Below are positions 1 through 46,512 of a stretch of DNA of 46,512 bases, one piece after another; position 1 is the first letter of the stretch; each line of letters starts with the position of its first letter. The stretch is from positions 1 to 46,512 of the forward strand of contig JALSSV010000066.1 in assembly GCA_026984045.1 (NCBI GenBank), given 5' to 3'. A model generated the notes under the pieces. The model ran no database searches. It was not told the DNA's origin and was given only the letters and a program-made list of their open reading frames with translations. The DNA comes from Chromatiales bacterium. GTDB taxonomy: Bacteria > Pseudomonadota > Gammaproteobacteria > UBA6429 > Thiohalophilaceae. The position numbers and the translations under genes were made by a program.

Positions 1-332
1 TCGTCGCTGAAGTCCTTGGCCAGGGCCTGCATGACGAAGTTCTTGCGCCGACCGGTGGCGAAGTTGTCGATCTGCTTCCAGAGGTAGTGGGGATTCTGGC
101 CGGCCAGGTTGGGCACTTCGGGCTTGCGGCTATTGCCGTCTTCGCCATGGCAGACGCTGCACAGGGTGGCCCGTTCGCGGCCGGCCTCGAAGGCCGCCTG
201 GAGACGCGCCGGATCGGCCTGGATGCGGGCGAAGCGGGCGGCGAGATCGCTGCGGGGCGCGGCGGCAGACTGGGCGGCCAGGAGGAAGAAAATGGCGCCA
301 GCCACGAATGCGTTCGGACAACCGGTTTTCAT
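1..332 (-). CDS. Class I cytochrome c, C-terminus beyond the window
   Basis: This is the 5' part (110 codons) of a gene running off the left edge. The ATG at 332 is preceded by GGAGG about eight bases upstream. A signal peptide (MKTGCPNAFVAGAIFFLLAA) leads to one haem site, CSVCH, in the context SVCHGEDGNSRKPEVPNLAG, followed by NPHYLWKQIDNF. This is the pattern of cytochrome c553/c4-like periplasmic electron carriers, in which CxxCHG is followed by P-x-L-A-G-Q. The Met ligand would lie in the missing part. It sits 88 bases downstream of a beta-propeller gene on the same strand and is probably the last visible gene of the regulator/propeller cluster. Soluble monohaem electron shuttle is inferred from family and context. 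Confidence 0.85.
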   Translation of the reverse strand, partial: MKTGCPNAFVAGAIFFLLAAQSAAAPRSDLAARFARIQADPARLQAAFEAGRERATLCSVCHGEDGNSRKPEVPNLAGQNPHYLWKQIDNFATGRRKNFVMQALAKDFSD

Positions 333-363
333 GCAACCTCCGAAGACGTGGTCGAGACCTGGC

Positions 364-383
364 GGCCGGCCCGAAGGCCGGCC
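364..383 (-). other. 8-bp stem-loop between propeller and cytochrome c genes
   Basis: GGCCGGCC, a four-base loop CGAA, and GGCCGGCC form a perfect GC hairpin in the 88-base gap. No run of T follows on the minus strand, so it is not a standard intrinsic terminator. It could stabilise the upstream message or slow transcription. Confidence 0.4.
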
Positions 384-419
384 TGCAGAGGCGCATAATA
401 CCACAGGGAAAGTGGCGTT

Positions 420-1607
420 TCAGAAGCCGCGGATCCGGGTCACGCCGCCGTAACTGCCGATCCAGAATTCGCCATCCGCGTCGATGTCCATGGAGAAGAC
501 GTTGGCCGAAAACAGGCCGTCGGCCACGCCGTAGTTGCGGAAGGTCTTGCCGTCGAAGCGGGACAGGCCGTTGCTGGTGCCGATCCAGAGGTTGCCCTGG
601 TCGTCGCCGTGGAGCATGAAGATGTGGTTGGCGGGCAGGCCGTCGGCCACCGTGTAATTGGTCCAGGTCTTGCCGTCGAAGTGGCCGAGACCGCCACCCC
701 AGGTGCCGACCCAGACGCTGCCGTCGTCGGCCACCCACAGGGCCACGATGTAGTTGGGGTTGTAGGCGATGTTCACGCCTTCGAGCCCCTGCTCCTTCTT
801 CTGCATGGCGTGGTGACTGGAGACCCGGGCCGGATCGTTGGCGAAGCGGATGTCGGCCTTGACCTTCTCGTAGTCGGCACCGAGCCCATCCTGGTGGTTC
901 CAGTGCTGCCACTGGCCCTGGTCGTAGTGGGCCAGGCCGCCCTCGGTGGCCAGCCACACGTCGCCGTGCTTGCCGGCGGCCAGGCCGTAGACCCAGTCGT
1001 TGGGCAGGCCGCCGCCGGTGTTCTTCACGGTGTACAGCTCCCACTTGCTGCGGTCGTGCAGATCGCCGCCCACCACGCGGTTGACGCCGGACCAGGTGGC
1101 CACCCAGATGTCGCCATTGGGCAGGGCCAGCACGTCATAGACGAAGGCATCCCCCAGGCCGTCGGGGATGTTGAGGATCTCCCATTTGTCGGTCTGCTTG
1201 TCGTAGATGGACAGGCCGCCGCCGTAGGTGCCGACGAAGATCTTCTCGCCCAGTTTGCTCAGGTGGAAGATGCCGTTGGAGAGCAGCGCGCCGCCGGTCC
1301 TGGTGGTGTACATGCGGTGCTGGTCGGTCTTGCGGTTGTAGCGGATCACGCCGCCGGAGGTGCCGATCCAGATCTCGTCGCCGTCGGCCAGGATGGCCTT
1401 GACGTTGCGGTTGCCGACCCGGAAATGGGTGAAATCGAGCGCCGCATGCGGTGCGCCGCCGGCGAGGGTTTTCGCCGGCATCGGCTTGGCGGCGCTCTGG
1501 ATCGGCGCAGGGGCCGGCGTTGCGGCCTGATGGCTGCCCAGCCAGTAGGCGCCGGCGGCCACGGCCAGAAGCGCCCCGATGAAGATCCCCACGGTCTTGT
1601 TGTTCAC
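420..1607 (-). CDS. Membrane-anchored seven-bladed Reg_prop beta-propeller protein
   Basis: A 395-residue protein with an N-terminal membrane segment or signal (about residues 5-24) and no lipobox. The rest is seven repeats of the two-component-regulator-propeller type: WIGTSGGVIRYN, FVGTYGGGLSIYD, WVATWSGVNRV, WLATEGGLAHYD, WVGTWGGGLGHFDG, WIGTSNGLSRFDG and WIGSYGGVTRIRGF. Such propellers usually form the periplasmic sensor half of hybrid kinases. Here the protein ends after the last blade and carries no kinase or output domain. The start is GTG, with GAGG eight bases upstream lying over the stop of the preceding propeller gene (6-base gap). It is a paralogue of that gene and lies in one run with a histidine kinase and sigma54 regulator, so a ligand-sensing or scaffold role next to them is plausible but inferred. 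Confidence 0.85.
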   Translation of the reverse strand: MNNKTVGIFIGALLAVAAGAYWLGSHQAATPAPAPIQSAAKPMPAKTLAGGAPHAALDFTHFRVGNRNVKAILADGDEIWIGTSGGVIRYNRKTDQHRMYTTRTGGALLSNGIFHLSKLGEKIFVGTYGGGLSIYDKQTDKWEILNIPDGLGDAFVYDVLALPNGDIWVATWSGVNRVVGGDLHDRSKWELYTVKNTGGGLPNDWVYGLAAGKHGDVWLATEGGLAHYDQGQWQHWNHQDGLGADYEKVKADIRFANDPARVSSHHAMQKKEQGLEGVNIAYNPNYIVALWVADDGSVWVGTWGGGLGHFDGKTWTNYTVADGLPANHIFMLHGDDQGNLWIGTSNGLSRFDGKTFRNYGVADGLFSANVFSMDIDADGEFWIGSYGGVTRIRGF

Positions 1608-1613
1608 GTCAGC

Positions 1614-2762
1614 TTACCTCGTTGTTGGATGCGGAACGGGCGCGCGGCGGCTGAGCCGGTTGACGCCACCCCTGGTGGCGGCCCAGACATCCCCGTCGGG
1701 AGAGATGGCCAGGGCATAGACAGGGTTGTCGAGCAGGCCGGTGTCGCGGTCGAAGGTTTGCCAGGTCTGGCCGTCGTAACGGCTGATCCCCTTGTTTGTG
1801 CCGAACCAGAACACGCCGTCCTCGCCCTGGACGATGCTGTAGACCACGTTGCCGGCCAGGCCGTCGCGGGTGGAGAGGCTGGTCCAGCGCCGGCCGTCGT
1901 AGTGGCTCACTCCGCCGCCCCAGGTGCCGGCCCAGACCCCGTCTTGCGGATCCACCCAGACGGCGAACACGTAATTGGGGTTGTAGGTCTCCTTGCCCTG
2001 GCGCATCAGGCTGAGATCGTGGCGGCTGCGGGTGCCGAGGCCGGTGTTGCGGCTGGGCGGCAGGTTGTCGTGATTGGGCGCGCCGAGCCCGTCGGCATGG
2101 GTCCAGCTGTGCCACTGTTTGCCGTCGTACATGGACATCCCGCCCTCGGTACCGAACCAGACCCGGTCCCGGCTGTCCACATCGAGGCCATAGACCCATT
2201 CGTTGACGAGTTCCCGCACATAGGTGGTGAATTCGCCGGTCTTCGGATCGTAGCGGTTGGCGCCGGCCCAGGTGCCGATCCACCAACTGCCGTCGCGCTG
2301 GGCGGTGAAGGCGTAGACCCAGTAGTCGGCCAGGCCGTTGAGGGGAAAGAAGGTCTTCCACTTGCCGGCCTTGTAGCGGGACACGCCGCCGCCGTTGGTG
2401 CCGAACCATTTGTACCCTTGCGGATCGATGCCGATGGCGAAGACGTATTCGTTGGCCAGCCCTTCCTTGCGGGTGAAGGTGTTGCGCAGCGCATAGGTCT
2501 CGAGATCGATTTGCAGCACGCCCACCGAGGTGCCCACCCACAGGCTGTGGGTGGCCGGCTCCACTGCCAGGGAGCGGACGAAGACGCTGTCACCCACGCG
2601 GAAGGTGTCGGCCACCCGCCAGGACGGCGGCGCCGGTTCGGCCAGATCCACTGTCTTGCCGCTTTTCGTCGCCGGCGCTTCGGCGGGCTGGCGATCGCAG
2701 GCGGCCAGGGCCAGCACGGCCAGCAGGAGAGGCAACAGGTTTCGCAACAGGCGGGTTTTCAT
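1614..2762 (-). CDS. Seven-bladed Reg_prop beta-propeller lipoprotein
   Basis: A 382-residue protein with a lipoprotein signal (LLAVLALAACDRQ, lipobox LAAC) and seven propeller repeats: WVGTSVGVLQID, WFGTNGGGVSRYK, WIGTWAGANRYD, WFGTEGGMSMYD, WAGTWGGGVSHYDG, WFGTNKGISRYDG and WAATRGGVNRLS. Like its downstream paralogue it lacks any kinase or DNA-binding domain. The start codon overlaps the stop of the upstream cytochrome c gene as ATGA, so the two are translationally coupled. The lipid anchor puts it on a membrane facing the periplasm. It could sense a ligand for the neighbouring kinase or scaffold the cytochromes; the sequence does not decide. Confidence 0.85.
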   Translation of the reverse strand: MKTRLLRNLLPLLLAVLALAACDRQPAEAPATKSGKTVDLAEPAPPSWRVADTFRVGDSVFVRSLAVEPATHSLWVGTSVGVLQIDLETYALRNTFTRKEGLANEYVFAIGIDPQGYKWFGTNGGGVSRYKAGKWKTFFPLNGLADYWVYAFTAQRDGSWWIGTWAGANRYDPKTGEFTTYVRELVNEWVYGLDVDSRDRVWFGTEGGMSMYDGKQWHSWTHADGLGAPNHDNLPPSRNTGLGTRSRHDLSLMRQGKETYNPNYVFAVWVDPQDGVWAGTWGGGVSHYDGRRWTSLSTRDGLAGNVVYSIVQGEDGVFWFGTNKGISRYDGQTWQTFDRDTGLLDNPVYALAISPDGDVWAATRGGVNRLSRRAPVPHPTTR

Positions 2763-3061
2763 TGCAGGGTTCTCAGGTAGGCGATGAGATCGAGGATCAT
2801 CGTGTTGTCGAGGACGCCCCGGTAGCCGGGCATGGCCTCGGCACCGTCGCGGATCTTCTCCAGCAGAACGCCGTCGGGCTGGAACAGGGTCTGTCCCCGG
2901 GTGAAATCGGGCGCGCCGGGCATCGGCCGGCCGGGCGCGTGACAGCTCATGCAGTGCTGCAGGAACAGTTCCTGGCCCCGCACCGGATCGGCAGCCCGGG
3001 CCGGCAGGACGCCCAGGGCGCAGAGCAACAGGGCAATGACGAAATGACGTGACCGGAACAT
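2759..3061 (-). CDS. Small periplasmic monohaem cytochrome c
   Basis: A 100-residue protein with a cleavable signal (ending ARA-AD) and a single CMSCH motif. The C-terminal part has the class I layout GAEAMPGYRGVLD, in which the Met of AMPGY is the likely axial ligand, followed by a helix ending DLIAYLRTLQ. It is short but complete for a class I domain. It lies 28 bases after the sigma54 regulator and overlaps the propeller lipoprotein gene by 4 bases. A small soluble carrier made with the regulator and propellers might report redox state to them, but that is inference. Confidence 0.88.
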   Translation of the reverse strand: MFRSRHFVIALLLCALGVLPARAADPVRGQELFLQHCMSCHAPGRPMPGAPDFTRGQTLFQPDGVLLEKIRDGAEAMPGYRGVLDNTMILDLIAYLRTLQ

Positions 3062-3089
3062 GTGGCGAATCCTCTCCTTGCGCGGCGGC

Positions 3090-4456
<1,367 letters not shown>

Positions 4457-4460
<4 letters not shown>

Positions 4461-5974
4461 GCGTCTCTCTCCTCGAGCAGCGCCCGTTCCACGGGCAGAT
4501 AGACGAACACCCGGGTCCCCCTGCCCGGGGTGCTGTGGATTTCCATGCGCCCGCCATGCGCCTCGACGATGGCATTGCACAGGGTCAGTCCCTGGCCGGT
4601 GCCCTTGCCCGTGCGCTTGGTGGTGAAGAAGGCCTGCTTGGCCCGGGCCAGCACCTCGGAAGACATGCCTTCCCCGTTGTCCTCGACCACGAAGAACACG
4701 TGATCGTGCACACGGCCGGTCTTGATGCAGACACAGGGCCCGTCGGGGCGCGCCGCTTCCAGCGCATCGGCGGCATTGACCAGCAGATTCATGATCACCT
4801 GGGTGATCTGATCCGAGACGGCGTTGATGGCCGGCAGGCGTTTGTCCAGCTCCAGGCGCAGCTCGATGTTCTTCCAGCGTTCGTCGTAACGCATGAGGTT
4901 GGTTGTGCTGCGCACCAGGCTGTTGAGATCCACCAGGCTGCTCTCGGAGGACTGGGGCTGGGCAATCTCGGAGATCTGGTGGGTGATGTGACTGAGGCGC
5001 TGCACGTGTTCGAGCACCATCTTCAGCTTGCACTCGTCTTCCGCTGTCAGCAGGGGGCACTGGCCGGTTTCACGGGCCTCGATGATGTCCTTGACCAGCC
5101 CCGAGATGGCCGCGATGGGGTTGCCCACCTCGTGAGCGATGCCGGCCGCCAGCCGCCCGATGGAGGCCATCTTCTCCTGATGGAAGGTCTTCTGGCGTTC
5201 GATTTCCAGGTCATGTTCCTGCTGGCGCAGATCCCGCGCCAGCCGGCAGATCACCCGGGCCAGCTCGCCCACCTCGTCGGTGCGCTCCACCGGCAGTTCC
5301 ACGTCCCGCTCGCCTCCGGCCACCGCCAGGCTGGTTCGGGTGAGCATGTGCAGATCCTGGCTCAGGCGCCTGAAGAACATGCGGGTGATGAGGCCGAGAA
5401 AGGCCAGGCACCCGAGCCCCAGCGACAGGGCGATGAGTGCGGCCCGGTTGCTGCGTTCGCGATAGTTTTCCACCAGCCGCTGGCGCTGCTCGCCTCCGCG
5501 GCGCAGTGCCGCGCGCAATTCGTCCAGGAATTGCGACTGGGCCGCGCCAAAACGGGCGAGCCGGGACGGCGACGGATCCGCGGCGGCAGCCAGCAACGCC
5601 GCTTCCAGCGCCTGCGCGGCGTCGCTGTTCGGAAACAGGGGGTGGATCTCGCGCTGGAACATGGCAAGGTAGCGCTGCAGATGCCGTTGCAGATGTTCCC
5701 GCCCGCCCGGGTTGCGCAGGTTGTCGGTGTTGAGCACATGGGATTCGATCTCGCCCAGCAGCCGCGCCTCCATCTCGTGCAACTGCAATTCCCGGGCGTA
5801 GGCCGCCTGCAAGGTGCCGAACTCGCGCAGCAGCAGATCCTTTTGATAGAACACGAACAGCGCCAGCAGCACGGCAAAGGCCAGCAGGGTGCCATAGGTG
5901 AGATAGGCCTTCAGGCGCAGGGAGATGCGCCGTTGGATCGGTGCCTGTCCGTCCTGCCAGTTGCGGGCATCCAT
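4457..5974 (-). CDS. Membrane histidine kinase paired with the sigma54 regulator
   Basis: 505 residues. TM1 is at about 21-42 and TM2 at about 177-197, with a roughly 130-residue helical periplasmic segment between them. A HAMP region follows (about 198-250), then HisKA with H281 in GIAHEVGNPIAAISG. The catalytic domain has the N box VIMNLLVNAADAL (393-405), G1 EDNGEGM (431-437) and G2 GKGTGQGL (456-463). It presumably phosphorylates D54 of the regulator it overlaps. The start at 5974 has GAAAGG upstream and puts the basic stretch just before TM1; a longer frame to 6058 looks non-coding. The periplasmic part has no domain I recognise, so the signal (redox, ligand or propeller partner) is open. 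Confidence 0.93.
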
Positions 5975-6071
5975 GATCAGGCGCCTTTCGCCCGGTACGG
6001 GTCTTTCATGTCTGCATCCATGGTTCCAGGCCGTTTCCCATCCCGCTTGCCAATGCATCCCATGCCTACTC

Positions 6072-6081
6072 TGTCATGACA
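6072..6081. promoter_or_regulatory. TGTCATGACA palindrome upstream of the kinase gene
   Basis: A perfect 10-base palindrome in the 198-base gap between the TPR gene and the kinase start, about 100 bases upstream of the kinase ATG. Similar TGACA/TGTCA dyads occur at 22781-22794 and 29509-29522. This is a possible regulator site; no clear -35/-10 or sigma54 element was found beside it. Confidence 0.3.
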
Positions 6082-6172
6082 ATTCAATGGTGATCTTGCG
6101 CCGGGTCAAGTTTTCGCTCTTGCAATAACCCACTCGCCTGCCCCGCTATTGACCGTTGGCAACCTGCCGGCG

Positions 6173-6733
6173 TTACCCGGCAGGCGATGCAGGCGTCTCG
6201 CAATTCTCCGACGGCCACTGCTCGAGCAGCTTGTGCGCCCTGGCCAGCCAGGGATCGCCCGGCCCGGTATGGCGCAGGAAGCTGCGCATGGCCGCTTGCG
6301 CCTCGGTGAAGCGCGCCTGTGCCGCCAGGGCCAGCGCCAAACCATAATGGGCGTTGGCCTGGCCCGGACGCAGGCCGATGGCCTGGCGGAAGGCCGACTC
6401 CGCCGCCCGCGGACGGTCGAGATCCAGCAACGTAAAGCCGAGGTTGACCCGGGCCTCGGGCAGGGTGGGCGCCAGATCCACCACCTCCTCCCAGATCGGC
6501 AGGGCCCTGGCCGGGTGCCCGGCATGCTGGAGATTGACGGCCTCCCGGAAGCGGGTGGCCACGCGCTGGGCCTGCATGTGCCGGGTCACATCGAAGCCGT
6601 CCTCCCGGGCGGGAGGCGTCTCACCGGGCAGGCCGTGGACCAGCCACCCCACGCCCAGGATGAGCGCCAGGGTGATGAGCACGGCCCTCAGGCGCGCGTC
6701 GGGGCGCGATGGGCGGTGCGTGGCCGGGCTCAC
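6173..6733 (-). CDS. Single-TM TPR protein, probable cytochrome c biogenesis accessory
   Basis: A 186-residue protein with one membrane segment (about 16-32, VLITLALILGVGWLVHG). A periplasmic part follows with tandem tetratricopeptide repeats: EAVNLQHAGHPARALPIWEE, VNLGFTLLDLDRPRAAESAF and YGLALALAAQARFTEAQAAM. The start is the GTG at 6733, which overlaps the stop of the TlpA-like gene as GTGA; the frame extending further upstream is a shadow. The layout (TM plus TPR, next to thioredoxin, CcsA and ResB genes) resembles the TPR factors that hold apocytochromes during haem attachment, such as the CcmH/NrfG C-terminal domain. That role is inferred from context. It is the last gene of the maturation set before a 198-base gap. 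Confidence 0.75.
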   Translation of the reverse strand: MSPATHRPSRPDARLRAVLITLALILGVGWLVHGLPGETPPAREDGFDVTRHMQAQRVATRFREAVNLQHAGHPARALPIWEEVVDLAPTLPEARVNLGFTLLDLDRPRAAESAFRQAIGLRPGQANAHYGLALALAAQARFTEAQAAMRSFLRHTGPGDPWLARAHKLLEQWPSENCETPASPAG

Positions 6734-7335
6734 GACAGCGCCCCCGGCTGCCGCCCCCGGCGCAGGAAACGCCGGCGGGCCTCGGCGATGACCTGCTTGC
6801 GCCGCGCGGCGGAAACGGGCCGGCCGGCAGCCAGATCCCGCAACAGGGCCCGCATGCCGGGATCCCCCCAGTCGAGGGCGCCATGCAGGCGCAGGCGGAT
6901 CACCCCTTCGCCATCCACCAGCAGGGTGAGGGGATAGTCGTAGACGCCGAGGCGGATCTCGGCGTGCCGCCGGTCGATCAGGGCCACCGGCAGACGCAGC
7001 CGGTGCCGGCGCAGGAACGCCTGCACCAGGAAGGGATCCTCCTCCACCGCCAGGGTGGTCACCACGATGCCCTCCTTGCCGAGTGTCTCGGCCATCTGCT
7101 GCAGATCCGGCATCTCCCGGCGACAGGGCGGGCACCAGACCGCCCACACGTTCACCACCCGCAACCGCGCCGGTGGCAGTGGCCAGGGCACCGGCTGGCC
7201 TTCGCCTCCGCGCACGGTGAGCGGCGGAAAGGCCGTGCCCTCGGCGGCCGGATCCGACGGGGACGGCGAGCAGGCCGCAACCAGCAGGGCCAGGCCCAGC
7301 CAAACGACGGTTCCCGGTCGAACTGCCCGCCTCAT
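6730..7335 (-). CDS. TlpA/ResA-like thioredoxin lipoprotein (CcsX role)
   Basis: A 201-residue protein with a lipoprotein signal (LALLVAACSPS) and a thioredoxin fold. The active site is VWAVWCPPCRREMP, with the cis-proline loop in YDYPLTLLVDGEG. WCPPC is the typical motif of ResA/CcsX/TlpA proteins, which reduce the CxxCH cysteines of apocytochrome c before haem attachment. It lies between a cytochrome-oxidase-like gene (ATGA overlap) and a TPR gene (GTGA overlap), all downstream of ccsA and resB, which supports a reductant role in System II maturation. It ends with a basic tail (RRRFLRRGRQPG) after the fold. Confidence 0.88.
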   Translation of the reverse strand: MRRAVRPGTVVWLGLALLVAACSPSPSDPAAEGTAFPPLTVRGGEGQPVPWPLPPARLRVVNVWAVWCPPCRREMPDLQQMAETLGKEGIVVTTLAVEEDPFLVQAFLRRHRLRLPVALIDRRHAEIRLGVYDYPLTLLVDGEGVIRLRLHGALDWGDPGMRALLRDLAAGRPVSAARRKQVIAEARRRFLRRGRQPGALS

Positions 7336-8669
7336 CGGGCCTCCTCCAGACGGCCGGCCGGAACCCCCCGGCGGATCGTCGGCCACAGGGGACGCAGAAC
7401 CAGCCACAGGAACCACACCGTGGCCGCCAGACCGATGAAGCCGCCGAGGCCCATCAGCAGCATGCCGGCCCACTCCTGGATCTGATCGAACATGGCCGTG
7501 CCCGGGGTCTTGCGCGGCACGCCATGCAGGCCCGACCAGAGCAGGCCGGCCACCAGCAGCAGCAAGCCGCCGCCATAGAAGCGCAACTGGCGCCGCACCC
7601 GGGAAGCCGGCGTGGCCGCAAGACCCAGCCTGGCCAGCAACCAATGGGTGATGGCCATGAAGGCCAGGGTGACGGCCCCGACCGTGCCATGATAGTGCGC
7701 GGTCACCACCACGTTGTCTTCCCGGATCAGGGCACCGGCCAGAAACCCCGCGGCGAACAGCAGGATCGACAGGCCCAGAGCGTTGCAGGCGGGATCGGCC
7801 AGGGCGCCGGGACGCCGCCACAGGCGCCACAGCAGTCCGCCGCCGAAGGCGGCGGCCACCGGCCAGCTTCCCCAGCGCATCAGTCCGGTCCAGGCCGCCC
7901 GCCAGGCTTCGCTGCCCGCCGGCAGCAGGAACACCACGAGCGGGGCGAACAGGGCCGGGAGGGCCGCCATGGCGAACAGCGGCGCAAGGCGCAGGCGCGG
8001 CGCCGGCAACCGGGCCTGGCCCGCCAGCACCGCCCAGGCCGTGAGCATCAGCAGCAGATGGGTGAACTGCAGCAGATGCCCGCCGCCCCAGAAGAGGTTT
8101 TCGTAACCGCGCCCGGGTGCCGGCAGCCGCAGGGCCGTGGCCAGCAGCACGCCCAGCGCCAGCAGGGTGATCCGCGCGGCCTGGCGCGGCCCGCCCTCGA
8201 GGACCCTGCCGGTTTCGGCGAGGGCGCGCAGCGCCATACCGCCGATCCCGCTCAGGAACAGCCCCAGGCCGGCGAGGAACACGGGGCCGTCGATCACCGG
8301 CACGTAGTTGCTCAGGATCGGATGCCGCTCACCCAGAAGACGCGCCAGCAACAACAGGCCCACGCCGCCCGCCGCCAGCGTCCAGGCCAGCCAGCCCGAT
8401 CCCGTCCGCGCCCGCTGCCCGGCCAGGCTCCACCAGAGCCCGGCAAAGGCCAGGAACCAGACGGTGACCGCCAGATTGACGTGCATCACCAGCGCCCCGC
8501 GGAAGAACTCGGGCGACAGCCAGTGGGCGATGAAGGGCGTGCGTGCCACCACCAGCGACAGGGCGAAGACGGTGGAGATGGCCAGCGCGGTCAGGGCCAG
8601 GGCCAGCCAGGCCAGGGCCAGGCGACGACGGGTGCCGGTGGGGACGGGCAGTTGGGGCCAGGCGGTCAT
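7332..8669 (-). CDS. Haem-copper oxidase subunit I-like membrane protein without Cu_B ligands
   Basis: A 445-residue protein with about 12 hydrophobic segments. It matches the ba3/cbb3-type subunit I fold at the haem positions: H63 in VMHVNLAVTVWF (TM2), and H325 and H327 in AHYHGTVGAVTLAFM (TM10). In the segment matching TM6, FWGGGHLLQFTH keeps H198 but has F202 where the active-site Tyr sits. In the next segment, where the two adjacent copper histidines should be, I read PLVVFLLPAGSEAW with no histidine. The haem pockets may survive while the O2-reducing centre probably does not. It lies within a cytochrome c maturation set, one base after ccsA. It could pass electrons or haem, or be a divergent reductase; the function is unknown. 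Confidence 0.75.
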   Translation of the reverse strand: MTAWPQLPVPTGTRRRLALAWLALALTALAISTVFALSLVVARTPFIAHWLSPEFFRGALVMHVNLAVTVWFLAFAGLWWSLAGQRARTGSGWLAWTLAAGGVGLLLLARLLGERHPILSNYVPVIDGPVFLAGLGLFLSGIGGMALRALAETGRVLEGGPRQAARITLLALGVLLATALRLPAPGRGYENLFWGGGHLLQFTHLLLMLTAWAVLAGQARLPAPRLRLAPLFAMAALPALFAPLVVFLLPAGSEAWRAAWTGLMRWGSWPVAAAFGGGLLWRLWRRPGALADPACNALGLSILLFAAGFLAGALIREDNVVVTAHYHGTVGAVTLAFMAITHWLLARLGLAATPASRVRRQLRFYGGGLLLLVAGLLWSGLHGVPRKTPGTAMFDQIQEWAGMLLMGLGGFIGLAATVWFLWLVLRPLWPTIRRGVPAGRLEEAR

Positions 8670-8670
8670 G

Positions 8671-9483
8671 TTACACGGCTCCCTGGTGTGGCACCTGGCT
8701 GATGAACGGCACCCCGTAGAAGGTCAGGAAGCCGAGCACGAACACGGCCACCACCAGCCAGGCGCCGCGCTTCGGCGAAGGCCGGAAGGTGACCCGCAGA
8801 TGCAGGGCGAAGCCGAGCACCAGCCAGGTGAGGAAGGCCCAGGTCTCGAGCGGATCCCAGGCCCAGTAGCGGCCCCAGGCGTCCTGGGCCCAGATGGCGC
8901 CGGCGATCAGCATCAGGGTGTCGAAGATGAAGGCCAGCATCATGAAGCGATAGGCCAGATCGTCGAGCTTGCGATCGCCCGGCAGGGTGGCGAAACGCCG
9001 TTGGCCGAAGGCGGTGCCGCGCAGCAGGATCACCCCGGCCATGCCCAGGGCCACGAACACCCCGCCCAGGAAGACCTTGCCGAACAGGATGTGGATCACC
9101 AGCCAGGTGGTGTCGTAGGTGGGTGGCACGTAGGCATCCTTGGGATCGGTGAGCACCATCCAGCCGGCCATGATGAACATCAGCGGCAATACCACCGCGG
9201 CGGTGGGGCGGATGGGCCGGTAGCGCCAGTAGGCCAGGGCATAGATGAACAGCAGGCCGAACACGCCGCTGGAGAGGATCTCGTGCATGGTGACATAGGG
9301 GCCATGCTCGAGCCGGAGCCAGCGATGCGCGATGGCCAGGCCGTGCGCCAGCAGTCCCGACCAGAGCAATCCCTGCAGGGTCTTCTCCGGCTTCCTGCCG
9401 AAGATCACGGCCACGATGGCCAGGGCGCCGGCCAGCACGTACAGCACCACGGCGGCCCACAAAAGCTGGATTTCCCGTTCCAC
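8671..9483 (-). CDS. ccsA: Cytochrome c synthase subunit CcsA
   Basis: A 270-residue protein with about eight membrane helices and the haem-handling WWD signature as WAQDAWGRYWAWDPLETWAF. Histidines at the expected flanking places are seen in TMHEILSS, WLVIHILFGK and FALHLR. With ResB it forms the System II (Ccs) synthase that exports haem and ligates it to CxxCH in the periplasm. The start is GTG with GAGG seven bases upstream. It follows resB by 12 bases and precedes the oxidase-like gene by one. The location directly after the 11-haem cytochrome gene suggests a synthase dedicated to this locus; many gammaproteobacteria use System I instead. Confidence 0.93.
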   Translation of the reverse strand: MEREIQLLWAAVVLYVLAGALAIVAVIFGRKPEKTLQGLLWSGLLAHGLAIAHRWLRLEHGPYVTMHEILSSGVFGLLFIYALAYWRYRPIRPTAAVVLPLMFIMAGWMVLTDPKDAYVPPTYDTTWLVIHILFGKVFLGGVFVALGMAGVILLRGTAFGQRRFATLPGDRKLDDLAYRFMMLAFIFDTLMLIAGAIWAQDAWGRYWAWDPLETWAFLTWLVLGFALHLRVTFRPSPKRGAWLVVAVFVLGFLTFYGVPFISQVPHQGAV

Positions 9484-9495
9484 GTCAGCGCCTCG

Positions 9496-10497
9496 TCAGT
9501 CGTCGTCTTCTTCCGCCCGCCAGGGGCGCGCGGCGCACTTGCGCCAGTAATGCCAGCCCATGCCCAGCACCGCCACCACGCAGGCGGCCAGCAGCCAGGG
9601 AATGGTGCGGTCGTAGAACACCGTATATCCCATCCACTGGCGCAGGCCGAGGAAGGTCAGGGTGCCGTCGGCCAGCGTCACCCGATCCCCCGGCCGCAGC
9701 ATGCGGCGCTGCCCGTCGACGCGCAGCACCAGCCGGTAGTCATGCGGCAGGCGAAAGCGCGAGGACCGCGCCGGGTCCAGTACCACCTCGTCCATCTCCA
9801 GCAAGGTCCAGAGCCGGTGACCGGTGCCCGGCAGCGTCCATTCCAGGGCCTGCCGATATTCGTGGGCCGGATAGCTGGGCAGGTGCACCGAGCCGGTTCG
9901 CGCCGGGCCGCCCTTCGCCGGCTGCCAGCGGAACAGGGGGGCGAAGCCCTTGTTGTGGGTGGTGTAGAAGCGGTAGCCGGCGATCACCAGCGGATGGTGA
10001 TCGCCGATCACCCCTTCGTGCAGACGGCCCTGCGCGTCCCGCCAGGCCACGCGGCTGAGGGTGCGCCCCCGTTCGCGCCCCGGGTGGTATTCGATGGTGA
10101 ACGGCAACTGGCGAAAGCGGATGCCCCTGATCGTGTCGGGGTGCAGGGGGCCGGCGTCGCGCCCGGTGAGGGTGCCGTCGAACCATTCCCCTTCGGTGAT
10201 CTCCAGTTGGCCGCGCAGGTAGGTGAGCCGGCTGACGGCCAGCAGGATCACCAGGACCAGCAGGGCCAGGTGGAACACCAGCAGGCCGCTCTGGCGGCGA
10301 AAGGCCGGATTGGTGGTGATGGCCGCCAGCAGGTTCAGCGCGAACAGGCCGAAGGGCACGGCCAGCACCCAGCCGTCCAGCCGGTTGGTGAGATACACGG
10401 CCATCACCAGCAAGGTAAACAGGCCGAAGATGGCCAGGGTCAGTTTCAGGGAACCGACCGCGACCCACCACGCACGTTCCTGCATCACGGCACTCAT
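9496..10497 (-). CDS. resB: ResB/Ccs1 subunit of cytochrome c synthase
   Basis: A 333-residue protein with three N-terminal membrane helices (about 14-36, 42-60, 71-92), a large periplasmic domain (about 100-300) and a final helix (TIPWLLAACVVAVLG) before a short acidic tail. This is the ResB/Ccs1 topology. His in LLVFHLALL of TM3 is a possible haem-contacting residue. The RBS GAGG lies just before the ATG and overlaps the end of the 11-haem gene. It partners the CcsA encoded 12 bases downstream. At 333 residues it is at the short end of the family, close to the compact ResB of Bacteroides/Proteobacteria-type CcsB. Confidence 0.85.
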   Translation of the reverse strand: MSAVMQERAWWVAVGSLKLTLAIFGLFTLLVMAVYLTNRLDGWVLAVPFGLFALNLLAAITTNPAFRRQSGLLVFHLALLVLVILLAVSRLTYLRGQLEITEGEWFDGTLTGRDAGPLHPDTIRGIRFRQLPFTIEYHPGRERGRTLSRVAWRDAQGRLHEGVIGDHHPLVIAGYRFYTTHNKGFAPLFRWQPAKGGPARTGSVHLPSYPAHEYRQALEWTLPGTGHRLWTLLEMDEVVLDPARSSRFRLPHDYRLVLRVDGQRRMLRPGDRVTLADGTLTFLGLRQWMGYTVFYDRTIPWLLAACVVAVLGMGWHYWRKCAARPWRAEEDDD

Positions 10498-10503
10498 GAC
10501 ACC

Positions 10504-12849
10504 TCAGGGCGGATTGCTGCAGGTGCTGCGCATCCAGAAACGCCCGCCACAGTCCGACGAACTCCAGTTGCCGCTGTTTTTCCAGTTCACCGGCCCGCCG
10601 CCGCCGAGCATGGCTTCAAAATAGTAGGGGCCGTTGGTATAGGGTGCGCTGCCGCCTTCCTGGCTGATGTCCACCAGCAGGGCCTTGTTGCGCCAGCCAT
10701 GGGGCACCATGGCATGACACCAGGAACATTCCAGGTGGCCGATCCGCCGCGCATGGCCGATATGCAGGTTGGTGCTGCGGAAACTCAGGCCACACATGCC
10801 GCCGCCACCCCCGCCCCCGCCGAAACCGCCACCACTGAAGCCGCTCTTGTCCGGATTGGTATTGTTGGGGTTGGCATAGTCGTCGTAGTTGTGACACTTG
10901 AAGCACAGATCTCCCTGGCGGCCGGTGCCCGTCTCGTTGTCCCAGTTGCCCTTGAGCAGGAAGTTGTTGCCGGAGCCGTGGGGGCCCCAGGGCGCGCCGT
11001 CGGGCCCGCCGTTGGGCTCCACGGTGCCCGGCGCGGTGTCCGAGCCGTGACAGTCGGTGCAATACATGGTGAGGTTGCCGATGTAACTGCCTCCGCCGCC
11101 GTTCCAGGGCGAGAGGAACAGGTTGGCGCTGGCGCCGCCGCGGGCCGCGAGATCGCGACCGGTGTTGTCGAGCACCGGATGCCAGCTGCGATGGTTGCCA
11201 CCCGGTTCGCCCTTGTCAGCGGCCGGGGGCTGGAACTCCATGGCCTGGTTGGTGTAGCGCGTGACCTGGTTGGTGCCGGCCGGCGTGCCGCCGCCCGACT
11301 CGCCGAGAAACGGCGGGGTGTCGTAGGCGTAGTCCGAGTGGCACTTGAGACAGTACTGGTATTCGCGGGTCAGGTAGCGGCTGCTCACCGCGGTGGAGGC
11401 GCCGATGCCGCCATCGCCCCGCTTGACCTGGTAACCGCTGGGCAGGCTGCCCCAAGCAGTGGAACCATAGATGGGCTCGACGCCCCAGCCGCCGCGCAAC
11501 ACACCCGAGGCGAGGTTGCTGTGCTGTACCGCCGAATCGTGTTCATGGGTGCCCTCCGCGTTGCCGGCGGTGCCGTTGAACAACTGGTTCTTCATCAGCC
11601 GGTGGGGGTTGTGGCAGTCGGTGCACTCGGCGTGGCGGTTGGTCAGGTTGCCCTTGCCGAGGGTGACGGGGCTCTCGGTGAGATCGGCGTCACGGATGTC
11701 GTGGCGTTCCTCGCCGGCGGGCTGATCGGCATTGGTGATGGGCATGTGCCGGGCCAGCAGGAAATCGCTCTTGATGTCGGGCACCGGGAAGCCGCTGGTG
11801 CCCTGCCCCTGCAACACGCCGCCGTCGGGCGAATGGCACTGATAGCAGGTCTCCTCGATGGCCGGCAGGGCGGTGGTCTTGGGTACGGTGGTGCTGTCCA
11901 CACCCTCGCGCAGCAGACGCCGGGCACCGGGCACCGTGTGGGTGTCGTGACAGTTGAGGCAGGCGGCCTGCCAGACCGGGGTGCCGGCCGGAAAGTCGCG
12001 CCGGGTGGCGGCGGTATCGGTGTAGATCTCGTCGGCCACGGTCTGATCGGCGTGGGCCGAGTGCGACCAGGCCTGGCCCAGCTTGTCATGGCAGGCGAGA
12101 CAGACGATGTCGTTGGCCTGATCGAAATTCCCGCCGCCGGGGGCGGCCTTCTGGAAGCGATTCAGGCGCAGGAACTTGATGTTCAGGGTGGCATCGGTGT
12201 CGCGAATGTGCGGATCGTGGCAGCTCACACACTGCACCTGGTTGTTCTCCAGCGGCACCAGCGGGCGGGTGTTGGTGCCGGCCTGGCGGTTGGCGATGTG
12301 ACTCACCAGGGCCGGATCCCGCAATTCGCCGTCGGCGGAGGCCAGGGTGCTGTCGTAGGTGAAGGAGATGGGATGATCGTTGGTCAGATCGATGCCCAGG
12401 CGGCGGGTGAATCCGGTGTTGGCGCCGCTGCCTTCGGGCATGCTGCCATCGGCAGCGGTGCCCTGCAGATCGATGGTCACGTTCTGCTGGCCGTTGAGCA
12501 CGTTCACGGTGCCCAGCGCCAGGGTGCCGTCGTGACACGACAGGCACAGCTTGGAACTGCCGGCCGGCTGATCGAGGCCCAGGGCATCCATGGAGCTGGA
12601 GCGGTAGGTGCTGTAGGTGGCCCCGGACAACTGGCGGTTCCACAGGGGGGCCGCCGGCGCATTCTCGGCGTTGTGCGGGGTGTGGCAGAACACGCAGATC
12701 CGCGATTCGCTGAGCGCGGTCACCGGACCCGGCCCGGTATTGGAAAGGTTGTGGGGCGTGTTGGCAATATCGGGGATCCGCGCCGCCTGGCTGCTCCCGA
12801 TCATCAGCCACAGTCCCATCCCCCACAGGGTTCGACGCATGCCGCTCAC
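10504..12849 (-). CDS. Undecahaem (11 CxxCH) secreted c-type cytochrome
   Basis: A 781-residue protein with a signal peptide and 11 CxxCH motifs (CVFCH, CLSCH, CVSCH, CLACH, CLNCH, CYQCH, CTDCH, CLKCH, CTDCH, CFKCH, CSWCH). Several are of the doubled CxxCH type with PH after the motif (CHTPH, CHDPH, CHNPH). The first four haems and their spacing match the 4-haem protein at 21755-22603 closely (IANTxHNL, ICVFCHTPH, PLWNR, LCLSCHDGT). Between haems 10 and 11 is a run of glycines (GGGFGGGGGGGG). The last 16 residues hold two more cysteines outside haem motifs (DCGGRFWMRSTC), possibly a disulfide. The GTG start overlaps the upstream NHL gene as GTGA with GGAGGAGGG before it; an ATG three codons in is the alternative. 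It is a candidate terminal or outer-face cytochrome of the conduit. Confidence 0.9.
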   Translation of the reverse strand: MSGMRRTLWGMGLWLMIGSSQAARIPDIANTPHNLSNTGPGPVTALSESRICVFCHTPHNAENAPAAPLWNRQLSGATYSTYRSSSMDALGLDQPAGSSKLCLSCHDGTLALGTVNVLNGQQNVTIDLQGTAADGSMPEGSGANTGFTRRLGIDLTNDHPISFTYDSTLASADGELRDPALVSHIANRQAGTNTRPLVPLENNQVQCVSCHDPHIRDTDATLNIKFLRLNRFQKAAPGGGNFDQANDIVCLACHDKLGQAWSHSAHADQTVADEIYTDTAATRRDFPAGTPVWQAACLNCHDTHTVPGARRLLREGVDSTTVPKTTALPAIEETCYQCHSPDGGVLQGQGTSGFPVPDIKSDFLLARHMPITNADQPAGEERHDIRDADLTESPVTLGKGNLTNRHAECTDCHNPHRLMKNQLFNGTAGNAEGTHEHDSAVQHSNLASGVLRGGWGVEPIYGSTAWGSLPSGYQVKRGDGGIGASTAVSSRYLTREYQYCLKCHSDYAYDTPPFLGESGGGTPAGTNQVTRYTNQAMEFQPPAADKGEPGGNHRSWHPVLDNTGRDLAARGGASANLFLSPWNGGGGSYIGNLTMYCTDCHGSDTAPGTVEPNGGPDGAPWGPHGSGNNFLLKGNWDNETGTGRQGDLCFKCHNYDDYANPNNTNPDKSGFSGGGFGGGGGGGGMCGLSFRSTNLHIGHARRIGHLECSWCHAMVPHGWRNKALLVDISQEGGSAPYTNGPYYFEAMLGGGGPVNWKNSGNWSSSDCGGRFWMRSTCSNPP

Positions 12850-13925
12850 AGCCCTCCTCCCAGATACTGGAACACCGCCACCCGGCCATTGAACATGTCG
12901 GCCACGTAGATCCGGTTGTGCCCGTCCACCGCCACGCCGGCGGGGAGGAAGAACTGGCCGATGCCCGCGCCGGTGCCGCCGATGGGCAGCAGGAAGCGCC
13001 CCTGGTCGTCGAAGATCAGCAGGTGATCGCGATAGGACTCGACCACATAGAGGTTGCCCTCGTCATCCACCGCCACCCCCTTGGGGCGCTCGAAGTTGCC
13101 CACGTACAGGCCCCGCTGGCCGATGGAGCGCAACCAGCGTCCGTCACGGCCATCGAGGATCTGGATCCGCGCATTGAGGGTGTCGGTCACGTAGAGCCGC
13201 CCGCCGGCCACGCACAGGTAGGTGGGCGCATTGAACTGGCCCGGCTCGTCACCGGGCTGGCCCCAGTGATCGAGGAAACGGCCCGCGGCGTCGAAGATCA
13301 CGATCTGGTGACGGCGGGTGTCGGCGACGTAGATGTGACCACTGCGCGGATCCCGCGCGACGCCCGTGGGTCGCGCCAGTTCGGCCTGGCCGATCACGCC
13401 CCGGGGGCGTCCGTCTGCGGCCAGCCGGAACACGGCCCCCAGCTCCGCATCGGCCACCAGCACGCCCCCGTCGACGTCCGTGGCCACCCCGACGGGGGCC
13501 TTGAAGGAGGTGCCGGGACGCGCCTCGGACCAGACGGCCAGGCGCCCCCCCGCCGGATCGAACACCAGGATCGCCTTGCGGCTGATGTCGCTCACGTAGA
13601 TGCGGCCGGCGGCATCCACGGCGATGCCCTGGGGACGTTGCAGGCCGTCCGGCGCCTTGCCACCTTCGTCGAGACCGGCCAGCCAGCGCAGGGCCGAACC
13701 CAGGGCGCCGTGTTCTTCGTCGCGCCGGGCGAAGTTGTCCGCTCCGGTCAGCTCGCCGATCCAGCGGTAACGGGGCACTTCCGGCATCGCGGGCCAGGAC
13801 CGCTCCGGTGCCGGGCGCAGGAAGCGGAAGTCGCGGGCGACCGGCCGGTCGCTGCCGGGACCGGCACAGCCGGCCAGTTCCCCGACGAGGAAAACCAGCA
13901 GCAACCCGATCAGGCCCCGCGTCAT
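12846..13925 (-). CDS. NHL-repeat beta-propeller lipoprotein
   Basis: 359 residues with a lipoprotein signal (LVFLVGELAGCAG, lipobox LAGC). Six NHL repeats follow, for example RPQGIAVDAAGRIYVSDISR, RPTGVARDPRSGHIYVADTR, RPKGVAVDDEGNLYVVES and LPAGVAVDGHNRIYVADMFN. The ATG at 13925 overlaps the preceding NHL gene as ATGA, and its own stop overlaps the 11-haem gene as GTGA. NHL propellers are usually protein- or ligand-binding platforms. The strict coupling to a multihaem cytochrome suggests a scaffold or docking role at the membrane surface, which is inference. It is one of four NHL proteins in the cytochrome region, each beside a multihaem gene. Confidence 0.88.
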   Translation of the reverse strand: MTRGLIGLLLVFLVGELAGCAGPGSDRPVARDFRFLRPAPERSWPAMPEVPRYRWIGELTGADNFARRDEEHGALGSALRWLAGLDEGGKAPDGLQRPQGIAVDAAGRIYVSDISRKAILVFDPAGGRLAVWSEARPGTSFKAPVGVATDVDGGVLVADAELGAVFRLAADGRPRGVIGQAELARPTGVARDPRSGHIYVADTRRHQIVIFDAAGRFLDHWGQPGDEPGQFNAPTYLCVAGGRLYVTDTLNARIQILDGRDGRWLRSIGQRGLYVGNFERPKGVAVDDEGNLYVVESYRDHLLIFDDQGRFLLPIGGTGAGIGQFFLPAGVAVDGHNRIYVADMFNGRVAVFQYLGGGL

Positions 13926-14848
13926 GGTCCCACCTCCGCTGCCGGCACGATGCGCAGGAGGTGCACCGCGCCCAGGCCTTCGTCGGCGACGTACAGCCAC
14001 TGTCCCTGGACCGCCAGATCCCGGATCCGCAAGGCGTTCAGCTTCACGGAGCGAGCGCGTGGAGCCGTGGACCGATGGGCGGGGAAGCACCACAGTCGGT
14101 TGTCGAAGGCATCAGCGACGATGATGCGGCCTTGCGCATCCCGCCCCAGCGCGACCGGCTGGCGAAGGCGTGAGGCGCCGAAGCGGCTCACGAAGCGACC
14201 CTGCCGATCCACCACCAGCACTTCGCGGCGGGCCCCATCGAGCAGGTAGAAGTGTTCCGTGTCGGCAACCAGATCGATCAAACCGCCCGGGGGCTGGCCG
14301 GTTTCGTCGCGGGGATGGATGATCGCCTCCACCCGTCCCAGGCGGTTGAAGGCCAGGATCTGCTGGTCGGGCCCGTCCAGCACCAGCAGCCGTCCACCGC
14401 GGGGATCGTCAATCAGCGCCAGTGGCCGGTTGAGGTTGAAATCCCGGAAACGCTCGACCACCTGCCCCTGCGTGTCGAGCCGCAGCACCTGGCGCTGATC
14501 CGGATCCGTCACGTAGAGCTCACCCGCGGCATTGGCGAGCAGGCGCACGTCGGGCGACAGGGACATCGAGTAAAGGGAAACCAGCCGATCGGCTCCGCGA
14601 TCATAGCGGTAGAGGCGGCCGCGGCCGGCGTCGGCAATGAAGATCTGATCCTGCCAGCCGGCCACCGCCACCGGTCGCGCCAGTTGCACGAAACGGCCCT
14701 GCGCATCGGGCGCCGCCTGCAGCAGGCGCCACGGCTGCAACGGCGTGTCCTGCGCTTCGCCGCTGCGCGACGGCGCCGCCGTGCAGGCCGACAGGGCCAG
14801 GGACAGACCCGCGAGCGGCAACAGCAGGCTGGAAAGGATTCTTTTCAA
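13922..14848 (-). CDS. NHL-like beta-propeller lipoprotein
   Basis: A 308-residue lipoprotein (LAGLSLALSACTAAPS) with degenerate propeller repeats: RPVAVAGWQDQIFIADAGRG, NAAGELYVTDPDQRQVLRLD, RQPVALGRDAQGRIIVADAF and DLAVQGQWLYVADEG. I chose the TTG start at 14848, which has AGGGGAG eight bases upstream and gives a compact lipoprotein signal. A GTG at 14869 overlapping the triheme stop as GTGA is the alternative and would add seven residues. It is coupled to the next NHL lipoprotein. It follows the triheme/helical cassette and probably acts with it at a membrane surface; no catalytic residues are evident. Confidence 0.78.
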   Translation of the reverse strand: MKRILSSLLLPLAGLSLALSACTAAPSRSGEAQDTPLQPWRLLQAAPDAQGRFVQLARPVAVAGWQDQIFIADAGRGRLYRYDRGADRLVSLYSMSLSPDVRLLANAAGELYVTDPDQRQVLRLDTQGQVVERFRDFNLNRPLALIDDPRGGRLLVLDGPDQQILAFNRLGRVEAIIHPRDETGQPPGGLIDLVADTEHFYLLDGARREVLVVDRQGRFVSRFGASRLRQPVALGRDAQGRIIVADAFDNRLWCFPAHRSTAPRARSVKLNALRIRDLAVQGQWLYVADEGLGAVHLLRIVPAAEVGP

Positions 14849-14865
14849 GCGTATCGCTCCCCTGT

Positions 14866-15258
14866 TCACCAGATCCCCGGCCCCTTGGTGGAATGGCCGC
14901 CGCGAATGCCGCTCTTGAGGCCCGGTTTGCCCGAGTGGCACAAAAAACAGTTTTCCGTGCCCCAGGCGATGTCGTCATTGTGGCACATGCCGCAGAACTT
15001 GCCGTCGATGATCTCCTGCATGGTCACGTCGTTGCTGCCGGCGCGCATTTCGAAACCCAGCTCGAAGTGACACACCTTGCAGCGAAAGCGGATGCGATGA
15101 AACCAGTGCGGAAAGATCACCGGCGGCATGCCTTCGGCCTCGGCGCGCCGGTTCAGGATCACGTCGCCGTATTCCGCCCATGCCGGCAAGGCCGCCAGCC
15201 ACAGAACCAGAATCCGCGCCGCGACCGCGCCCCACTTTCCCCTTCTCATTGCGCTCAT
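14866..15258 (-). CDS. Small periplasmic triheme cytochrome c7-type (copy 2)
   Basis: A 130-residue protein with a signal peptide (cleavage near AWA-EYGD) and three CxxCH motifs: CKVCH, CGMCH and CFLCH. The block PPVIFPHWFHRIRFRCKVCH supplies two extra histidines (HWFH) as probable distal ligands, as in c(7)-type triheme domains. It is a clear paralogue of the protein at 18356-18769 (EYGDxxLN, EGMPPVIFPHWFHRIRFRCKVCH split over both, IIDGKxCGxCHN, CHSGKPGLK). Small trihemes such as PpcA shuttle electrons through the periplasm. It is the last gene of a six-gene cassette, 4 bases after the longer triheme gene. The GPGIW tail has no recognised role. Confidence 0.92.
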   Translation of the reverse strand: MSAMRRGKWGAVAARILVLWLAALPAWAEYGDVILNRRAEAEGMPPVIFPHWFHRIRFRCKVCHFELGFEMRAGSNDVTMQEIIDGKFCGMCHNDDIAWGTENCFLCHSGKPGLKSGIRGGHSTKGPGIW

Positions 15259-15262
15259 GCTG

Positions 15263-15787
15263 TCAGGGTCGTGCCTCTTTGCGCGGCACGCTGTGACAAC
15301 GGTTACATTCGGTCAGGGGAAAGGCCACGGCCCCATGACATCGGCCACAGTATTCCCCCTGCAGGATCTTGTACATGTTGATGGGATTGGCGCCCACCTT
15401 GGAGACGAAATACTTTTCATGGCAGTTGGCGCAATCCAGCCACAGGGTGTGCGGCCGGTGAGGGAACAGCACCATCGGCATCTCGCCCGTATTCTTCATC
15501 AGCACCGGGGTTTCCCGGATCCGTACCCTGGTTTCGGGCCGCAGGTTGGTACGGGGATGAATAACTCCCTCCTCCAGCGCCCTGACCCAGTTCACCTGGT
15601 TGCCGGACGTATCCGCTGGCAACCGGGAGAGGGCCTCGGCCGGTTCCTGCAACACGCCGATGGCCGGCCCTTCCGGATCGTGCAGGTTGTCCTGCGCCAG
15701 GGGCACCCAGTAGCCGGCCAACGCCGCTCCGACGAACAGCAGGCCGGCCAGGCCGCTGCCGAGCAACTGCCACTTTCGTCTCATCAT
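15263..15787 (-). CDS. Longer N-anchored triheme cytochrome (copy 2)
   Basis: 174 residues. An N-terminal hydrophobic segment (about 8-25, GSGLAGLLFVGAALAGYWV) may be an uncleaved anchor. The three haem sites CANCH, CGRCH and CNRCH lie in the C-terminal half, preceded by VLFPHRPHTLWLDCANCH with candidate distal histidines. The region between anchor and haems (HDPEG..VNWVRALEEGVIHPR) is conserved with the protein at 17687-18328 (YHDPEG..VDWVRSLESGKITPR) and contains no haem motif. The ATG at 15787 has GGGGAG nine bases upstream. It could dock at the membrane or barrel and pass electrons to the small triheme made from the next gene; this role is inferred. Confidence 0.88.
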   Translation of the reverse strand: MMRRKWQLLGSGLAGLLFVGAALAGYWVPLAQDNLHDPEGPAIGVLQEPAEALSRLPADTSGNQVNWVRALEEGVIHPRTNLRPETRVRIRETPVLMKNTGEMPMVLFPHRPHTLWLDCANCHEKYFVSKVGANPINMYKILQGEYCGRCHGAVAFPLTECNRCHSVPRKEARP

Positions 15788-15806
15788 CCGCGCTTTTCTC
15801 CCCGAC

Positions 15807-16688
15807 CTAGCCCGGAATGTAGAAGCCGGCATTGCGGATCGCCCGCACGTACTGTTTCGTGGACTCCTCGCAACGGGTCACGGCGGCGGCATAGTCGCCC
15901 TGCTCGGCCAACTGCTCGGCCTCGGCGCGCAGACGCTTCGCCGCTTTCAGATATTTCTCCACCCGCTTGCGAATCCGCGGATTCTGCAACTTCTCCTCCA
16001 GCAGCATCTGCACCAGCATCTTGTGGGTATCGTTGCGATCCAGTTCATAGAGATATTCGTCACGCTTGGTTTCGAAGTGCAGGGAGCGTACCAGGGTATC
16101 GCCACTGCGCAGGGCACTGATCGCCGTCTTGATCTGCACATAGGCCGTATCCAGCGTCTTGCGGGCCGAATAGGGCTGATCGGTCTCCATCTGGGCCCTG
16201 GCCGTGGCGATGGCGGTCTCGGTGGCCCCACGCACTTCACGCACCAGATCCTCCCGGCCTTTCTCCTTGCCAATCCGCTCCAGGGCGGCCATCAGCGCTT
16301 CGACGCTCTCGAGACGGGCATCCACGCCCCGCGCCGCTTCGTCCTGTGCAGCACGCGCACCCTCCATGCGGGTCAGCCGCACGGCCCGGAACATGGTTTC
16401 GGTGGCATAGAACAGGGCCTCGCCGGCCGCATCCCGATCCTCCTCGTCCAGGGCCTTGACCGCGCGTTCGTAGAGTTCCCGCGCGGCCCGGTACAGGGTC
16501 TGCACGTTGGGATCCGTGCTGGCCCTGACCCGCCGTGCGGCCGACGACACCGTGAGCAACTGTTCGACGAAATGCAGACGATCCGCGGTGGCCGGGTTGA
16601 TGGGCTTGCCATCGGCCGACTGCAGGGCCGGCAAGGGCGAGGAAGCGAACAGCATCGCGGCCAGGCTCCATTTTCTGAGATGTTTCAT
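15807..16688 (-). CDS. Secreted all-helical repeat protein of unknown family (copy 2)
   Basis: A 293-residue protein with a signal peptide (MKHLRKWSLAAMLFASS) and no cysteine in the mature part, so no haem. The mature chain is rich in A, R, E and L with heptad-like helices, for example ARELYERAVKALDEEDRDAA and YLKAAKRLRAEAEQLAEQGD. The last two segments look like TPR-like hairpins (EQGDYAAAVTRCEESTKQYV). It is a distant paralogue of the protein at 16721-17620; shared features are the RRVRA/RRIEA segment, KRDEYLYELDRN versus PADEYRYEYDRN, and the closing helix pair. I do not recognise the family. Its place between triheme genes suggests a periplasmic spacer or scaffold for cytochromes. The start is supported by AGGAG seven bases upstream. 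Confidence 0.8.
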   Translation of the reverse strand: MKHLRKWSLAAMLFASSPLPALQSADGKPINPATADRLHFVEQLLTVSSAARRVRASTDPNVQTLYRAARELYERAVKALDEEDRDAAGEALFYATETMFRAVRLTRMEGARAAQDEAARGVDARLESVEALMAALERIGKEKGREDLVREVRGATETAIATARAQMETDQPYSARKTLDTAYVQIKTAISALRSGDTLVRSLHFETKRDEYLYELDRNDTHKMLVQMLLEEKLQNPRIRKRVEKYLKAAKRLRAEAEQLAEQGDYAAAVTRCEESTKQYVRAIRNAGFYIPG

Positions 16689-16720
16689 GATTTCGCTCCT
16701 GATGAAATGGGGTTGAAGGC

Positions 16721-17620
16721 TCACAACGCCAGGCCGCCCATGCGCAAGGCCTGCACGATGGTCTTGTTGGCCTGTTCGATGGCCACCAGCGCCTGTGCCA
16801 TGTCACCGGCCTGCTTCAGTTTCTCGGCCCGGGCCACCTGTTGCTCGCTTTTGGCGATCAACCGCTTGATCAGCGGGATGCGCCGGCGCATCTCGGCCGG
16901 GGCGGTGTTCAACAGCACCTGCGCCAGTGAGACGTAACTTCGGTTGCGATCGTATTCGTAGCGGTATTCGTCCGCGGGCGTCTTGAACTCCAGGGCGTAG
17001 GTCACCGTCTCCCGGGCCCGTGCCCGACTCAGGGCAGACTCGACTCGCGCCGAAGCCCGGCTCAGGATCCGCAGGGCGGCGGTATAGTCTCCTTTTTCAG
17101 CGTGTCCCTGCGCTTCGTGCAGCAACGCCTCTACCCGTGCCTGATCCAGCAGCTTGTCCAGCGGCAGACCCTTGCGGCGCGCCGTATCCGACAGGGCCTT
17201 TTCATAGACCCGGATGTTCTCCAGCGACTCCCGGTAGCGTTCCCGGGCCTGGGCATTGAGCCCCTGCGTGTCGACGATCAGGGCGAAGGCCCGGGTCACG
17301 TTGTCGAGACTCACCCGGGAGGCCTGGCGAGCCGGTTCCAGATCGCCACTGTCGAACAGGGTGCGCGCCTGCTGGTAGGCGTTCTTGGCATCCTCCAGCA
17401 GTGCGATGGCGCGGCGATTGCCGCCGGCCTCGATGCGCCGGGCCCGTTTCGAGTGATACAGGATCTGCTCGAGCATGCGCAGCTTGCTCTCCAGCACCCG
17501 GCGTTCCCGCGAGCCATCGCCATCCGCCGCCGCACTGGCGTCCTGACCGGCGAGTGCAATCAGCATCAATCCGCACAGAATGCACCACAGACCGCGATGC
17601 GCATGTCGGCTGTAGCTCAT
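16721..17620 (-). CDS. Secreted all-helical repeat protein of unknown family (copy 1)
   Basis: A 299-residue protein with a signal peptide (ending near ASAAADG) and a helical, Arg/Ala/Glu-rich mature chain. Recognisable segments are HSKRARRIEAGGNRRAIALL, AEKGDYTAALRILSRASARV, PADEYRYEYDRNRSYV and AGDMAQALVAIEQANKTIV. It is paralogous to the next gene downstream (15807-16688). The two sit side by side at the centre of the mirrored cassette. No haem motif or enzyme signature is seen. I start it at the second of two adjacent ATGs because GGAGG then stands five bases away; the first ATG at 17623 is possible. The function is unknown; a structural partner of the trihemes is the simplest reading of the context. 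Confidence 0.8.
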   Translation of the reverse strand: MSYSRHAHRGLWCILCGLMLIALAGQDASAAADGDGSRERRVLESKLRMLEQILYHSKRARRIEAGGNRRAIALLEDAKNAYQQARTLFDSGDLEPARQASRVSLDNVTRAFALIVDTQGLNAQARERYRESLENIRVYEKALSDTARRKGLPLDKLLDQARVEALLHEAQGHAEKGDYTAALRILSRASARVESALSRARARETVTYALEFKTPADEYRYEYDRNRSYVSLAQVLLNTAPAEMRRRIPLIKRLIAKSEQQVARAEKLKQAGDMAQALVAIEQANKTIVQALRMGGLAL

Positions 17621-17660
17621 CATCACCTCCAACCGCCTGTTCGGCGGACAGACCTCCATC

Positions 17661-17686
17661 CCGCTCCCGGCGCCTGCCGGGAGCGG
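17661..17686 (-). other. Strong intercistronic stem-loop (11-bp stem)
   Basis: CCGCTCCCGGC, a four-base loop, and GCCGGGAGCGG form a perfect hairpin directly after the stop of the longer triheme gene. No T run follows, so it is unlikely to end transcription. It may protect the 3' end of the upstream cytochrome message and set different amounts of trihemes and helical proteins. Confidence 0.6.
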
Positions 17687-18328
17687 CTATTTCTTGCTGG
17701 CCGCCTTCTTGGCCTTGGCCTTCTTGCCCTTGCGGCCCTTGGGCCGGGAATGGCACTTGCGGCAGGTCTTGGCCGTGATCGGAAATGCGACCTTGCCATG
17801 ACAGACGCCGCACTTCTGTCCCATCAGGATGGCCGCCATGCTGATCTGGTTGGCGCCCTTCTGGGGGATGAAGATGGCCGGGTGACAATTGGAGCAGTCC
17901 AGCCATTCGGTGTGCTGCTTGTGGGGATACGCCACGTCCGGCATGGACCCCTTCACCTCGCGCACGATGTTCAGATCCATGACGATGGGCTTGGCCTTGG
18001 GGTCCAGCCGATCGTACCGGGGCGTGATCTTGCCGCTCTCGAGGGATCTGACCCAGTCCACGTGGTTGCCCACCTTCGCCGGCACCAGATCCTTGAAGGC
18101 CTCCTTCGGCGGCTGCAGATAGGCCACTCCCTCCCCTTCAGGGTCGTGATAGCCGTCCTTGGCCGGCGGCAGGTTGAAGGGCTTCTTCGGCTTGAGCAGC
18201 CGGTTGAACACGTTGGGATTCTTCCGTTCGGCGGCGCCGGCCTGGTGCACGACGCCGAACACCAGCAGCAGGGCGGCCACGATGAACAGCAAAACGATGA
18301 ATTTCAGGGATGGCATCTGGACATTCAT
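17687..18328 (-). CDS. Longer N-anchored triheme cytochrome with basic tail (copy 1)
   Basis: 213 residues. An N-terminal hydrophobic segment (about 8-27, LKFIVLLFIVAALLLVFGVV) is a signal or anchor. Three CxxCH motifs (CSNCH, CGVCH, CRKCH) lie in the C-terminal half, preceded by VAYPHKQHTEWLDCSNCH. It is the paralogue of the protein at 15263-15787 over the whole length. It differs by a lysine-rich tail of about 18 residues (KGRKGKKAKAKKAASKK) that the other copy lacks. That tail could bind an acidic partner, nucleic acid or the membrane. The RBS GGAG stands eight bases before the ATG. It is followed by the strong stem-loop and then the helical protein gene. Confidence 0.9.
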   Translation of the reverse strand: MNVQMPSLKFIVLLFIVAALLLVFGVVHQAGAAERKNPNVFNRLLKPKKPFNLPPAKDGYHDPEGEGVAYLQPPKEAFKDLVPAKVGNHVDWVRSLESGKITPRYDRLDPKAKPIVMDLNIVREVKGSMPDVAYPHKQHTEWLDCSNCHPAIFIPQKGANQISMAAILMGQKCGVCHGKVAFPITAKTCRKCHSRPKGRKGKKAKAKKAASKK

Positions 18329-18355
18329 TTCAGTTTCTCCATTCGCTGCCGGGCA

Positions 18356-18769
18356 TCAGGGCTTGCTGGCCGCCCGGGGCGGCGCAAGGGTTCCCAGACG
18401 ACTGCCGATGACCTGGGTCTTCAACCCCGGCTTTCCGGAATGACAGATGTTGCAGTTCTCCACCGACCAGGCGATCTCGCCATTGTGGCAGGCACCACAA
18501 TACTTGCCGTCGATGATCTTGAGCATGTTGATGCCGCTGCCGCCGGCCTTGAACTGGAAGCCCAGATCCGCATGGCAGACCTTGCAGCGGAAGCGGATGC
18601 GATGGAACCAGTGGGGGAAAATCACCGGCGGCATGCCTTCCTTTTCCGCATGTTCGTTGAGCACCAGGTCTCCGTACTCGGCCCGGGCCGGCGGGCTGGC
18701 CAGCCCCCAGACCGTCAGCAGCATCACCAGCAGACCGCTCAGGCCCGTCTTGCGTATCGCGTGGTTCAT
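18356..18769 (-). CDS. Small periplasmic triheme cytochrome c7-type (copy 1)
   Basis: A 137-residue protein with a signal peptide (cleavage near ARA-EYGD) and three CxxCH motifs: CKVCH, CGACH and CNICH. The block FPHWFHRIRFRCKVCH is identical to that of the paralogue at 14866-15258. The start is the ATG at 18769 with GGAGG four bases upstream; a longer frame to 18808 is not needed. It follows the outer-membrane barrel gene and opens the six-gene cassette. Its role as periplasmic electron shuttle to or from the barrel-cytochrome complex is inferred from family (PpcA-like trihemes) and order. Confidence 0.92.
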   Translation of the reverse strand: MNHAIRKTGLSGLLVMLLTVWGLASPPARAEYGDLVLNEHAEKEGMPPVIFPHWFHRIRFRCKVCHADLGFQFKAGGSGINMLKIIDGKYCGACHNGEIAWSVENCNICHSGKPGLKTQVIGSRLGTLAPPRAASKP

Positions 18770-18807
18770 GTTTCCTCCATCTTGTTTTCCTGCAGCCGAA
18801 AGCTGCA

Positions 18808-20553
18808 TCAGTTGCCGAAATAGCGCCGCGCCTGGAACATCAGCACGTTGTACCGGTTGCGGTTGATCTCCGACATGCGCAGACTCAGGCGCAGGCTGAG
18901 GCGCCCCAGGACATAGTCGAATCGGTTGACCCAGACCGTGCTCTCCTGTTTCTGGGCAAACACGTTGCCGGGGGTCTCCAGCTGATTGCTGATACGCAGA
19001 TCCGAATGGAACTGCAGCCGGTAGACGCTGAAGGCCCGGATATGGCGATACACCAGGGAACCGCTGGCGGTCGTCGCAAAGCCGTCGTCGGCGCTGTCGG
19101 CCGTGACGTTCTTGTTGGCGTTGATGGTCAGGTTGCCCGTCAGGGCCGACCAGGGCCCGAAGGAGTAGGTCCCGTTCAACTGGTAGTTGATCAACTGATA
19201 GATTTCCCGCGGTCCGTCACCACCCACGGTGCGGGCGTCGGAGGCCAGCAGGCGCATGTAGGCCTGCCCCAGCCCCTTGCCCTTGCGCCAGGTAAAGGAA
19301 ACGCTGTGGCTGAGCCGGTTGCGGGCGGCCAGGCGCGTGTCGTAATCGCCATTCAGGCTCTGCGCGATCTGAAAGGAGAATTCCTCGCGCGGGCGCAGGG
19401 TGATGGCCCGCTGCAGATTGTGGCCGAGGGTGAGGTTGAGATGCTGGCCACCGTATTGGTCCTCGATACGATTGGTGATTCCCGATGCGCCATACCACCG
19501 GTAACGATAGCGGCCCAGCGGGATGTCGGCCGGATTGTAGGCGAGCGAGACCGACTGGGTGGATACGCGGATCTGCTCGCCATTGGTGTGCACGATCTTG
19601 GCTGTCAGGTTGCCCCGCAATCGCAGGTAGGGCGTCAGGTTGTAATTGAGGCCACCATAGGCATTCAGCGAATCACTGTCGGTGGGTGCCCCGACCGACT
19701 CCCTGTAGCTCGTGAAATAGCGCAGGCCGAGGTTCCCGTTCAGTTTCGGATTGGCGGGCCGCCAGAAGGAATTGGAGGTCATCTGGACCTGGCGGGTGAG
19801 ATTGGCATAGGCGCTCACCCGGTCGTCCAGCTCGAGGTAGCTGAGCATGTTTTCCATGCTGAAGGCGCCGCTGGGGCGGTAGGTGTGTCGCAGCACCGCA
19901 TTGTCGTTCCGGTAGTTGCTTTGGCTGGAACGCCGCCGGGCTTTCTCGCGCCGGGCATCGAACTTGAGCCGGTGGCGCCGGAAACTCTGGCCAGCCATGA
20001 AGGTGAGGATGTCGCTCACGTCATCGGCCTGCCCCTGCATGGTCTGGATGTTCTTGTCCCAAGTGCCCTGCATGACGAACGATCCTTCCGGGCTGCGGTA
20101 TTTCTGACTGATTCCGTAACGGGTATTGGTATAGGGCAACGAGCCGATCGCCTCTCCCGTGACCCGGCTGTCGGTTCGCAGGTACCGGGCCTCGAAGGGA
20201 AACCGACTCAGGGGCAGAAAGCGCAACTGGGCATCGCCGGTCACGATGTCACCGGTCGAGGTGCCCGTGGTCTCCCGTTGCAGGTGATCGAAAGTCAGCC
20301 CCAGCCCGCCATTGACCTGCATGAACCAGGGCTGCCAGAGGTAACTGTCTCCTCGCAGATTCAGGGTCAACAGATTCTCCCACTGATCTTCGCCTTCGCG
20401 ATAATCCTCGAGCCGGCTCTGGTAGGTGACGTCACCCCAGAACCGGATCGGGGCCATGACATACTCTCCCCGCACCGCGGTGGACAGCACGGCCAGCAGT
20501 CCGGCAGCAATGACACGCTGTTCCCAACCCTTGCCCCTTCCGCAATACCCCAT
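18808..20553 (-). CDS. Outer-membrane beta-barrel, putative conduit porin
   Basis: A 581-residue protein with a signal peptide (ending near VRG-EY) and a chain of alternating short amphipathic strands typical of a large barrel, such as FMQVNGGLGLTFDHL, LNAYGGLNYNLTPYLRLRGN, LNLTLGHNLQRAITLRPREE and SLRLSLRMSEINRNRYNV. It ends in an aromatic-rich strand (LMFQARRYFGN), close to the usual C-terminal barrel signal. No cysteine pair like that near the MtrB N-terminus is seen. The size and context (parvulin chaperone before it, multihaem cytochromes around it) suggest an MtrB/PioB/OmbB-like sheath that lets a cytochrome cross the outer membrane. Direct homology to those families is not evident by eye. 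A short TGCAGC stem-loop follows its stop. Confidence 0.8.
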   Translation of the reverse strand: MGYCGRGKGWEQRVIAAGLLAVLSTAVRGEYVMAPIRFWGDVTYQSRLEDYREGEDQWENLLTLNLRGDSYLWQPWFMQVNGGLGLTFDHLQRETTGTSTGDIVTGDAQLRFLPLSRFPFEARYLRTDSRVTGEAIGSLPYTNTRYGISQKYRSPEGSFVMQGTWDKNIQTMQGQADDVSDILTFMAGQSFRRHRLKFDARREKARRRSSQSNYRNDNAVLRHTYRPSGAFSMENMLSYLELDDRVSAYANLTRQVQMTSNSFWRPANPKLNGNLGLRYFTSYRESVGAPTDSDSLNAYGGLNYNLTPYLRLRGNLTAKIVHTNGEQIRVSTQSVSLAYNPADIPLGRYRYRWYGASGITNRIEDQYGGQHLNLTLGHNLQRAITLRPREEFSFQIAQSLNGDYDTRLAARNRLSHSVSFTWRKGKGLGQAYMRLLASDARTVGGDGPREIYQLINYQLNGTYSFGPWSALTGNLTINANKNVTADSADDGFATTASGSLVYRHIRAFSVYRLQFHSDLRISNQLETPGNVFAQKQESTVWVNRFDYVLGRLSLRLSLRMSEINRNRYNVLMFQARRYFGN

Positions 20554-20580
20554 GATTCCGCCCTGGCGCCTTGCCTCCCG

Positions 20581-21618
20581 TCACGGTTCGTGCGTGGTCC
20601 CGGGCGTCCCTTCCGTGTGTCCGCCTGCCGCCGGGTCATAGCGGCGGTTCACCTGAATGGCCGTCTTCTTCCACAATTGCGCCTCCAAGGCCGCGATCCG
20701 CTGCTGTCGCGCTTCCCGCAGGTAGAGTTCCCGGGCCCGGGCCTCCACCTTCGCGTAGGGATGGCGTCGCGGCGGCTTGCGATCCAGCAGCCGGAAGATG
20801 GCCACCCCCTGCAACAGGCGCAGTGGCGGGGTCAGCTCCCCCGGCTGTAGCGTGTCCAGCGCCTTCTGCACCGGCGGCGCCAGCATTCCGCGATGCAGAT
20901 AGCCCATGTCCCCGCCCTGCTCGGCGCTGTCGTCTGCCGAATGCAGGCGTGCCAGCTCGGCAAAATCGGCACCCGCTTCGAGCTGCCGGTGAATGCGCCG
21001 GCCTTCTTCCATCGCCTGCTCCCACACGGCGGGAGTCGAGGAAGGCGCCACGCGCAACAGGATCACCGCCACGCGCAACTGTTCGGGGGAGGTGAATTTG
21101 TCCGGGTGATCCGCGTAATACTTGCGAATCTCTGCATCTTCAGGATCGGGCACCCTGGCGAGATCCTTCTTGAGCTGGATCAGGATGCTCTGATTTTCCA
21201 GAAAGCGGCGCAGGCGCCGCGCCAGCCTTGCCTGGAACGCCGGCCAGTCCTCCCGTTCGCCATAGCGCTTGCGATAGTCCTCGAGCATGGCTTCGAGGGT
21301 CTTTGCGACCCGCTCGGCCTCGGGGCGATATCCGCGTCGCCGTGCCTCCTGCACCAGCAACACCTTCCGGATCAGGGCCTGCGCCGCGTCCTGGCGGATC
21401 CGGGCCTGTTCGCCTTGCGGAATCTTGCCGTGATAGAAGCGGTTGCGAACGTAGTTGTGAAAGAACTGCTTGAATTCTTCCGCGCTGATGGTGTCTTCCC
21501 CCACTCGGGCGAACACGGCCTGCGGCAGATCTGTGACCATGAGCGCCGCCGGCAACGGTGACGCGATCAGCCACAACAGGCCCAGCCCCATTGCCCGTCT
21601 GATGGACATCCTCCTCAC
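20581..21618 (-). CDS. Periplasmic parvulin-type peptidyl-prolyl isomerase
   Basis: A 345-residue protein with signal peptide, an N-terminal helical chaperone region like SurA/PrsA (about 25-170) and one parvulin domain: LRVAVILLRV, FAELARLHSADDSAEQGGDMGYL, LAPPVQKALDTLQPGELTPP and GVAIFRLLDRK. I chose the GTG at 21618, which has AGGAGG five bases upstream. An ATG at 21609 has the same AGGAGG directly against it, too close to be used. It lies 27 bases before the barrel gene. SurA-like isomerases assist outer-membrane barrel folding, so a dedicated chaperone for the neighbouring barrel is likely. It stands 32 bases downstream of an intrinsic terminator. Confidence 0.9.
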   Translation of the reverse strand: MRRMSIRRAMGLGLLWLIASPLPAALMVTDLPQAVFARVGEDTISAEEFKQFFHNYVRNRFYHGKIPQGEQARIRQDAAQALIRKVLLVQEARRRGYRPEAERVAKTLEAMLEDYRKRYGEREDWPAFQARLARRLRRFLENQSILIQLKKDLARVPDPEDAEIRKYYADHPDKFTSPEQLRVAVILLRVAPSSTPAVWEQAMEEGRRIHRQLEAGADFAELARLHSADDSAEQGGDMGYLHRGMLAPPVQKALDTLQPGELTPPLRLLQGVAIFRLLDRKPPRRHPYAKVEARARELYLREARQQRIAALEAQLWKKTAIQVNRRYDPAAGGHTEGTPGTTHEP

Positions 21619-21649
21619 TCGCACCTCCTGCTGCGGCAAACTGCACGCG

Positions 21650-21691
21650 AAAAAAACGGCCCCGGGTGACGGAGACAGCTATCACCTCGGG
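21650..21691 (-). terminator. Intrinsic terminator after the tetrahaem cytochrome gene
   Basis: On the minus strand a stem of CCCGAGGTGA pairs with TCACCCGGG (one bulged base) around a 12-base loop. GCCG and seven T follow at 21656-21650. It lies between the 4-haem gene stop and the isomerase gene and fits a Rho-independent terminator or attenuator. Confidence 0.75.
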
Positions 21692-21700
21692 ACCGTCGGT

Positions 21701-21732
21701 CTGGTTCGCGCTCTTCAGAAGAGCGCGACCAG
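21701..21732 (-). other. Second stem-loop before the terminator
   Basis: CGCGCTCTT, loop CAG, AAGAGCGCG is perfect and extends by a T-A pair and, past a bulge, CTGG/CCAG. It lies just after the 4-haem stop, ahead of the terminator hairpin. It may stabilise the cytochrome message or act with the terminator. Confidence 0.6.
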
Positions 21733-21754
21733 CGTCGCCCGAACCCTGATTCGC

Positions 21755-22603
21755 TTATTTCGTATGGCAGGCCAGACAGACTGCACTGCCGGTGTTCTGG
21801 ATGCGCAGGAATGTCGGGTTCACGTCCGTATGCGGGTTGTGGCAACTGGCACATTCGACGAACGGCTCCGTCGCTCCCAGGTCGGCCCGGGTGTAGAGCT
21901 GCATGTCGGTCTTCTCCCGCAAGCCCGTGGTGCCGACGCTGGTGTCCACCCACCACACGGGGTTGCCATTGATGGTGGCCTTGTAGGGCGGAACGAAATC
22001 CGGATCGGCCAGGGTGCCGCCGAAGGGGCCGTCGGCATCGGCCGAGGTGGCGCCGCCACCCCCGTACTGGATGCCGACGGGATGATCGTTGCTCAGATCG
22101 GTACCGATGTTGACGATGCTGGCCGTGGCATAGTTGAGGGAGCCCACCGGCGTGGCCGTGGCGGCCGGACCGGTCCAGGTGCCAGGCAGGGTGGCGCCCG
22201 CCGGGTTGTAATTGCCCGAACCCGGGGCGTTGATCATCACGTTCATGGCCTGGGTGCCGTCATGGCAGGAGAGGCAGGCGATGGACACGGAGCCCACCGG
22301 CGCCACGCCGCCGTCCAGCGTGGAGGTCCCCAGCGAGGCATAGGTGGTGTAGGTGGCCGGATCCGAGAGCACCCGGTTCCACAGCGGCACGGAGGCCGAG
22401 TTGTCCGCCCCGTGCGGCGTGTGGCAGAACACGCAGATGGCTTCGGTGCCATCGAACGAGTTGGTGCCGGTGCCGGTGCTGCCCAGGTTGTGCTTGGTAT
22501 TGGCGATGGCGCCCATGGCGGTCTGCGCCGTGAGCAGGCCGGTGGCGGCCAGCACCCCGAACAGGCCGCGCCTCAGCCAGGTGTTGCCGATCTTGCGTGT
22601 CAT
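21755..22603 (-). CDS. Secreted tetrahaem cytochrome, homologue of the 11-haem N-terminus
   Basis: A 282-residue protein with a signal peptide (ending near AMG-AIANTKHNL) and four CxxCH motifs: CVFCH, CLSCH, CASCH and CLACH. It matches the first ~280 residues of the 11-haem protein at 10504-12849, including IANTxHNL, ICVFCHTPH, VPLWNR/APLWNR, CLSCHDGT, LSNDHP/LTNDHP and the closing VCLACH. It ends three residues after the fourth haem. The ATG at 22603 has GGAGG ahead. It stands alone between a promoter-like element and a terminator, so it may be made in greater amount than the genes below. A soluble or surface wire component is inferred. Confidence 0.9.
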   Translation of the reverse strand: MTRKIGNTWLRRGLFGVLAATGLLTAQTAMGAIANTKHNLGSTGTGTNSFDGTEAICVFCHTPHGADNSASVPLWNRVLSDPATYTTYASLGTSTLDGGVAPVGSVSIACLSCHDGTQAMNVMINAPGSGNYNPAGATLPGTWTGPAATATPVGSLNYATASIVNIGTDLSNDHPVGIQYGGGGATSADADGPFGGTLADPDFVPPYKATINGNPVWWVDTSVGTTGLREKTDMQLYTRADLGATEPFVECASCHNPHTDVNPTFLRIQNTGSAVCLACHTK

Positions 22604-22660
22604 GGAAGAACCCTCCGCAGGCATTTTTATGAATCGAACAGCATTCTTTGATTCCTGCAC

Positions 22661-22676
22661 TGCACGATCCAGGCCA
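22661..22676 (-). promoter_or_regulatory. Sigma54-like promoter before the tetrahaem gene
   Basis: On the minus strand TGGCCTGGATCGTGCA has the GG-N10-GC spacing of a -24/-12 promoter (consensus TGGCACG-N4-TTGCA) and matches TGGC, G and TGCA. A start about 12 bases further would give a leader near 48 bases. An enhancer-like dyad lies about 90 bases upstream at 22761-22778. Confidence 0.45.
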
Positions 22677-22760
22677 GGGCGTATGTCCTTGATTCTTGGA
22701 CCTGTCTACGACTTCTTGCCGACATGCCCTTATCGAAACCGGGAATTTGTCACGCCCTGA

Positions 22761-22778
22761 TTCCCGATTTTGGGAATC
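22761..22778. promoter_or_regulatory. TTCCCG-N5-GGGAATC dyad, copy 1
   Basis: Inverted repeat (GATTCCC/GGGAATC arms, starting at 22759) in the 203-base gap before the 4-haem gene, at enhancer distance from the sigma54-like element. The same 18-base layout recurs at 36283-36300, before another cytochrome operon. A further half-site CGGGAAT is at 22740-22746. It also lies downstream of the 18-haem stop, so a hairpin role is possible. Confidence 0.5.
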
Positions 22779-22780
22779 TC

Positions 22781-22794
22781 TGACATCAATGACA
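22781..22794. promoter_or_regulatory. TGACA-N4-TGACA direct repeat
   Basis: TGACATCAATGACA lies next to the TTCCCG dyad in the gap between the 18-haem and 4-haem genes. TGACA/TGTCA pairs are also seen at 6072-6081 and 29509-29522. This is a weak candidate for a shared regulator site. Confidence 0.25.
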
Positions 22795-22806
22795 GCGGCA
22801 GTCGCG

Positions 22807-25179
22807 TCAGGGGCGGGCGCGACCGGACTTCGGTTCGAGATCCTCGTAAAGGGGATGCGGCTTGCGTGAAGGCGGCCAGTGGAAGTACTTGTAGCGGAAC
22901 AGCGAATCCAGGCCGTGACAGTCGCTGCACAGGAAGCCCTCGGTGGTGGCGTGGCGCAGGAAGCTGTCGAGCACCGTGCCCTCGTGGCGGCGGCCGTCGC
23001 CGGCTTCGGCCCGCGCCGGGTTCCAGCGATGGGGATCGTGGCAGGTGGGGCAGGTGATCCGACCCACCGGCACCCGCTTCCCGTCGACGGTGTACACGGG
23101 CGGATTGAGATTCTGCTTGCGCAGGCCCACCCGCCGGCCGGCATTGGACGGCACCCGTCGCGGCGGGTGATGCAGTTTCTCCGGCACTTTCTTCCCGGCC
23201 AGTCCCTCCTGCCGGTGGCAACTGCGACAGAGCGACTCGAGCACATCCCTGCCGGGCCCCGGCGTTCGCGCCCAGAGACGGACACCGGCCAGTGGCGTGT
23301 GCGGCGTATGGCACTGGCCGCACACGCCGCTAGCGGCGATCGGTTGCTGCTTGCCGTTGCGGGCCCGGGGCGCCGTGATCCGCAGATCGTGCTCGGTGCC
23401 GAACACCAGCGCCTTGTCGGCATGGCAGCGCACGCACAGCGGAGACTCGCCGGCCGCGGCCACCCGCAGGAAACTGTTGCGGCCATCGCCTTCCACATCG
23501 GGATCGGCACCGGCCCGGCTGCCGGGATGCGTTGCCTCCCAGACGTGGGGATCGTGGCAGGTGGCACAATCCACTTCGCTGCCTTGCGGATTACGCCCGC
23601 CCTGGCGGGTGAACAGCGGCAGGCGCGGGCGGATCGTCTCCGGCAACCGATCCAGCCCCACATGGACGGGATGGCTGTGCTTGCCGGTCTGCTTCTTCGC
23701 CGCCGGCAGCCCCTCGGCATGGCAACTGGTGCACAGGCCCTCGATGCCCGCGCCCCGCCCCGGCGGGCGGGCCCACATGCGCGGGCCGCGGCCGTTGTGG
23801 GGCAGGTGGCAGGCGCTGCAGATGCCGGCTTCGGTCACCGTCTGGCCCATGACGTTGCGGGTCCTGGTGGCGGTGATCGCCAGGTTGTGCTTGCTGAAGG
23901 TCACCGCCGGCTTGTCCCGGTGACAGTTGCTGCACAGGCGATTGCGACCATCATGAGGCAGGCGCAGGAAACTGTTGCGCCCGTGACCCTCGAGCTTGCG
24001 CGGATCGGCCTTCGCCGGCATCGGTTGCCCGCCCGGCGGTGCCCAGCGGTGAGGGTCGTGACAGGTGACGCAGGTGACCCGGCCGTCGCGCCGGGCATGA
24101 TTGCCCCGCCGGTCGATCAGGGGCAGGGGCACGGGCGCCGCCAGACCGGCGAGGCGTTCGATCCGGCTGCGCCAGCGCCCCAATTCGGCCCGGATCCCCA
24201 CCCGTGTGATCGACACGTCCACGGGATGGGACTGGCGGCCGATGGTCTTGTCGTGGGCCGGACCCTGCGCGTCGTGGCAACTGCGGCAGAGGGAGGAAAT
24301 CATGTCCATCCCCGTCGGCCGCGGACGGGCCCAGAGGCGGGGACCGGTGGCCTTGTGGGGCACGTGGCAGGCGCTGCACACGCCGGCATGGGCGGCGGTC
24401 TCGTTGCGCACGTTGGGGGCGTTTATGCCCATGGCGCCCATGTCGTGCCGGGTGCCCCGGATGCGCTTCTTGTCGTCGTGGCAGGTGGTGCACAGGCGGC
24501 TGCCCGCAAGGGGCAGCACCAGCAGCTTCTTCTGCCGGCTGCCGTGCACGCGATGGCAGGATTGGCAAATCACCCCGCCCTTGTTGCCCAGTTGCCCGCC
24601 GGCCGCCAGCAGGGCCTCCGGGGGATGCGGTGGCCGGCTGTGCAGCGGATGGTTGCCACTCACCGGCCCTTTTGCCCGATTGGTGTGGCAGAGCACGCAC
24701 AGCCCCGAGTTGATGTTCTCGGCGCGCAGGAAGATGGGCGACTCCTTGTTGTCCCACTCCACCCCGTGAGCCGAGTGGCAGGTGCCGCAGTAGATCTTGC
24801 CGTCATCGTTGAGCGGCAATACCTCCTTGCCCTCCACCAGGGGAACGTGCACGTCCGGCGAGGGCTTGACCCCGACCGGATGCAGGTGCTTGCGCTCGGC
24901 CCAGACGAAACGGGAATCGAGCACGAAGCCGTCGTGACAGGAGAAGCACATGCGCTCGGTGCTCACCACGTCCTGACGCCCGGTTTCCACCACCGGCCGG
25001 GGCTCGTAGGGCACCAGGGTCTTGACACCCTTCCGCTTGAAATCGGTGAGCCACATGATGTGGCAGATGGAACACTCGCGCTTGGGCGAAGGCTGGCGGG
25101 CCTGCAACGGCTGGCCCGGCCAGAGTGCGCCCAGCAGCCAGAAGGCGAGCAGCACCATTGCCGGACGGGCGCGCCTCAT
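22807..25179 (-). CDS. 18-haem secreted cytochrome built from tandem tetrahaem units
   Basis: A 790-residue protein with a signal peptide (ending near LQARQ) and 18 CxxCH motifs. Much of the chain is a unit of about 160 residues repeated: (I/V)-x-C-x-x-CHDPHxW, then NSFLR, then LCxxCHxDK, then GxCxxCHxPHxxxGxRxWAR, then LCxSCH, then a His-rich linker (SHPV). Hemes 9-12 and 13-16 are the clearest copies; 5-8 is a diverged copy and 17-18 a half unit. No membrane anchor or lipobox is seen. The ATG overlaps the upstream NHL gene as ATGA. A long haem chain like this could span tens of angstroms of periplasm or extend outside the cell; location is inferred. Confidence 0.93.
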   Translation of the reverse strand: MRRARPAMVLLAFWLLGALWPGQPLQARQPSPKRECSICHIMWLTDFKRKGVKTLVPYEPRPVVETGRQDVVSTERMCFSCHDGFVLDSRFVWAERKHLHPVGVKPSPDVHVPLVEGKEVLPLNDDGKIYCGTCHSAHGVEWDNKESPIFLRAENINSGLCVLCHTNRAKGPVSGNHPLHSRPPHPPEALLAAGGQLGNKGGVICQSCHRVHGSRQKKLLVLPLAGSRLCTTCHDDKKRIRGTRHDMGAMGINAPNVRNETAAHAGVCSACHVPHKATGPRLWARPRPTGMDMISSLCRSCHDAQGPAHDKTIGRQSHPVDVSITRVGIRAELGRWRSRIERLAGLAAPVPLPLIDRRGNHARRDGRVTCVTCHDPHRWAPPGGQPMPAKADPRKLEGHGRNSFLRLPHDGRNRLCSNCHRDKPAVTFSKHNLAITATRTRNVMGQTVTEAGICSACHLPHNGRGPRMWARPPGRGAGIEGLCTSCHAEGLPAAKKQTGKHSHPVHVGLDRLPETIRPRLPLFTRQGGRNPQGSEVDCATCHDPHVWEATHPGSRAGADPDVEGDGRNSFLRVAAAGESPLCVRCHADKALVFGTEHDLRITAPRARNGKQQPIAASGVCGQCHTPHTPLAGVRLWARTPGPGRDVLESLCRSCHRQEGLAGKKVPEKLHHPPRRVPSNAGRRVGLRKQNLNPPVYTVDGKRVPVGRITCPTCHDPHRWNPARAEAGDGRRHEGTVLDSFLRHATTEGFLCSDCHGLDSLFRYKYFHWPPSRKPHPLYEDLEPKSGRARP

Positions 25180-26087
25180 GGTTCGGCAATCCGGAAGAGG
25201 CTGACCCGGTTGGCCAGGGTCTCCGCGACATACAGCCGGTCATCCGTATCGACGGCCAGACCGGTGGGGGTCGTCAGTCGATGGCCGGGAGTGGCCAGCA
25301 CCTGCAGGAAGGCCCCGTCCGGATCGAAAATCTGGATCACGTCGAGATAGCTGTCGCTCACGTAGAGCCGGCCACGGCGATCCACGGCCACCCCCTTGGG
25401 CCGGAACAACCGGCCGGGTCGCACGCCCCAGCTGCCGGCATGGAAGACGAAGTCGCCGCTGCGCTCGAAGAGTTGCACCCGGGTATTGAACACGTCCACC
25501 ACGGCCAGGCGCCGGCCGGGCAACACGGCCAGCGTGGCCGGATAGCGGAACTCTCCGGGGCCGGAACCGTTGCCGCCCCAGCGGCGCAGCAAACGGCCGC
25601 GCGGAGTATAGACTCGCACCTCGTGGCTGCGGTTGGTGGTCACGAACAGCTCGCGCCCGTCGCGGCTGGCCGCCACGTCGATGGGCCGCTGGGGCACCGC
25701 AAAGGCATGCAGGCGCTGGCCCGTGGGTGAAAAAATCAGGATCCGGTCAGTGCCGCGATCGGCCACCACGATATGGCCGGCCGGATCGATGTCCAGCCCT
25801 ACCGGTGCCTGCAGCGGATCGTCGCCGCTGGCGCCAAAGGCGCCCTGATACCGGCCGCGGGAATCGTACAGCACGATGCGCCGGTGCCCGCCGTCCACCA
25901 CCGCCACCTGCCCCTCGTGCACGGCCACGTCGGTGGGCAGCAACAGGGCCTGTTCCCCCCGCCCCTGGAGCAGCCGCAGGGGTTGCCCGACAAGGGAGTC
26001 GGCGGCGACCGCCCCCTGCACCAGCAGCCACGGCAGCATGGCCAGCAGGACGAGGCCCCGGGAGACTGGATGCCGATCGCGGTTCAC
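25176..26087 (-). CDS. Secreted NHL-repeat beta-propeller
   Basis: A 303-residue protein with a cleavable signal (ending near AVAADS, no lipobox) and six NHL-type repeats such as LPTDVAVHEGQVAVVDGGHR, APVGLDIDPAGHIVVADRGT, RPKGVAVDRRGRLYVSDSYL and TPTGLAVDTDDRLYVAETLA. It is coupled to the 18-haem gene by an ATGA overlap. The start is GTG at 26087, 31 bases after the membrane triheme gene. Its constant pairing with a multihaem gene, as with the other NHL proteins of the region, suggests it binds or positions the cytochrome. No enzymatic residues are evident. Confidence 0.88.
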   Translation of the reverse strand: MNRDRHPVSRGLVLLAMLPWLLVQGAVAADSLVGQPLRLLQGRGEQALLLPTDVAVHEGQVAVVDGGHRRIVLYDSRGRYQGAFGASGDDPLQAPVGLDIDPAGHIVVADRGTDRILIFSPTGQRLHAFAVPQRPIDVAASRDGRELFVTTNRSHEVRVYTPRGRLLRRWGGNGSGPGEFRYPATLAVLPGRRLAVVDVFNTRVQLFERSGDFVFHAGSWGVRPGRLFRPKGVAVDRRGRLYVSDSYLDVIQIFDPDGAFLQVLATPGHRLTTPTGLAVDTDDRLYVAETLANRVSLFRIAEP

Positions 26088-26118
26088 CGCTGGCTCACCT
26101 CCGCTGCGGATGACGTTC

Positions 26119-27075
26119 TCAGTCCTCGCCGCCGGTCCGGAACAGTTTCGGCAGATAGAACTTCTTGTACTTCCTGACGATCCCGGTGATGTTGAGGTTG
26201 GTCAGATCACCGATCCGGGTCTCGGAGAATCCCAGTTTGCGGAACGGCAGGTAACTTCGATCTTCGGGCGCGTGGCAGCGATCGCAGAAACGGCCCTTGC
26301 GCCGCACCCGCCGGTGCAGGCGTTTTTTCATGGCCTCCCGATCCACGTCGGAGAGCTGATCCTTCACGGCCAGGAATTCCTGGACCTCGGGCTTGTCCTC
26401 GGTGGCCTCCATCAGCGTCTCCTCGCCGTCGATCCGGGCATAGACGACGATCTTCGAGTACACGTCGTCGGTGGGGATCAGATAGCCGGTTGCGGGATCG
26501 ATGTCGGTGCCAAACGGCCGCCCCCTGACCGGGATCCCCGAGTAATTGAGCCAGGCAAACCGGTAACCGGCCTCCGGAATCTTCTTCTCGTCCGTGTGAC
26601 AGGTCATGCAACCGATGAACTGGGTGTGCATGTTGAGCAGGGTGCGGATCATGCGCGTCTTGGAATGGGGATAGTCGCCGTGGCAATAGAAGCAGGCCGG
26701 CTTTTTGCCCAGGTTGATCACGTCCACGTGCGGGGCATTGTGGAAGTGCCGCATCTTCTCCGAGTAGCGCTCTTCCTTGAGCCGGGCCAGGAGTTCGGGC
26801 TTCGCCGCCTCCTCGAACCAGCCCAGGCGCTCCCCGATGACCACCGCACTCTCACCCAGCAGGGTGAGGATCACGCCCCCCAGAATCAGGGTGGTGAGGA
26901 AGGCGATCACCGGGTGCTCGCGTCGCACACCCACGATGTGAAAGGGATCGTCGTGATAACGGCCGGGGATCCGGGCCTTGTGATCGATCATCACCAGGAT
27001 GGCGATGCCCAGGAGGATGAACAGCAACACGCTGATCACGACGTAGGCGATGAGAACGATGTTGGTATCCGACAT
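26119..27075 (-). CDS. Membrane-anchored triheme cytochrome c of the quinone module
   Basis: 318 residues. Two N-terminal membrane helices (about 6-29 and 56-78) precede a periplasmic domain with three CxxCH motifs: CFYCH and CMTCH close together, and CDRCH about 115 residues later. Free histidines such as HFHNAPHVDV may be distal ligands. It does not follow the NapC/NirT layout (one helix, four haems). It follows a cytochrome b gene and a tiny membrane peptide, so it is probably the c-type subunit of an inner-membrane quinone-cytochrome oxidoreductase, comparable in logic to the Cbc complexes of Geobacter. The family assignment is uncertain; the membrane-plus-haem reading is firm. Confidence 0.85.
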   Translation of the reverse strand: MSDTNIVLIAYVVISVLLFILLGIAILVMIDHKARIPGRYHDDPFHIVGVRREHPVIAFLTTLILGGVILTLLGESAVVIGERLGWFEEAAKPELLARLKEERYSEKMRHFHNAPHVDVINLGKKPACFYCHGDYPHSKTRMIRTLLNMHTQFIGCMTCHTDEKKIPEAGYRFAWLNYSGIPVRGRPFGTDIDPATGYLIPTDDVYSKIVVYARIDGEETLMEATEDKPEVQEFLAVKDQLSDVDREAMKKRLHRRVRRKGRFCDRCHAPEDRSYLPFRKLGFSETRIGDLTNLNITGIVRKYKKFYLPKLFRTGGED

Positions 27076-27111
27076 GACGGCGCCCCGTTTCCCGCTAACT
27101 GGAACTGTTAT

Positions 27112-27225
27112 TCAGGATTGAAAGAAGAACATCCACAACACGAACAGGCCGCCGAGACTGGCCAGCAGCACCAGCAGCAGCGAGCCGTAGGCGATCAGTT
27201 TCTGCACCGGCCTGAGAGGTTGCAT
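27112..27225 (-). CDS. 37-residue single-helix membrane peptide
   Basis: A short frame fills the gap between the cytochrome b and triheme genes: MQPLRPVQKL, then a hydrophobic helix (about 12-34, containing LLLVLLASLGGLFVLWMFFF), ending QS. GAGGGG stands six to seven bases before its ATG, and it starts 10 bases after the cytochrome b stop. The form (short basic cytoplasmic end, one helix) is that of small oxidase/cytochrome subunits such as CcoQ or CydX. I infer that it is a small subunit of the cytochrome b/c module. No homologue is recognised by eye. Confidence 0.72.
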   Translation of the reverse strand: MQPLRPVQKLIAYGSLLLVLLASLGGLFVLWMFFFQS

Positions 27226-27235
27226 GACCAGCCCC

Positions 27236-28183
27236 TCAGTCACGAACCGGCTCGGGTTCGGCAAGCGCCTCGCCCTCGGGGATGGCCACCAGCTCCCGGG
27301 CCAGCAGCATATCCATGAGTTTCTCCCGCTCCTCGGGGATCTCGACCAGGTTGCGCAGGTATTCGAGGAAATGCTCCTCCATCTGGTGTTCCCGCGTGAT
27401 CTTGCCGGTCAGAAAGGTCCACTGCATGGGAAAACGGCCGGGTGCCAGGTGCACGTTGTACCAGTGCCAGTAGGCAATCACGAACAGCGCCAGCAGGGCC
27501 TCGTGGGGGTGGGAGAGGCGCATCATCTCCTGAAAGTTGGCCGCCACCCCGGCCGGCAGGACCGCCGCCCAGAACTCGGGAAACAGGAAGGAGGAGCCGG
27601 AGATCACCATCACCAGGTTGCCGAAGGCCGCGGCGAAATAATGGATCTTCTGCTTGTACATGAACTTGTCCATCTCGGGGCGCTGATCCGCCAGCTCGAA
27701 GAAGTAGCGGAAGTCGGCCTGGAAGTCGCGCACGTCCTTCCAGACGGGAAGGATGGTGCGTTGCAGGTCGAAGGTGCCGTTCATCAGTTTCTGCACGGTG
27801 CCGCCGACGATGGTGAAGACGTGGTAGATCATGCTGAAGATCATCACCGAGGCCAACGTCCGGTGGATGACCCGTGACACGTCCACCCCCCCGACCAGGG
27901 CATTCAGCGGGGCGGCCCACGAATGTTCGAAAAAGGCGATGGGCAGCCCCGTGAAGGCCAGGGTAAGGAAGGTCACGAAGGTCAGCATGTGCTGGATGCA
28001 GATGTGCACCGAATAGCGCGGCAGATCGCCGATCGGATTCGACACCACGTTCTTGTAGAGCAGCACCCGATCCTGGGGCATGGCGGCGATCACCCGTTCG
28101 ATCTCGGCCTGCGCCTCCGGACTCACCCGGTTGTAGGCCATGGTCCGGTCGAGCACCCGGCGCGCTTCGTCCGACAATTTCAT
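27236..28183 (-). CDS. Di-haem cytochrome b, quinone-reactive membrane subunit
   Basis: A 315-residue protein with four to five membrane helices and histidines placed as in the formate-dehydrogenase gamma/cytochrome b561-type family: HICIQHMLTF (helix 1), VIHRTLAS and IYHVFTIVGG (helix 2), KIHYFAAAFGN (helix 3), LSHPHEALLAL and YWHWYNVHLAP (helix 4). Such subunits hold two b haems and exchange electrons with the quinone pool. The N-terminal 50 residues are cytoplasmic and charged; the acidic C-terminus (EGEALAEPEPVRD) is unusual. AGGAGG stands eight bases before the ATG. It is followed by the membrane peptide and triheme genes and preceded by the 8-haem anchored protein, which supports a four-subunit complex. 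Confidence 0.9.
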   Translation of the reverse strand: MKLSDEARRVLDRTMAYNRVSPEAQAEIERVIAAMPQDRVLLYKNVVSNPIGDLPRYSVHICIQHMLTFVTFLTLAFTGLPIAFFEHSWAAPLNALVGGVDVSRVIHRTLASVMIFSMIYHVFTIVGGTVQKLMNGTFDLQRTILPVWKDVRDFQADFRYFFELADQRPEMDKFMYKQKIHYFAAAFGNLVMVISGSSFLFPEFWAAVLPAGVAANFQEMMRLSHPHEALLALFVIAYWHWYNVHLAPGRFPMQWTFLTGKITREHQMEEHFLEYLRNLVEIPEEREKLMDMLLARELVAIPEGEALAEPEPVRD

Positions 28184-28230
28184 GATGAATTCCTCCTGTG
28201 CATGGCTTCAGCAGGCCTTCTCCCGCCCGG

Positions 28231-29358
28231 TCAAATCACCCGATCCCGATCACGCTTCGACTTGCGCCACCAGGACGAGCCCTTGCGGATCTGCCAGATC
28301 ACGCCATCGCGCCAGCGGCCGATGGTCTCCATTAGGGCCATGCCGATGAGCATCACCAGCACGATGTCGCCAACCCACCCGTAGATCACCTCGGCATAGT
28401 GACGGAAGGGGTTGTCCTGGATGTCGCTGGTGGGATGCGGATCCAGCCGGGCGTAGTTCTCGTCGGCATACTTGTGGCAGCGCCGGCAGGTCTGCAGTTT
28501 GCGTTCGGGACTCACCGGCGACACCGGATCCCGCGACGGGCGGATGAAATGCACGTTCAGGTAGTAGTCGTCCTGATCCACATGGCAGTCGACGCAGTTG
28601 GCCGCCTTCTTGAATCCGTAGTGGGTCACCTTGCCGTGGAAGCTTTCCAGGTAGGATTCCACCGCATAGGGATACTTGCGGCCCAACTCGCGCCCTTCCA
28701 GCCGGGCGGCCTTGAGGTGCCGCTGGACCAGTCGCTGATCGCCGTGGCAGTTGGCACACAGTTGCACGATCTGCCGGGAATCCCGTTTCACTTCCCTGAT
28801 CCGCCGGCTGGTGTGCTTGTACCAGTTCTCCACGAAGGCCCGGTCCTCGTGGCAGACCACACAACGTTTCACGATGTGCTCGGGCAGCTGTTTCTCCTGC
28901 GGGTTGTAGATGGGATTGGTGTGACAGGTCACACAGTAGGGCTTGTCCCGATCCGGCCCCCTGGCGTTCTTGGGCCGGCCATGCACGCTCCTGATGTATT
29001 TGGCGTAGATCGGCTTGTGGCTGAAGCGCTTGCCGGTGGCCGGGTTCTTGATCGAATGGCACTCGGAGTCGCATTGCACCCCCACCTTCACCGGCCGGTG
29101 TGGCAGTTCCTTGATGTAGCTGTGGCAATCCCGGCAGGGGACGTTGCGATGCACGGTGCGGGAGAAGACGTGCGGCATCACGTAATAGCTGCGAAACACG
29201 CCGTCGTCCGTGACCCGCCCCATCTTCGGGTACTTGTGGCACATCAGGCAGTTTTCGTCGTCCTCGAATGCGCCCTGCGCCGGCACGGCGAGCGGCCAGA
29301 GGATCAGACAGGCCAGCACCAGGCCAATTTCGCGCCGCGTTCGAACAATGGCAAACAT
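28231..29358 (-). CDS. Octahaem cytochrome with C-terminal membrane anchor and one CX3CH site
   Basis: 375 residues: a signal peptide (about 1-30), seven CxxCH motifs (CLMCH, CRDCH, CVTCH, CVVCH, CANCH, CVDCH, CRRCH) and one with an extra residue, CDSECH at 96-101, then a C-terminal helix (IVLVMLIGMALMETIG) and a very basic tail inside (SSWWRKSKRDRDR). It is thus a periplasmic 8-haem domain fixed to the inner membrane by its C-terminus. I read the third site codon by codon and it is not a frameshift. The start at 29358 has GGAGG five bases upstream. It is the first gene of the cytochrome b module and probably the electron entry or exit point to the periplasmic wires. Confidence 0.9.
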   Translation of the reverse strand: MFAIVRTRREIGLVLACLILWPLAVPAQGAFEDDENCLMCHKYPKMGRVTDDGVFRSYYVMPHVFSRTVHRNVPCRDCHSYIKELPHRPVKVGVQCDSECHSIKNPATGKRFSHKPIYAKYIRSVHGRPKNARGPDRDKPYCVTCHTNPIYNPQEKQLPEHIVKRCVVCHEDRAFVENWYKHTSRRIREVKRDSRQIVQLCANCHGDQRLVQRHLKAARLEGRELGRKYPYAVESYLESFHGKVTHYGFKKAANCVDCHVDQDDYYLNVHFIRPSRDPVSPVSPERKLQTCRRCHKYADENYARLDPHPTSDIQDNPFRHYAEVIYGWVGDIVLVMLIGMALMETIGRWRDGVIWQIRKGSSWWRKSKRDRDRVI

Positions 29359-29508
29359 GCTTCCCTCCCGCGCTGTGCGCATCGCCATCTCCATTCCCGC
29401 AGGCCTGGCCACTGTCGTTCTTCTCTGCGCCGACCGAAAAGCCCTTTGCCGACCTTTTCAACCGTCTGCGCTCGCGACGACTCGCGGTAGCGGCTTTTCA
29501 TTCACGCA

Positions 29509-29522
29509 TGACACAAGTGTCA
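29509..29522. promoter_or_regulatory. TGACAC-N2-GTGTCA inverted repeat
   Basis: A dyad with 6-base arms and a 2-base centre, in the 218-base gap ahead of the octahaem/cytochrome b genes, about 150 bases before the start at 29358. It is the only clear symmetrical element in that gap and a likely operator or activator site for the module. Confidence 0.4.
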
Positions 29523-29576
29523 CGCCTGTTTCGCCTGTCGCCAAGGGTCTTCCGCGCGGTTTCTGCAATTTTCTTG

Positions 29577-30566
29577 CTACAGATCATGACAGTTCTCGCA
29601 CAGGAAACGTGCGCGCAGGCGCTTGGGCTCATCCGCTCCCCGCGCGGCACGCGGATTTCGAATCACGCCCCGGGCATGGGGGTTGTGGCAGGTGGCGCAA
29701 TAGATTTCCCCGCTGTCTTCTTCCCGCGGCAGGATGAGGCCGTTGCGGGTTGCCATCTTCTCCATGTAACGGGCGATCCCCGGCGGGGGACGGACCAGGT
29801 GGTTCGGCCCCCCCTTGTCGAGAAACACCAGATCCCCGCCGGGATGGGGCAACACTTCGTGACAGTTGAGGCACAGTTGCGAATACCGATCCGGCACCAC
29901 CAGTTCCGTATCCACCGCCCGCCCATCGGACAACTGCCGGGGCACCTTGCGATGGCACAGCAGACAGGTGTTGGTGATCACCTGGCCATGGGCGTCGACC
30001 TGGGCATGGGCATCGAGTCGCGCGTAGGCCCGGCGGGGATGGCAGGCATAACACAGGCCCGTGCGGGATCGATAGGGACCGCCACGCAAGAAGGCGTGGC
30101 GCAGCTTGCGCTCGCGAAAGTTCTCCCGCCGGCACTGGACGCGGATGTCGTGACAGGTGAGGCACCCGAGGCGAGGCCGGCCGGCCCTCCCCTGCAGGTG
30201 TTCACGCAGGCCGGGATTCATCCCCTTCAGCAGGCGACGGCTTACCGCAATGCCCACCGGATGCACGTGCACGTGATCCTTTCCCTGATCGTGGCAGAAG
30301 CCACAGAGCCGCTCGGTGTCACGAAAGCGGCGACGCGGCCTGGCGACGTTCAGCGGGGCTCGATGGCAGGTGGTGCAGGCCTCCTCACGCCAGTGGGGAT
30401 CGGGGATCTGCGCCGGCCGAATCGCGCCGGCGCGCAACCAGGCCGGGATCCGTTGGGGCTGGGCCAGCAGCTGTTTCTCGCCCACTGCTGCCAGCGACAC
30501 GGGACCGGGCCACATCAGGGCCACCAGCATAAGGCCTCGCCACAGGCGTATCGTCCTGCGCACCAC
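29577..30566 (-). CDS. Periplasmic octahaem cytochrome, doubled CxxCH type
   Basis: A 329-residue protein with a signal peptide (ending near SLA-AVG) and eight CxxCH motifs: CTTCH, CGFCH, CLTCH, CYACH, CLLCH, CLNCH, CATCH and CENCH. The chain stops three residues after the last motif's first histidine region (LCENCHDL). The 7-haem protein at 34930 ends the same way (LCFECHDL), and both have the pattern of a haem pair 20-40 residues apart near the end. GTG start with GAGAGGAA just upstream; a second GTG is adjacent. No anchor is seen, so it should be a soluble periplasmic or exported wire. It follows an NHL lipoprotein gene by 96 bases. Confidence 0.9.
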   Translation of the reverse strand: MVRRTIRLWRGLMLVALMWPGPVSLAAVGEKQLLAQPQRIPAWLRAGAIRPAQIPDPHWREEACTTCHRAPLNVARPRRRFRDTERLCGFCHDQGKDHVHVHPVGIAVSRRLLKGMNPGLREHLQGRAGRPRLGCLTCHDIRVQCRRENFRERKLRHAFLRGGPYRSRTGLCYACHPRRAYARLDAHAQVDAHGQVITNTCLLCHRKVPRQLSDGRAVDTELVVPDRYSQLCLNCHEVLPHPGGDLVFLDKGGPNHLVRPPPGIARYMEKMATRNGLILPREEDSGEIYCATCHNPHARGVIRNPRAARGADEPKRLRARFLCENCHDL

Positions 30567-30662
30567 TTCCTCTCCCCCGTGCCGTCGATGGATCGTTTCG
30601 CACTCGCCGGGCCGGCACGATGGCCCGGTGACGTGGCCGGTGTCCCATCATCGCGGACACCG

Positions 30663-31799
30663 TCAGGGCGATGCCCCTTTGGCCGCCGGGACGGCGGTTG
30701 CCGGCGTTTCGCTCTCCGTGGCCGGTTTCAGATAGGGCGTCGGCCTGAACACCTCCACCTTGCGGAAGAACTGATCGACCAGGTACAGACGGCCGTCAGC
30801 CTCGTCGATGTCCACCCCCGCGGGGAGCATGAAGGCGCCCGGCACATCCCGGTTGCCCCGCGCGCCGATGAACATCAGCAGGCGGCCATCCGGATCGAAG
30901 ATCTGCACGTTGCCGAAGGCCGCATCGACCACGTAGACGTTGCCCCAGCGATCCACCGTGATGCCCTTGGGGCGCGAGAACTGGCCGGAGCGCCGGCCGA
31001 TACTGCCGAACTTGCGCACGAACTTCCCGTCGAGGGTGAATACCTGGATCCGGAAGTTGCCGCCATCGACCACGTACAACAGATTGTTGTAGGGGCTGAT
31101 CACCGCATCCCGGGGCAGGTTGAATTCCCCATCACCGGTGCCGCGCCTGCCGATGGTGTCGAGCAGCTTGCCGGTGATGGCATCGAAGACCAGCACGTGA
31201 TGGTCGTCGTTGTCCACGCCACCGGTATCCACCACGAAGACCCGGCTGCCTTCCGGATCCACCGCCACACCCGACGGCCGCCGAAAGTATTTCTGCCCCC
31301 CGACCGCACGCAGGAAACGGCCGTCGCGGTTGTAGATGACCACCCGCTTGGCGGTGCCATCACAGACATAGATGTTGCCCAGCCGATCCTTGGCGATGCC
31401 CAGTGGCAGGAACAGGCGCCCCGGCTCCTCGCGGCCCAGCTCGAAGAACCTGCCCATGCCCTGCGGGTCGAACACCATCACGGTTCGCCGCACCGTGTCC
31501 CCGACGAACATGCGCCCCTGGTGCACGACCACGTCGAAGGGTTTGGCGAAGCCCTCGCCTTTCTTTTGCTCGCCGGTGGCGAAACGCCGGAAGGCACTGG
31601 TGGAATCTTCCTTCACCACGTCCAGACTGCTGTGGATGGTGCGTTCGTAGACGTAGCGTGGTTTTTCCGGGGGTGGCGGATAGACCGGAATCACCCCCGC
31701 CCGTTTCGGGGTCTCGGTGGTGGTGGTACAGCCGCTCAGCCCGAGCAGCACGATGGCCAGACTCGCCGTCAGCCCCCTTCTCAACACGCCGCTGTGCAA
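30663..31799 (-). CDS. NHL-repeat beta-propeller lipoprotein
   Basis: A 378-residue lipoprotein (SLAIVLLGLSGCTTT) with a Pro-rich linker (VIPVYPPPPEKPRYVYE) and six NHL repeats, for example LPLGIAKDRLGNIYVCDGTA, RPSGVAVDPEGSRVFVVDTG, RPKGITVDRWGNVYVVDAAF and LPAGVDIDEADGRLYLVDQF. I chose the TTG at 31799, with GGAG seven bases before it, since no ATG or GTG fits a signal peptide better; a GTG five codons in is the alternative. It begins the minus-strand series of conduit genes and is followed by the soluble octahaem gene. The linker may let the propeller reach away from the membrane. Confidence 0.85.
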   Translation of the reverse strand: MHSGVLRRGLTASLAIVLLGLSGCTTTTETPKRAGVIPVYPPPPEKPRYVYERTIHSSLDVVKEDSTSAFRRFATGEQKKGEGFAKPFDVVVHQGRMFVGDTVRRTVMVFDPQGMGRFFELGREEPGRLFLPLGIAKDRLGNIYVCDGTAKRVVIYNRDGRFLRAVGGQKYFRRPSGVAVDPEGSRVFVVDTGGVDNDDHHVLVFDAITGKLLDTIGRRGTGDGEFNLPRDAVISPYNNLLYVVDGGNFRIQVFTLDGKFVRKFGSIGRRSGQFSRPKGITVDRWGNVYVVDAAFGNVQIFDPDGRLLMFIGARGNRDVPGAFMLPAGVDIDEADGRLYLVDQFFRKVEVFRPTPYLKPATESETPATAVPAAKGASP

Positions 31800-32123
31800 G
31801 ATACTTCTCCTCTGTTGCCGGAAATCACGAACTCGGGAACCACGCTCGCGGCGCCCGGTGAATCCCCGCCACTGGCTTGCCTGACGAGACGCGGGTTCCC
31901 CCTGTACGCACCGGCATGCAAACCGATAGCAAGGATGATGCCATGCCCGACCGGGCAGCGCAGCCAATACCGCAGCCTTTTGGTCTGGCATGAAATCCGC
32001 AGTGATTCGCAATGAGTCGATCGGCATCCGCACCGGCGCGGTCCGGCCGTCGACAGCCGATGACGCCTGTGACAACATCCCGCATACATTGCTGACACAC
32101 CCGAGCAACGACGAAACCGCCTC
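31800..32123. other. 324-base divergent intergenic region
   Basis: It separates the NHL lipoprotein gene (minus) from the triple cytochrome c gene (plus). It holds one sigma54-like element on the plus strand (31986-32001) and two TGACA direct repeats (32070-32074 and 32093-32097). No convincing sigma70 promoter, small gene or terminator was seen in it. Confidence 0.6.
31986..32001 (+). promoter_or_regulatory. Sigma54-like promoter for the triple cytochrome c genes
   Basis: TGGCATGAAATCCGCA has GG-N10-GC spacing and a strong -24 half (TGGCATG against TGGCACG); the -12 half (CCGCA against TTGCA) is weaker. Transcription would start about 110 bases before the gene at 32124. Confidence 0.45.
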
Positions 32124-33224
32124 ATGCCCTGTCTCCTGTCGATCCTCCTGTTCATGTTCCTGTTCCTGTCCCCGGCGGCCGCGGAAACACCGCAGCCGGC
32201 GTTGATCTACCACGACTACTGTTCGGTCTGTCATGGCGATCAGGGCAATGGCCGGTCTCATGCCCGCTCGAGCCTGCAACCCCCGCCGCGGGACTTCACC
32301 GATCCGGCCGGCGCCGCGGCACTGACCCGCGAACGGATGATCCGCTCGGTCACCCACGGGGTGCCCGGCACGGCCATGGTAGGCTGGGAAAAACAGCTCA
32401 GCGCCGCGGAGATCGCGGCCGTGGTGGACTACATCCGCGACACCTTCATGCCACAACCGGTGGCGACCTCGACCGATCGGGGCGAGGAAATCTATGCCCA
32501 CACCTGCTCGGTCTGCCACGGCGACAAGGGCAACAGCGCCAAGTGGGGCAGCAATCTGCTGGCCCGCCGGCCGCGGGACTTCACCAGCGCAGCCGCGCGA
32601 CGCGAACTGACTCGCGAACGCATGATTCATTCGGTGACCCATGGCGTGCCCGGCACCCCGATGATGGCCTTCGACAGCCAGCTCTCCCCCACCGACATCG
32701 AAGCGGTGGTGGACTACATTCGCAAACGCTTCATGCGGCCGGCCACGGCCGGCATTTCCGGCACCTCCGCCCACGGCAAGCGCAGCGCGCCCGCCCCGAA
32801 AGCGGAGCGCAATTTCCCGGAAATGGGAGTGATCACCCAGCCTCTGATTCCCGAATCCGAGAAAGACGCCAAACCCGAGCCGGCCGACATGCGCGCCGCC
32901 CTGCCCGACGGCTTGCGGGGCGATCCGGTCGAAGGCAAGGCGCTCTACCTCCAGAACTGCGTCCCCTGCCATGGCCTGGCCGGGGATGGCGAAGGTCCGC
33001 GCGCCTATTTCATCTTTCCCCGGCCACGCGATTTCACCCGCGACTACTCCCGGGCCGTATTCAACCGGCCACGCCTGTACCGCGCCATCAGTGAAGGCAA
33101 GAACGGCACCGAAATGCCAGCCTGGTCACGGGTGCTCACGGCCCAACAGATCGCCGATCTGAGCGAGTACGTCTTCCAGGCCTTCATCCAGGGCAGGGAA
33201 ACGCCGGCCACCGCCAAGCGCTGA
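32124..33224 (+). CDS. Triple-domain class I cytochrome c
   Basis: A 366-residue protein with a signal peptide (ending near AAA-ETP) and three cytochrome c domains with CSVCH, CSVCH and CVPCH. Each has the same later motifs: PPPRDFT, RRPRDFT or FPRPRDFT, then GVPGTAMVGW, GVPGTPMMAF or KNGTEMPAW (Met ligand), then a last helix (AAVVDYIR). Domains 1 and 2 are a close tandem duplication; domain 3 is separated by a 60-residue charged linker. It is followed 5 bases later by a related three-haem gene. Such multi-domain class I proteins are high-potential periplasmic carriers that often feed terminal oxidases; the partner here is unknown. Confidence 0.92.
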   Translation: MPCLLSILLFMFLFLSPAAAETPQPALIYHDYCSVCHGDQGNGRSHARSSLQPPPRDFTDPAGAAALTRERMIRSVTHGVPGTAMVGWEKQLSAAEIAAVVDYIRDTFMPQPVATSTDRGEEIYAHTCSVCHGDKGNSAKWGSNLLARRPRDFTSAAARRELTRERMIHSVTHGVPGTPMMAFDSQLSPTDIEAVVDYIRKRFMRPATAGISGTSAHGKRSAPAPKAERNFPEMGVITQPLIPESEKDAKPEPADMRAALPDGLRGDPVEGKALYLQNCVPCHGLAGDGEGPRAYFIFPRPRDFTRDYSRAVFNRPRLYRAISEGKNGTEMPAWSRVLTAQQIADLSEYVFQAFIQGRETPATAKR

Positions 33225-33229
33225 GGCTC

Positions 33230-34303
33230 ATGCGTGCACTGCTGATCGGTTTTCTTCTGCTCGCGCTGTGTCCCGGCGGGGCCACCGCCGTCACTCCGGC
33301 GGCAGACAGCGATGCGTACCACGAACGGGGACGGGCCATCTACAACTTCCGCTGCTACTACTGCCACGGTTATTCGGGTGACGCCCGCACCCTGAGCGCC
33401 ACCTTTCTCGAACCGCCGCCGCGCGACTTCACGGCCCTGCACGACGACCCGCCCAGCCGATCACGCATGCTCGCCGTGGTGCGCGACGGCATTCCCGGCA
33501 CCGGCATGGCCGGCTTCGGCAACCTCCTCAGCGAGGCCGAGATCGGCGCCGTGGTCGACTTCGTGCGCCGCGAGTTCATCATCGCGAAACGGCCCAATAC
33601 CCGTTACCACACCGCCGCCAACGGCTGGCCCGACCATGAACGCTACCGCGCCGCCTATCCCTTCGCCACCGGTGCCCTGGCCCTCGACACGCCGGACGAA
33701 CGGCTGGATGCCCCGGCCCGGCGTGGCAAACGCCTGTTCCTGACCAGCTGCATCAGCTGCCACGACCGGGCGCGGGTGGACGACGAAGGACCCCTGTGGG
33801 ACACCAGCGCCGTCTCCTTTCCGCGCAAGAATACCTGTTGCAACGTGCCGCCACCGGACAGCCTCAGCGGCGCCTCGGTCTACGCCCGCCACGACATCCC
33901 GCCCCGGCTCGCCGCCGCGACGCCACAACAGCGCCGCGGCGAGGCCCTCTATCAGGCCAACTGCGCCTTCTGCCACGCCGCCGACGGCACCGGCCGCAAC
34001 TGGATCGGCAGTTTCCTCGAGCCCCACCCCCGGGATCTCACCGATCCCGCCTTCATGGCTTGCCTCACCCCCGAACGCCTGACCCGCGTCATCGAGGACG
34101 GCCTGCCCGGCACCACCATGCCGGCCTGGCGCCATGTCCTGAGCGGCGAACAGATCGCCGCCATCGTGGCCTACGTGGATCGGGCCTTCCATCCCCTGGC
34201 ACGACGGCACGCCGAAAACACGCTGCTGAGCGACGGCCCGGTGCCGTCCAGCAATCACGCGCACGGGAAATGGAAAAGGGGGACGCCCCCTGAACGGGAT
34301 TGA
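33230..34303 (+). CDS. Three-haem class I-type cytochrome c with atypical middle domain
   Basis: 357 residues with a signal peptide and CYYCH, CISCH and CAFCH. Domains 1 and 3 are class I like those of the upstream protein (EPPPRDFT..GIPGTGMAGF; EPHPRDLT..GLPGTTMPAW). The middle haem is different: after CISCHDRARVDDEGP it lacks the PRDFT and PGTxM motifs and instead has RKNTCCNVPPPDS, with two extra cysteines. Its iron may be ligated by another residue. Only five bases separate it from the previous gene, so the two are surely cotranscribed. It ends with a hydrophilic tail. It may form a complex with the first protein. Confidence 0.9.
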   Translation: MRALLIGFLLLALCPGGATAVTPAADSDAYHERGRAIYNFRCYYCHGYSGDARTLSATFLEPPPRDFTALHDDPPSRSRMLAVVRDGIPGTGMAGFGNLLSEAEIGAVVDFVRREFIIAKRPNTRYHTAANGWPDHERYRAAYPFATGALALDTPDERLDAPARRGKRLFLTSCISCHDRARVDDEGPLWDTSAVSFPRKNTCCNVPPPDSLSGASVYARHDIPPRLAAATPQQRRGEALYQANCAFCHAADGTGRNWIGSFLEPHPRDLTDPAFMACLTPERLTRVIEDGLPGTTMPAWRHVLSGEQIAAIVAYVDRAFHPLARRHAENTLLSDGPVPSSNHAHGKWKRGTPPERD

Positions 34304-34405
34304 CCTTCGATTTGGAGTGCCCCGGGCCGGTCGTTGCGAATTCCTCGACAGCCGTTTGTTGGCGGTACCACGCCTTGGGGGTCAGGGTCAGCCTGTGCTG
34401 CGCCC

Positions 34406-34933
34406 TCACAGCCGTCGCCGCAGCGCCTCGAGTGTGATCCGCGCCGCCTCCGCCTCTGCGGGGAGCGTCTCGGGCAGGGCATCGATACCTCGCGCGATCT
34501 CGCTGAAGCGGGCATGCTCGGCGGCACGCCAGTGCCGCGCGGCTTCCAGCACCGGGTGGCGCACCGCGTGCGTCTCCGGCAGGGGCCGCAGATCGCCACG
34601 GCGGATCCGCTCCAGGATCGGTTCGAGTTCGCCGACGATGGCGGTCACCCGGCGCCGCCAGCGGCGTTCGCTCCAGCCCACGGCCAGCAGGTTGATCAGC
34701 ACGATCAGGGGCACGAACCACAGCAACTGCGTCACCAGCACCGGCAACCCGGCCGGCGGCTGGTGGACGCGATACAGGCTGGCCTCGACGGCCTCGCGCA
34801 TGCCCCACCAGACCCCGAACAGGGCCACCGCGAACAGCAGCAGCTCGCCGACGACCATCTGGCGCAACAGGCGGCCCTGGAGCACGGCATCGATGTAGTG
34901 GCGGTGACGGCGATGGGGAAGGGAGGCATTCAC
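34406..34933 (-). CDS. Two-helix HAMP membrane protein without output domain
   Basis: 175 residues. TM1 is at about 27-45 and TM2 at about 65-87, followed by a HAMP-like coiled segment (SERRWRRRVTAIVGELEPIL) and a C-terminal helical part. There is no kinase, GGDEF or chemoreceptor domain. The GTG start overlaps the stop of the 7-haem gene as GTGA. It resembles in layout the protein encoded first in this three-gene set. It could anchor the cytochrome or pass a redox signal to a partner encoded elsewhere; both are inference. It converges with the plus-strand cytochrome genes across a 102-base gap in which I see no clear terminator. Confidence 0.78.
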   Translation of the reverse strand: MNASLPHRRHRHYIDAVLQGRLLRQMVVGELLLFAVALFGVWWGMREAVEASLYRVHQPPAGLPVLVTQLLWFVPLIVLINLLAVGWSERRWRRRVTAIVGELEPILERIRRGDLRPLPETHAVRHPVLEAARHWRAAEHARFSEIARGIDALPETLPAEAEAARITLEALRRRL

Positions 34934-35706
34934 AGGTCGTGACACTCGAAGCAGAGGCGGGAGCCGCGGTTGGCGATCACCAGTTCGCCATGCCGGCGGC
35001 TGTAACCCGCGTGACAGGAGATGCAGCCGAGCCGGCCTTCGGGCAGGCGGATCGCCGCCGAGAGCTGGGCCACCGGCCGGTAGCCGCCATACTGCATGGC
35101 GCGCGCGTAGGGCACGCCGATGGGATGATTGATGCCGTGTTCGGCATGGCGCAGCAGGCCACCGCTGGCCAGCTCCACGGCCGGGCCGCTGTCGGCCTTG
35201 CCGCTGTGGCAGTCGAGGCAGCGCAGGCTGGCCGGATCGAGCGGCAGGCCCGGATCGGTGGGGTTGGCCGCCAGGTGTCCCGTGCGGGTGAGCGACTCGC
35301 CGCCATCGGCCATGGCCAGGAAGAAGCTTTCCGTGTGGCAGGCCAGGCAGAAGTCCCGCCCCCGCCTGGCCCCGCGCAGGTGGCCGGGTTTGTGATCGTG
35401 AATGGCATGGCAGGTGCTGCAGGTCATGTCGCCCTTCCAGTCCAGCGGATAGGCCGCTGGCAAGGGTCGCCCCGGAGCGAAGCCGCTGGCATGGGAAAGC
35501 GTCAGCGCATCGGCATGACAGCTTCCGCACAGGCGTTCCTGGGTGCCCAGCAGCTGCGCGGCATTGCCCGCCGTGACCTTCTCGCCGGCCAGATGGCAAC
35601 GACCGCACGGCGCCGAATGGGGGCCGGGGGCCTTCGCCCCCACCCGGTAGAGGGCCAGCGCGCCGATCAGCAGGCCAAGCAGCAGCACCCCAATCCGGCT
35701 AGTCAT
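34930..35706 (-). CDS. Heptahaem cytochrome with N-terminal anchor
   Basis: 258 residues. An N-terminal hydrophobic segment (about 5-20) lacks a clear cleavage site and may anchor the protein. Seven CxxCH motifs follow (CGRCH, CGSCH, CSTCH, CLACH, CLDCH, CISCH, CFECH), mostly doubled CxxCH type. The protein ends at LCFECHDL, like the octahaem protein at 29577. The start overlaps the upstream HAMP gene by 8 bases, and the stop overlaps the downstream HAMP gene by 4. With an odd number of haems and HAMP proteins on both sides it may be a redox-sensing unit rather than a wire. Confidence 0.9.
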   Translation of the reverse strand: MTSRIGVLLLGLLIGALALYRVGAKAPGPHSAPCGRCHLAGEKVTAGNAAQLLGTQERLCGSCHADALTLSHASGFAPGRPLPAAYPLDWKGDMTCSTCHAIHDHKPGHLRGARRGRDFCLACHTESFFLAMADGGESLTRTGHLAANPTDPGLPLDPASLRCLDCHSGKADSGPAVELASGGLLRHAEHGINHPIGVPYARAMQYGGYRPVAQLSAAIRLPEGRLGCISCHAGYSRRHGELVIANRGSRLCFECHDL

Positions 35707-36253
35707 CCCGGCGCACCCTTTCGATCAGCGCCTGGAGGCGGGCGCGCGCCCGTTGCCAGGCCTCGGCATCGCCGGATACCAGTGCTGTCTCGGCCGCCTG
35801 GGCCGCTGCATCCAGCTCCCGGCGCAGCCGGTGCAGCTCGTTCCAGGCCTGCTGCAGATGCGTCGAGGTCGCCTGCAGGCTGTCGTTTCGCCGGATCCGC
35901 AAGGGTGGCTCGTGTTCGGCCTGGCGGAGATTGCAGGTAAAGCGGTACAGGGGCCCGGCGATGCGGAAGCTGCCATAAAGGGTGAACAGCCAGGTGATCA
36001 GCGCCACCGAGGCCAGCAGGCACAGGCCGGCCACCAGCAGGGCCGGACCGAGCTGGCGGCGGGTGAGCACATGTGCCCGAATCACCTCGACATAGGAATC
36101 GCCGCCGGCATCGTTCAGCCACCACACCACCGCCCCCAGCACCAGCAGCGCAAGCAGGCCGGTGAGGCCGGCGATGCGCGACACCAGTTGCAGGCGGCTG
36201 ATGCCCGGCATGCCGGCGGCAAACTCGTCTTGTCGAACCACCATGCTGCCCAT
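35699..36253 (-). CDS. Two-helix HAMP membrane protein, first gene of the heptahaem set
   Basis: 184 residues. TM1 is at about 27-46 and TM2 at about 69-91, running into the HAMP entry motif YGSFRIAGPLYRF and then a long helix (about 115-184). The periplasmic loop is only ~22 residues. There is no enzymatic or receptor output domain. The start is taken at the ATG at 36253; another ATG three codons in is possible and neither has a strong Shine-Dalgarno. It overlaps the 7-haem gene by 8 bases. The TTCCCG dyad lies about 30 bases upstream. HAMP-only proteins of this type next to CxxCH cytochromes suggest coupling of haem redox state to a signalling partner. Confidence 0.78.
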   Translation of the reverse strand: MGSMVVRQDEFAAGMPGISRLQLVSRIAGLTGLLALLVLGAVVWWLNDAGGDSYVEVIRAHVLTRRQLGPALLVAGLCLLASVALITWLFTLYGSFRIAGPLYRFTCNLRQAEHEPPLRIRRNDSLQATSTHLQQAWNELHRLRRELDAAAQAAETALVSGDAEAWQRARARLQALIERVRRDD

Positions 36254-36282
36254 ATCGGCGCCAACCGGGAGGGCTTTACCCT

Positions 36283-36300
36283 TTCCCGTTTTCGGGAATC
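36283..36300. promoter_or_regulatory. TTCCCG-N5-GGGAATC dyad, copy 2
   Basis: Same 18-base layout as at 22761-22778, with T-rich centre TTTTC against ATTTT. It lies between the divergent HAMP/heptahaem genes and polX, about 30 bases before the HAMP start. The close position fits a repressor or a class II activator site. Neither flanking gene ends here, so a terminator role is excluded. Confidence 0.5.
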
Positions 36301-36368
36301 GCGGGCCTGTCAATGGTGGCGCATGCTGTTATGCTTTTCGTAACCCAGGCAGCACCAGCGAGGTCGTC

Positions 36369-38096
36369 ATGCCGGTCCACAACGAGGACGTTGCGGCCAT
36401 CTTCGACGAGATGGCCGATCTGCTCGAGATCGAGGGCGACAATCCCTACCGGGTGCGGGCCTACCGCAATGCGGCGCGCACCGTGCGCCATCTGGGCCGG
36501 GAACTGGCCGACATGGTCGAGCGGGGCGAGGATCTCACCCGCCTGCCGGGGATCGGCAAGGAGCTGGCCGCCAAGATCCGCGAGATCGTGGCCACCGGGC
36601 ATGCCCGGGCGCTGGACAAGCTGCACCGGAGCGTGCCGGCCAGCCTGGAGGCCCTGCTGAAAATCCCGGGACTGGGGCCGAAACGGGTGCGGGCCCTGTA
36701 TCACGACCTGCACATCAAGAGTCTCAGGCAGCTCGAGGACGCAGTGCGCCGCGGCCGGCTGCGCCAGCTGCCCGGTTTCGGCCCCAAGACCGAACGGCGG
36801 ATCCTCGAGAACCTCGCCGCCCACCGCACCGCAGAAAAACGCTTTCTGCACTCGGTGGCCCGGCGCTATGCCGAGCCGCTGGTGGCCTGGCTGCAGGATA
36901 CGCCCGGCGTGGATCGGGTCGTGGTGGCCGGCAGCTACCGGCGGGGCAAGGAGACGGTGGGCGATCTCGACGTCCTGGTCACCGTGCGTGGCGACAGCCC
37001 GGTGATGCAACGCTTCACCGAATACGACGAGGTGGCCGACGTGGTTTCCCGGGGCCGCACCCGATCCACCGTGTATCTGCGCTGCGGCCTGCAGGTGGAT
37101 CTGCGGGTGGTGGAACAGGCCAGCTTCGGCGCCGCCCTGCACTACTTCACCGGCAGCCGCGCCCACAACATCGCCATCCGTCATCTCGGCCAGCAGCGGG
37201 GCCTCAAGATCAACGAATACGGCGTGTTCCGGGGCAAGCGGCGCATCGCCGGCGAGAGCGAGGAATCGGTCTACGCCAGCGTCGATCTGCCCTGGATCCC
37301 GCCGGAGTTGCGCGAGGCGCGCGGCGAAATCGAGGCGGCCCGCGAAGGCCGCCTGCCGCGGCTGATTGCGCGCACCGATCTGCGCGGCGATCTGCACTGC
37401 CACACCCGCGCCACCGACGGCACGGCCGGCATCGAGGCGATGGCTCGCGCCGCCCGCGAGGCCGGGCTGGACTACCTGGCCATCACCGACCACAGCCGCC
37501 ATCTCACCGTGGCCCGCGGCCTCGACGAAAAGGCCCTGCGCCGGCAGATGGAAGAGATCGACCGGCTCAACGAAACCCTCGACGGCATCACCCTGCTCAA
37601 GGGCATCGAAGTGGACATCCTCGAGGACGGCTCGCTGGACCTGCCGGCGGACGTGCTGTGCGAGCTGGATCTGGTGGTGGCCGCGGTGCACAGCGCCTTC
37701 CGCCTCTCGCGCCGCAGGCAGACCGAACGCATCCTGCGGGCCATGGAGGCCCCCTGTTTCTCCATCCTGGCCCATCCCAGCGGCCGCCTGCTCGGTGAGC
37801 GGGAGGCCTATGCGCTGGACATGGAGCGGATCCTCGACGCCGCGCGGGACCGGGGCTGTTTCCTGGAACTCAACAGCCAGCCCCAGCGCCTCGATCTGAC
37901 CGACGATCACTGTCTGCTGGCACGGGAGAAGGGCGTGCTGGTGGCCATCGACTCCGACGCGCACCAGCCGGGCGACTTCGCCCTGCTCGACGGCGGCATC
38001 CGCCAGGCCCGGCGAGGCTGGCTGGAGAAGGGCCACGTGCTCAACACCCTGCCCCTCAAGACCCTGCGCCGCAAACTGCGGGCCACCATGCGATGA
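36369..38096 (+). CDS. polX: DNA polymerase X family protein with PHP exonuclease domain
   Basis: 575 residues, the usual PolX length. Helix-hairpin-helix DNA-binding motifs (LPGIGKELAAKI, IPGLGPKRVRALY, LPGFGPKTERRI) come first. The nucleotidyltransferase core follows (VVAGSYRRGKETVGDLDVLV, with the DxD pair, and LQVDLRVV). The C-terminal PHP metal-site motifs are DLHCHTRATDG, AITDHSRH, VHSAFR, LAHPSGR and AIDSDAH. PolX fills short gaps in base-excision repair and the PHP part trims 3' ends. The start at 36369 has GAGG six bases before it. It is followed by a hydrolase gene with an ATGA overlap and marks the switch from the cytochrome region to general genes. Confidence 0.95.
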   Translation: MPVHNEDVAAIFDEMADLLEIEGDNPYRVRAYRNAARTVRHLGRELADMVERGEDLTRLPGIGKELAAKIREIVATGHARALDKLHRSVPASLEALLKIPGLGPKRVRALYHDLHIKSLRQLEDAVRRGRLRQLPGFGPKTERRILENLAAHRTAEKRFLHSVARRYAEPLVAWLQDTPGVDRVVVAGSYRRGKETVGDLDVLVTVRGDSPVMQRFTEYDEVADVVSRGRTRSTVYLRCGLQVDLRVVEQASFGAALHYFTGSRAHNIAIRHLGQQRGLKINEYGVFRGKRRIAGESEESVYASVDLPWIPPELREARGEIEAAREGRLPRLIARTDLRGDLHCHTRATDGTAGIEAMARAAREAGLDYLAITDHSRHLTVARGLDEKALRRQMEEIDRLNETLDGITLLKGIEVDILEDGSLDLPADVLCELDLVVAAVHSAFRLSRRRQTERILRAMEAPCFSILAHPSGRLLGEREAYALDMERILDAARDRGCFLELNSQPQRLDLTDDHCLLAREKGVLVAIDSDAHQPGDFALLDGGIRQARRGWLEKGHVLNTLPLKTLRRKLRATMR

Positions 38097-39022
38097 GCCG
38101 CGCCCCCGAAGCCCATATCGTCTTCGTGCCCGGCAAGAATCCCAAGCCGCCGCCCGAGGCGCACCGCCGGGCCCTGTGGCGCACCCTGGTGGAAGGCGTG
38201 CGCCGGGCCGAGCCGGACGTCGTGCCCACTCTGCAGGGCGCCCACGAACGGTTTCATCTGGCCGCCTGGAACTACCTGTTCTACCGCCGCTTCAAGGACA
38301 TCAACCGGGACTTGCCCTGGATCGATGCCCTCATCCACCAGCACGGCCCCACGCCCCTGGACATCCGCGAAGCCCGCAGCCTGGCCTACCGGCTGGCCTG
38401 GCTGCTGTTCCAGATCGCCGATCACCTGCCCTTCCTGATTCCGCTGATGCCCGCGCACATCCGCAGCATGGCCCGGGAGACCCGGCGCTATTTCGTCAAC
38501 CAGTACGACATCGCCTGCGAGGTGCGCGAAGTGCTCAAGGTGCAGTTGCGCCCGCACCTGGCGCGCGGCGATCGCATCCTGCTCATCGGCCACAGCCTCG
38601 GCTCGGTGATCGCCTGGGACAGCCTGTGGGAACTGTCGCACGAGGAACACCATCCCGGCCGGATCGACACCTTTCTCACCCTCGGTAGTCCGCTGGGCAT
38701 GCGCTACGTGCGCCGGCGCCTGCGCGGCGCCGATCGCCAAGGGGCTGAACGCTACCCGGCCAACCTCCGCCGCTGGGTCAACGTGGCCGCCGAGGGCGAC
38801 GTGGTGGCCCTGGTGCGCTGTTTCGCCCGCGACTTCGCCGAGATGCGCGAACTGGGCCTGGTCGAGTCCATCGAGGACCACTGTCGCGGCATCTACAACC
38901 ACTTTCGCAACGAGGCGGGGCTCAACGTGCACCGCTCCTACGGCTACCTGGTCAATCCCGCCGTGGGCAAGGTGATCGCCGACTGGTGGGAGCACGCTGG
39001 CATGCCCGGGGAGCATCGGTGA
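38093..39022 (+). CDS. Alpha/beta-hydrolase-fold protein
   Basis: 309 residues. The nucleophile elbow GHSLGS carries S168; the fold starts at IVFVPGKNPKPP and the last part (VNVAAEGDVVALV, YNHFRNEAGLNVHRSYGYL) supplies a plausible Asp and His. It has no signal peptide. It resembles predicted esterase/lipase-like proteins of Proteobacteria that are encoded near transporters; the substrate is unknown. The start overlaps the polX stop and its stop overlaps the antiporter gene as GTGA, so the three are cotranscribed. Confidence 0.8.
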   Translation: MSRAPEAHIVFVPGKNPKPPPEAHRRALWRTLVEGVRRAEPDVVPTLQGAHERFHLAAWNYLFYRRFKDINRDLPWIDALIHQHGPTPLDIREARSLAYRLAWLLFQIADHLPFLIPLMPAHIRSMARETRRYFVNQYDIACEVREVLKVQLRPHLARGDRILLIGHSLGSVIAWDSLWELSHEEHHPGRIDTFLTLGSPLGMRYVRRRLRGADRQGAERYPANLRRWVNVAAEGDVVALVRCFARDFAEMRELGLVESIEDHCRGIYNHFRNEAGLNVHRSYGYLVNPAVGKVIADWWEHAGMPGEHR

Positions 39023-40188
39023 ACGCCGATTCGATCCTCGAAATCGTGTTCCTGATCTTCACCGGCGCCGCGGTGCTGGCCACCCTCGGGCTGTACGCCC
39101 GCCAGTCGCTGCTGGTGATCTACATCGCCCTGGGCGCGCTCATCGGCCCCTGGGGGCTGGGCTGGGTGGGCGACGTGCAACGGGTGGGCGACATCGCCCA
39201 CATCGGCATCATCTTCCTGCTGTTCCTGCTGGGCATGAACCTGGCGCCGCAGAAACTGCTGGCCATGCTCGGGCGCAGCCTGCTGGTCACCGGTGTCTCC
39301 TCGCTGCTGTTCCTGCTGGCGGGCGGCGGTCTTTCGCTGCTGTTCGGTTTCCGGCCGATGGAGGCGCTGATCATCGGCGCAGCGATGATGTTCTCCAGCA
39401 CCATCCTCGGCATCAAGCTGCTGCCGGCCACCGTGCTCCATCACCGCCACACCGGCGAACTCATCATCAGCATCCTGCTCCTCCAGGATCTGCTGGCCAT
39501 CCTGATCCTGATGCTGTTGCGGGCCGACTGGAGCGACGCCCTGCCCCTGCGGGAAGCCGGCCGCCTGCTGCTGGCCCTGTTCGGCCTGGGCCTGTTCGCC
39601 TGGCTGTTCGAGCGCCACGTGCTGATCCGCCTGATGCAGCGCTTCGATCAGATCCATGAATACCTGTTCCTGCTGGCCATCGGCTGGTGCCTGGGCATGG
39701 CCGAGCTGGCCGTGGTCCTCGGCCTGTCGGCGGAGATCGGCGCCTTCATCGCCGGCGTGGTCCTGGCCACCAATCCGGTGGCCCTGTACATCGGCGAGAG
39801 CCTGCGCCCCCTGCGCGACTTCTTTCTGATCCTGTTCTTCTTCGCCCTTGGCGCCGGCTTCGATCCCGGCCTGCTGCGGGAGGTCCTGTGGCCGGCCCTG
39901 CTGCTGGCCACGGTCATGCTGATGGGCAAGCCCCTGGCGATCACCGCCCTGCTGCGCGGCGTGGGGGAAGCACCGCACCGGGCCCGGGAAGTAGGCGTGC
40001 GGCTGGGCCAGATCAGCGAGTTCTCCCTGTTCATCGCCGTGCTGGCCATGGAAACGGGCACCGTCACGCCCCGGGCCGCCTACCTCGTGCAGGTGGCCAC
40101 CCTGTTCACCTTCATCGTCTCGGCGTATCTGATCGTGCTGCGCTATCCCTCGCCCATCGCCCTGGATGCGCGGTTGCGGCGGGACTGA
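39019..40188 (+). CDS. Kef-type CPA2 cation/proton antiporter
   Basis: 389 residues with about 12 membrane helices. Family motifs are HIGIIFLLFLLGMNL, AAMMFSSTILGIKLL, LLLQDLLAILIL and VLGLSAEIGAFIAGVVLA. It ends after the transport domain without the TrkA-N/RCK domain found in KefB/KefC. The GTG start overlaps the hydrolase stop as GTGA; a longer frame to 38986 lies inside the hydrolase gene. It probably exchanges K+ or Na+ for protons at the inner membrane; the ion is not readable. Confidence 0.9.
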   Translation: MNADSILEIVFLIFTGAAVLATLGLYARQSLLVIYIALGALIGPWGLGWVGDVQRVGDIAHIGIIFLLFLLGMNLAPQKLLAMLGRSLLVTGVSSLLFLLAGGGLSLLFGFRPMEALIIGAAMMFSSTILGIKLLPATVLHHRHTGELIISILLLQDLLAILILMLLRADWSDALPLREAGRLLLALFGLGLFAWLFERHVLIRLMQRFDQIHEYLFLLAIGWCLGMAELAVVLGLSAEIGAFIAGVVLATNPVALYIGESLRPLRDFFLILFFFALGAGFDPGLLREVLWPALLLATVMLMGKPLAITALLRGVGEAPHRAREVGVRLGQISEFSLFIAVLAMETGTVTPRAAYLVQVATLFTFIVSAYLIVLRYPSPIALDARLRRD

Positions 40189-40272
40189 GCAGGGGGTCGC
40201 AGCTTGCGCCGCGGGATTGCAAGCCCACCGGCGCATCCCCATTGAAGGCAGGAGGATTCCCAAGGAGGTCCC

Positions 40273-41361
40273 ATGTCCGCCAAGCTCATCGCCAGTGCCC
40301 GCCGGTTCTACCTGGGAGAAATGGACGACTGGCATACCTACTCGCTGCTGGCCCGCCACACCCGGGATCCCGAACAGCGGGCACTGCTGGAGCGGATTGC
40401 CACCATGGAAAAGCGCCATGCAGAATTCTGGGCCGGCATCCTCGAGCGCCACGGCCAGCCCCTGCCCGCCGTGCGAGCGCGCCGCCTGCGTACCCTAGCC
40501 CTGCGCCTGCTGCAGCGCCACGTCAATCCGCTCTTGCTGATCGCGGCCCTGGAGCTGGGCGAGACCGGGGCGGTAGAGGCCTATCACCGCCTCTGGCAGA
40601 GCGGCCTGCTGCCCGCCGACGACTGCGAAACCCTGCGCGGGATCATCCTCGACGAACTGGAGCACGAGGCGGCCTTTCGCCGCCAGACCCGCGAGAGGGG
40701 CCTGCAGAACGTGCGTGACTTCGTGCTCGGCATGAACGACGGGCTGGTGGAAATTCTCGGTGCCGTCACCGGCCTGTCGGCCGCCTACGCCGGCAACCCG
40801 CTGCTGGTGGCCGTGAGCGGCCTGGTGGTGGGCATCGCCGGTGCCCTGTCGATGGGGATCGGCGCCTTCATCTCGGTACGCTCCCAGCGCCAGGTGAACG
40901 CCGGCAACCGCCAGCGCATGGCAGTGCTGTTCGACGTGGCGCCGGAACGGGCGGTGAGCGAATACCGCGAGCGCCTCGTTGCGTCGGGCCTGCCGGACGA
41001 GATCAGCGACGCGGTGGCGCGCAAGCTCGGCGACAACCGCGAAGCCCTGTCGAAACTGCTGCTGGACGAGGTCACCGAGAACGAATGGCGCTCGGGCCTG
41101 TTCACCGGCAGTGCCTACCTGTTCGGGGTGCTGTTTCCGGTACTGCCCTATTTCGTCGCCGACCACGCCCTGACGGCGCTGATCGGCTCGGTGTTCTTCG
41201 CCGGCCTGGCCCTGGCCGCGGTGGGCGGTTTCATCGCCCTGGTCTCGGGCATCCACCTGCGCCCCAAGGTCTTCGAGATGCTGGCCTCCGGCCTCGGCGC
41301 CGCGGCCCTGGCCTGGCTGTTCGGCACACTGATGCAAACCCTCTTCGGCCTGCGCGTGTGA
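40273..41361 (+). CDS. mbfA: Membrane ferritin (erythrin-VIT1), probable iron/manganese exporter
   Basis: 362 residues, two parts. An N-terminal ferritin/rubrerythrin-like helical domain (1-140) carries E16, EKRH at 46-49, ELGETGAVEAYH and DELEH at 127-131 as metal-ligand candidates. A C-terminal VIT1/CCC1 transporter has LGMNDGLVEILGAVTGLSAA (about 152-171), GIAGALSMGIGAFISVRSQ and three further helices. This is the architecture of MbfA, which exports iron in alphaproteobacteria. AAGGAGG lies before the ATG. It is alone in its unit. Iron control beside a haem-dense locus is suggestive but may be chance. Confidence 0.9.
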   Translation: MSAKLIASARRFYLGEMDDWHTYSLLARHTRDPEQRALLERIATMEKRHAEFWAGILERHGQPLPAVRARRLRTLALRLLQRHVNPLLLIAALELGETGAVEAYHRLWQSGLLPADDCETLRGIILDELEHEAAFRRQTRERGLQNVRDFVLGMNDGLVEILGAVTGLSAAYAGNPLLVAVSGLVVGIAGALSMGIGAFISVRSQRQVNAGNRQRMAVLFDVAPERAVSEYRERLVASGLPDEISDAVARKLGDNREALSKLLLDEVTENEWRSGLFTGSAYLFGVLFPVLPYFVADHALTALIGSVFFAGLALAAVGGFIALVSGIHLRPKVFEMLASGLGAAALAWLFGTLMQTLFGLRV

Positions 41362-41425
41362 GGCGGGCGCGCCTTGTCATCTCCTCAAGCCTCGTCTAGG
41401 CTGGGAATCAGCCACGGGAAGCCGC

Positions 41426-43168
41426 ATGCGACTGCTCAACCACCAGTACCGGTCCGAGGCGGAACTCGCTGCGTTCTGCCAGGCCGAAGGCATCGCGGAC
41501 GATGCCGGCCTCTTCATCCAGGTCTTCTGCGGCAATCTCGAAGACGGCTTCATCCACGATCTGAACCGCCTGCTGCGCCAGCGCTTTCCCCTCGCGGTCA
41601 TCCTCGGCACCACCACCGGTGGCGAGATCGCCGATGGCCGCCTGTTCGAGGAAGGCGTGATCATCAGTTTTCTCGAATGCGAGCACAGCCGCCTTTCGAC
41701 CGTCGCCCTGCCCTGGGACAATCCCGACAGCTTCGCGCTGGGGCGGCAACTGGCCCGCCGCCTCGCGCGCGACGGCGAGCCGCCGGCCCTGATCCTCGCC
41801 GTGGCCACCGGCCTCAACACCAACGGCGAGGACTTCGTGCTGGGGGTGAGCGAGGTGCTGCCCGACGTGCCGCTGGCCGGTGGCCTGTCGGGCGAATACC
41901 TGCGTTTTACCGGAACCTGGATCTTCGACGGCGATCAGGTGCTCACCCAGGGCGCCATCGCTGTGGCCTTCCACAGCGAGCACCTGCAGGTGCAAACCCT
42001 CTACAGCATGGACTGGATGCCCCTCGGCCGGGCGCTGACCGTGAACCGGGCCCGCCGCAACCTGCTCGTCGAACTCGACGGCCGACCCGCCATCGACACC
42101 TACCGTCATTACCTGAGCGACGAGGCCGCCGAGCACGTCCCCGTGCTCAGCGTGCAGTTTCCGCTGATGGTGGAACGCGGCGGCATGAAACTGGCCCGCG
42201 GCTGCACCGGCGTGAATCCCGACGGCAGCATGATCTTCATGGGCAACTTCCAGCCGGGCGACAAGGTCTGGTTCGGCATCGGCGACGCCAATGCCCTGCT
42301 CGACAGTTCCTCGGAACTCATCGAACGCCTGCGTCACCAGCGCTTCGAGGCCATCCTCTGCTACACCTGCGTGGCCCGCAAGGCGCTGATGAGGAAACTG
42401 ATCAGCGACGAAGCCGAAGTCTTTCAGCAGATCGCGCCCACCGCCGGCTTTTTCACCTATGGCGAGTTCTTCCACGCCAACGAGGGCAACCTGTTCTTCA
42501 ACTATACCCTGACCCTGGTGGCGCTCACCGAGCATCCCGATCAGCCGGCCCGGAAACAGCCCCTGCCCCTGTCCCTGTCCACCGCCCGCATCACCACCGA
42601 AACCCAGGCCTATGCCCACCTCATCAACCGCACCGCCCGGGAGCTGGAGACACTGCTGCAGCAGATGCACGAACTGGCCCGCACCGACGAACTCACCCGC
42701 CTGCCCAACCGCCGCTACCTGATGGAACAGATCCGCAGTCACGTGCGCCTGCACGATCGGGACGGCTCACGCCTGTCGCTGCTGTTGCTGGATCTGGACG
42801 ACTTCAAGCAGGTGAACGATCGCTGTGGTCATCAGACCGGCGACGAGGTGCTGGTGGATCTGGCGCGAATCATCGAAAGCGTGATTCGTCTGAGCGACAT
42901 TCCCGGACGCTGGGGCGGCGAGGAGTTCCTGGTGATCTGTCCCAACACCGATGCCGACGGCGCCCGGGATCTCGCCGAGCGCCTGCGCAGCGCGGTGGCC
43001 GGGCACCCCTTTGCCCGGGATCTGCGGCTCACCGTCTCCATCGGCTGCGCCGAACATCATCGGGGCGAGAGCATGGATGCCCTCATCGGACGGGCCGATC
43101 GGGAACTCTACGCGGCCAAGGGAGAAGGCAAGAACCGGGTTCGCGGCTGCGAGGCGCGGGCGGGGTGA
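41426..43168 (+). CDS. FIST-domain diguanylate cyclase
   Basis: 580 residues. FIST N (about 25-220) and FIST C (about 225-375) sensory domains are followed by a short coiled linker and GGDEF (about 410-575) with the active loop RWGGEEFLVI. The inhibitory I-site RLSD stands five residues before GGEEF, and LLLDLDDFKQVND is intact, so an active, product-inhibited cyclic-di-GMP synthase is expected. FIST domains bind small molecules, possibly amino acids. No membrane segment is seen. It is a single gene ending before the REP doublet. Control of attachment or pili (pilTU lies nearby) is inferred. Confidence 0.92.
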   Translation: MRLLNHQYRSEAELAAFCQAEGIADDAGLFIQVFCGNLEDGFIHDLNRLLRQRFPLAVILGTTTGGEIADGRLFEEGVIISFLECEHSRLSTVALPWDNPDSFALGRQLARRLARDGEPPALILAVATGLNTNGEDFVLGVSEVLPDVPLAGGLSGEYLRFTGTWIFDGDQVLTQGAIAVAFHSEHLQVQTLYSMDWMPLGRALTVNRARRNLLVELDGRPAIDTYRHYLSDEAAEHVPVLSVQFPLMVERGGMKLARGCTGVNPDGSMIFMGNFQPGDKVWFGIGDANALLDSSSELIERLRHQRFEAILCYTCVARKALMRKLISDEAEVFQQIAPTAGFFTYGEFFHANEGNLFFNYTLTLVALTEHPDQPARKQPLPLSLSTARITTETQAYAHLINRTARELETLLQQMHELARTDELTRLPNRRYLMEQIRSHVRLHDRDGSRLSLLLLDLDDFKQVNDRCGHQTGDEVLVDLARIIESVIRLSDIPGRWGGEEFLVICPNTDADGARDLAERLRSAVAGHPFARDLRLTVSIGCAEHHRGESMDALIGRADRELYAAKGEGKNRVRGCEARAG

Positions 43169-43189
43169 GGAATTTCGCGACGTTTTCCT

Positions 43190-43257
43190 GTCGCGGCGAG
43201 GGCGCCGCTCCTACGGTTTCGTGCGAGCCTCGGCAGGAGCGGCGCCCTCGCCGCGAC
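43190..43257. repeat. REP doublet (GTAG-type palindromes, inverted)
   Basis: Two 23-base arms (43190-43212 and 43235-43257) are exact reverse complements with a 22-base spacer. Each arm is itself a hairpin (GCGGCG-CCCT-CGCCGC). The left element, read on the minus strand, starts with GTAG, the hallmark of RAYT-associated REPs; the right one has GCAG. It lies between convergent genes and probably ends transcription from both sides. Confidence 0.85.
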
Positions 43258-43281
43258 CAACACGGCCGGATGCCAGCCTCC

Positions 43282-43623
43282 TCAGGCCTTGCGCACGAAC
43301 TCCGACTTGAGCCCCATGGCCCCGATGCCGGGGATCCGGCAATCGATGTCGTGATCCCCCTCCACCAGACGGATGTTCTTGACCTTGGTGCCCACCTTGA
43401 CCACGGCCGAGGATCCCTTGACCTTGAGATCCTTGATCACGATCACCGTGTCGCCATCGCGCAGCACCGTGCCGTGGGCATCGCGCACCACGGGTCCGGG
43501 CTCGCTCTCGGTCGCCTCGGCCTGGGGCGACCATTCATGGGCACATTCGGGACAGACGTACTGGACACCATCGAGATAGGTATAGACGGAACCACACCGG
43601 GGGCAGGCGGGCAAATCGCTCAA
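43282..43623 (-). CDS. yjdM: YjdM/PhnA-type zinc-ribbon protein
   Basis: 113 residues: an N-terminal zinc ribbon ([10 protein letters not shown] and CPECAHEW) followed by the conserved PhnA domain ([48 protein letters not shown]). This protein was first linked to phosphonate use in E. coli, but its biochemical role is not settled. I chose the TTG at 43623 because AAGGAG lies seven bases upstream and the residues after it match the family N-terminus; the frame further up is not conserved. Confidence 0.92.
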
Positions 43624-43851
43624 CGGAAGACTCCTTGCAAACGGGAACAACATTAACCGCACACAGGATACCACAACCCGAAATTGTCGGGCCTTTTTCA
43701 TTGACACCGGGTTGGAAAATGCAACACGCCCCGAACGCCGGCCCTCTAACCGGATCGCGTCTCAGGCGCTCGCGGCTGGCGCCGTGCCTGGCAGGCCGCT
43801 TTTGCGTTGCTTGCGCTGGATTGGCGGCGATGCGTCCTGGCCGAAGGCACC

Positions 43852-44979
43852 CTATTCGGGTTCTTCCAGCGTCACGCCGTCGAGCGAGGCGGCCATGGCG
43901 TCCACGTTCTGGCCGCGGGTCTCGCCCAGCTTGATCATCAGGCGCAGTTCGTTGGCCGAATCGGCGTGGTTGATGGCGTCCTCGTAGGTGATGTCGCCAT
44001 TCTTGTACAGTTCGTACAGGGCCTGATCGAAGGTGCGCATGCCATGCTGGCCCGACTTGGCCATCAGCGGCTTCATCTGGTGCACTTCGCCCTTGCGGAT
44101 GAGATCGGCCATCAGCGGGGTGTTGATCATCACTTCCACCGCCAGCACCCGACTCTGGCCGTCGGGCGTGGGAATGAGCTGCTGGGCCACGATGGCCTTG
44201 AGGTTCAGGGACAGATCCATCAGCAACTGGTGGCGGCGATCTTCCGGGAAGAAGGTGATGATCCGATCCATGGCCTGGTTGGCGTTGTTGGCATGCAGGG
44301 TGGCCAGGCAGAGGTGGCCGGTCTCGGCGAAGGCGATGGCGTGATCCATGGTCTCGCGGGTGCGGATCTCGCCAATCAGGATCACATCCGGCGCCTGGCG
44401 CAGGGTGTTCTTCAGGGCCACCTCGAAGCTTTCGGTATCCAGTCCCACCTCGCGCTGGGTGACGATGCAGCCCTGGTGGTTGTGGATGTACTCGATGGGA
44501 TCCTCGATGCTGATGATGTGGCCGGTGCTGTTCTTGTTGCGGTAACCGAGCATCGCCGCCAGCGAGGTGGATTTGCCCGAGCCGGTGGCGCCCACGAACA
44601 GCACCAGGCCGCGCTTGGTCATGGCCAGATCCTTGATGATGGGGGGCAGGCCCAGATCCTCGATCAGCGGAATGGTGGTCTCGATCTTGCGCAGCACCAT
44701 GCCCGCATGGTTGCGCTGGCGAAAGGCGCTGACCCGGAAGCGGCCGATCCCCGAGGCCGAAATGGCGAAGTTGCATTCGTTGTGGCGCGCAAACTCCTCG
44801 CGCTGGGCCGGGGTCATGATGTTGGTGACGATCTCCTCGGCCTGGGCCGGGGTCAGGGTGGCCTGGGTCACCGGGGTGATCTTGCCGTTGATCTTGAGGC
44901 TGGGCGCCACGCCTGCGGTAATGAACATGTCCGAGGCGTTCTTGTGCACCATCAGCTTGAGCAGGGAATCGAAGTCCAT
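43852..44979 (-). CDS. pilU: Type IV pilus retraction ATPase PilU
   Basis: 375 residues. Walker A GATGSGKST, the Asp box in IISIEDPIEYIHNH, Walker B VILIGEIRTRETM and the His box ATLHANNANQAMDR are all present. The longer C-terminus (ELRLMIKLGETRGQNVDAMA) and the KNASDMFITAG start separate PilU from PilT. PilU works with PilT in retracting pili. It lies 24 bases downstream of pilT. The downstream 228 bases to yjdM hold no clear gene. Confidence 0.95.
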   Translation of the reverse strand: MDFDSLLKLMVHKNASDMFITAGVAPSLKINGKITPVTQATLTPAQAEEIVTNIMTPAQREEFARHNECNFAISASGIGRFRVSAFRQRNHAGMVLRKIETTIPLIEDLGLPPIIKDLAMTKRGLVLFVGATGSGKSTSLAAMLGYRNKNSTGHIISIEDPIEYIHNHQGCIVTQREVGLDTESFEVALKNTLRQAPDVILIGEIRTRETMDHAIAFAETGHLCLATLHANNANQAMDRIITFFPEDRRHQLLMDLSLNLKAIVAQQLIPTPDGQSRVLAVEVMINTPLMADLIRKGEVHQMKPLMAKSGQHGMRTFDQALYELYKNGDITYEDAINHADSANELRLMIKLGETRGQNVDAMAASLDGVTLEEPE

Positions 44980-45003
44980 CCTTACCGCCTCACCATGTCG
45001 TGA

Positions 45004-46041
45004 TTAGTTGAAGGCATCCTTGTTGGCCGCCCGCATCCGCGCCTCGGCCTTGCTCACGATGCCGCGCTGCACCAGTTCCTGCAGGTTCTGATCCAGGGTC
45101 TGCATGCCCACCGCCTGACCGGTCTGGATGGCCGAGTACATCTGCGCCACCTTGTCCTCGCGGATCAGGTTGCGGATGGCCGGGGTGCCAATCATGATTT
45201 CGTGGGCCGCCACCCGGCCGCCGCCGATTTTCTTGAGCAGGGTCTGGGCAATCACCGCGCGCAGCGATTCGGAGAGCATGGAACGCACCATGTCCTTCTC
45301 GGCCGCCGGGAACACGTCGATGATGCGGTCGATGGTCTTGGCCGCCGAACTGGTGTGCAGGGTGCCGAAGACCAGGTGGCCGGTCTCGGCGGCGGTGAGG
45401 GCCAGGCGGATGGTCTCCAGATCCCGCAGCTCGCCCACCAGAATGATGTCGGGATCCTCGCGCAGCGCCGAACGCAGGGCCTCGGCGAAGCCGAGGGTGT
45501 CGCGGTGCACCTCGCGCTGGTTCACCAGGCACTTCTTCGACTCGTGCACGAATTCGATGGGATCCTCGATGGTCAGGATGTGGCCGTGTTCGGATTCGTT
45601 CTTGTAGTCCACCATCGCCGCCAGGGTGGTGGACTTGCCCGAGCCGGTGGGCCCGGTCACCAGGACGATGCCCCGCGGATTGTCGGCGATCTCCTTGAAT
45701 ACCGCCGGCGCGCCCAGTTCCTCGAGGGTGAGGATCTTGGAGGGAATGGTCCGGAACACGGCGCCGGCGCCGCGGTTGTGGTTGAAGGCGTTTACCCGGA
45801 AGCGCGCCAGCTCGGGGATCTCGAAGGAGAAGTCCACCTCCAGGAATTCCTCGAAATCCTTGCGCTGCTTGTCGTTCATGATGTCGTACACCAGCGAGTG
45901 TACGGTCTTGTGTTCGAGCGCCGGAATGTTGATCCGCCGCACGTCGCCATCGACGCGGATCATGGGTGGCAGGCCGGCGGACAGGTGCAGGTCCGAGGCG
46001 TTGTTCTTGACGCTGAACGCCAGCAGTTCGGTGATATCCAT
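45004..46041 (-). CDS. pilT: Type IV pilus retraction ATPase PilT
   Basis: 345 residues with KNNASDLHLSAGLPPMIRVDG at the start, Walker A GPTGSGKSTT, the Asp box ILTIEDPIEFVHE, Walker B IILVGELRDLETIR, His box GTLHTSSAAKTIDR and the retraction motif AIRNLIRE near the end. It powers pilus depolymerisation and twitching. The ATG at 46041 has no Shine-Dalgarno; instead a 9-base direct repeat lies just ahead. The pilT-pilU order with divergent yggS is common in gammaproteobacteria. Confidence 0.96.
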   Translation of the reverse strand: MDITELLAFSVKNNASDLHLSAGLPPMIRVDGDVRRINIPALEHKTVHSLVYDIMNDKQRKDFEEFLEVDFSFEIPELARFRVNAFNHNRGAGAVFRTIPSKILTLEELGAPAVFKEIADNPRGIVLVTGPTGSGKSTTLAAMVDYKNESEHGHILTIEDPIEFVHESKKCLVNQREVHRDTLGFAEALRSALREDPDIILVGELRDLETIRLALTAAETGHLVFGTLHTSSAAKTIDRIIDVFPAAEKDMVRSMLSESLRAVIAQTLLKKIGGGRVAAHEIMIGTPAIRNLIREDKVAQMYSAIQTGQAVGMQTLDQNLQELVQRGIVSKAEARMRAANKDAFN

Positions 46042-46060
46042 AGATGTCGTCAGATGTCGT
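46042..46060. repeat. Direct repeat AGATGTCGT directly before pilT
   Basis: AGATGTCGT occurs at 46042-46050 and 46052-46060, abutting the pilT start codon where a ribosome site would be expected. It may be a translational or operator element, or a small duplication. Confidence 0.4.
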
Positions 46061-46081
46061 TTCGGAAATCGGCCAACTCTG

Positions 46082-46100
46082 CCGGTCTGGCAGAGACCGG
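46082..46100. promoter_or_regulatory. CCGGTCT-N5-AGACCGG dyad between pilT and yggS
   Basis: A perfect 7-base inverted repeat in the 171-base divergent region. CCGGTCTG also repeats directly at 46097-46104. It is a possible operator for pilT or yggS; no clear -35/-10 pair is visible on either side. Confidence 0.4.
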
Positions 46101-46212
46101 TCTGTGAGTGTATCGGTATTTTCGCAGAAATCTTGACTGCCGGAAGCGGCGGGCTTCCCACCACACGCCGCCCGCCGCACAATACAGGGATTCCGTGCGA
46201 CGAGGAGGCAGC

Positions 46213-46512
46213 ATGTCCAGCATAGCCGAGCGGCTCGCCCAGGTACACTCCCGGATCCGCGCCGCGGCCGAAGCCGCCGGCCGCGACCCCGCCAGCGTGC
46301 GCCTGCTGGCGGTGAGCAAGACGCGGCCCATCGCCGACGTGGAGGCCGCCCTGGCCGCCGGCCAGCGGGCCTTCGGCGAAAGCTACCTGCAGGATGCCCT
46401 GCCCAAGATCGCGGCCATCGGCGAGCGGGCCGAATGGCATTTCATCGGTCCCCTCCAGTCCAACAAGACCCGGGCCATCGCCAGCCATTTCGACTGGGTC
46501 CAGAGCGTGGAC
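46213..46512 (+). CDS. yggS: YggS-type pyridoxal-phosphate homeostasis protein, 5' part
   Basis: The first 100 codons are present and the gene continues past the right edge. LLAVSKTRP holds the Lys that binds pyridoxal phosphate; FGESYLQDALPKI and WHFIGPLQSNKTRAI are family signatures. GAGGAGG stands just before the ATG. YggS (PLPBP) balances cellular PLP and amino-acid pools. It is divergent from pilT, the usual gammaproteobacterial arrangement, often followed by proC. Confidence 0.95.
   Translation, partial: MSSIAERLAQVHSRIRAAAEAAGRDPASVRLLAVSKTRPIADVEAALAAGQRAFGESYLQDALPKIAAIGERAEWHFIGPLQSNKTRAIASHFDWVQSVD

Follow-up and report, generated by a model that had tools for sequence, protein, structure and literature searches.

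A mirror-ordered triheme cytochrome cassette in the middle of a Uet-like operon of a Chromatiales bacterium

Results

Six genes in mirrored order on one strand

The window, that is, the whole stretch of 46,512 nucleotides analyzed here, carries six ORFs on its minus strand that follow the order A-B-C-C'-B'-A' in the direction of transcription, just as a sequence-only reading had described. They are listed below, with places named after the Uet pathway introduced in the next section.

18356..18808, minus strand: A, putatively exported triheme c7 cytochrome in a UetD-like place (3 CxxCH; Pfam Cytochrome_C7)
17687..18328, minus strand: B, triheme c7 cytochrome with an N-terminal extension, in a UetE-like place (3 CxxCH)
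16721..17659, minus strand: C, helical, heme-free protein with a signal-like N-terminus, in a UetF-like place (0 CxxCH; homologous to C')
15807..16724, minus strand: C', second helical protein (0 CxxCH; old paralogue of C)
15263..15832, minus strand: B', triheme c7 cytochrome with an N-terminal extension, in a UetG-like place (3 CxxCH; apart from B in the tree)
14866..15258, minus strand: A', short triheme c7 cytochrome (3 CxxCH; A' forms one clade in the trees)

The earlier reading had ended A at 18769, where the ATG codon of residue 14 lies; the ORF reaches 18808. Gaps between the six genes range from 27 to -26 bases. From the sequence, the 26-base overlap of C' with B' vanishes if B' starts at Met16.

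Blastp among the six proteins gave 60% identity over 119 aa for A and A' (E 5e-56) and 46% over 147 aa for B and B' (E 3e-46), bearing out the paralogy claimed for these two pairs. As had also been anticipated, C and C' were more weakly related, with 28% identity over 319 aa (E 1e-19). A whole-genome search with C as the sole query recovered the link to C' (E 1.2e-19) and a 72-row tree agreed, which overturned the possibility, raised by the earlier reading against itself, that C and C' are unrelated. The same blastp comparison found one c7 domain common to the A-type and B-type proteins (E 8e-10 to 4e-17); A, B, B', and A' are therefore all paralogues. All four trihemes scored above the cut-offs of TIGR04257 (nanowire_3heme; A 63.7, B 61.9, B' 61.4, and A' 62.3 bits against 40) and of Pfam Cytochrome_C7 (42.7-55.1 bits against 24.8).

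The cassette as part of a Uet-like operon

The six genes are not a self-contained unit. They form the middle of a larger conserved cytochrome operon with the order tetraheme, PPIase, barrel, A-B-C-C'-B'-A', NHL, NHL, undecaheme, ResB, CcsA, whose further members are as follows.

22807..25179, minus strand: 18-heme cytochrome adjoining the tetraheme gene (18 CxxCH)
21755..22660, minus strand: tetraheme cytochrome in a UetA-like place (4 CxxCH; Pfam Paired_CXXCH_1)
20581..21639, minus strand: PpiC/SurA-type peptidyl-prolyl isomerase in a UetB-like place (Pfam Rotamase, 58.2 bits)
18808..20553, minus strand: outer-membrane beta-barrel protein in a UetC-like place (28 predicted strands)
13922..14941, minus strand: NHL-repeat protein in a UetH-like place (Pfam NHL, 35.6 bits)
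12846..14093, minus strand: NHL-repeat protein in a UetI-like place (Pfam NHL, 6 stretches, 120.1 bits)
10504..12849, minus strand: undecaheme cytochrome in a UetJ-like place (11 CxxCH; Pfam Paired_CXXCH_1)
9496..10497, minus strand: ResB-like cytochrome c maturation protein (Pfam ResB, 52.2 bits)
8671..9483, minus strand: CcsA-like cytochrome c assembly protein (Pfam Cytochrom_C_asm, 93.1 bits)

Among the annotated loci, an 18-heme cytochrome in this position is confined to the family of the window (also L018, L019, and L023; cut in L017). In relatives, the same operon shell surrounds both A-B-C-C'-B'-A' and A-B-C-B'.

The undecaheme electron transfer (Uet) pathway of Ca. Tenderia electrophaga, according to the available text of PMC10734462, comprises a tetraheme cytochrome (UetA), a PPIase (UetB), a barrel (UetC), trihemes (UetDEG), NHL proteins (UetHI), and an undecaheme cytochrome (UetJ). 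The excerpted PMC5371394 gives the trihemes as Tel_16515, Tel_16520, and Tel_16530 and the undecaheme as Tel_16545; by its number, the TPR gene Tel_16525 falls after the second triheme and before the third. The same paper ranks the trihemes with the genes expressed most strongly at a cathode. Excerpted reports place Uet in six Gallionella too.

The window operon looks like this already described operon, an identification that rests on heme counts, protein families, and gene order. As far as the excerpts describe Uet, both operons run tetraheme, PPIase, barrel, triheme, triheme, helical or TPR protein, triheme, NHL, NHL, undecaheme, and the window has these parts of Uet: an undecaheme, a tetraheme, a PPIase, two NHL proteins, a predicted barrel, and three trihemes. 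The triheme-triheme-TPR-triheme middle part in these excerpts corresponds to A-B-C-B'. In the window, the place of Tel_16525 is held by C and C'; C' is predicted to be helical, yet a Pfam search gave no TPR in either protein, and C exceeded the cut-off of no Pfam family. Beyond Uet as excerpted, the window has the fourth triheme A', the second helical protein C', and the upstream 18-heme cytochrome. ResB and CcsA genes end both the window operon and most annotated A-B-C-B' operons, and the Uet descriptions are silent on them in the text available. Neither a mirrored order nor a second gene for a helical protein is mentioned in the available portions of PMC10734462, PMC5371394, PMC13264449, PMC13386937, PMC12575090, PMC11520253, and PMC4519760, a set that does not include the paper that named Uet (Eddie 2022).

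The operon might instead encode a different multiheme system, such as an extracellular cytochrome filament assembly (OmcS/OmcE-like) that shares the PPIase and NHL parts. Doubled-CXXCH cytochromes, PPIases, and NHL proteins are said to go with other extracellular cytochrome systems. However, the tetraheme, barrel, trihemes, helical protein, NHL pair, and undecaheme of the window all stand in the Uet order, and we consider the filament explanation quite unlikely.

Predicted structures

The model of the barrel protein (18808-20553) predicts 28 strands of at least 12 residues (mean pLDDT 89.9, pTM 0.68). Its PDB matches were outer-membrane barrels, MtrB (6r2q_B) included; because these matches are general (50 rows, Z 14.0 to 16.1), they support a barrel and not a conduit. 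Against Pfam, the protein matched 0 families at E up to 1, MtrB/PioB among those looked for. An outer-membrane barrel with multiheme cytochromes recalls MtrCAB/MtoAB, MtrB being one of many barrel matches, whereas the window has eleven- and four-heme cytochromes instead of decahemes, a separate triheme relay, and a barrel without a Pfam hit.

The AlphaFold2 model of C' was all helical (mean pLDDT 88.6, pTM 0.49). A Foldseek search with C' returned no match at E 0.001 or better, and the matches from VIA-align were short stretches of helical bundle (best Z 11.0, with an rmsd of 2.8 across 81 residues), scores that the tool's own warning calls common for helical models and that single out no specific match.

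The best solved relative of the trihemes was PDB 3ov0, which we take to be GSU1996, the Geobacter 12-heme c7 protein, with four c7 domains in a row. The A-family profile aligned to each of these four domains, including the Met between heme motifs 1 and 2. In 3ov0 the four triheme domains are fused in one chain, whereas the window encodes four separate one-domain proteins. On the four-domain c7 protein, the available parts of PMC11520253 and PMC4519760 offer a reference and no further information. Conceivably, A-B-C and C'-B'-A' could be the facing halves of a quasi-symmetric wire bridging the outer and inner membranes, with gene order equal to physical order; its 12 hemes, on four separate c7 proteins with C and C' as scaffold, would be the split equivalent of the fused Geobacter twelve-heme c7. 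We regard this arrangement as a long shot.

Gene-order variants

To place the cassette among its relatives, we compared gene order across 151 loci. Nine near-duplicates (L025-L028, L048, L091, L095, L096, and L098) were left out, and L173-L175, which surround weak C hits and carry no labelled gene, are still within the 151. Labels were assigned by similarity to the window genes and not by position, and the trees agree with them; in L115 and L138, the B in fourth place was assigned to B' manually, and the B/B' tree agreed. An apparent A' before B' in L029, L069, and L070 (L070 also had C before B) was rejected as an artefact of over-long ORF starts, as these loci fit the usual order once genes were sorted by stop codon.

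The six-gene mirror was present in 32/151 loci (1 of them at a contig end), including Ramlibacter, Herbaspirillum, Sphaerotilus, and Sedimenticola strains, and was found in Betaproteobacteria, Gammaproteobacteria, and Magnetococcales. The five-gene A-B-C-B'-A', seen for instance in Dechloromonas hankyongensis, accounted for 27 loci (1 at a contig end), and A-B-C-B' for 33 (31 + 2, with 1 at a contig end). When the class was sampled evenly, there were 30 loci of the short form A-B-C-B' against 5 mirrors. A-B-B'-A' also occurs, and A'-B' lies on the opposite strand in L082. The order A-B-C was seen in 13 loci: 6 stand-alone blocks (L106, L112, L126, L127, L155, and L166), 4 split forms, L041, where it follows a tetraheme, a PPIase, and an unlabelled gene with nothing downstream, and two operons that reach, or almost reach, the end of their contig (L063 and L169). 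The split, Aromatoleum-type form (L057, L065, L066, and L074, plus L052, which is counted with opposite-strand C) has B'-A' and A-B-C apart within one region in Aromatoleum/Azoarcus. The stand-alone block of L126 adjoins other multiheme genes. Single A-B-C blocks and several other orders, for which the earlier reading had proposed a search, thus do exist. The plain A-B-C-A'-B'-C' (ABCABC) order, which it held would count against it, occurred in 0/151 loci, and no stand-alone C'-B'-A' block was found among the 151. An inverted duplication was rejected because all six genes lie on one strand in mirrored loci.

Of the 15 patterns in which three pairs can fill six adjacent slots, 1 is nested; the mirror on its own therefore says little in favour of selection. 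What exceeds chance is the conservation of the order and not nesting itself, with 32/151 mirrors and 0/151 ABCABC. The order could have been selected if genes adjacent in the operon encoded proteins adjacent in a symmetric complex, one half being A-B-C and the facing half C'-B'-A'. C and C' are of one family and, throughout the 151 loci, adjacent A and B always read A-B and adjacent B' and A' always B'-A', as such a complex would lead one to expect. On the other hand, some operons have a single C, lack A', or are divided into two parts, and together with the 1-in-15 chance of nesting these leave selection of this kind improbable.

Trees of the three pairs

Trees were built from 109/189 A/A', 127/220 B/B', and 72/185 C sequences, with a wider C sample of 107/185, and were unrooted or rooted on a long branch. 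A' formed one clade with support of 99 (409 rows) and 100/99 (112 rows); B fell on one side of a branch with support of 100 (130-row B/B' tree). C' separated from C at 98 in the 72-row tree, where the C' side held 22 second C and the 12 single C of the five-gene form, and the C side held 22 first C and 16 C of A-B-C-B'. This split was weaker in the 107-row tree (SH-aLRT 77-90), in which 9/22 first C lay in the C' clade's half, yet outside that clade. In the 112-row tree, A' sat beside the A of the window's family with weak support (82/87), and this placing was given no weight. Median tree distances were 2.96 between paralogues against 1.31 and 1.94 between orthologues for A/A', and 3.55 against 0.95 and 1.78 for B/B'; these medians gave no date for the duplications. 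The trees are compatible with a single old split in each pair; horizontal transfer could give the same appearance of antiquity.

The A' clade and the C' side of the 72-row tree each have members from Beta- and Gammaproteobacteria and Magnetococcales. That the order arose by a local rearrangement, recently and within the lineage of the window, has only its oddity to speak for it and is ruled out by this spread, since the same order recurs in Betaproteobacteria, other Gammaproteobacteria, and Magnetococcales; we assign it practically no probability.

A further explanation is that A-B-C and C'-B'-A' are modules from one block duplication whose mirrored order was acquired later. In its favour, all three pairs stand together in the 32 mirrored loci, B'-A' and A-B-C lie apart in L052, L065, L066, and L074, and L082 has A'-B' on the other strand. 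The stand-alone blocks, by contrast, have A and B of the A and B type and, in the 5 of the 6 that were placed in the tree, a C on the C' side (modest support), stand-alone C'-B'-A' is missing among the 151 loci, and the 33 A-B-C-B' loci carry B' without A' or C'. The parts thus seem to be gained or lost singly, and the mirror is probably not a mirrored copy of one block. Later losses could still mask a block event, which we consider unlikely.

Discussion

Taken together, we favour, with a probability of about 0.77, a reading in which A-B-C-C'-B'-A' encode the periplasmic relay in the fullest form of a Uet-type operon and their mirrored order is one that the operon has long had. A conduit across the outer membrane would be built from the wide barrel together with the tetraheme and undecaheme cytochromes, and behind it the triheme c7 proteins A, B, B', and A' would carry electrons through the periplasm, a location suggested by signal-like N-termini judged by eye. 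The helical C and C' may hold or align the trihemes, and ResB/CcsA and the PPIase may serve maturation. The likely role is thus that of a heme relay, present in double form in the periplasm behind the outer-membrane conduit, along which electrons may move inward or outward.

Each pair may stem from one old duplication whose copies stayed in place, with single members then lost or gained lineage by lineage to give A-B-C-B', A-B-C-B'-A', A-B-B'-A', and stand-alone A-B-C. To account for the data, it suffices that an order long established in the operon was conserved in the ordinary way. The earlier suggestion that a mirrored order on one strand takes several steps gains support, whereas its picture of a self-contained cassette of two mirrored ABC copies gives way to the larger operon and to the differing stand-alone and short forms.

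These results connect an odd-looking order of genes with a named pathway of electron transfer and point to a fuller version of Uet, in which four trihemes go with one helical partner or two, in Beta- and Gammaproteobacteria and Magnetococcales. The strains named above are hosts in which the passage of electrons across the periplasm can be tested and, if the helical proteins are scaffolds, ordered periplasmic electron transfer could be tested against diffusive transfer.

Composition of the mirrored cassette

The sequence-only reading described six genes in the mirrored order A-B-C-C'-B'-A', all on the minus strand, and the open reading frames of the window bear out their positions:

5' of the cassette, same direction: 18-heme cytochrome, tetraheme cytochrome, PpiC-type isomerase, barrel protein
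18356-18808, minus strand: A, triheme c7 cytochrome
17687-18328, minus strand: B, triheme c7 cytochrome
16721-17659, minus strand: C, helical protein
15807-16724, minus strand: C', helical protein
15263-15832, minus strand: B', triheme c7 cytochrome
14866-15258, minus strand: A', triheme c7 cytochrome
3' of the cassette, same direction: two NHL proteins, 11-heme cytochrome, ResB, CcsA

Three CxxCH motifs are found in each of A, B, B', and A' and none in C or C'. Paralogy had been called obvious for A/A' and B/B' and weaker for C/C', and in our comparisons all three pairs are homologous, with identities of 60% (E 5e-56), 46% (E 3e-46), and 28% over 319 aa (E 1e-19), respectively. As the sole query against the whole genome, C recovered C' (E 1.2e-19). 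An A-family profile gave four matches in the genome, every one inside the window, and the genome holds two C-type genes; at the thresholds applied, no extra A-family or C-type copies were found elsewhere in it. A-type and B-type proteins are also mutually paralogous via one c7 domain.

AlphaFold2 predicted 28 strands of at least 12 residues for the barrel protein (pLDDT 89.9, pTM 0.68) and, for C' (pLDDT 88.6, pTM 0.49), helices only, aside from isolated residues in its low-confidence start. Internal repeats are apparent by eye in the 18-heme protein (22807-25179). Upstream of its gene lie NHL proteins and more 8-, 7-, and 3-heme cytochromes; these and the 18-heme cytochrome are also found in loci L018 and L019.

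Gene orders across relatives

We compared 151 loci, comprising a scan set, an even-draw set, eight close-relative regions, and the window, after removal of 9 duplicates. The scan set consists of the best 80 of 472 stretches that a pattern scan for A relatives confirmed, and is therefore skewed to those most similar to A; the even draw covered 369 gammaproteobacterial genomes, 44 with a C-type match. Labels were assigned by similarity to the window's genes, and gene order was read from stop codon positions.

The six-gene mirror occurs in 32 of the 151 loci, A-B-C-B'-A' in 27, and A-B-C-B' in 31, plus two whose fourth gene groups with B' in the tree. Other loci carry A-B-C (13, six of them stand-alone blocks), lone C (27), A-B-C-C (4, three ending at a contig end), A-B-B'-A' (2), or separate B'-A' (5), and the remainder includes fragments. 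The order A-B-C-A'-B'-C', which the earlier reading took as a possible sign of recent local rearrangement, is absent (0/151). Among the 44 even-draw genomes, 30 have A-B-C-B' and five, counting the window's own, the mirror, so the short form is commoner across the class. One further mirror is cut after A-B-C-C', one form is divided between contigs, two genomes have only stand-alone A-B-C, three only lone C, and two none of the labeled genes. Four genomes (G100, G137, G335, G352) combine A-B-C-B' with a separate stand-alone A-B-C. In a phylum-wide draw of 398 genomes, C' relatives, often adjacent pairs, turned up in 24, of which 20 lie outside the class.

Several variants were also observed. 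In Aromatoleum/Azoarcus loci L052, L065, L066, and L074 (L057 and L075 partly), the operon region is split: one part runs barrel, B', A', NHL, NHL, ResB, CcsA, after which come A, B, C, and an extra C lies on the opposite strand. Within the stretches examined, none of the genes was labeled as undecaheme. In locus L024 (genome G016, of the window's own family), another C, encoded on the opposite strand, comes after A-B-C, and the 19,990 bases read contain no other labeled operon genes. Locus L092, on a contig titled Planctomycetota, carries the NHL, tetraheme, PPIase, barrel, and A genes of such an operon, apparently of the Uet type (Uet, the undecaheme electron transfer pathway of Ca. Tenderia electrophaga), reflecting either mis-binning or transfer. 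In the short form A-B-C-B', C is long (442-579 aa open frames among even-draw loci); the extra N-terminal part of one (L022:8209-9549) matches an At5g54830-like domain (PF25489, E 8e-7) and looks cupredoxin-like by eye. Outside the class, C-family proteins include extended repeat versions (G424:C119, G443:C208, G447:C14, G459:C43), in which several consecutive matches fall on one profile stretch, about positions 110-205. B of many Betaproteobacteria (L030, L033, L036, and others) has four CxxCH motifs instead of three; these open frames span about 300-500 aa.

The nested arrangement is one of 15 ways of placing three pairs in six slots. Its persistence, rather than the pattern itself, is the striking feature, and the ordinary conservation of operons suffices to account for this without selection for order as such.

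History of the gene pairs

A FastTree built on all 409 trihemes places A' in a single clade (support 99) and separates A+A' from B+B' (100); in a careful 112-row tree, A' was once more a single clade (100/99). In the B/B' tree, B falls to one side of a branch supported at 100. The 72 C-type proteins of mirrored and A-B-C-B' operons split at 98: one side holds the second C together with the sole C of five-gene operons, and the other holds the first C together with the A-B-C-B' C. Upon widening with lone and other genes (107 rows), supports drop to 77-90. There, 9 of 22 first C share a half with the C' clade yet lie outside it, and the clade takes in 10 of 12 C genes of A-B-C loci, among them those of all five sampled stand-alone blocks.

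These sequence relationships are consistent with a single old duplication for each pair, after which the copies stayed in place. Genes gained or lost one after another around a centre are a better reading of the mirror than a mirrored copy of a whole block, since in stand-alone blocks the C that accompanies A and B is of the C' type, and the short form includes B' but no A'. Because the trees have no fixed root, gain and loss look alike in them.

A possible electron relay and relation to Uet

The A-family profile aligns to each of the four c7 domains in PDB 3ov0, and the alignment takes in a Met between heme motifs 1 and 2. A Met in this stretch is present in 407 of the 409 trihemes (the other two fall outside the search pattern), in 362 of them nine residues ahead of the second motif. 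In the c7 family of 3ov0, this Met serves as sixth ligand to one heme, which would give one higher-potential heme per protein. The likeliest role of A, B, B', and A' would be a chain of small cytochromes between an outer-membrane conduit and the inner membrane, with C and C' probably holding it in place. Tenderia draws electrons from a cathode (PMC5371394) and undecaheme cytochromes are mentioned also for a manganese-reducing Dechloromonas (PMC13264449), so the genes alone do not tell the direction of electron flow.

PMC10734462 lists the Uet parts as UetA tetraheme, UetB isomerase, UetC barrel, UetDEG trihemes, UetHI NHL, and UetJ undecaheme. PMC5371394 gives the Tenderia trihemes as Tel_16515, 16520, and 16530, the undecaheme gene as Tel_16545, and Tel_16525 as a cotranscribed TPR gene whose product, its authors propose, might align the cytochromes of a bridge. 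By number, the Tenderia locus reads as A-B-C-B', and Tel_16525 would be UetF. Compared with Uet as described there, the window has the same order plus two mid-cassette extras, C' and A'. Taken together, the mirrored cassette is real and conserved and belongs to an apparently already named pathway, and the operon looks like a fuller Uet variant with its periplasmic section doubled.
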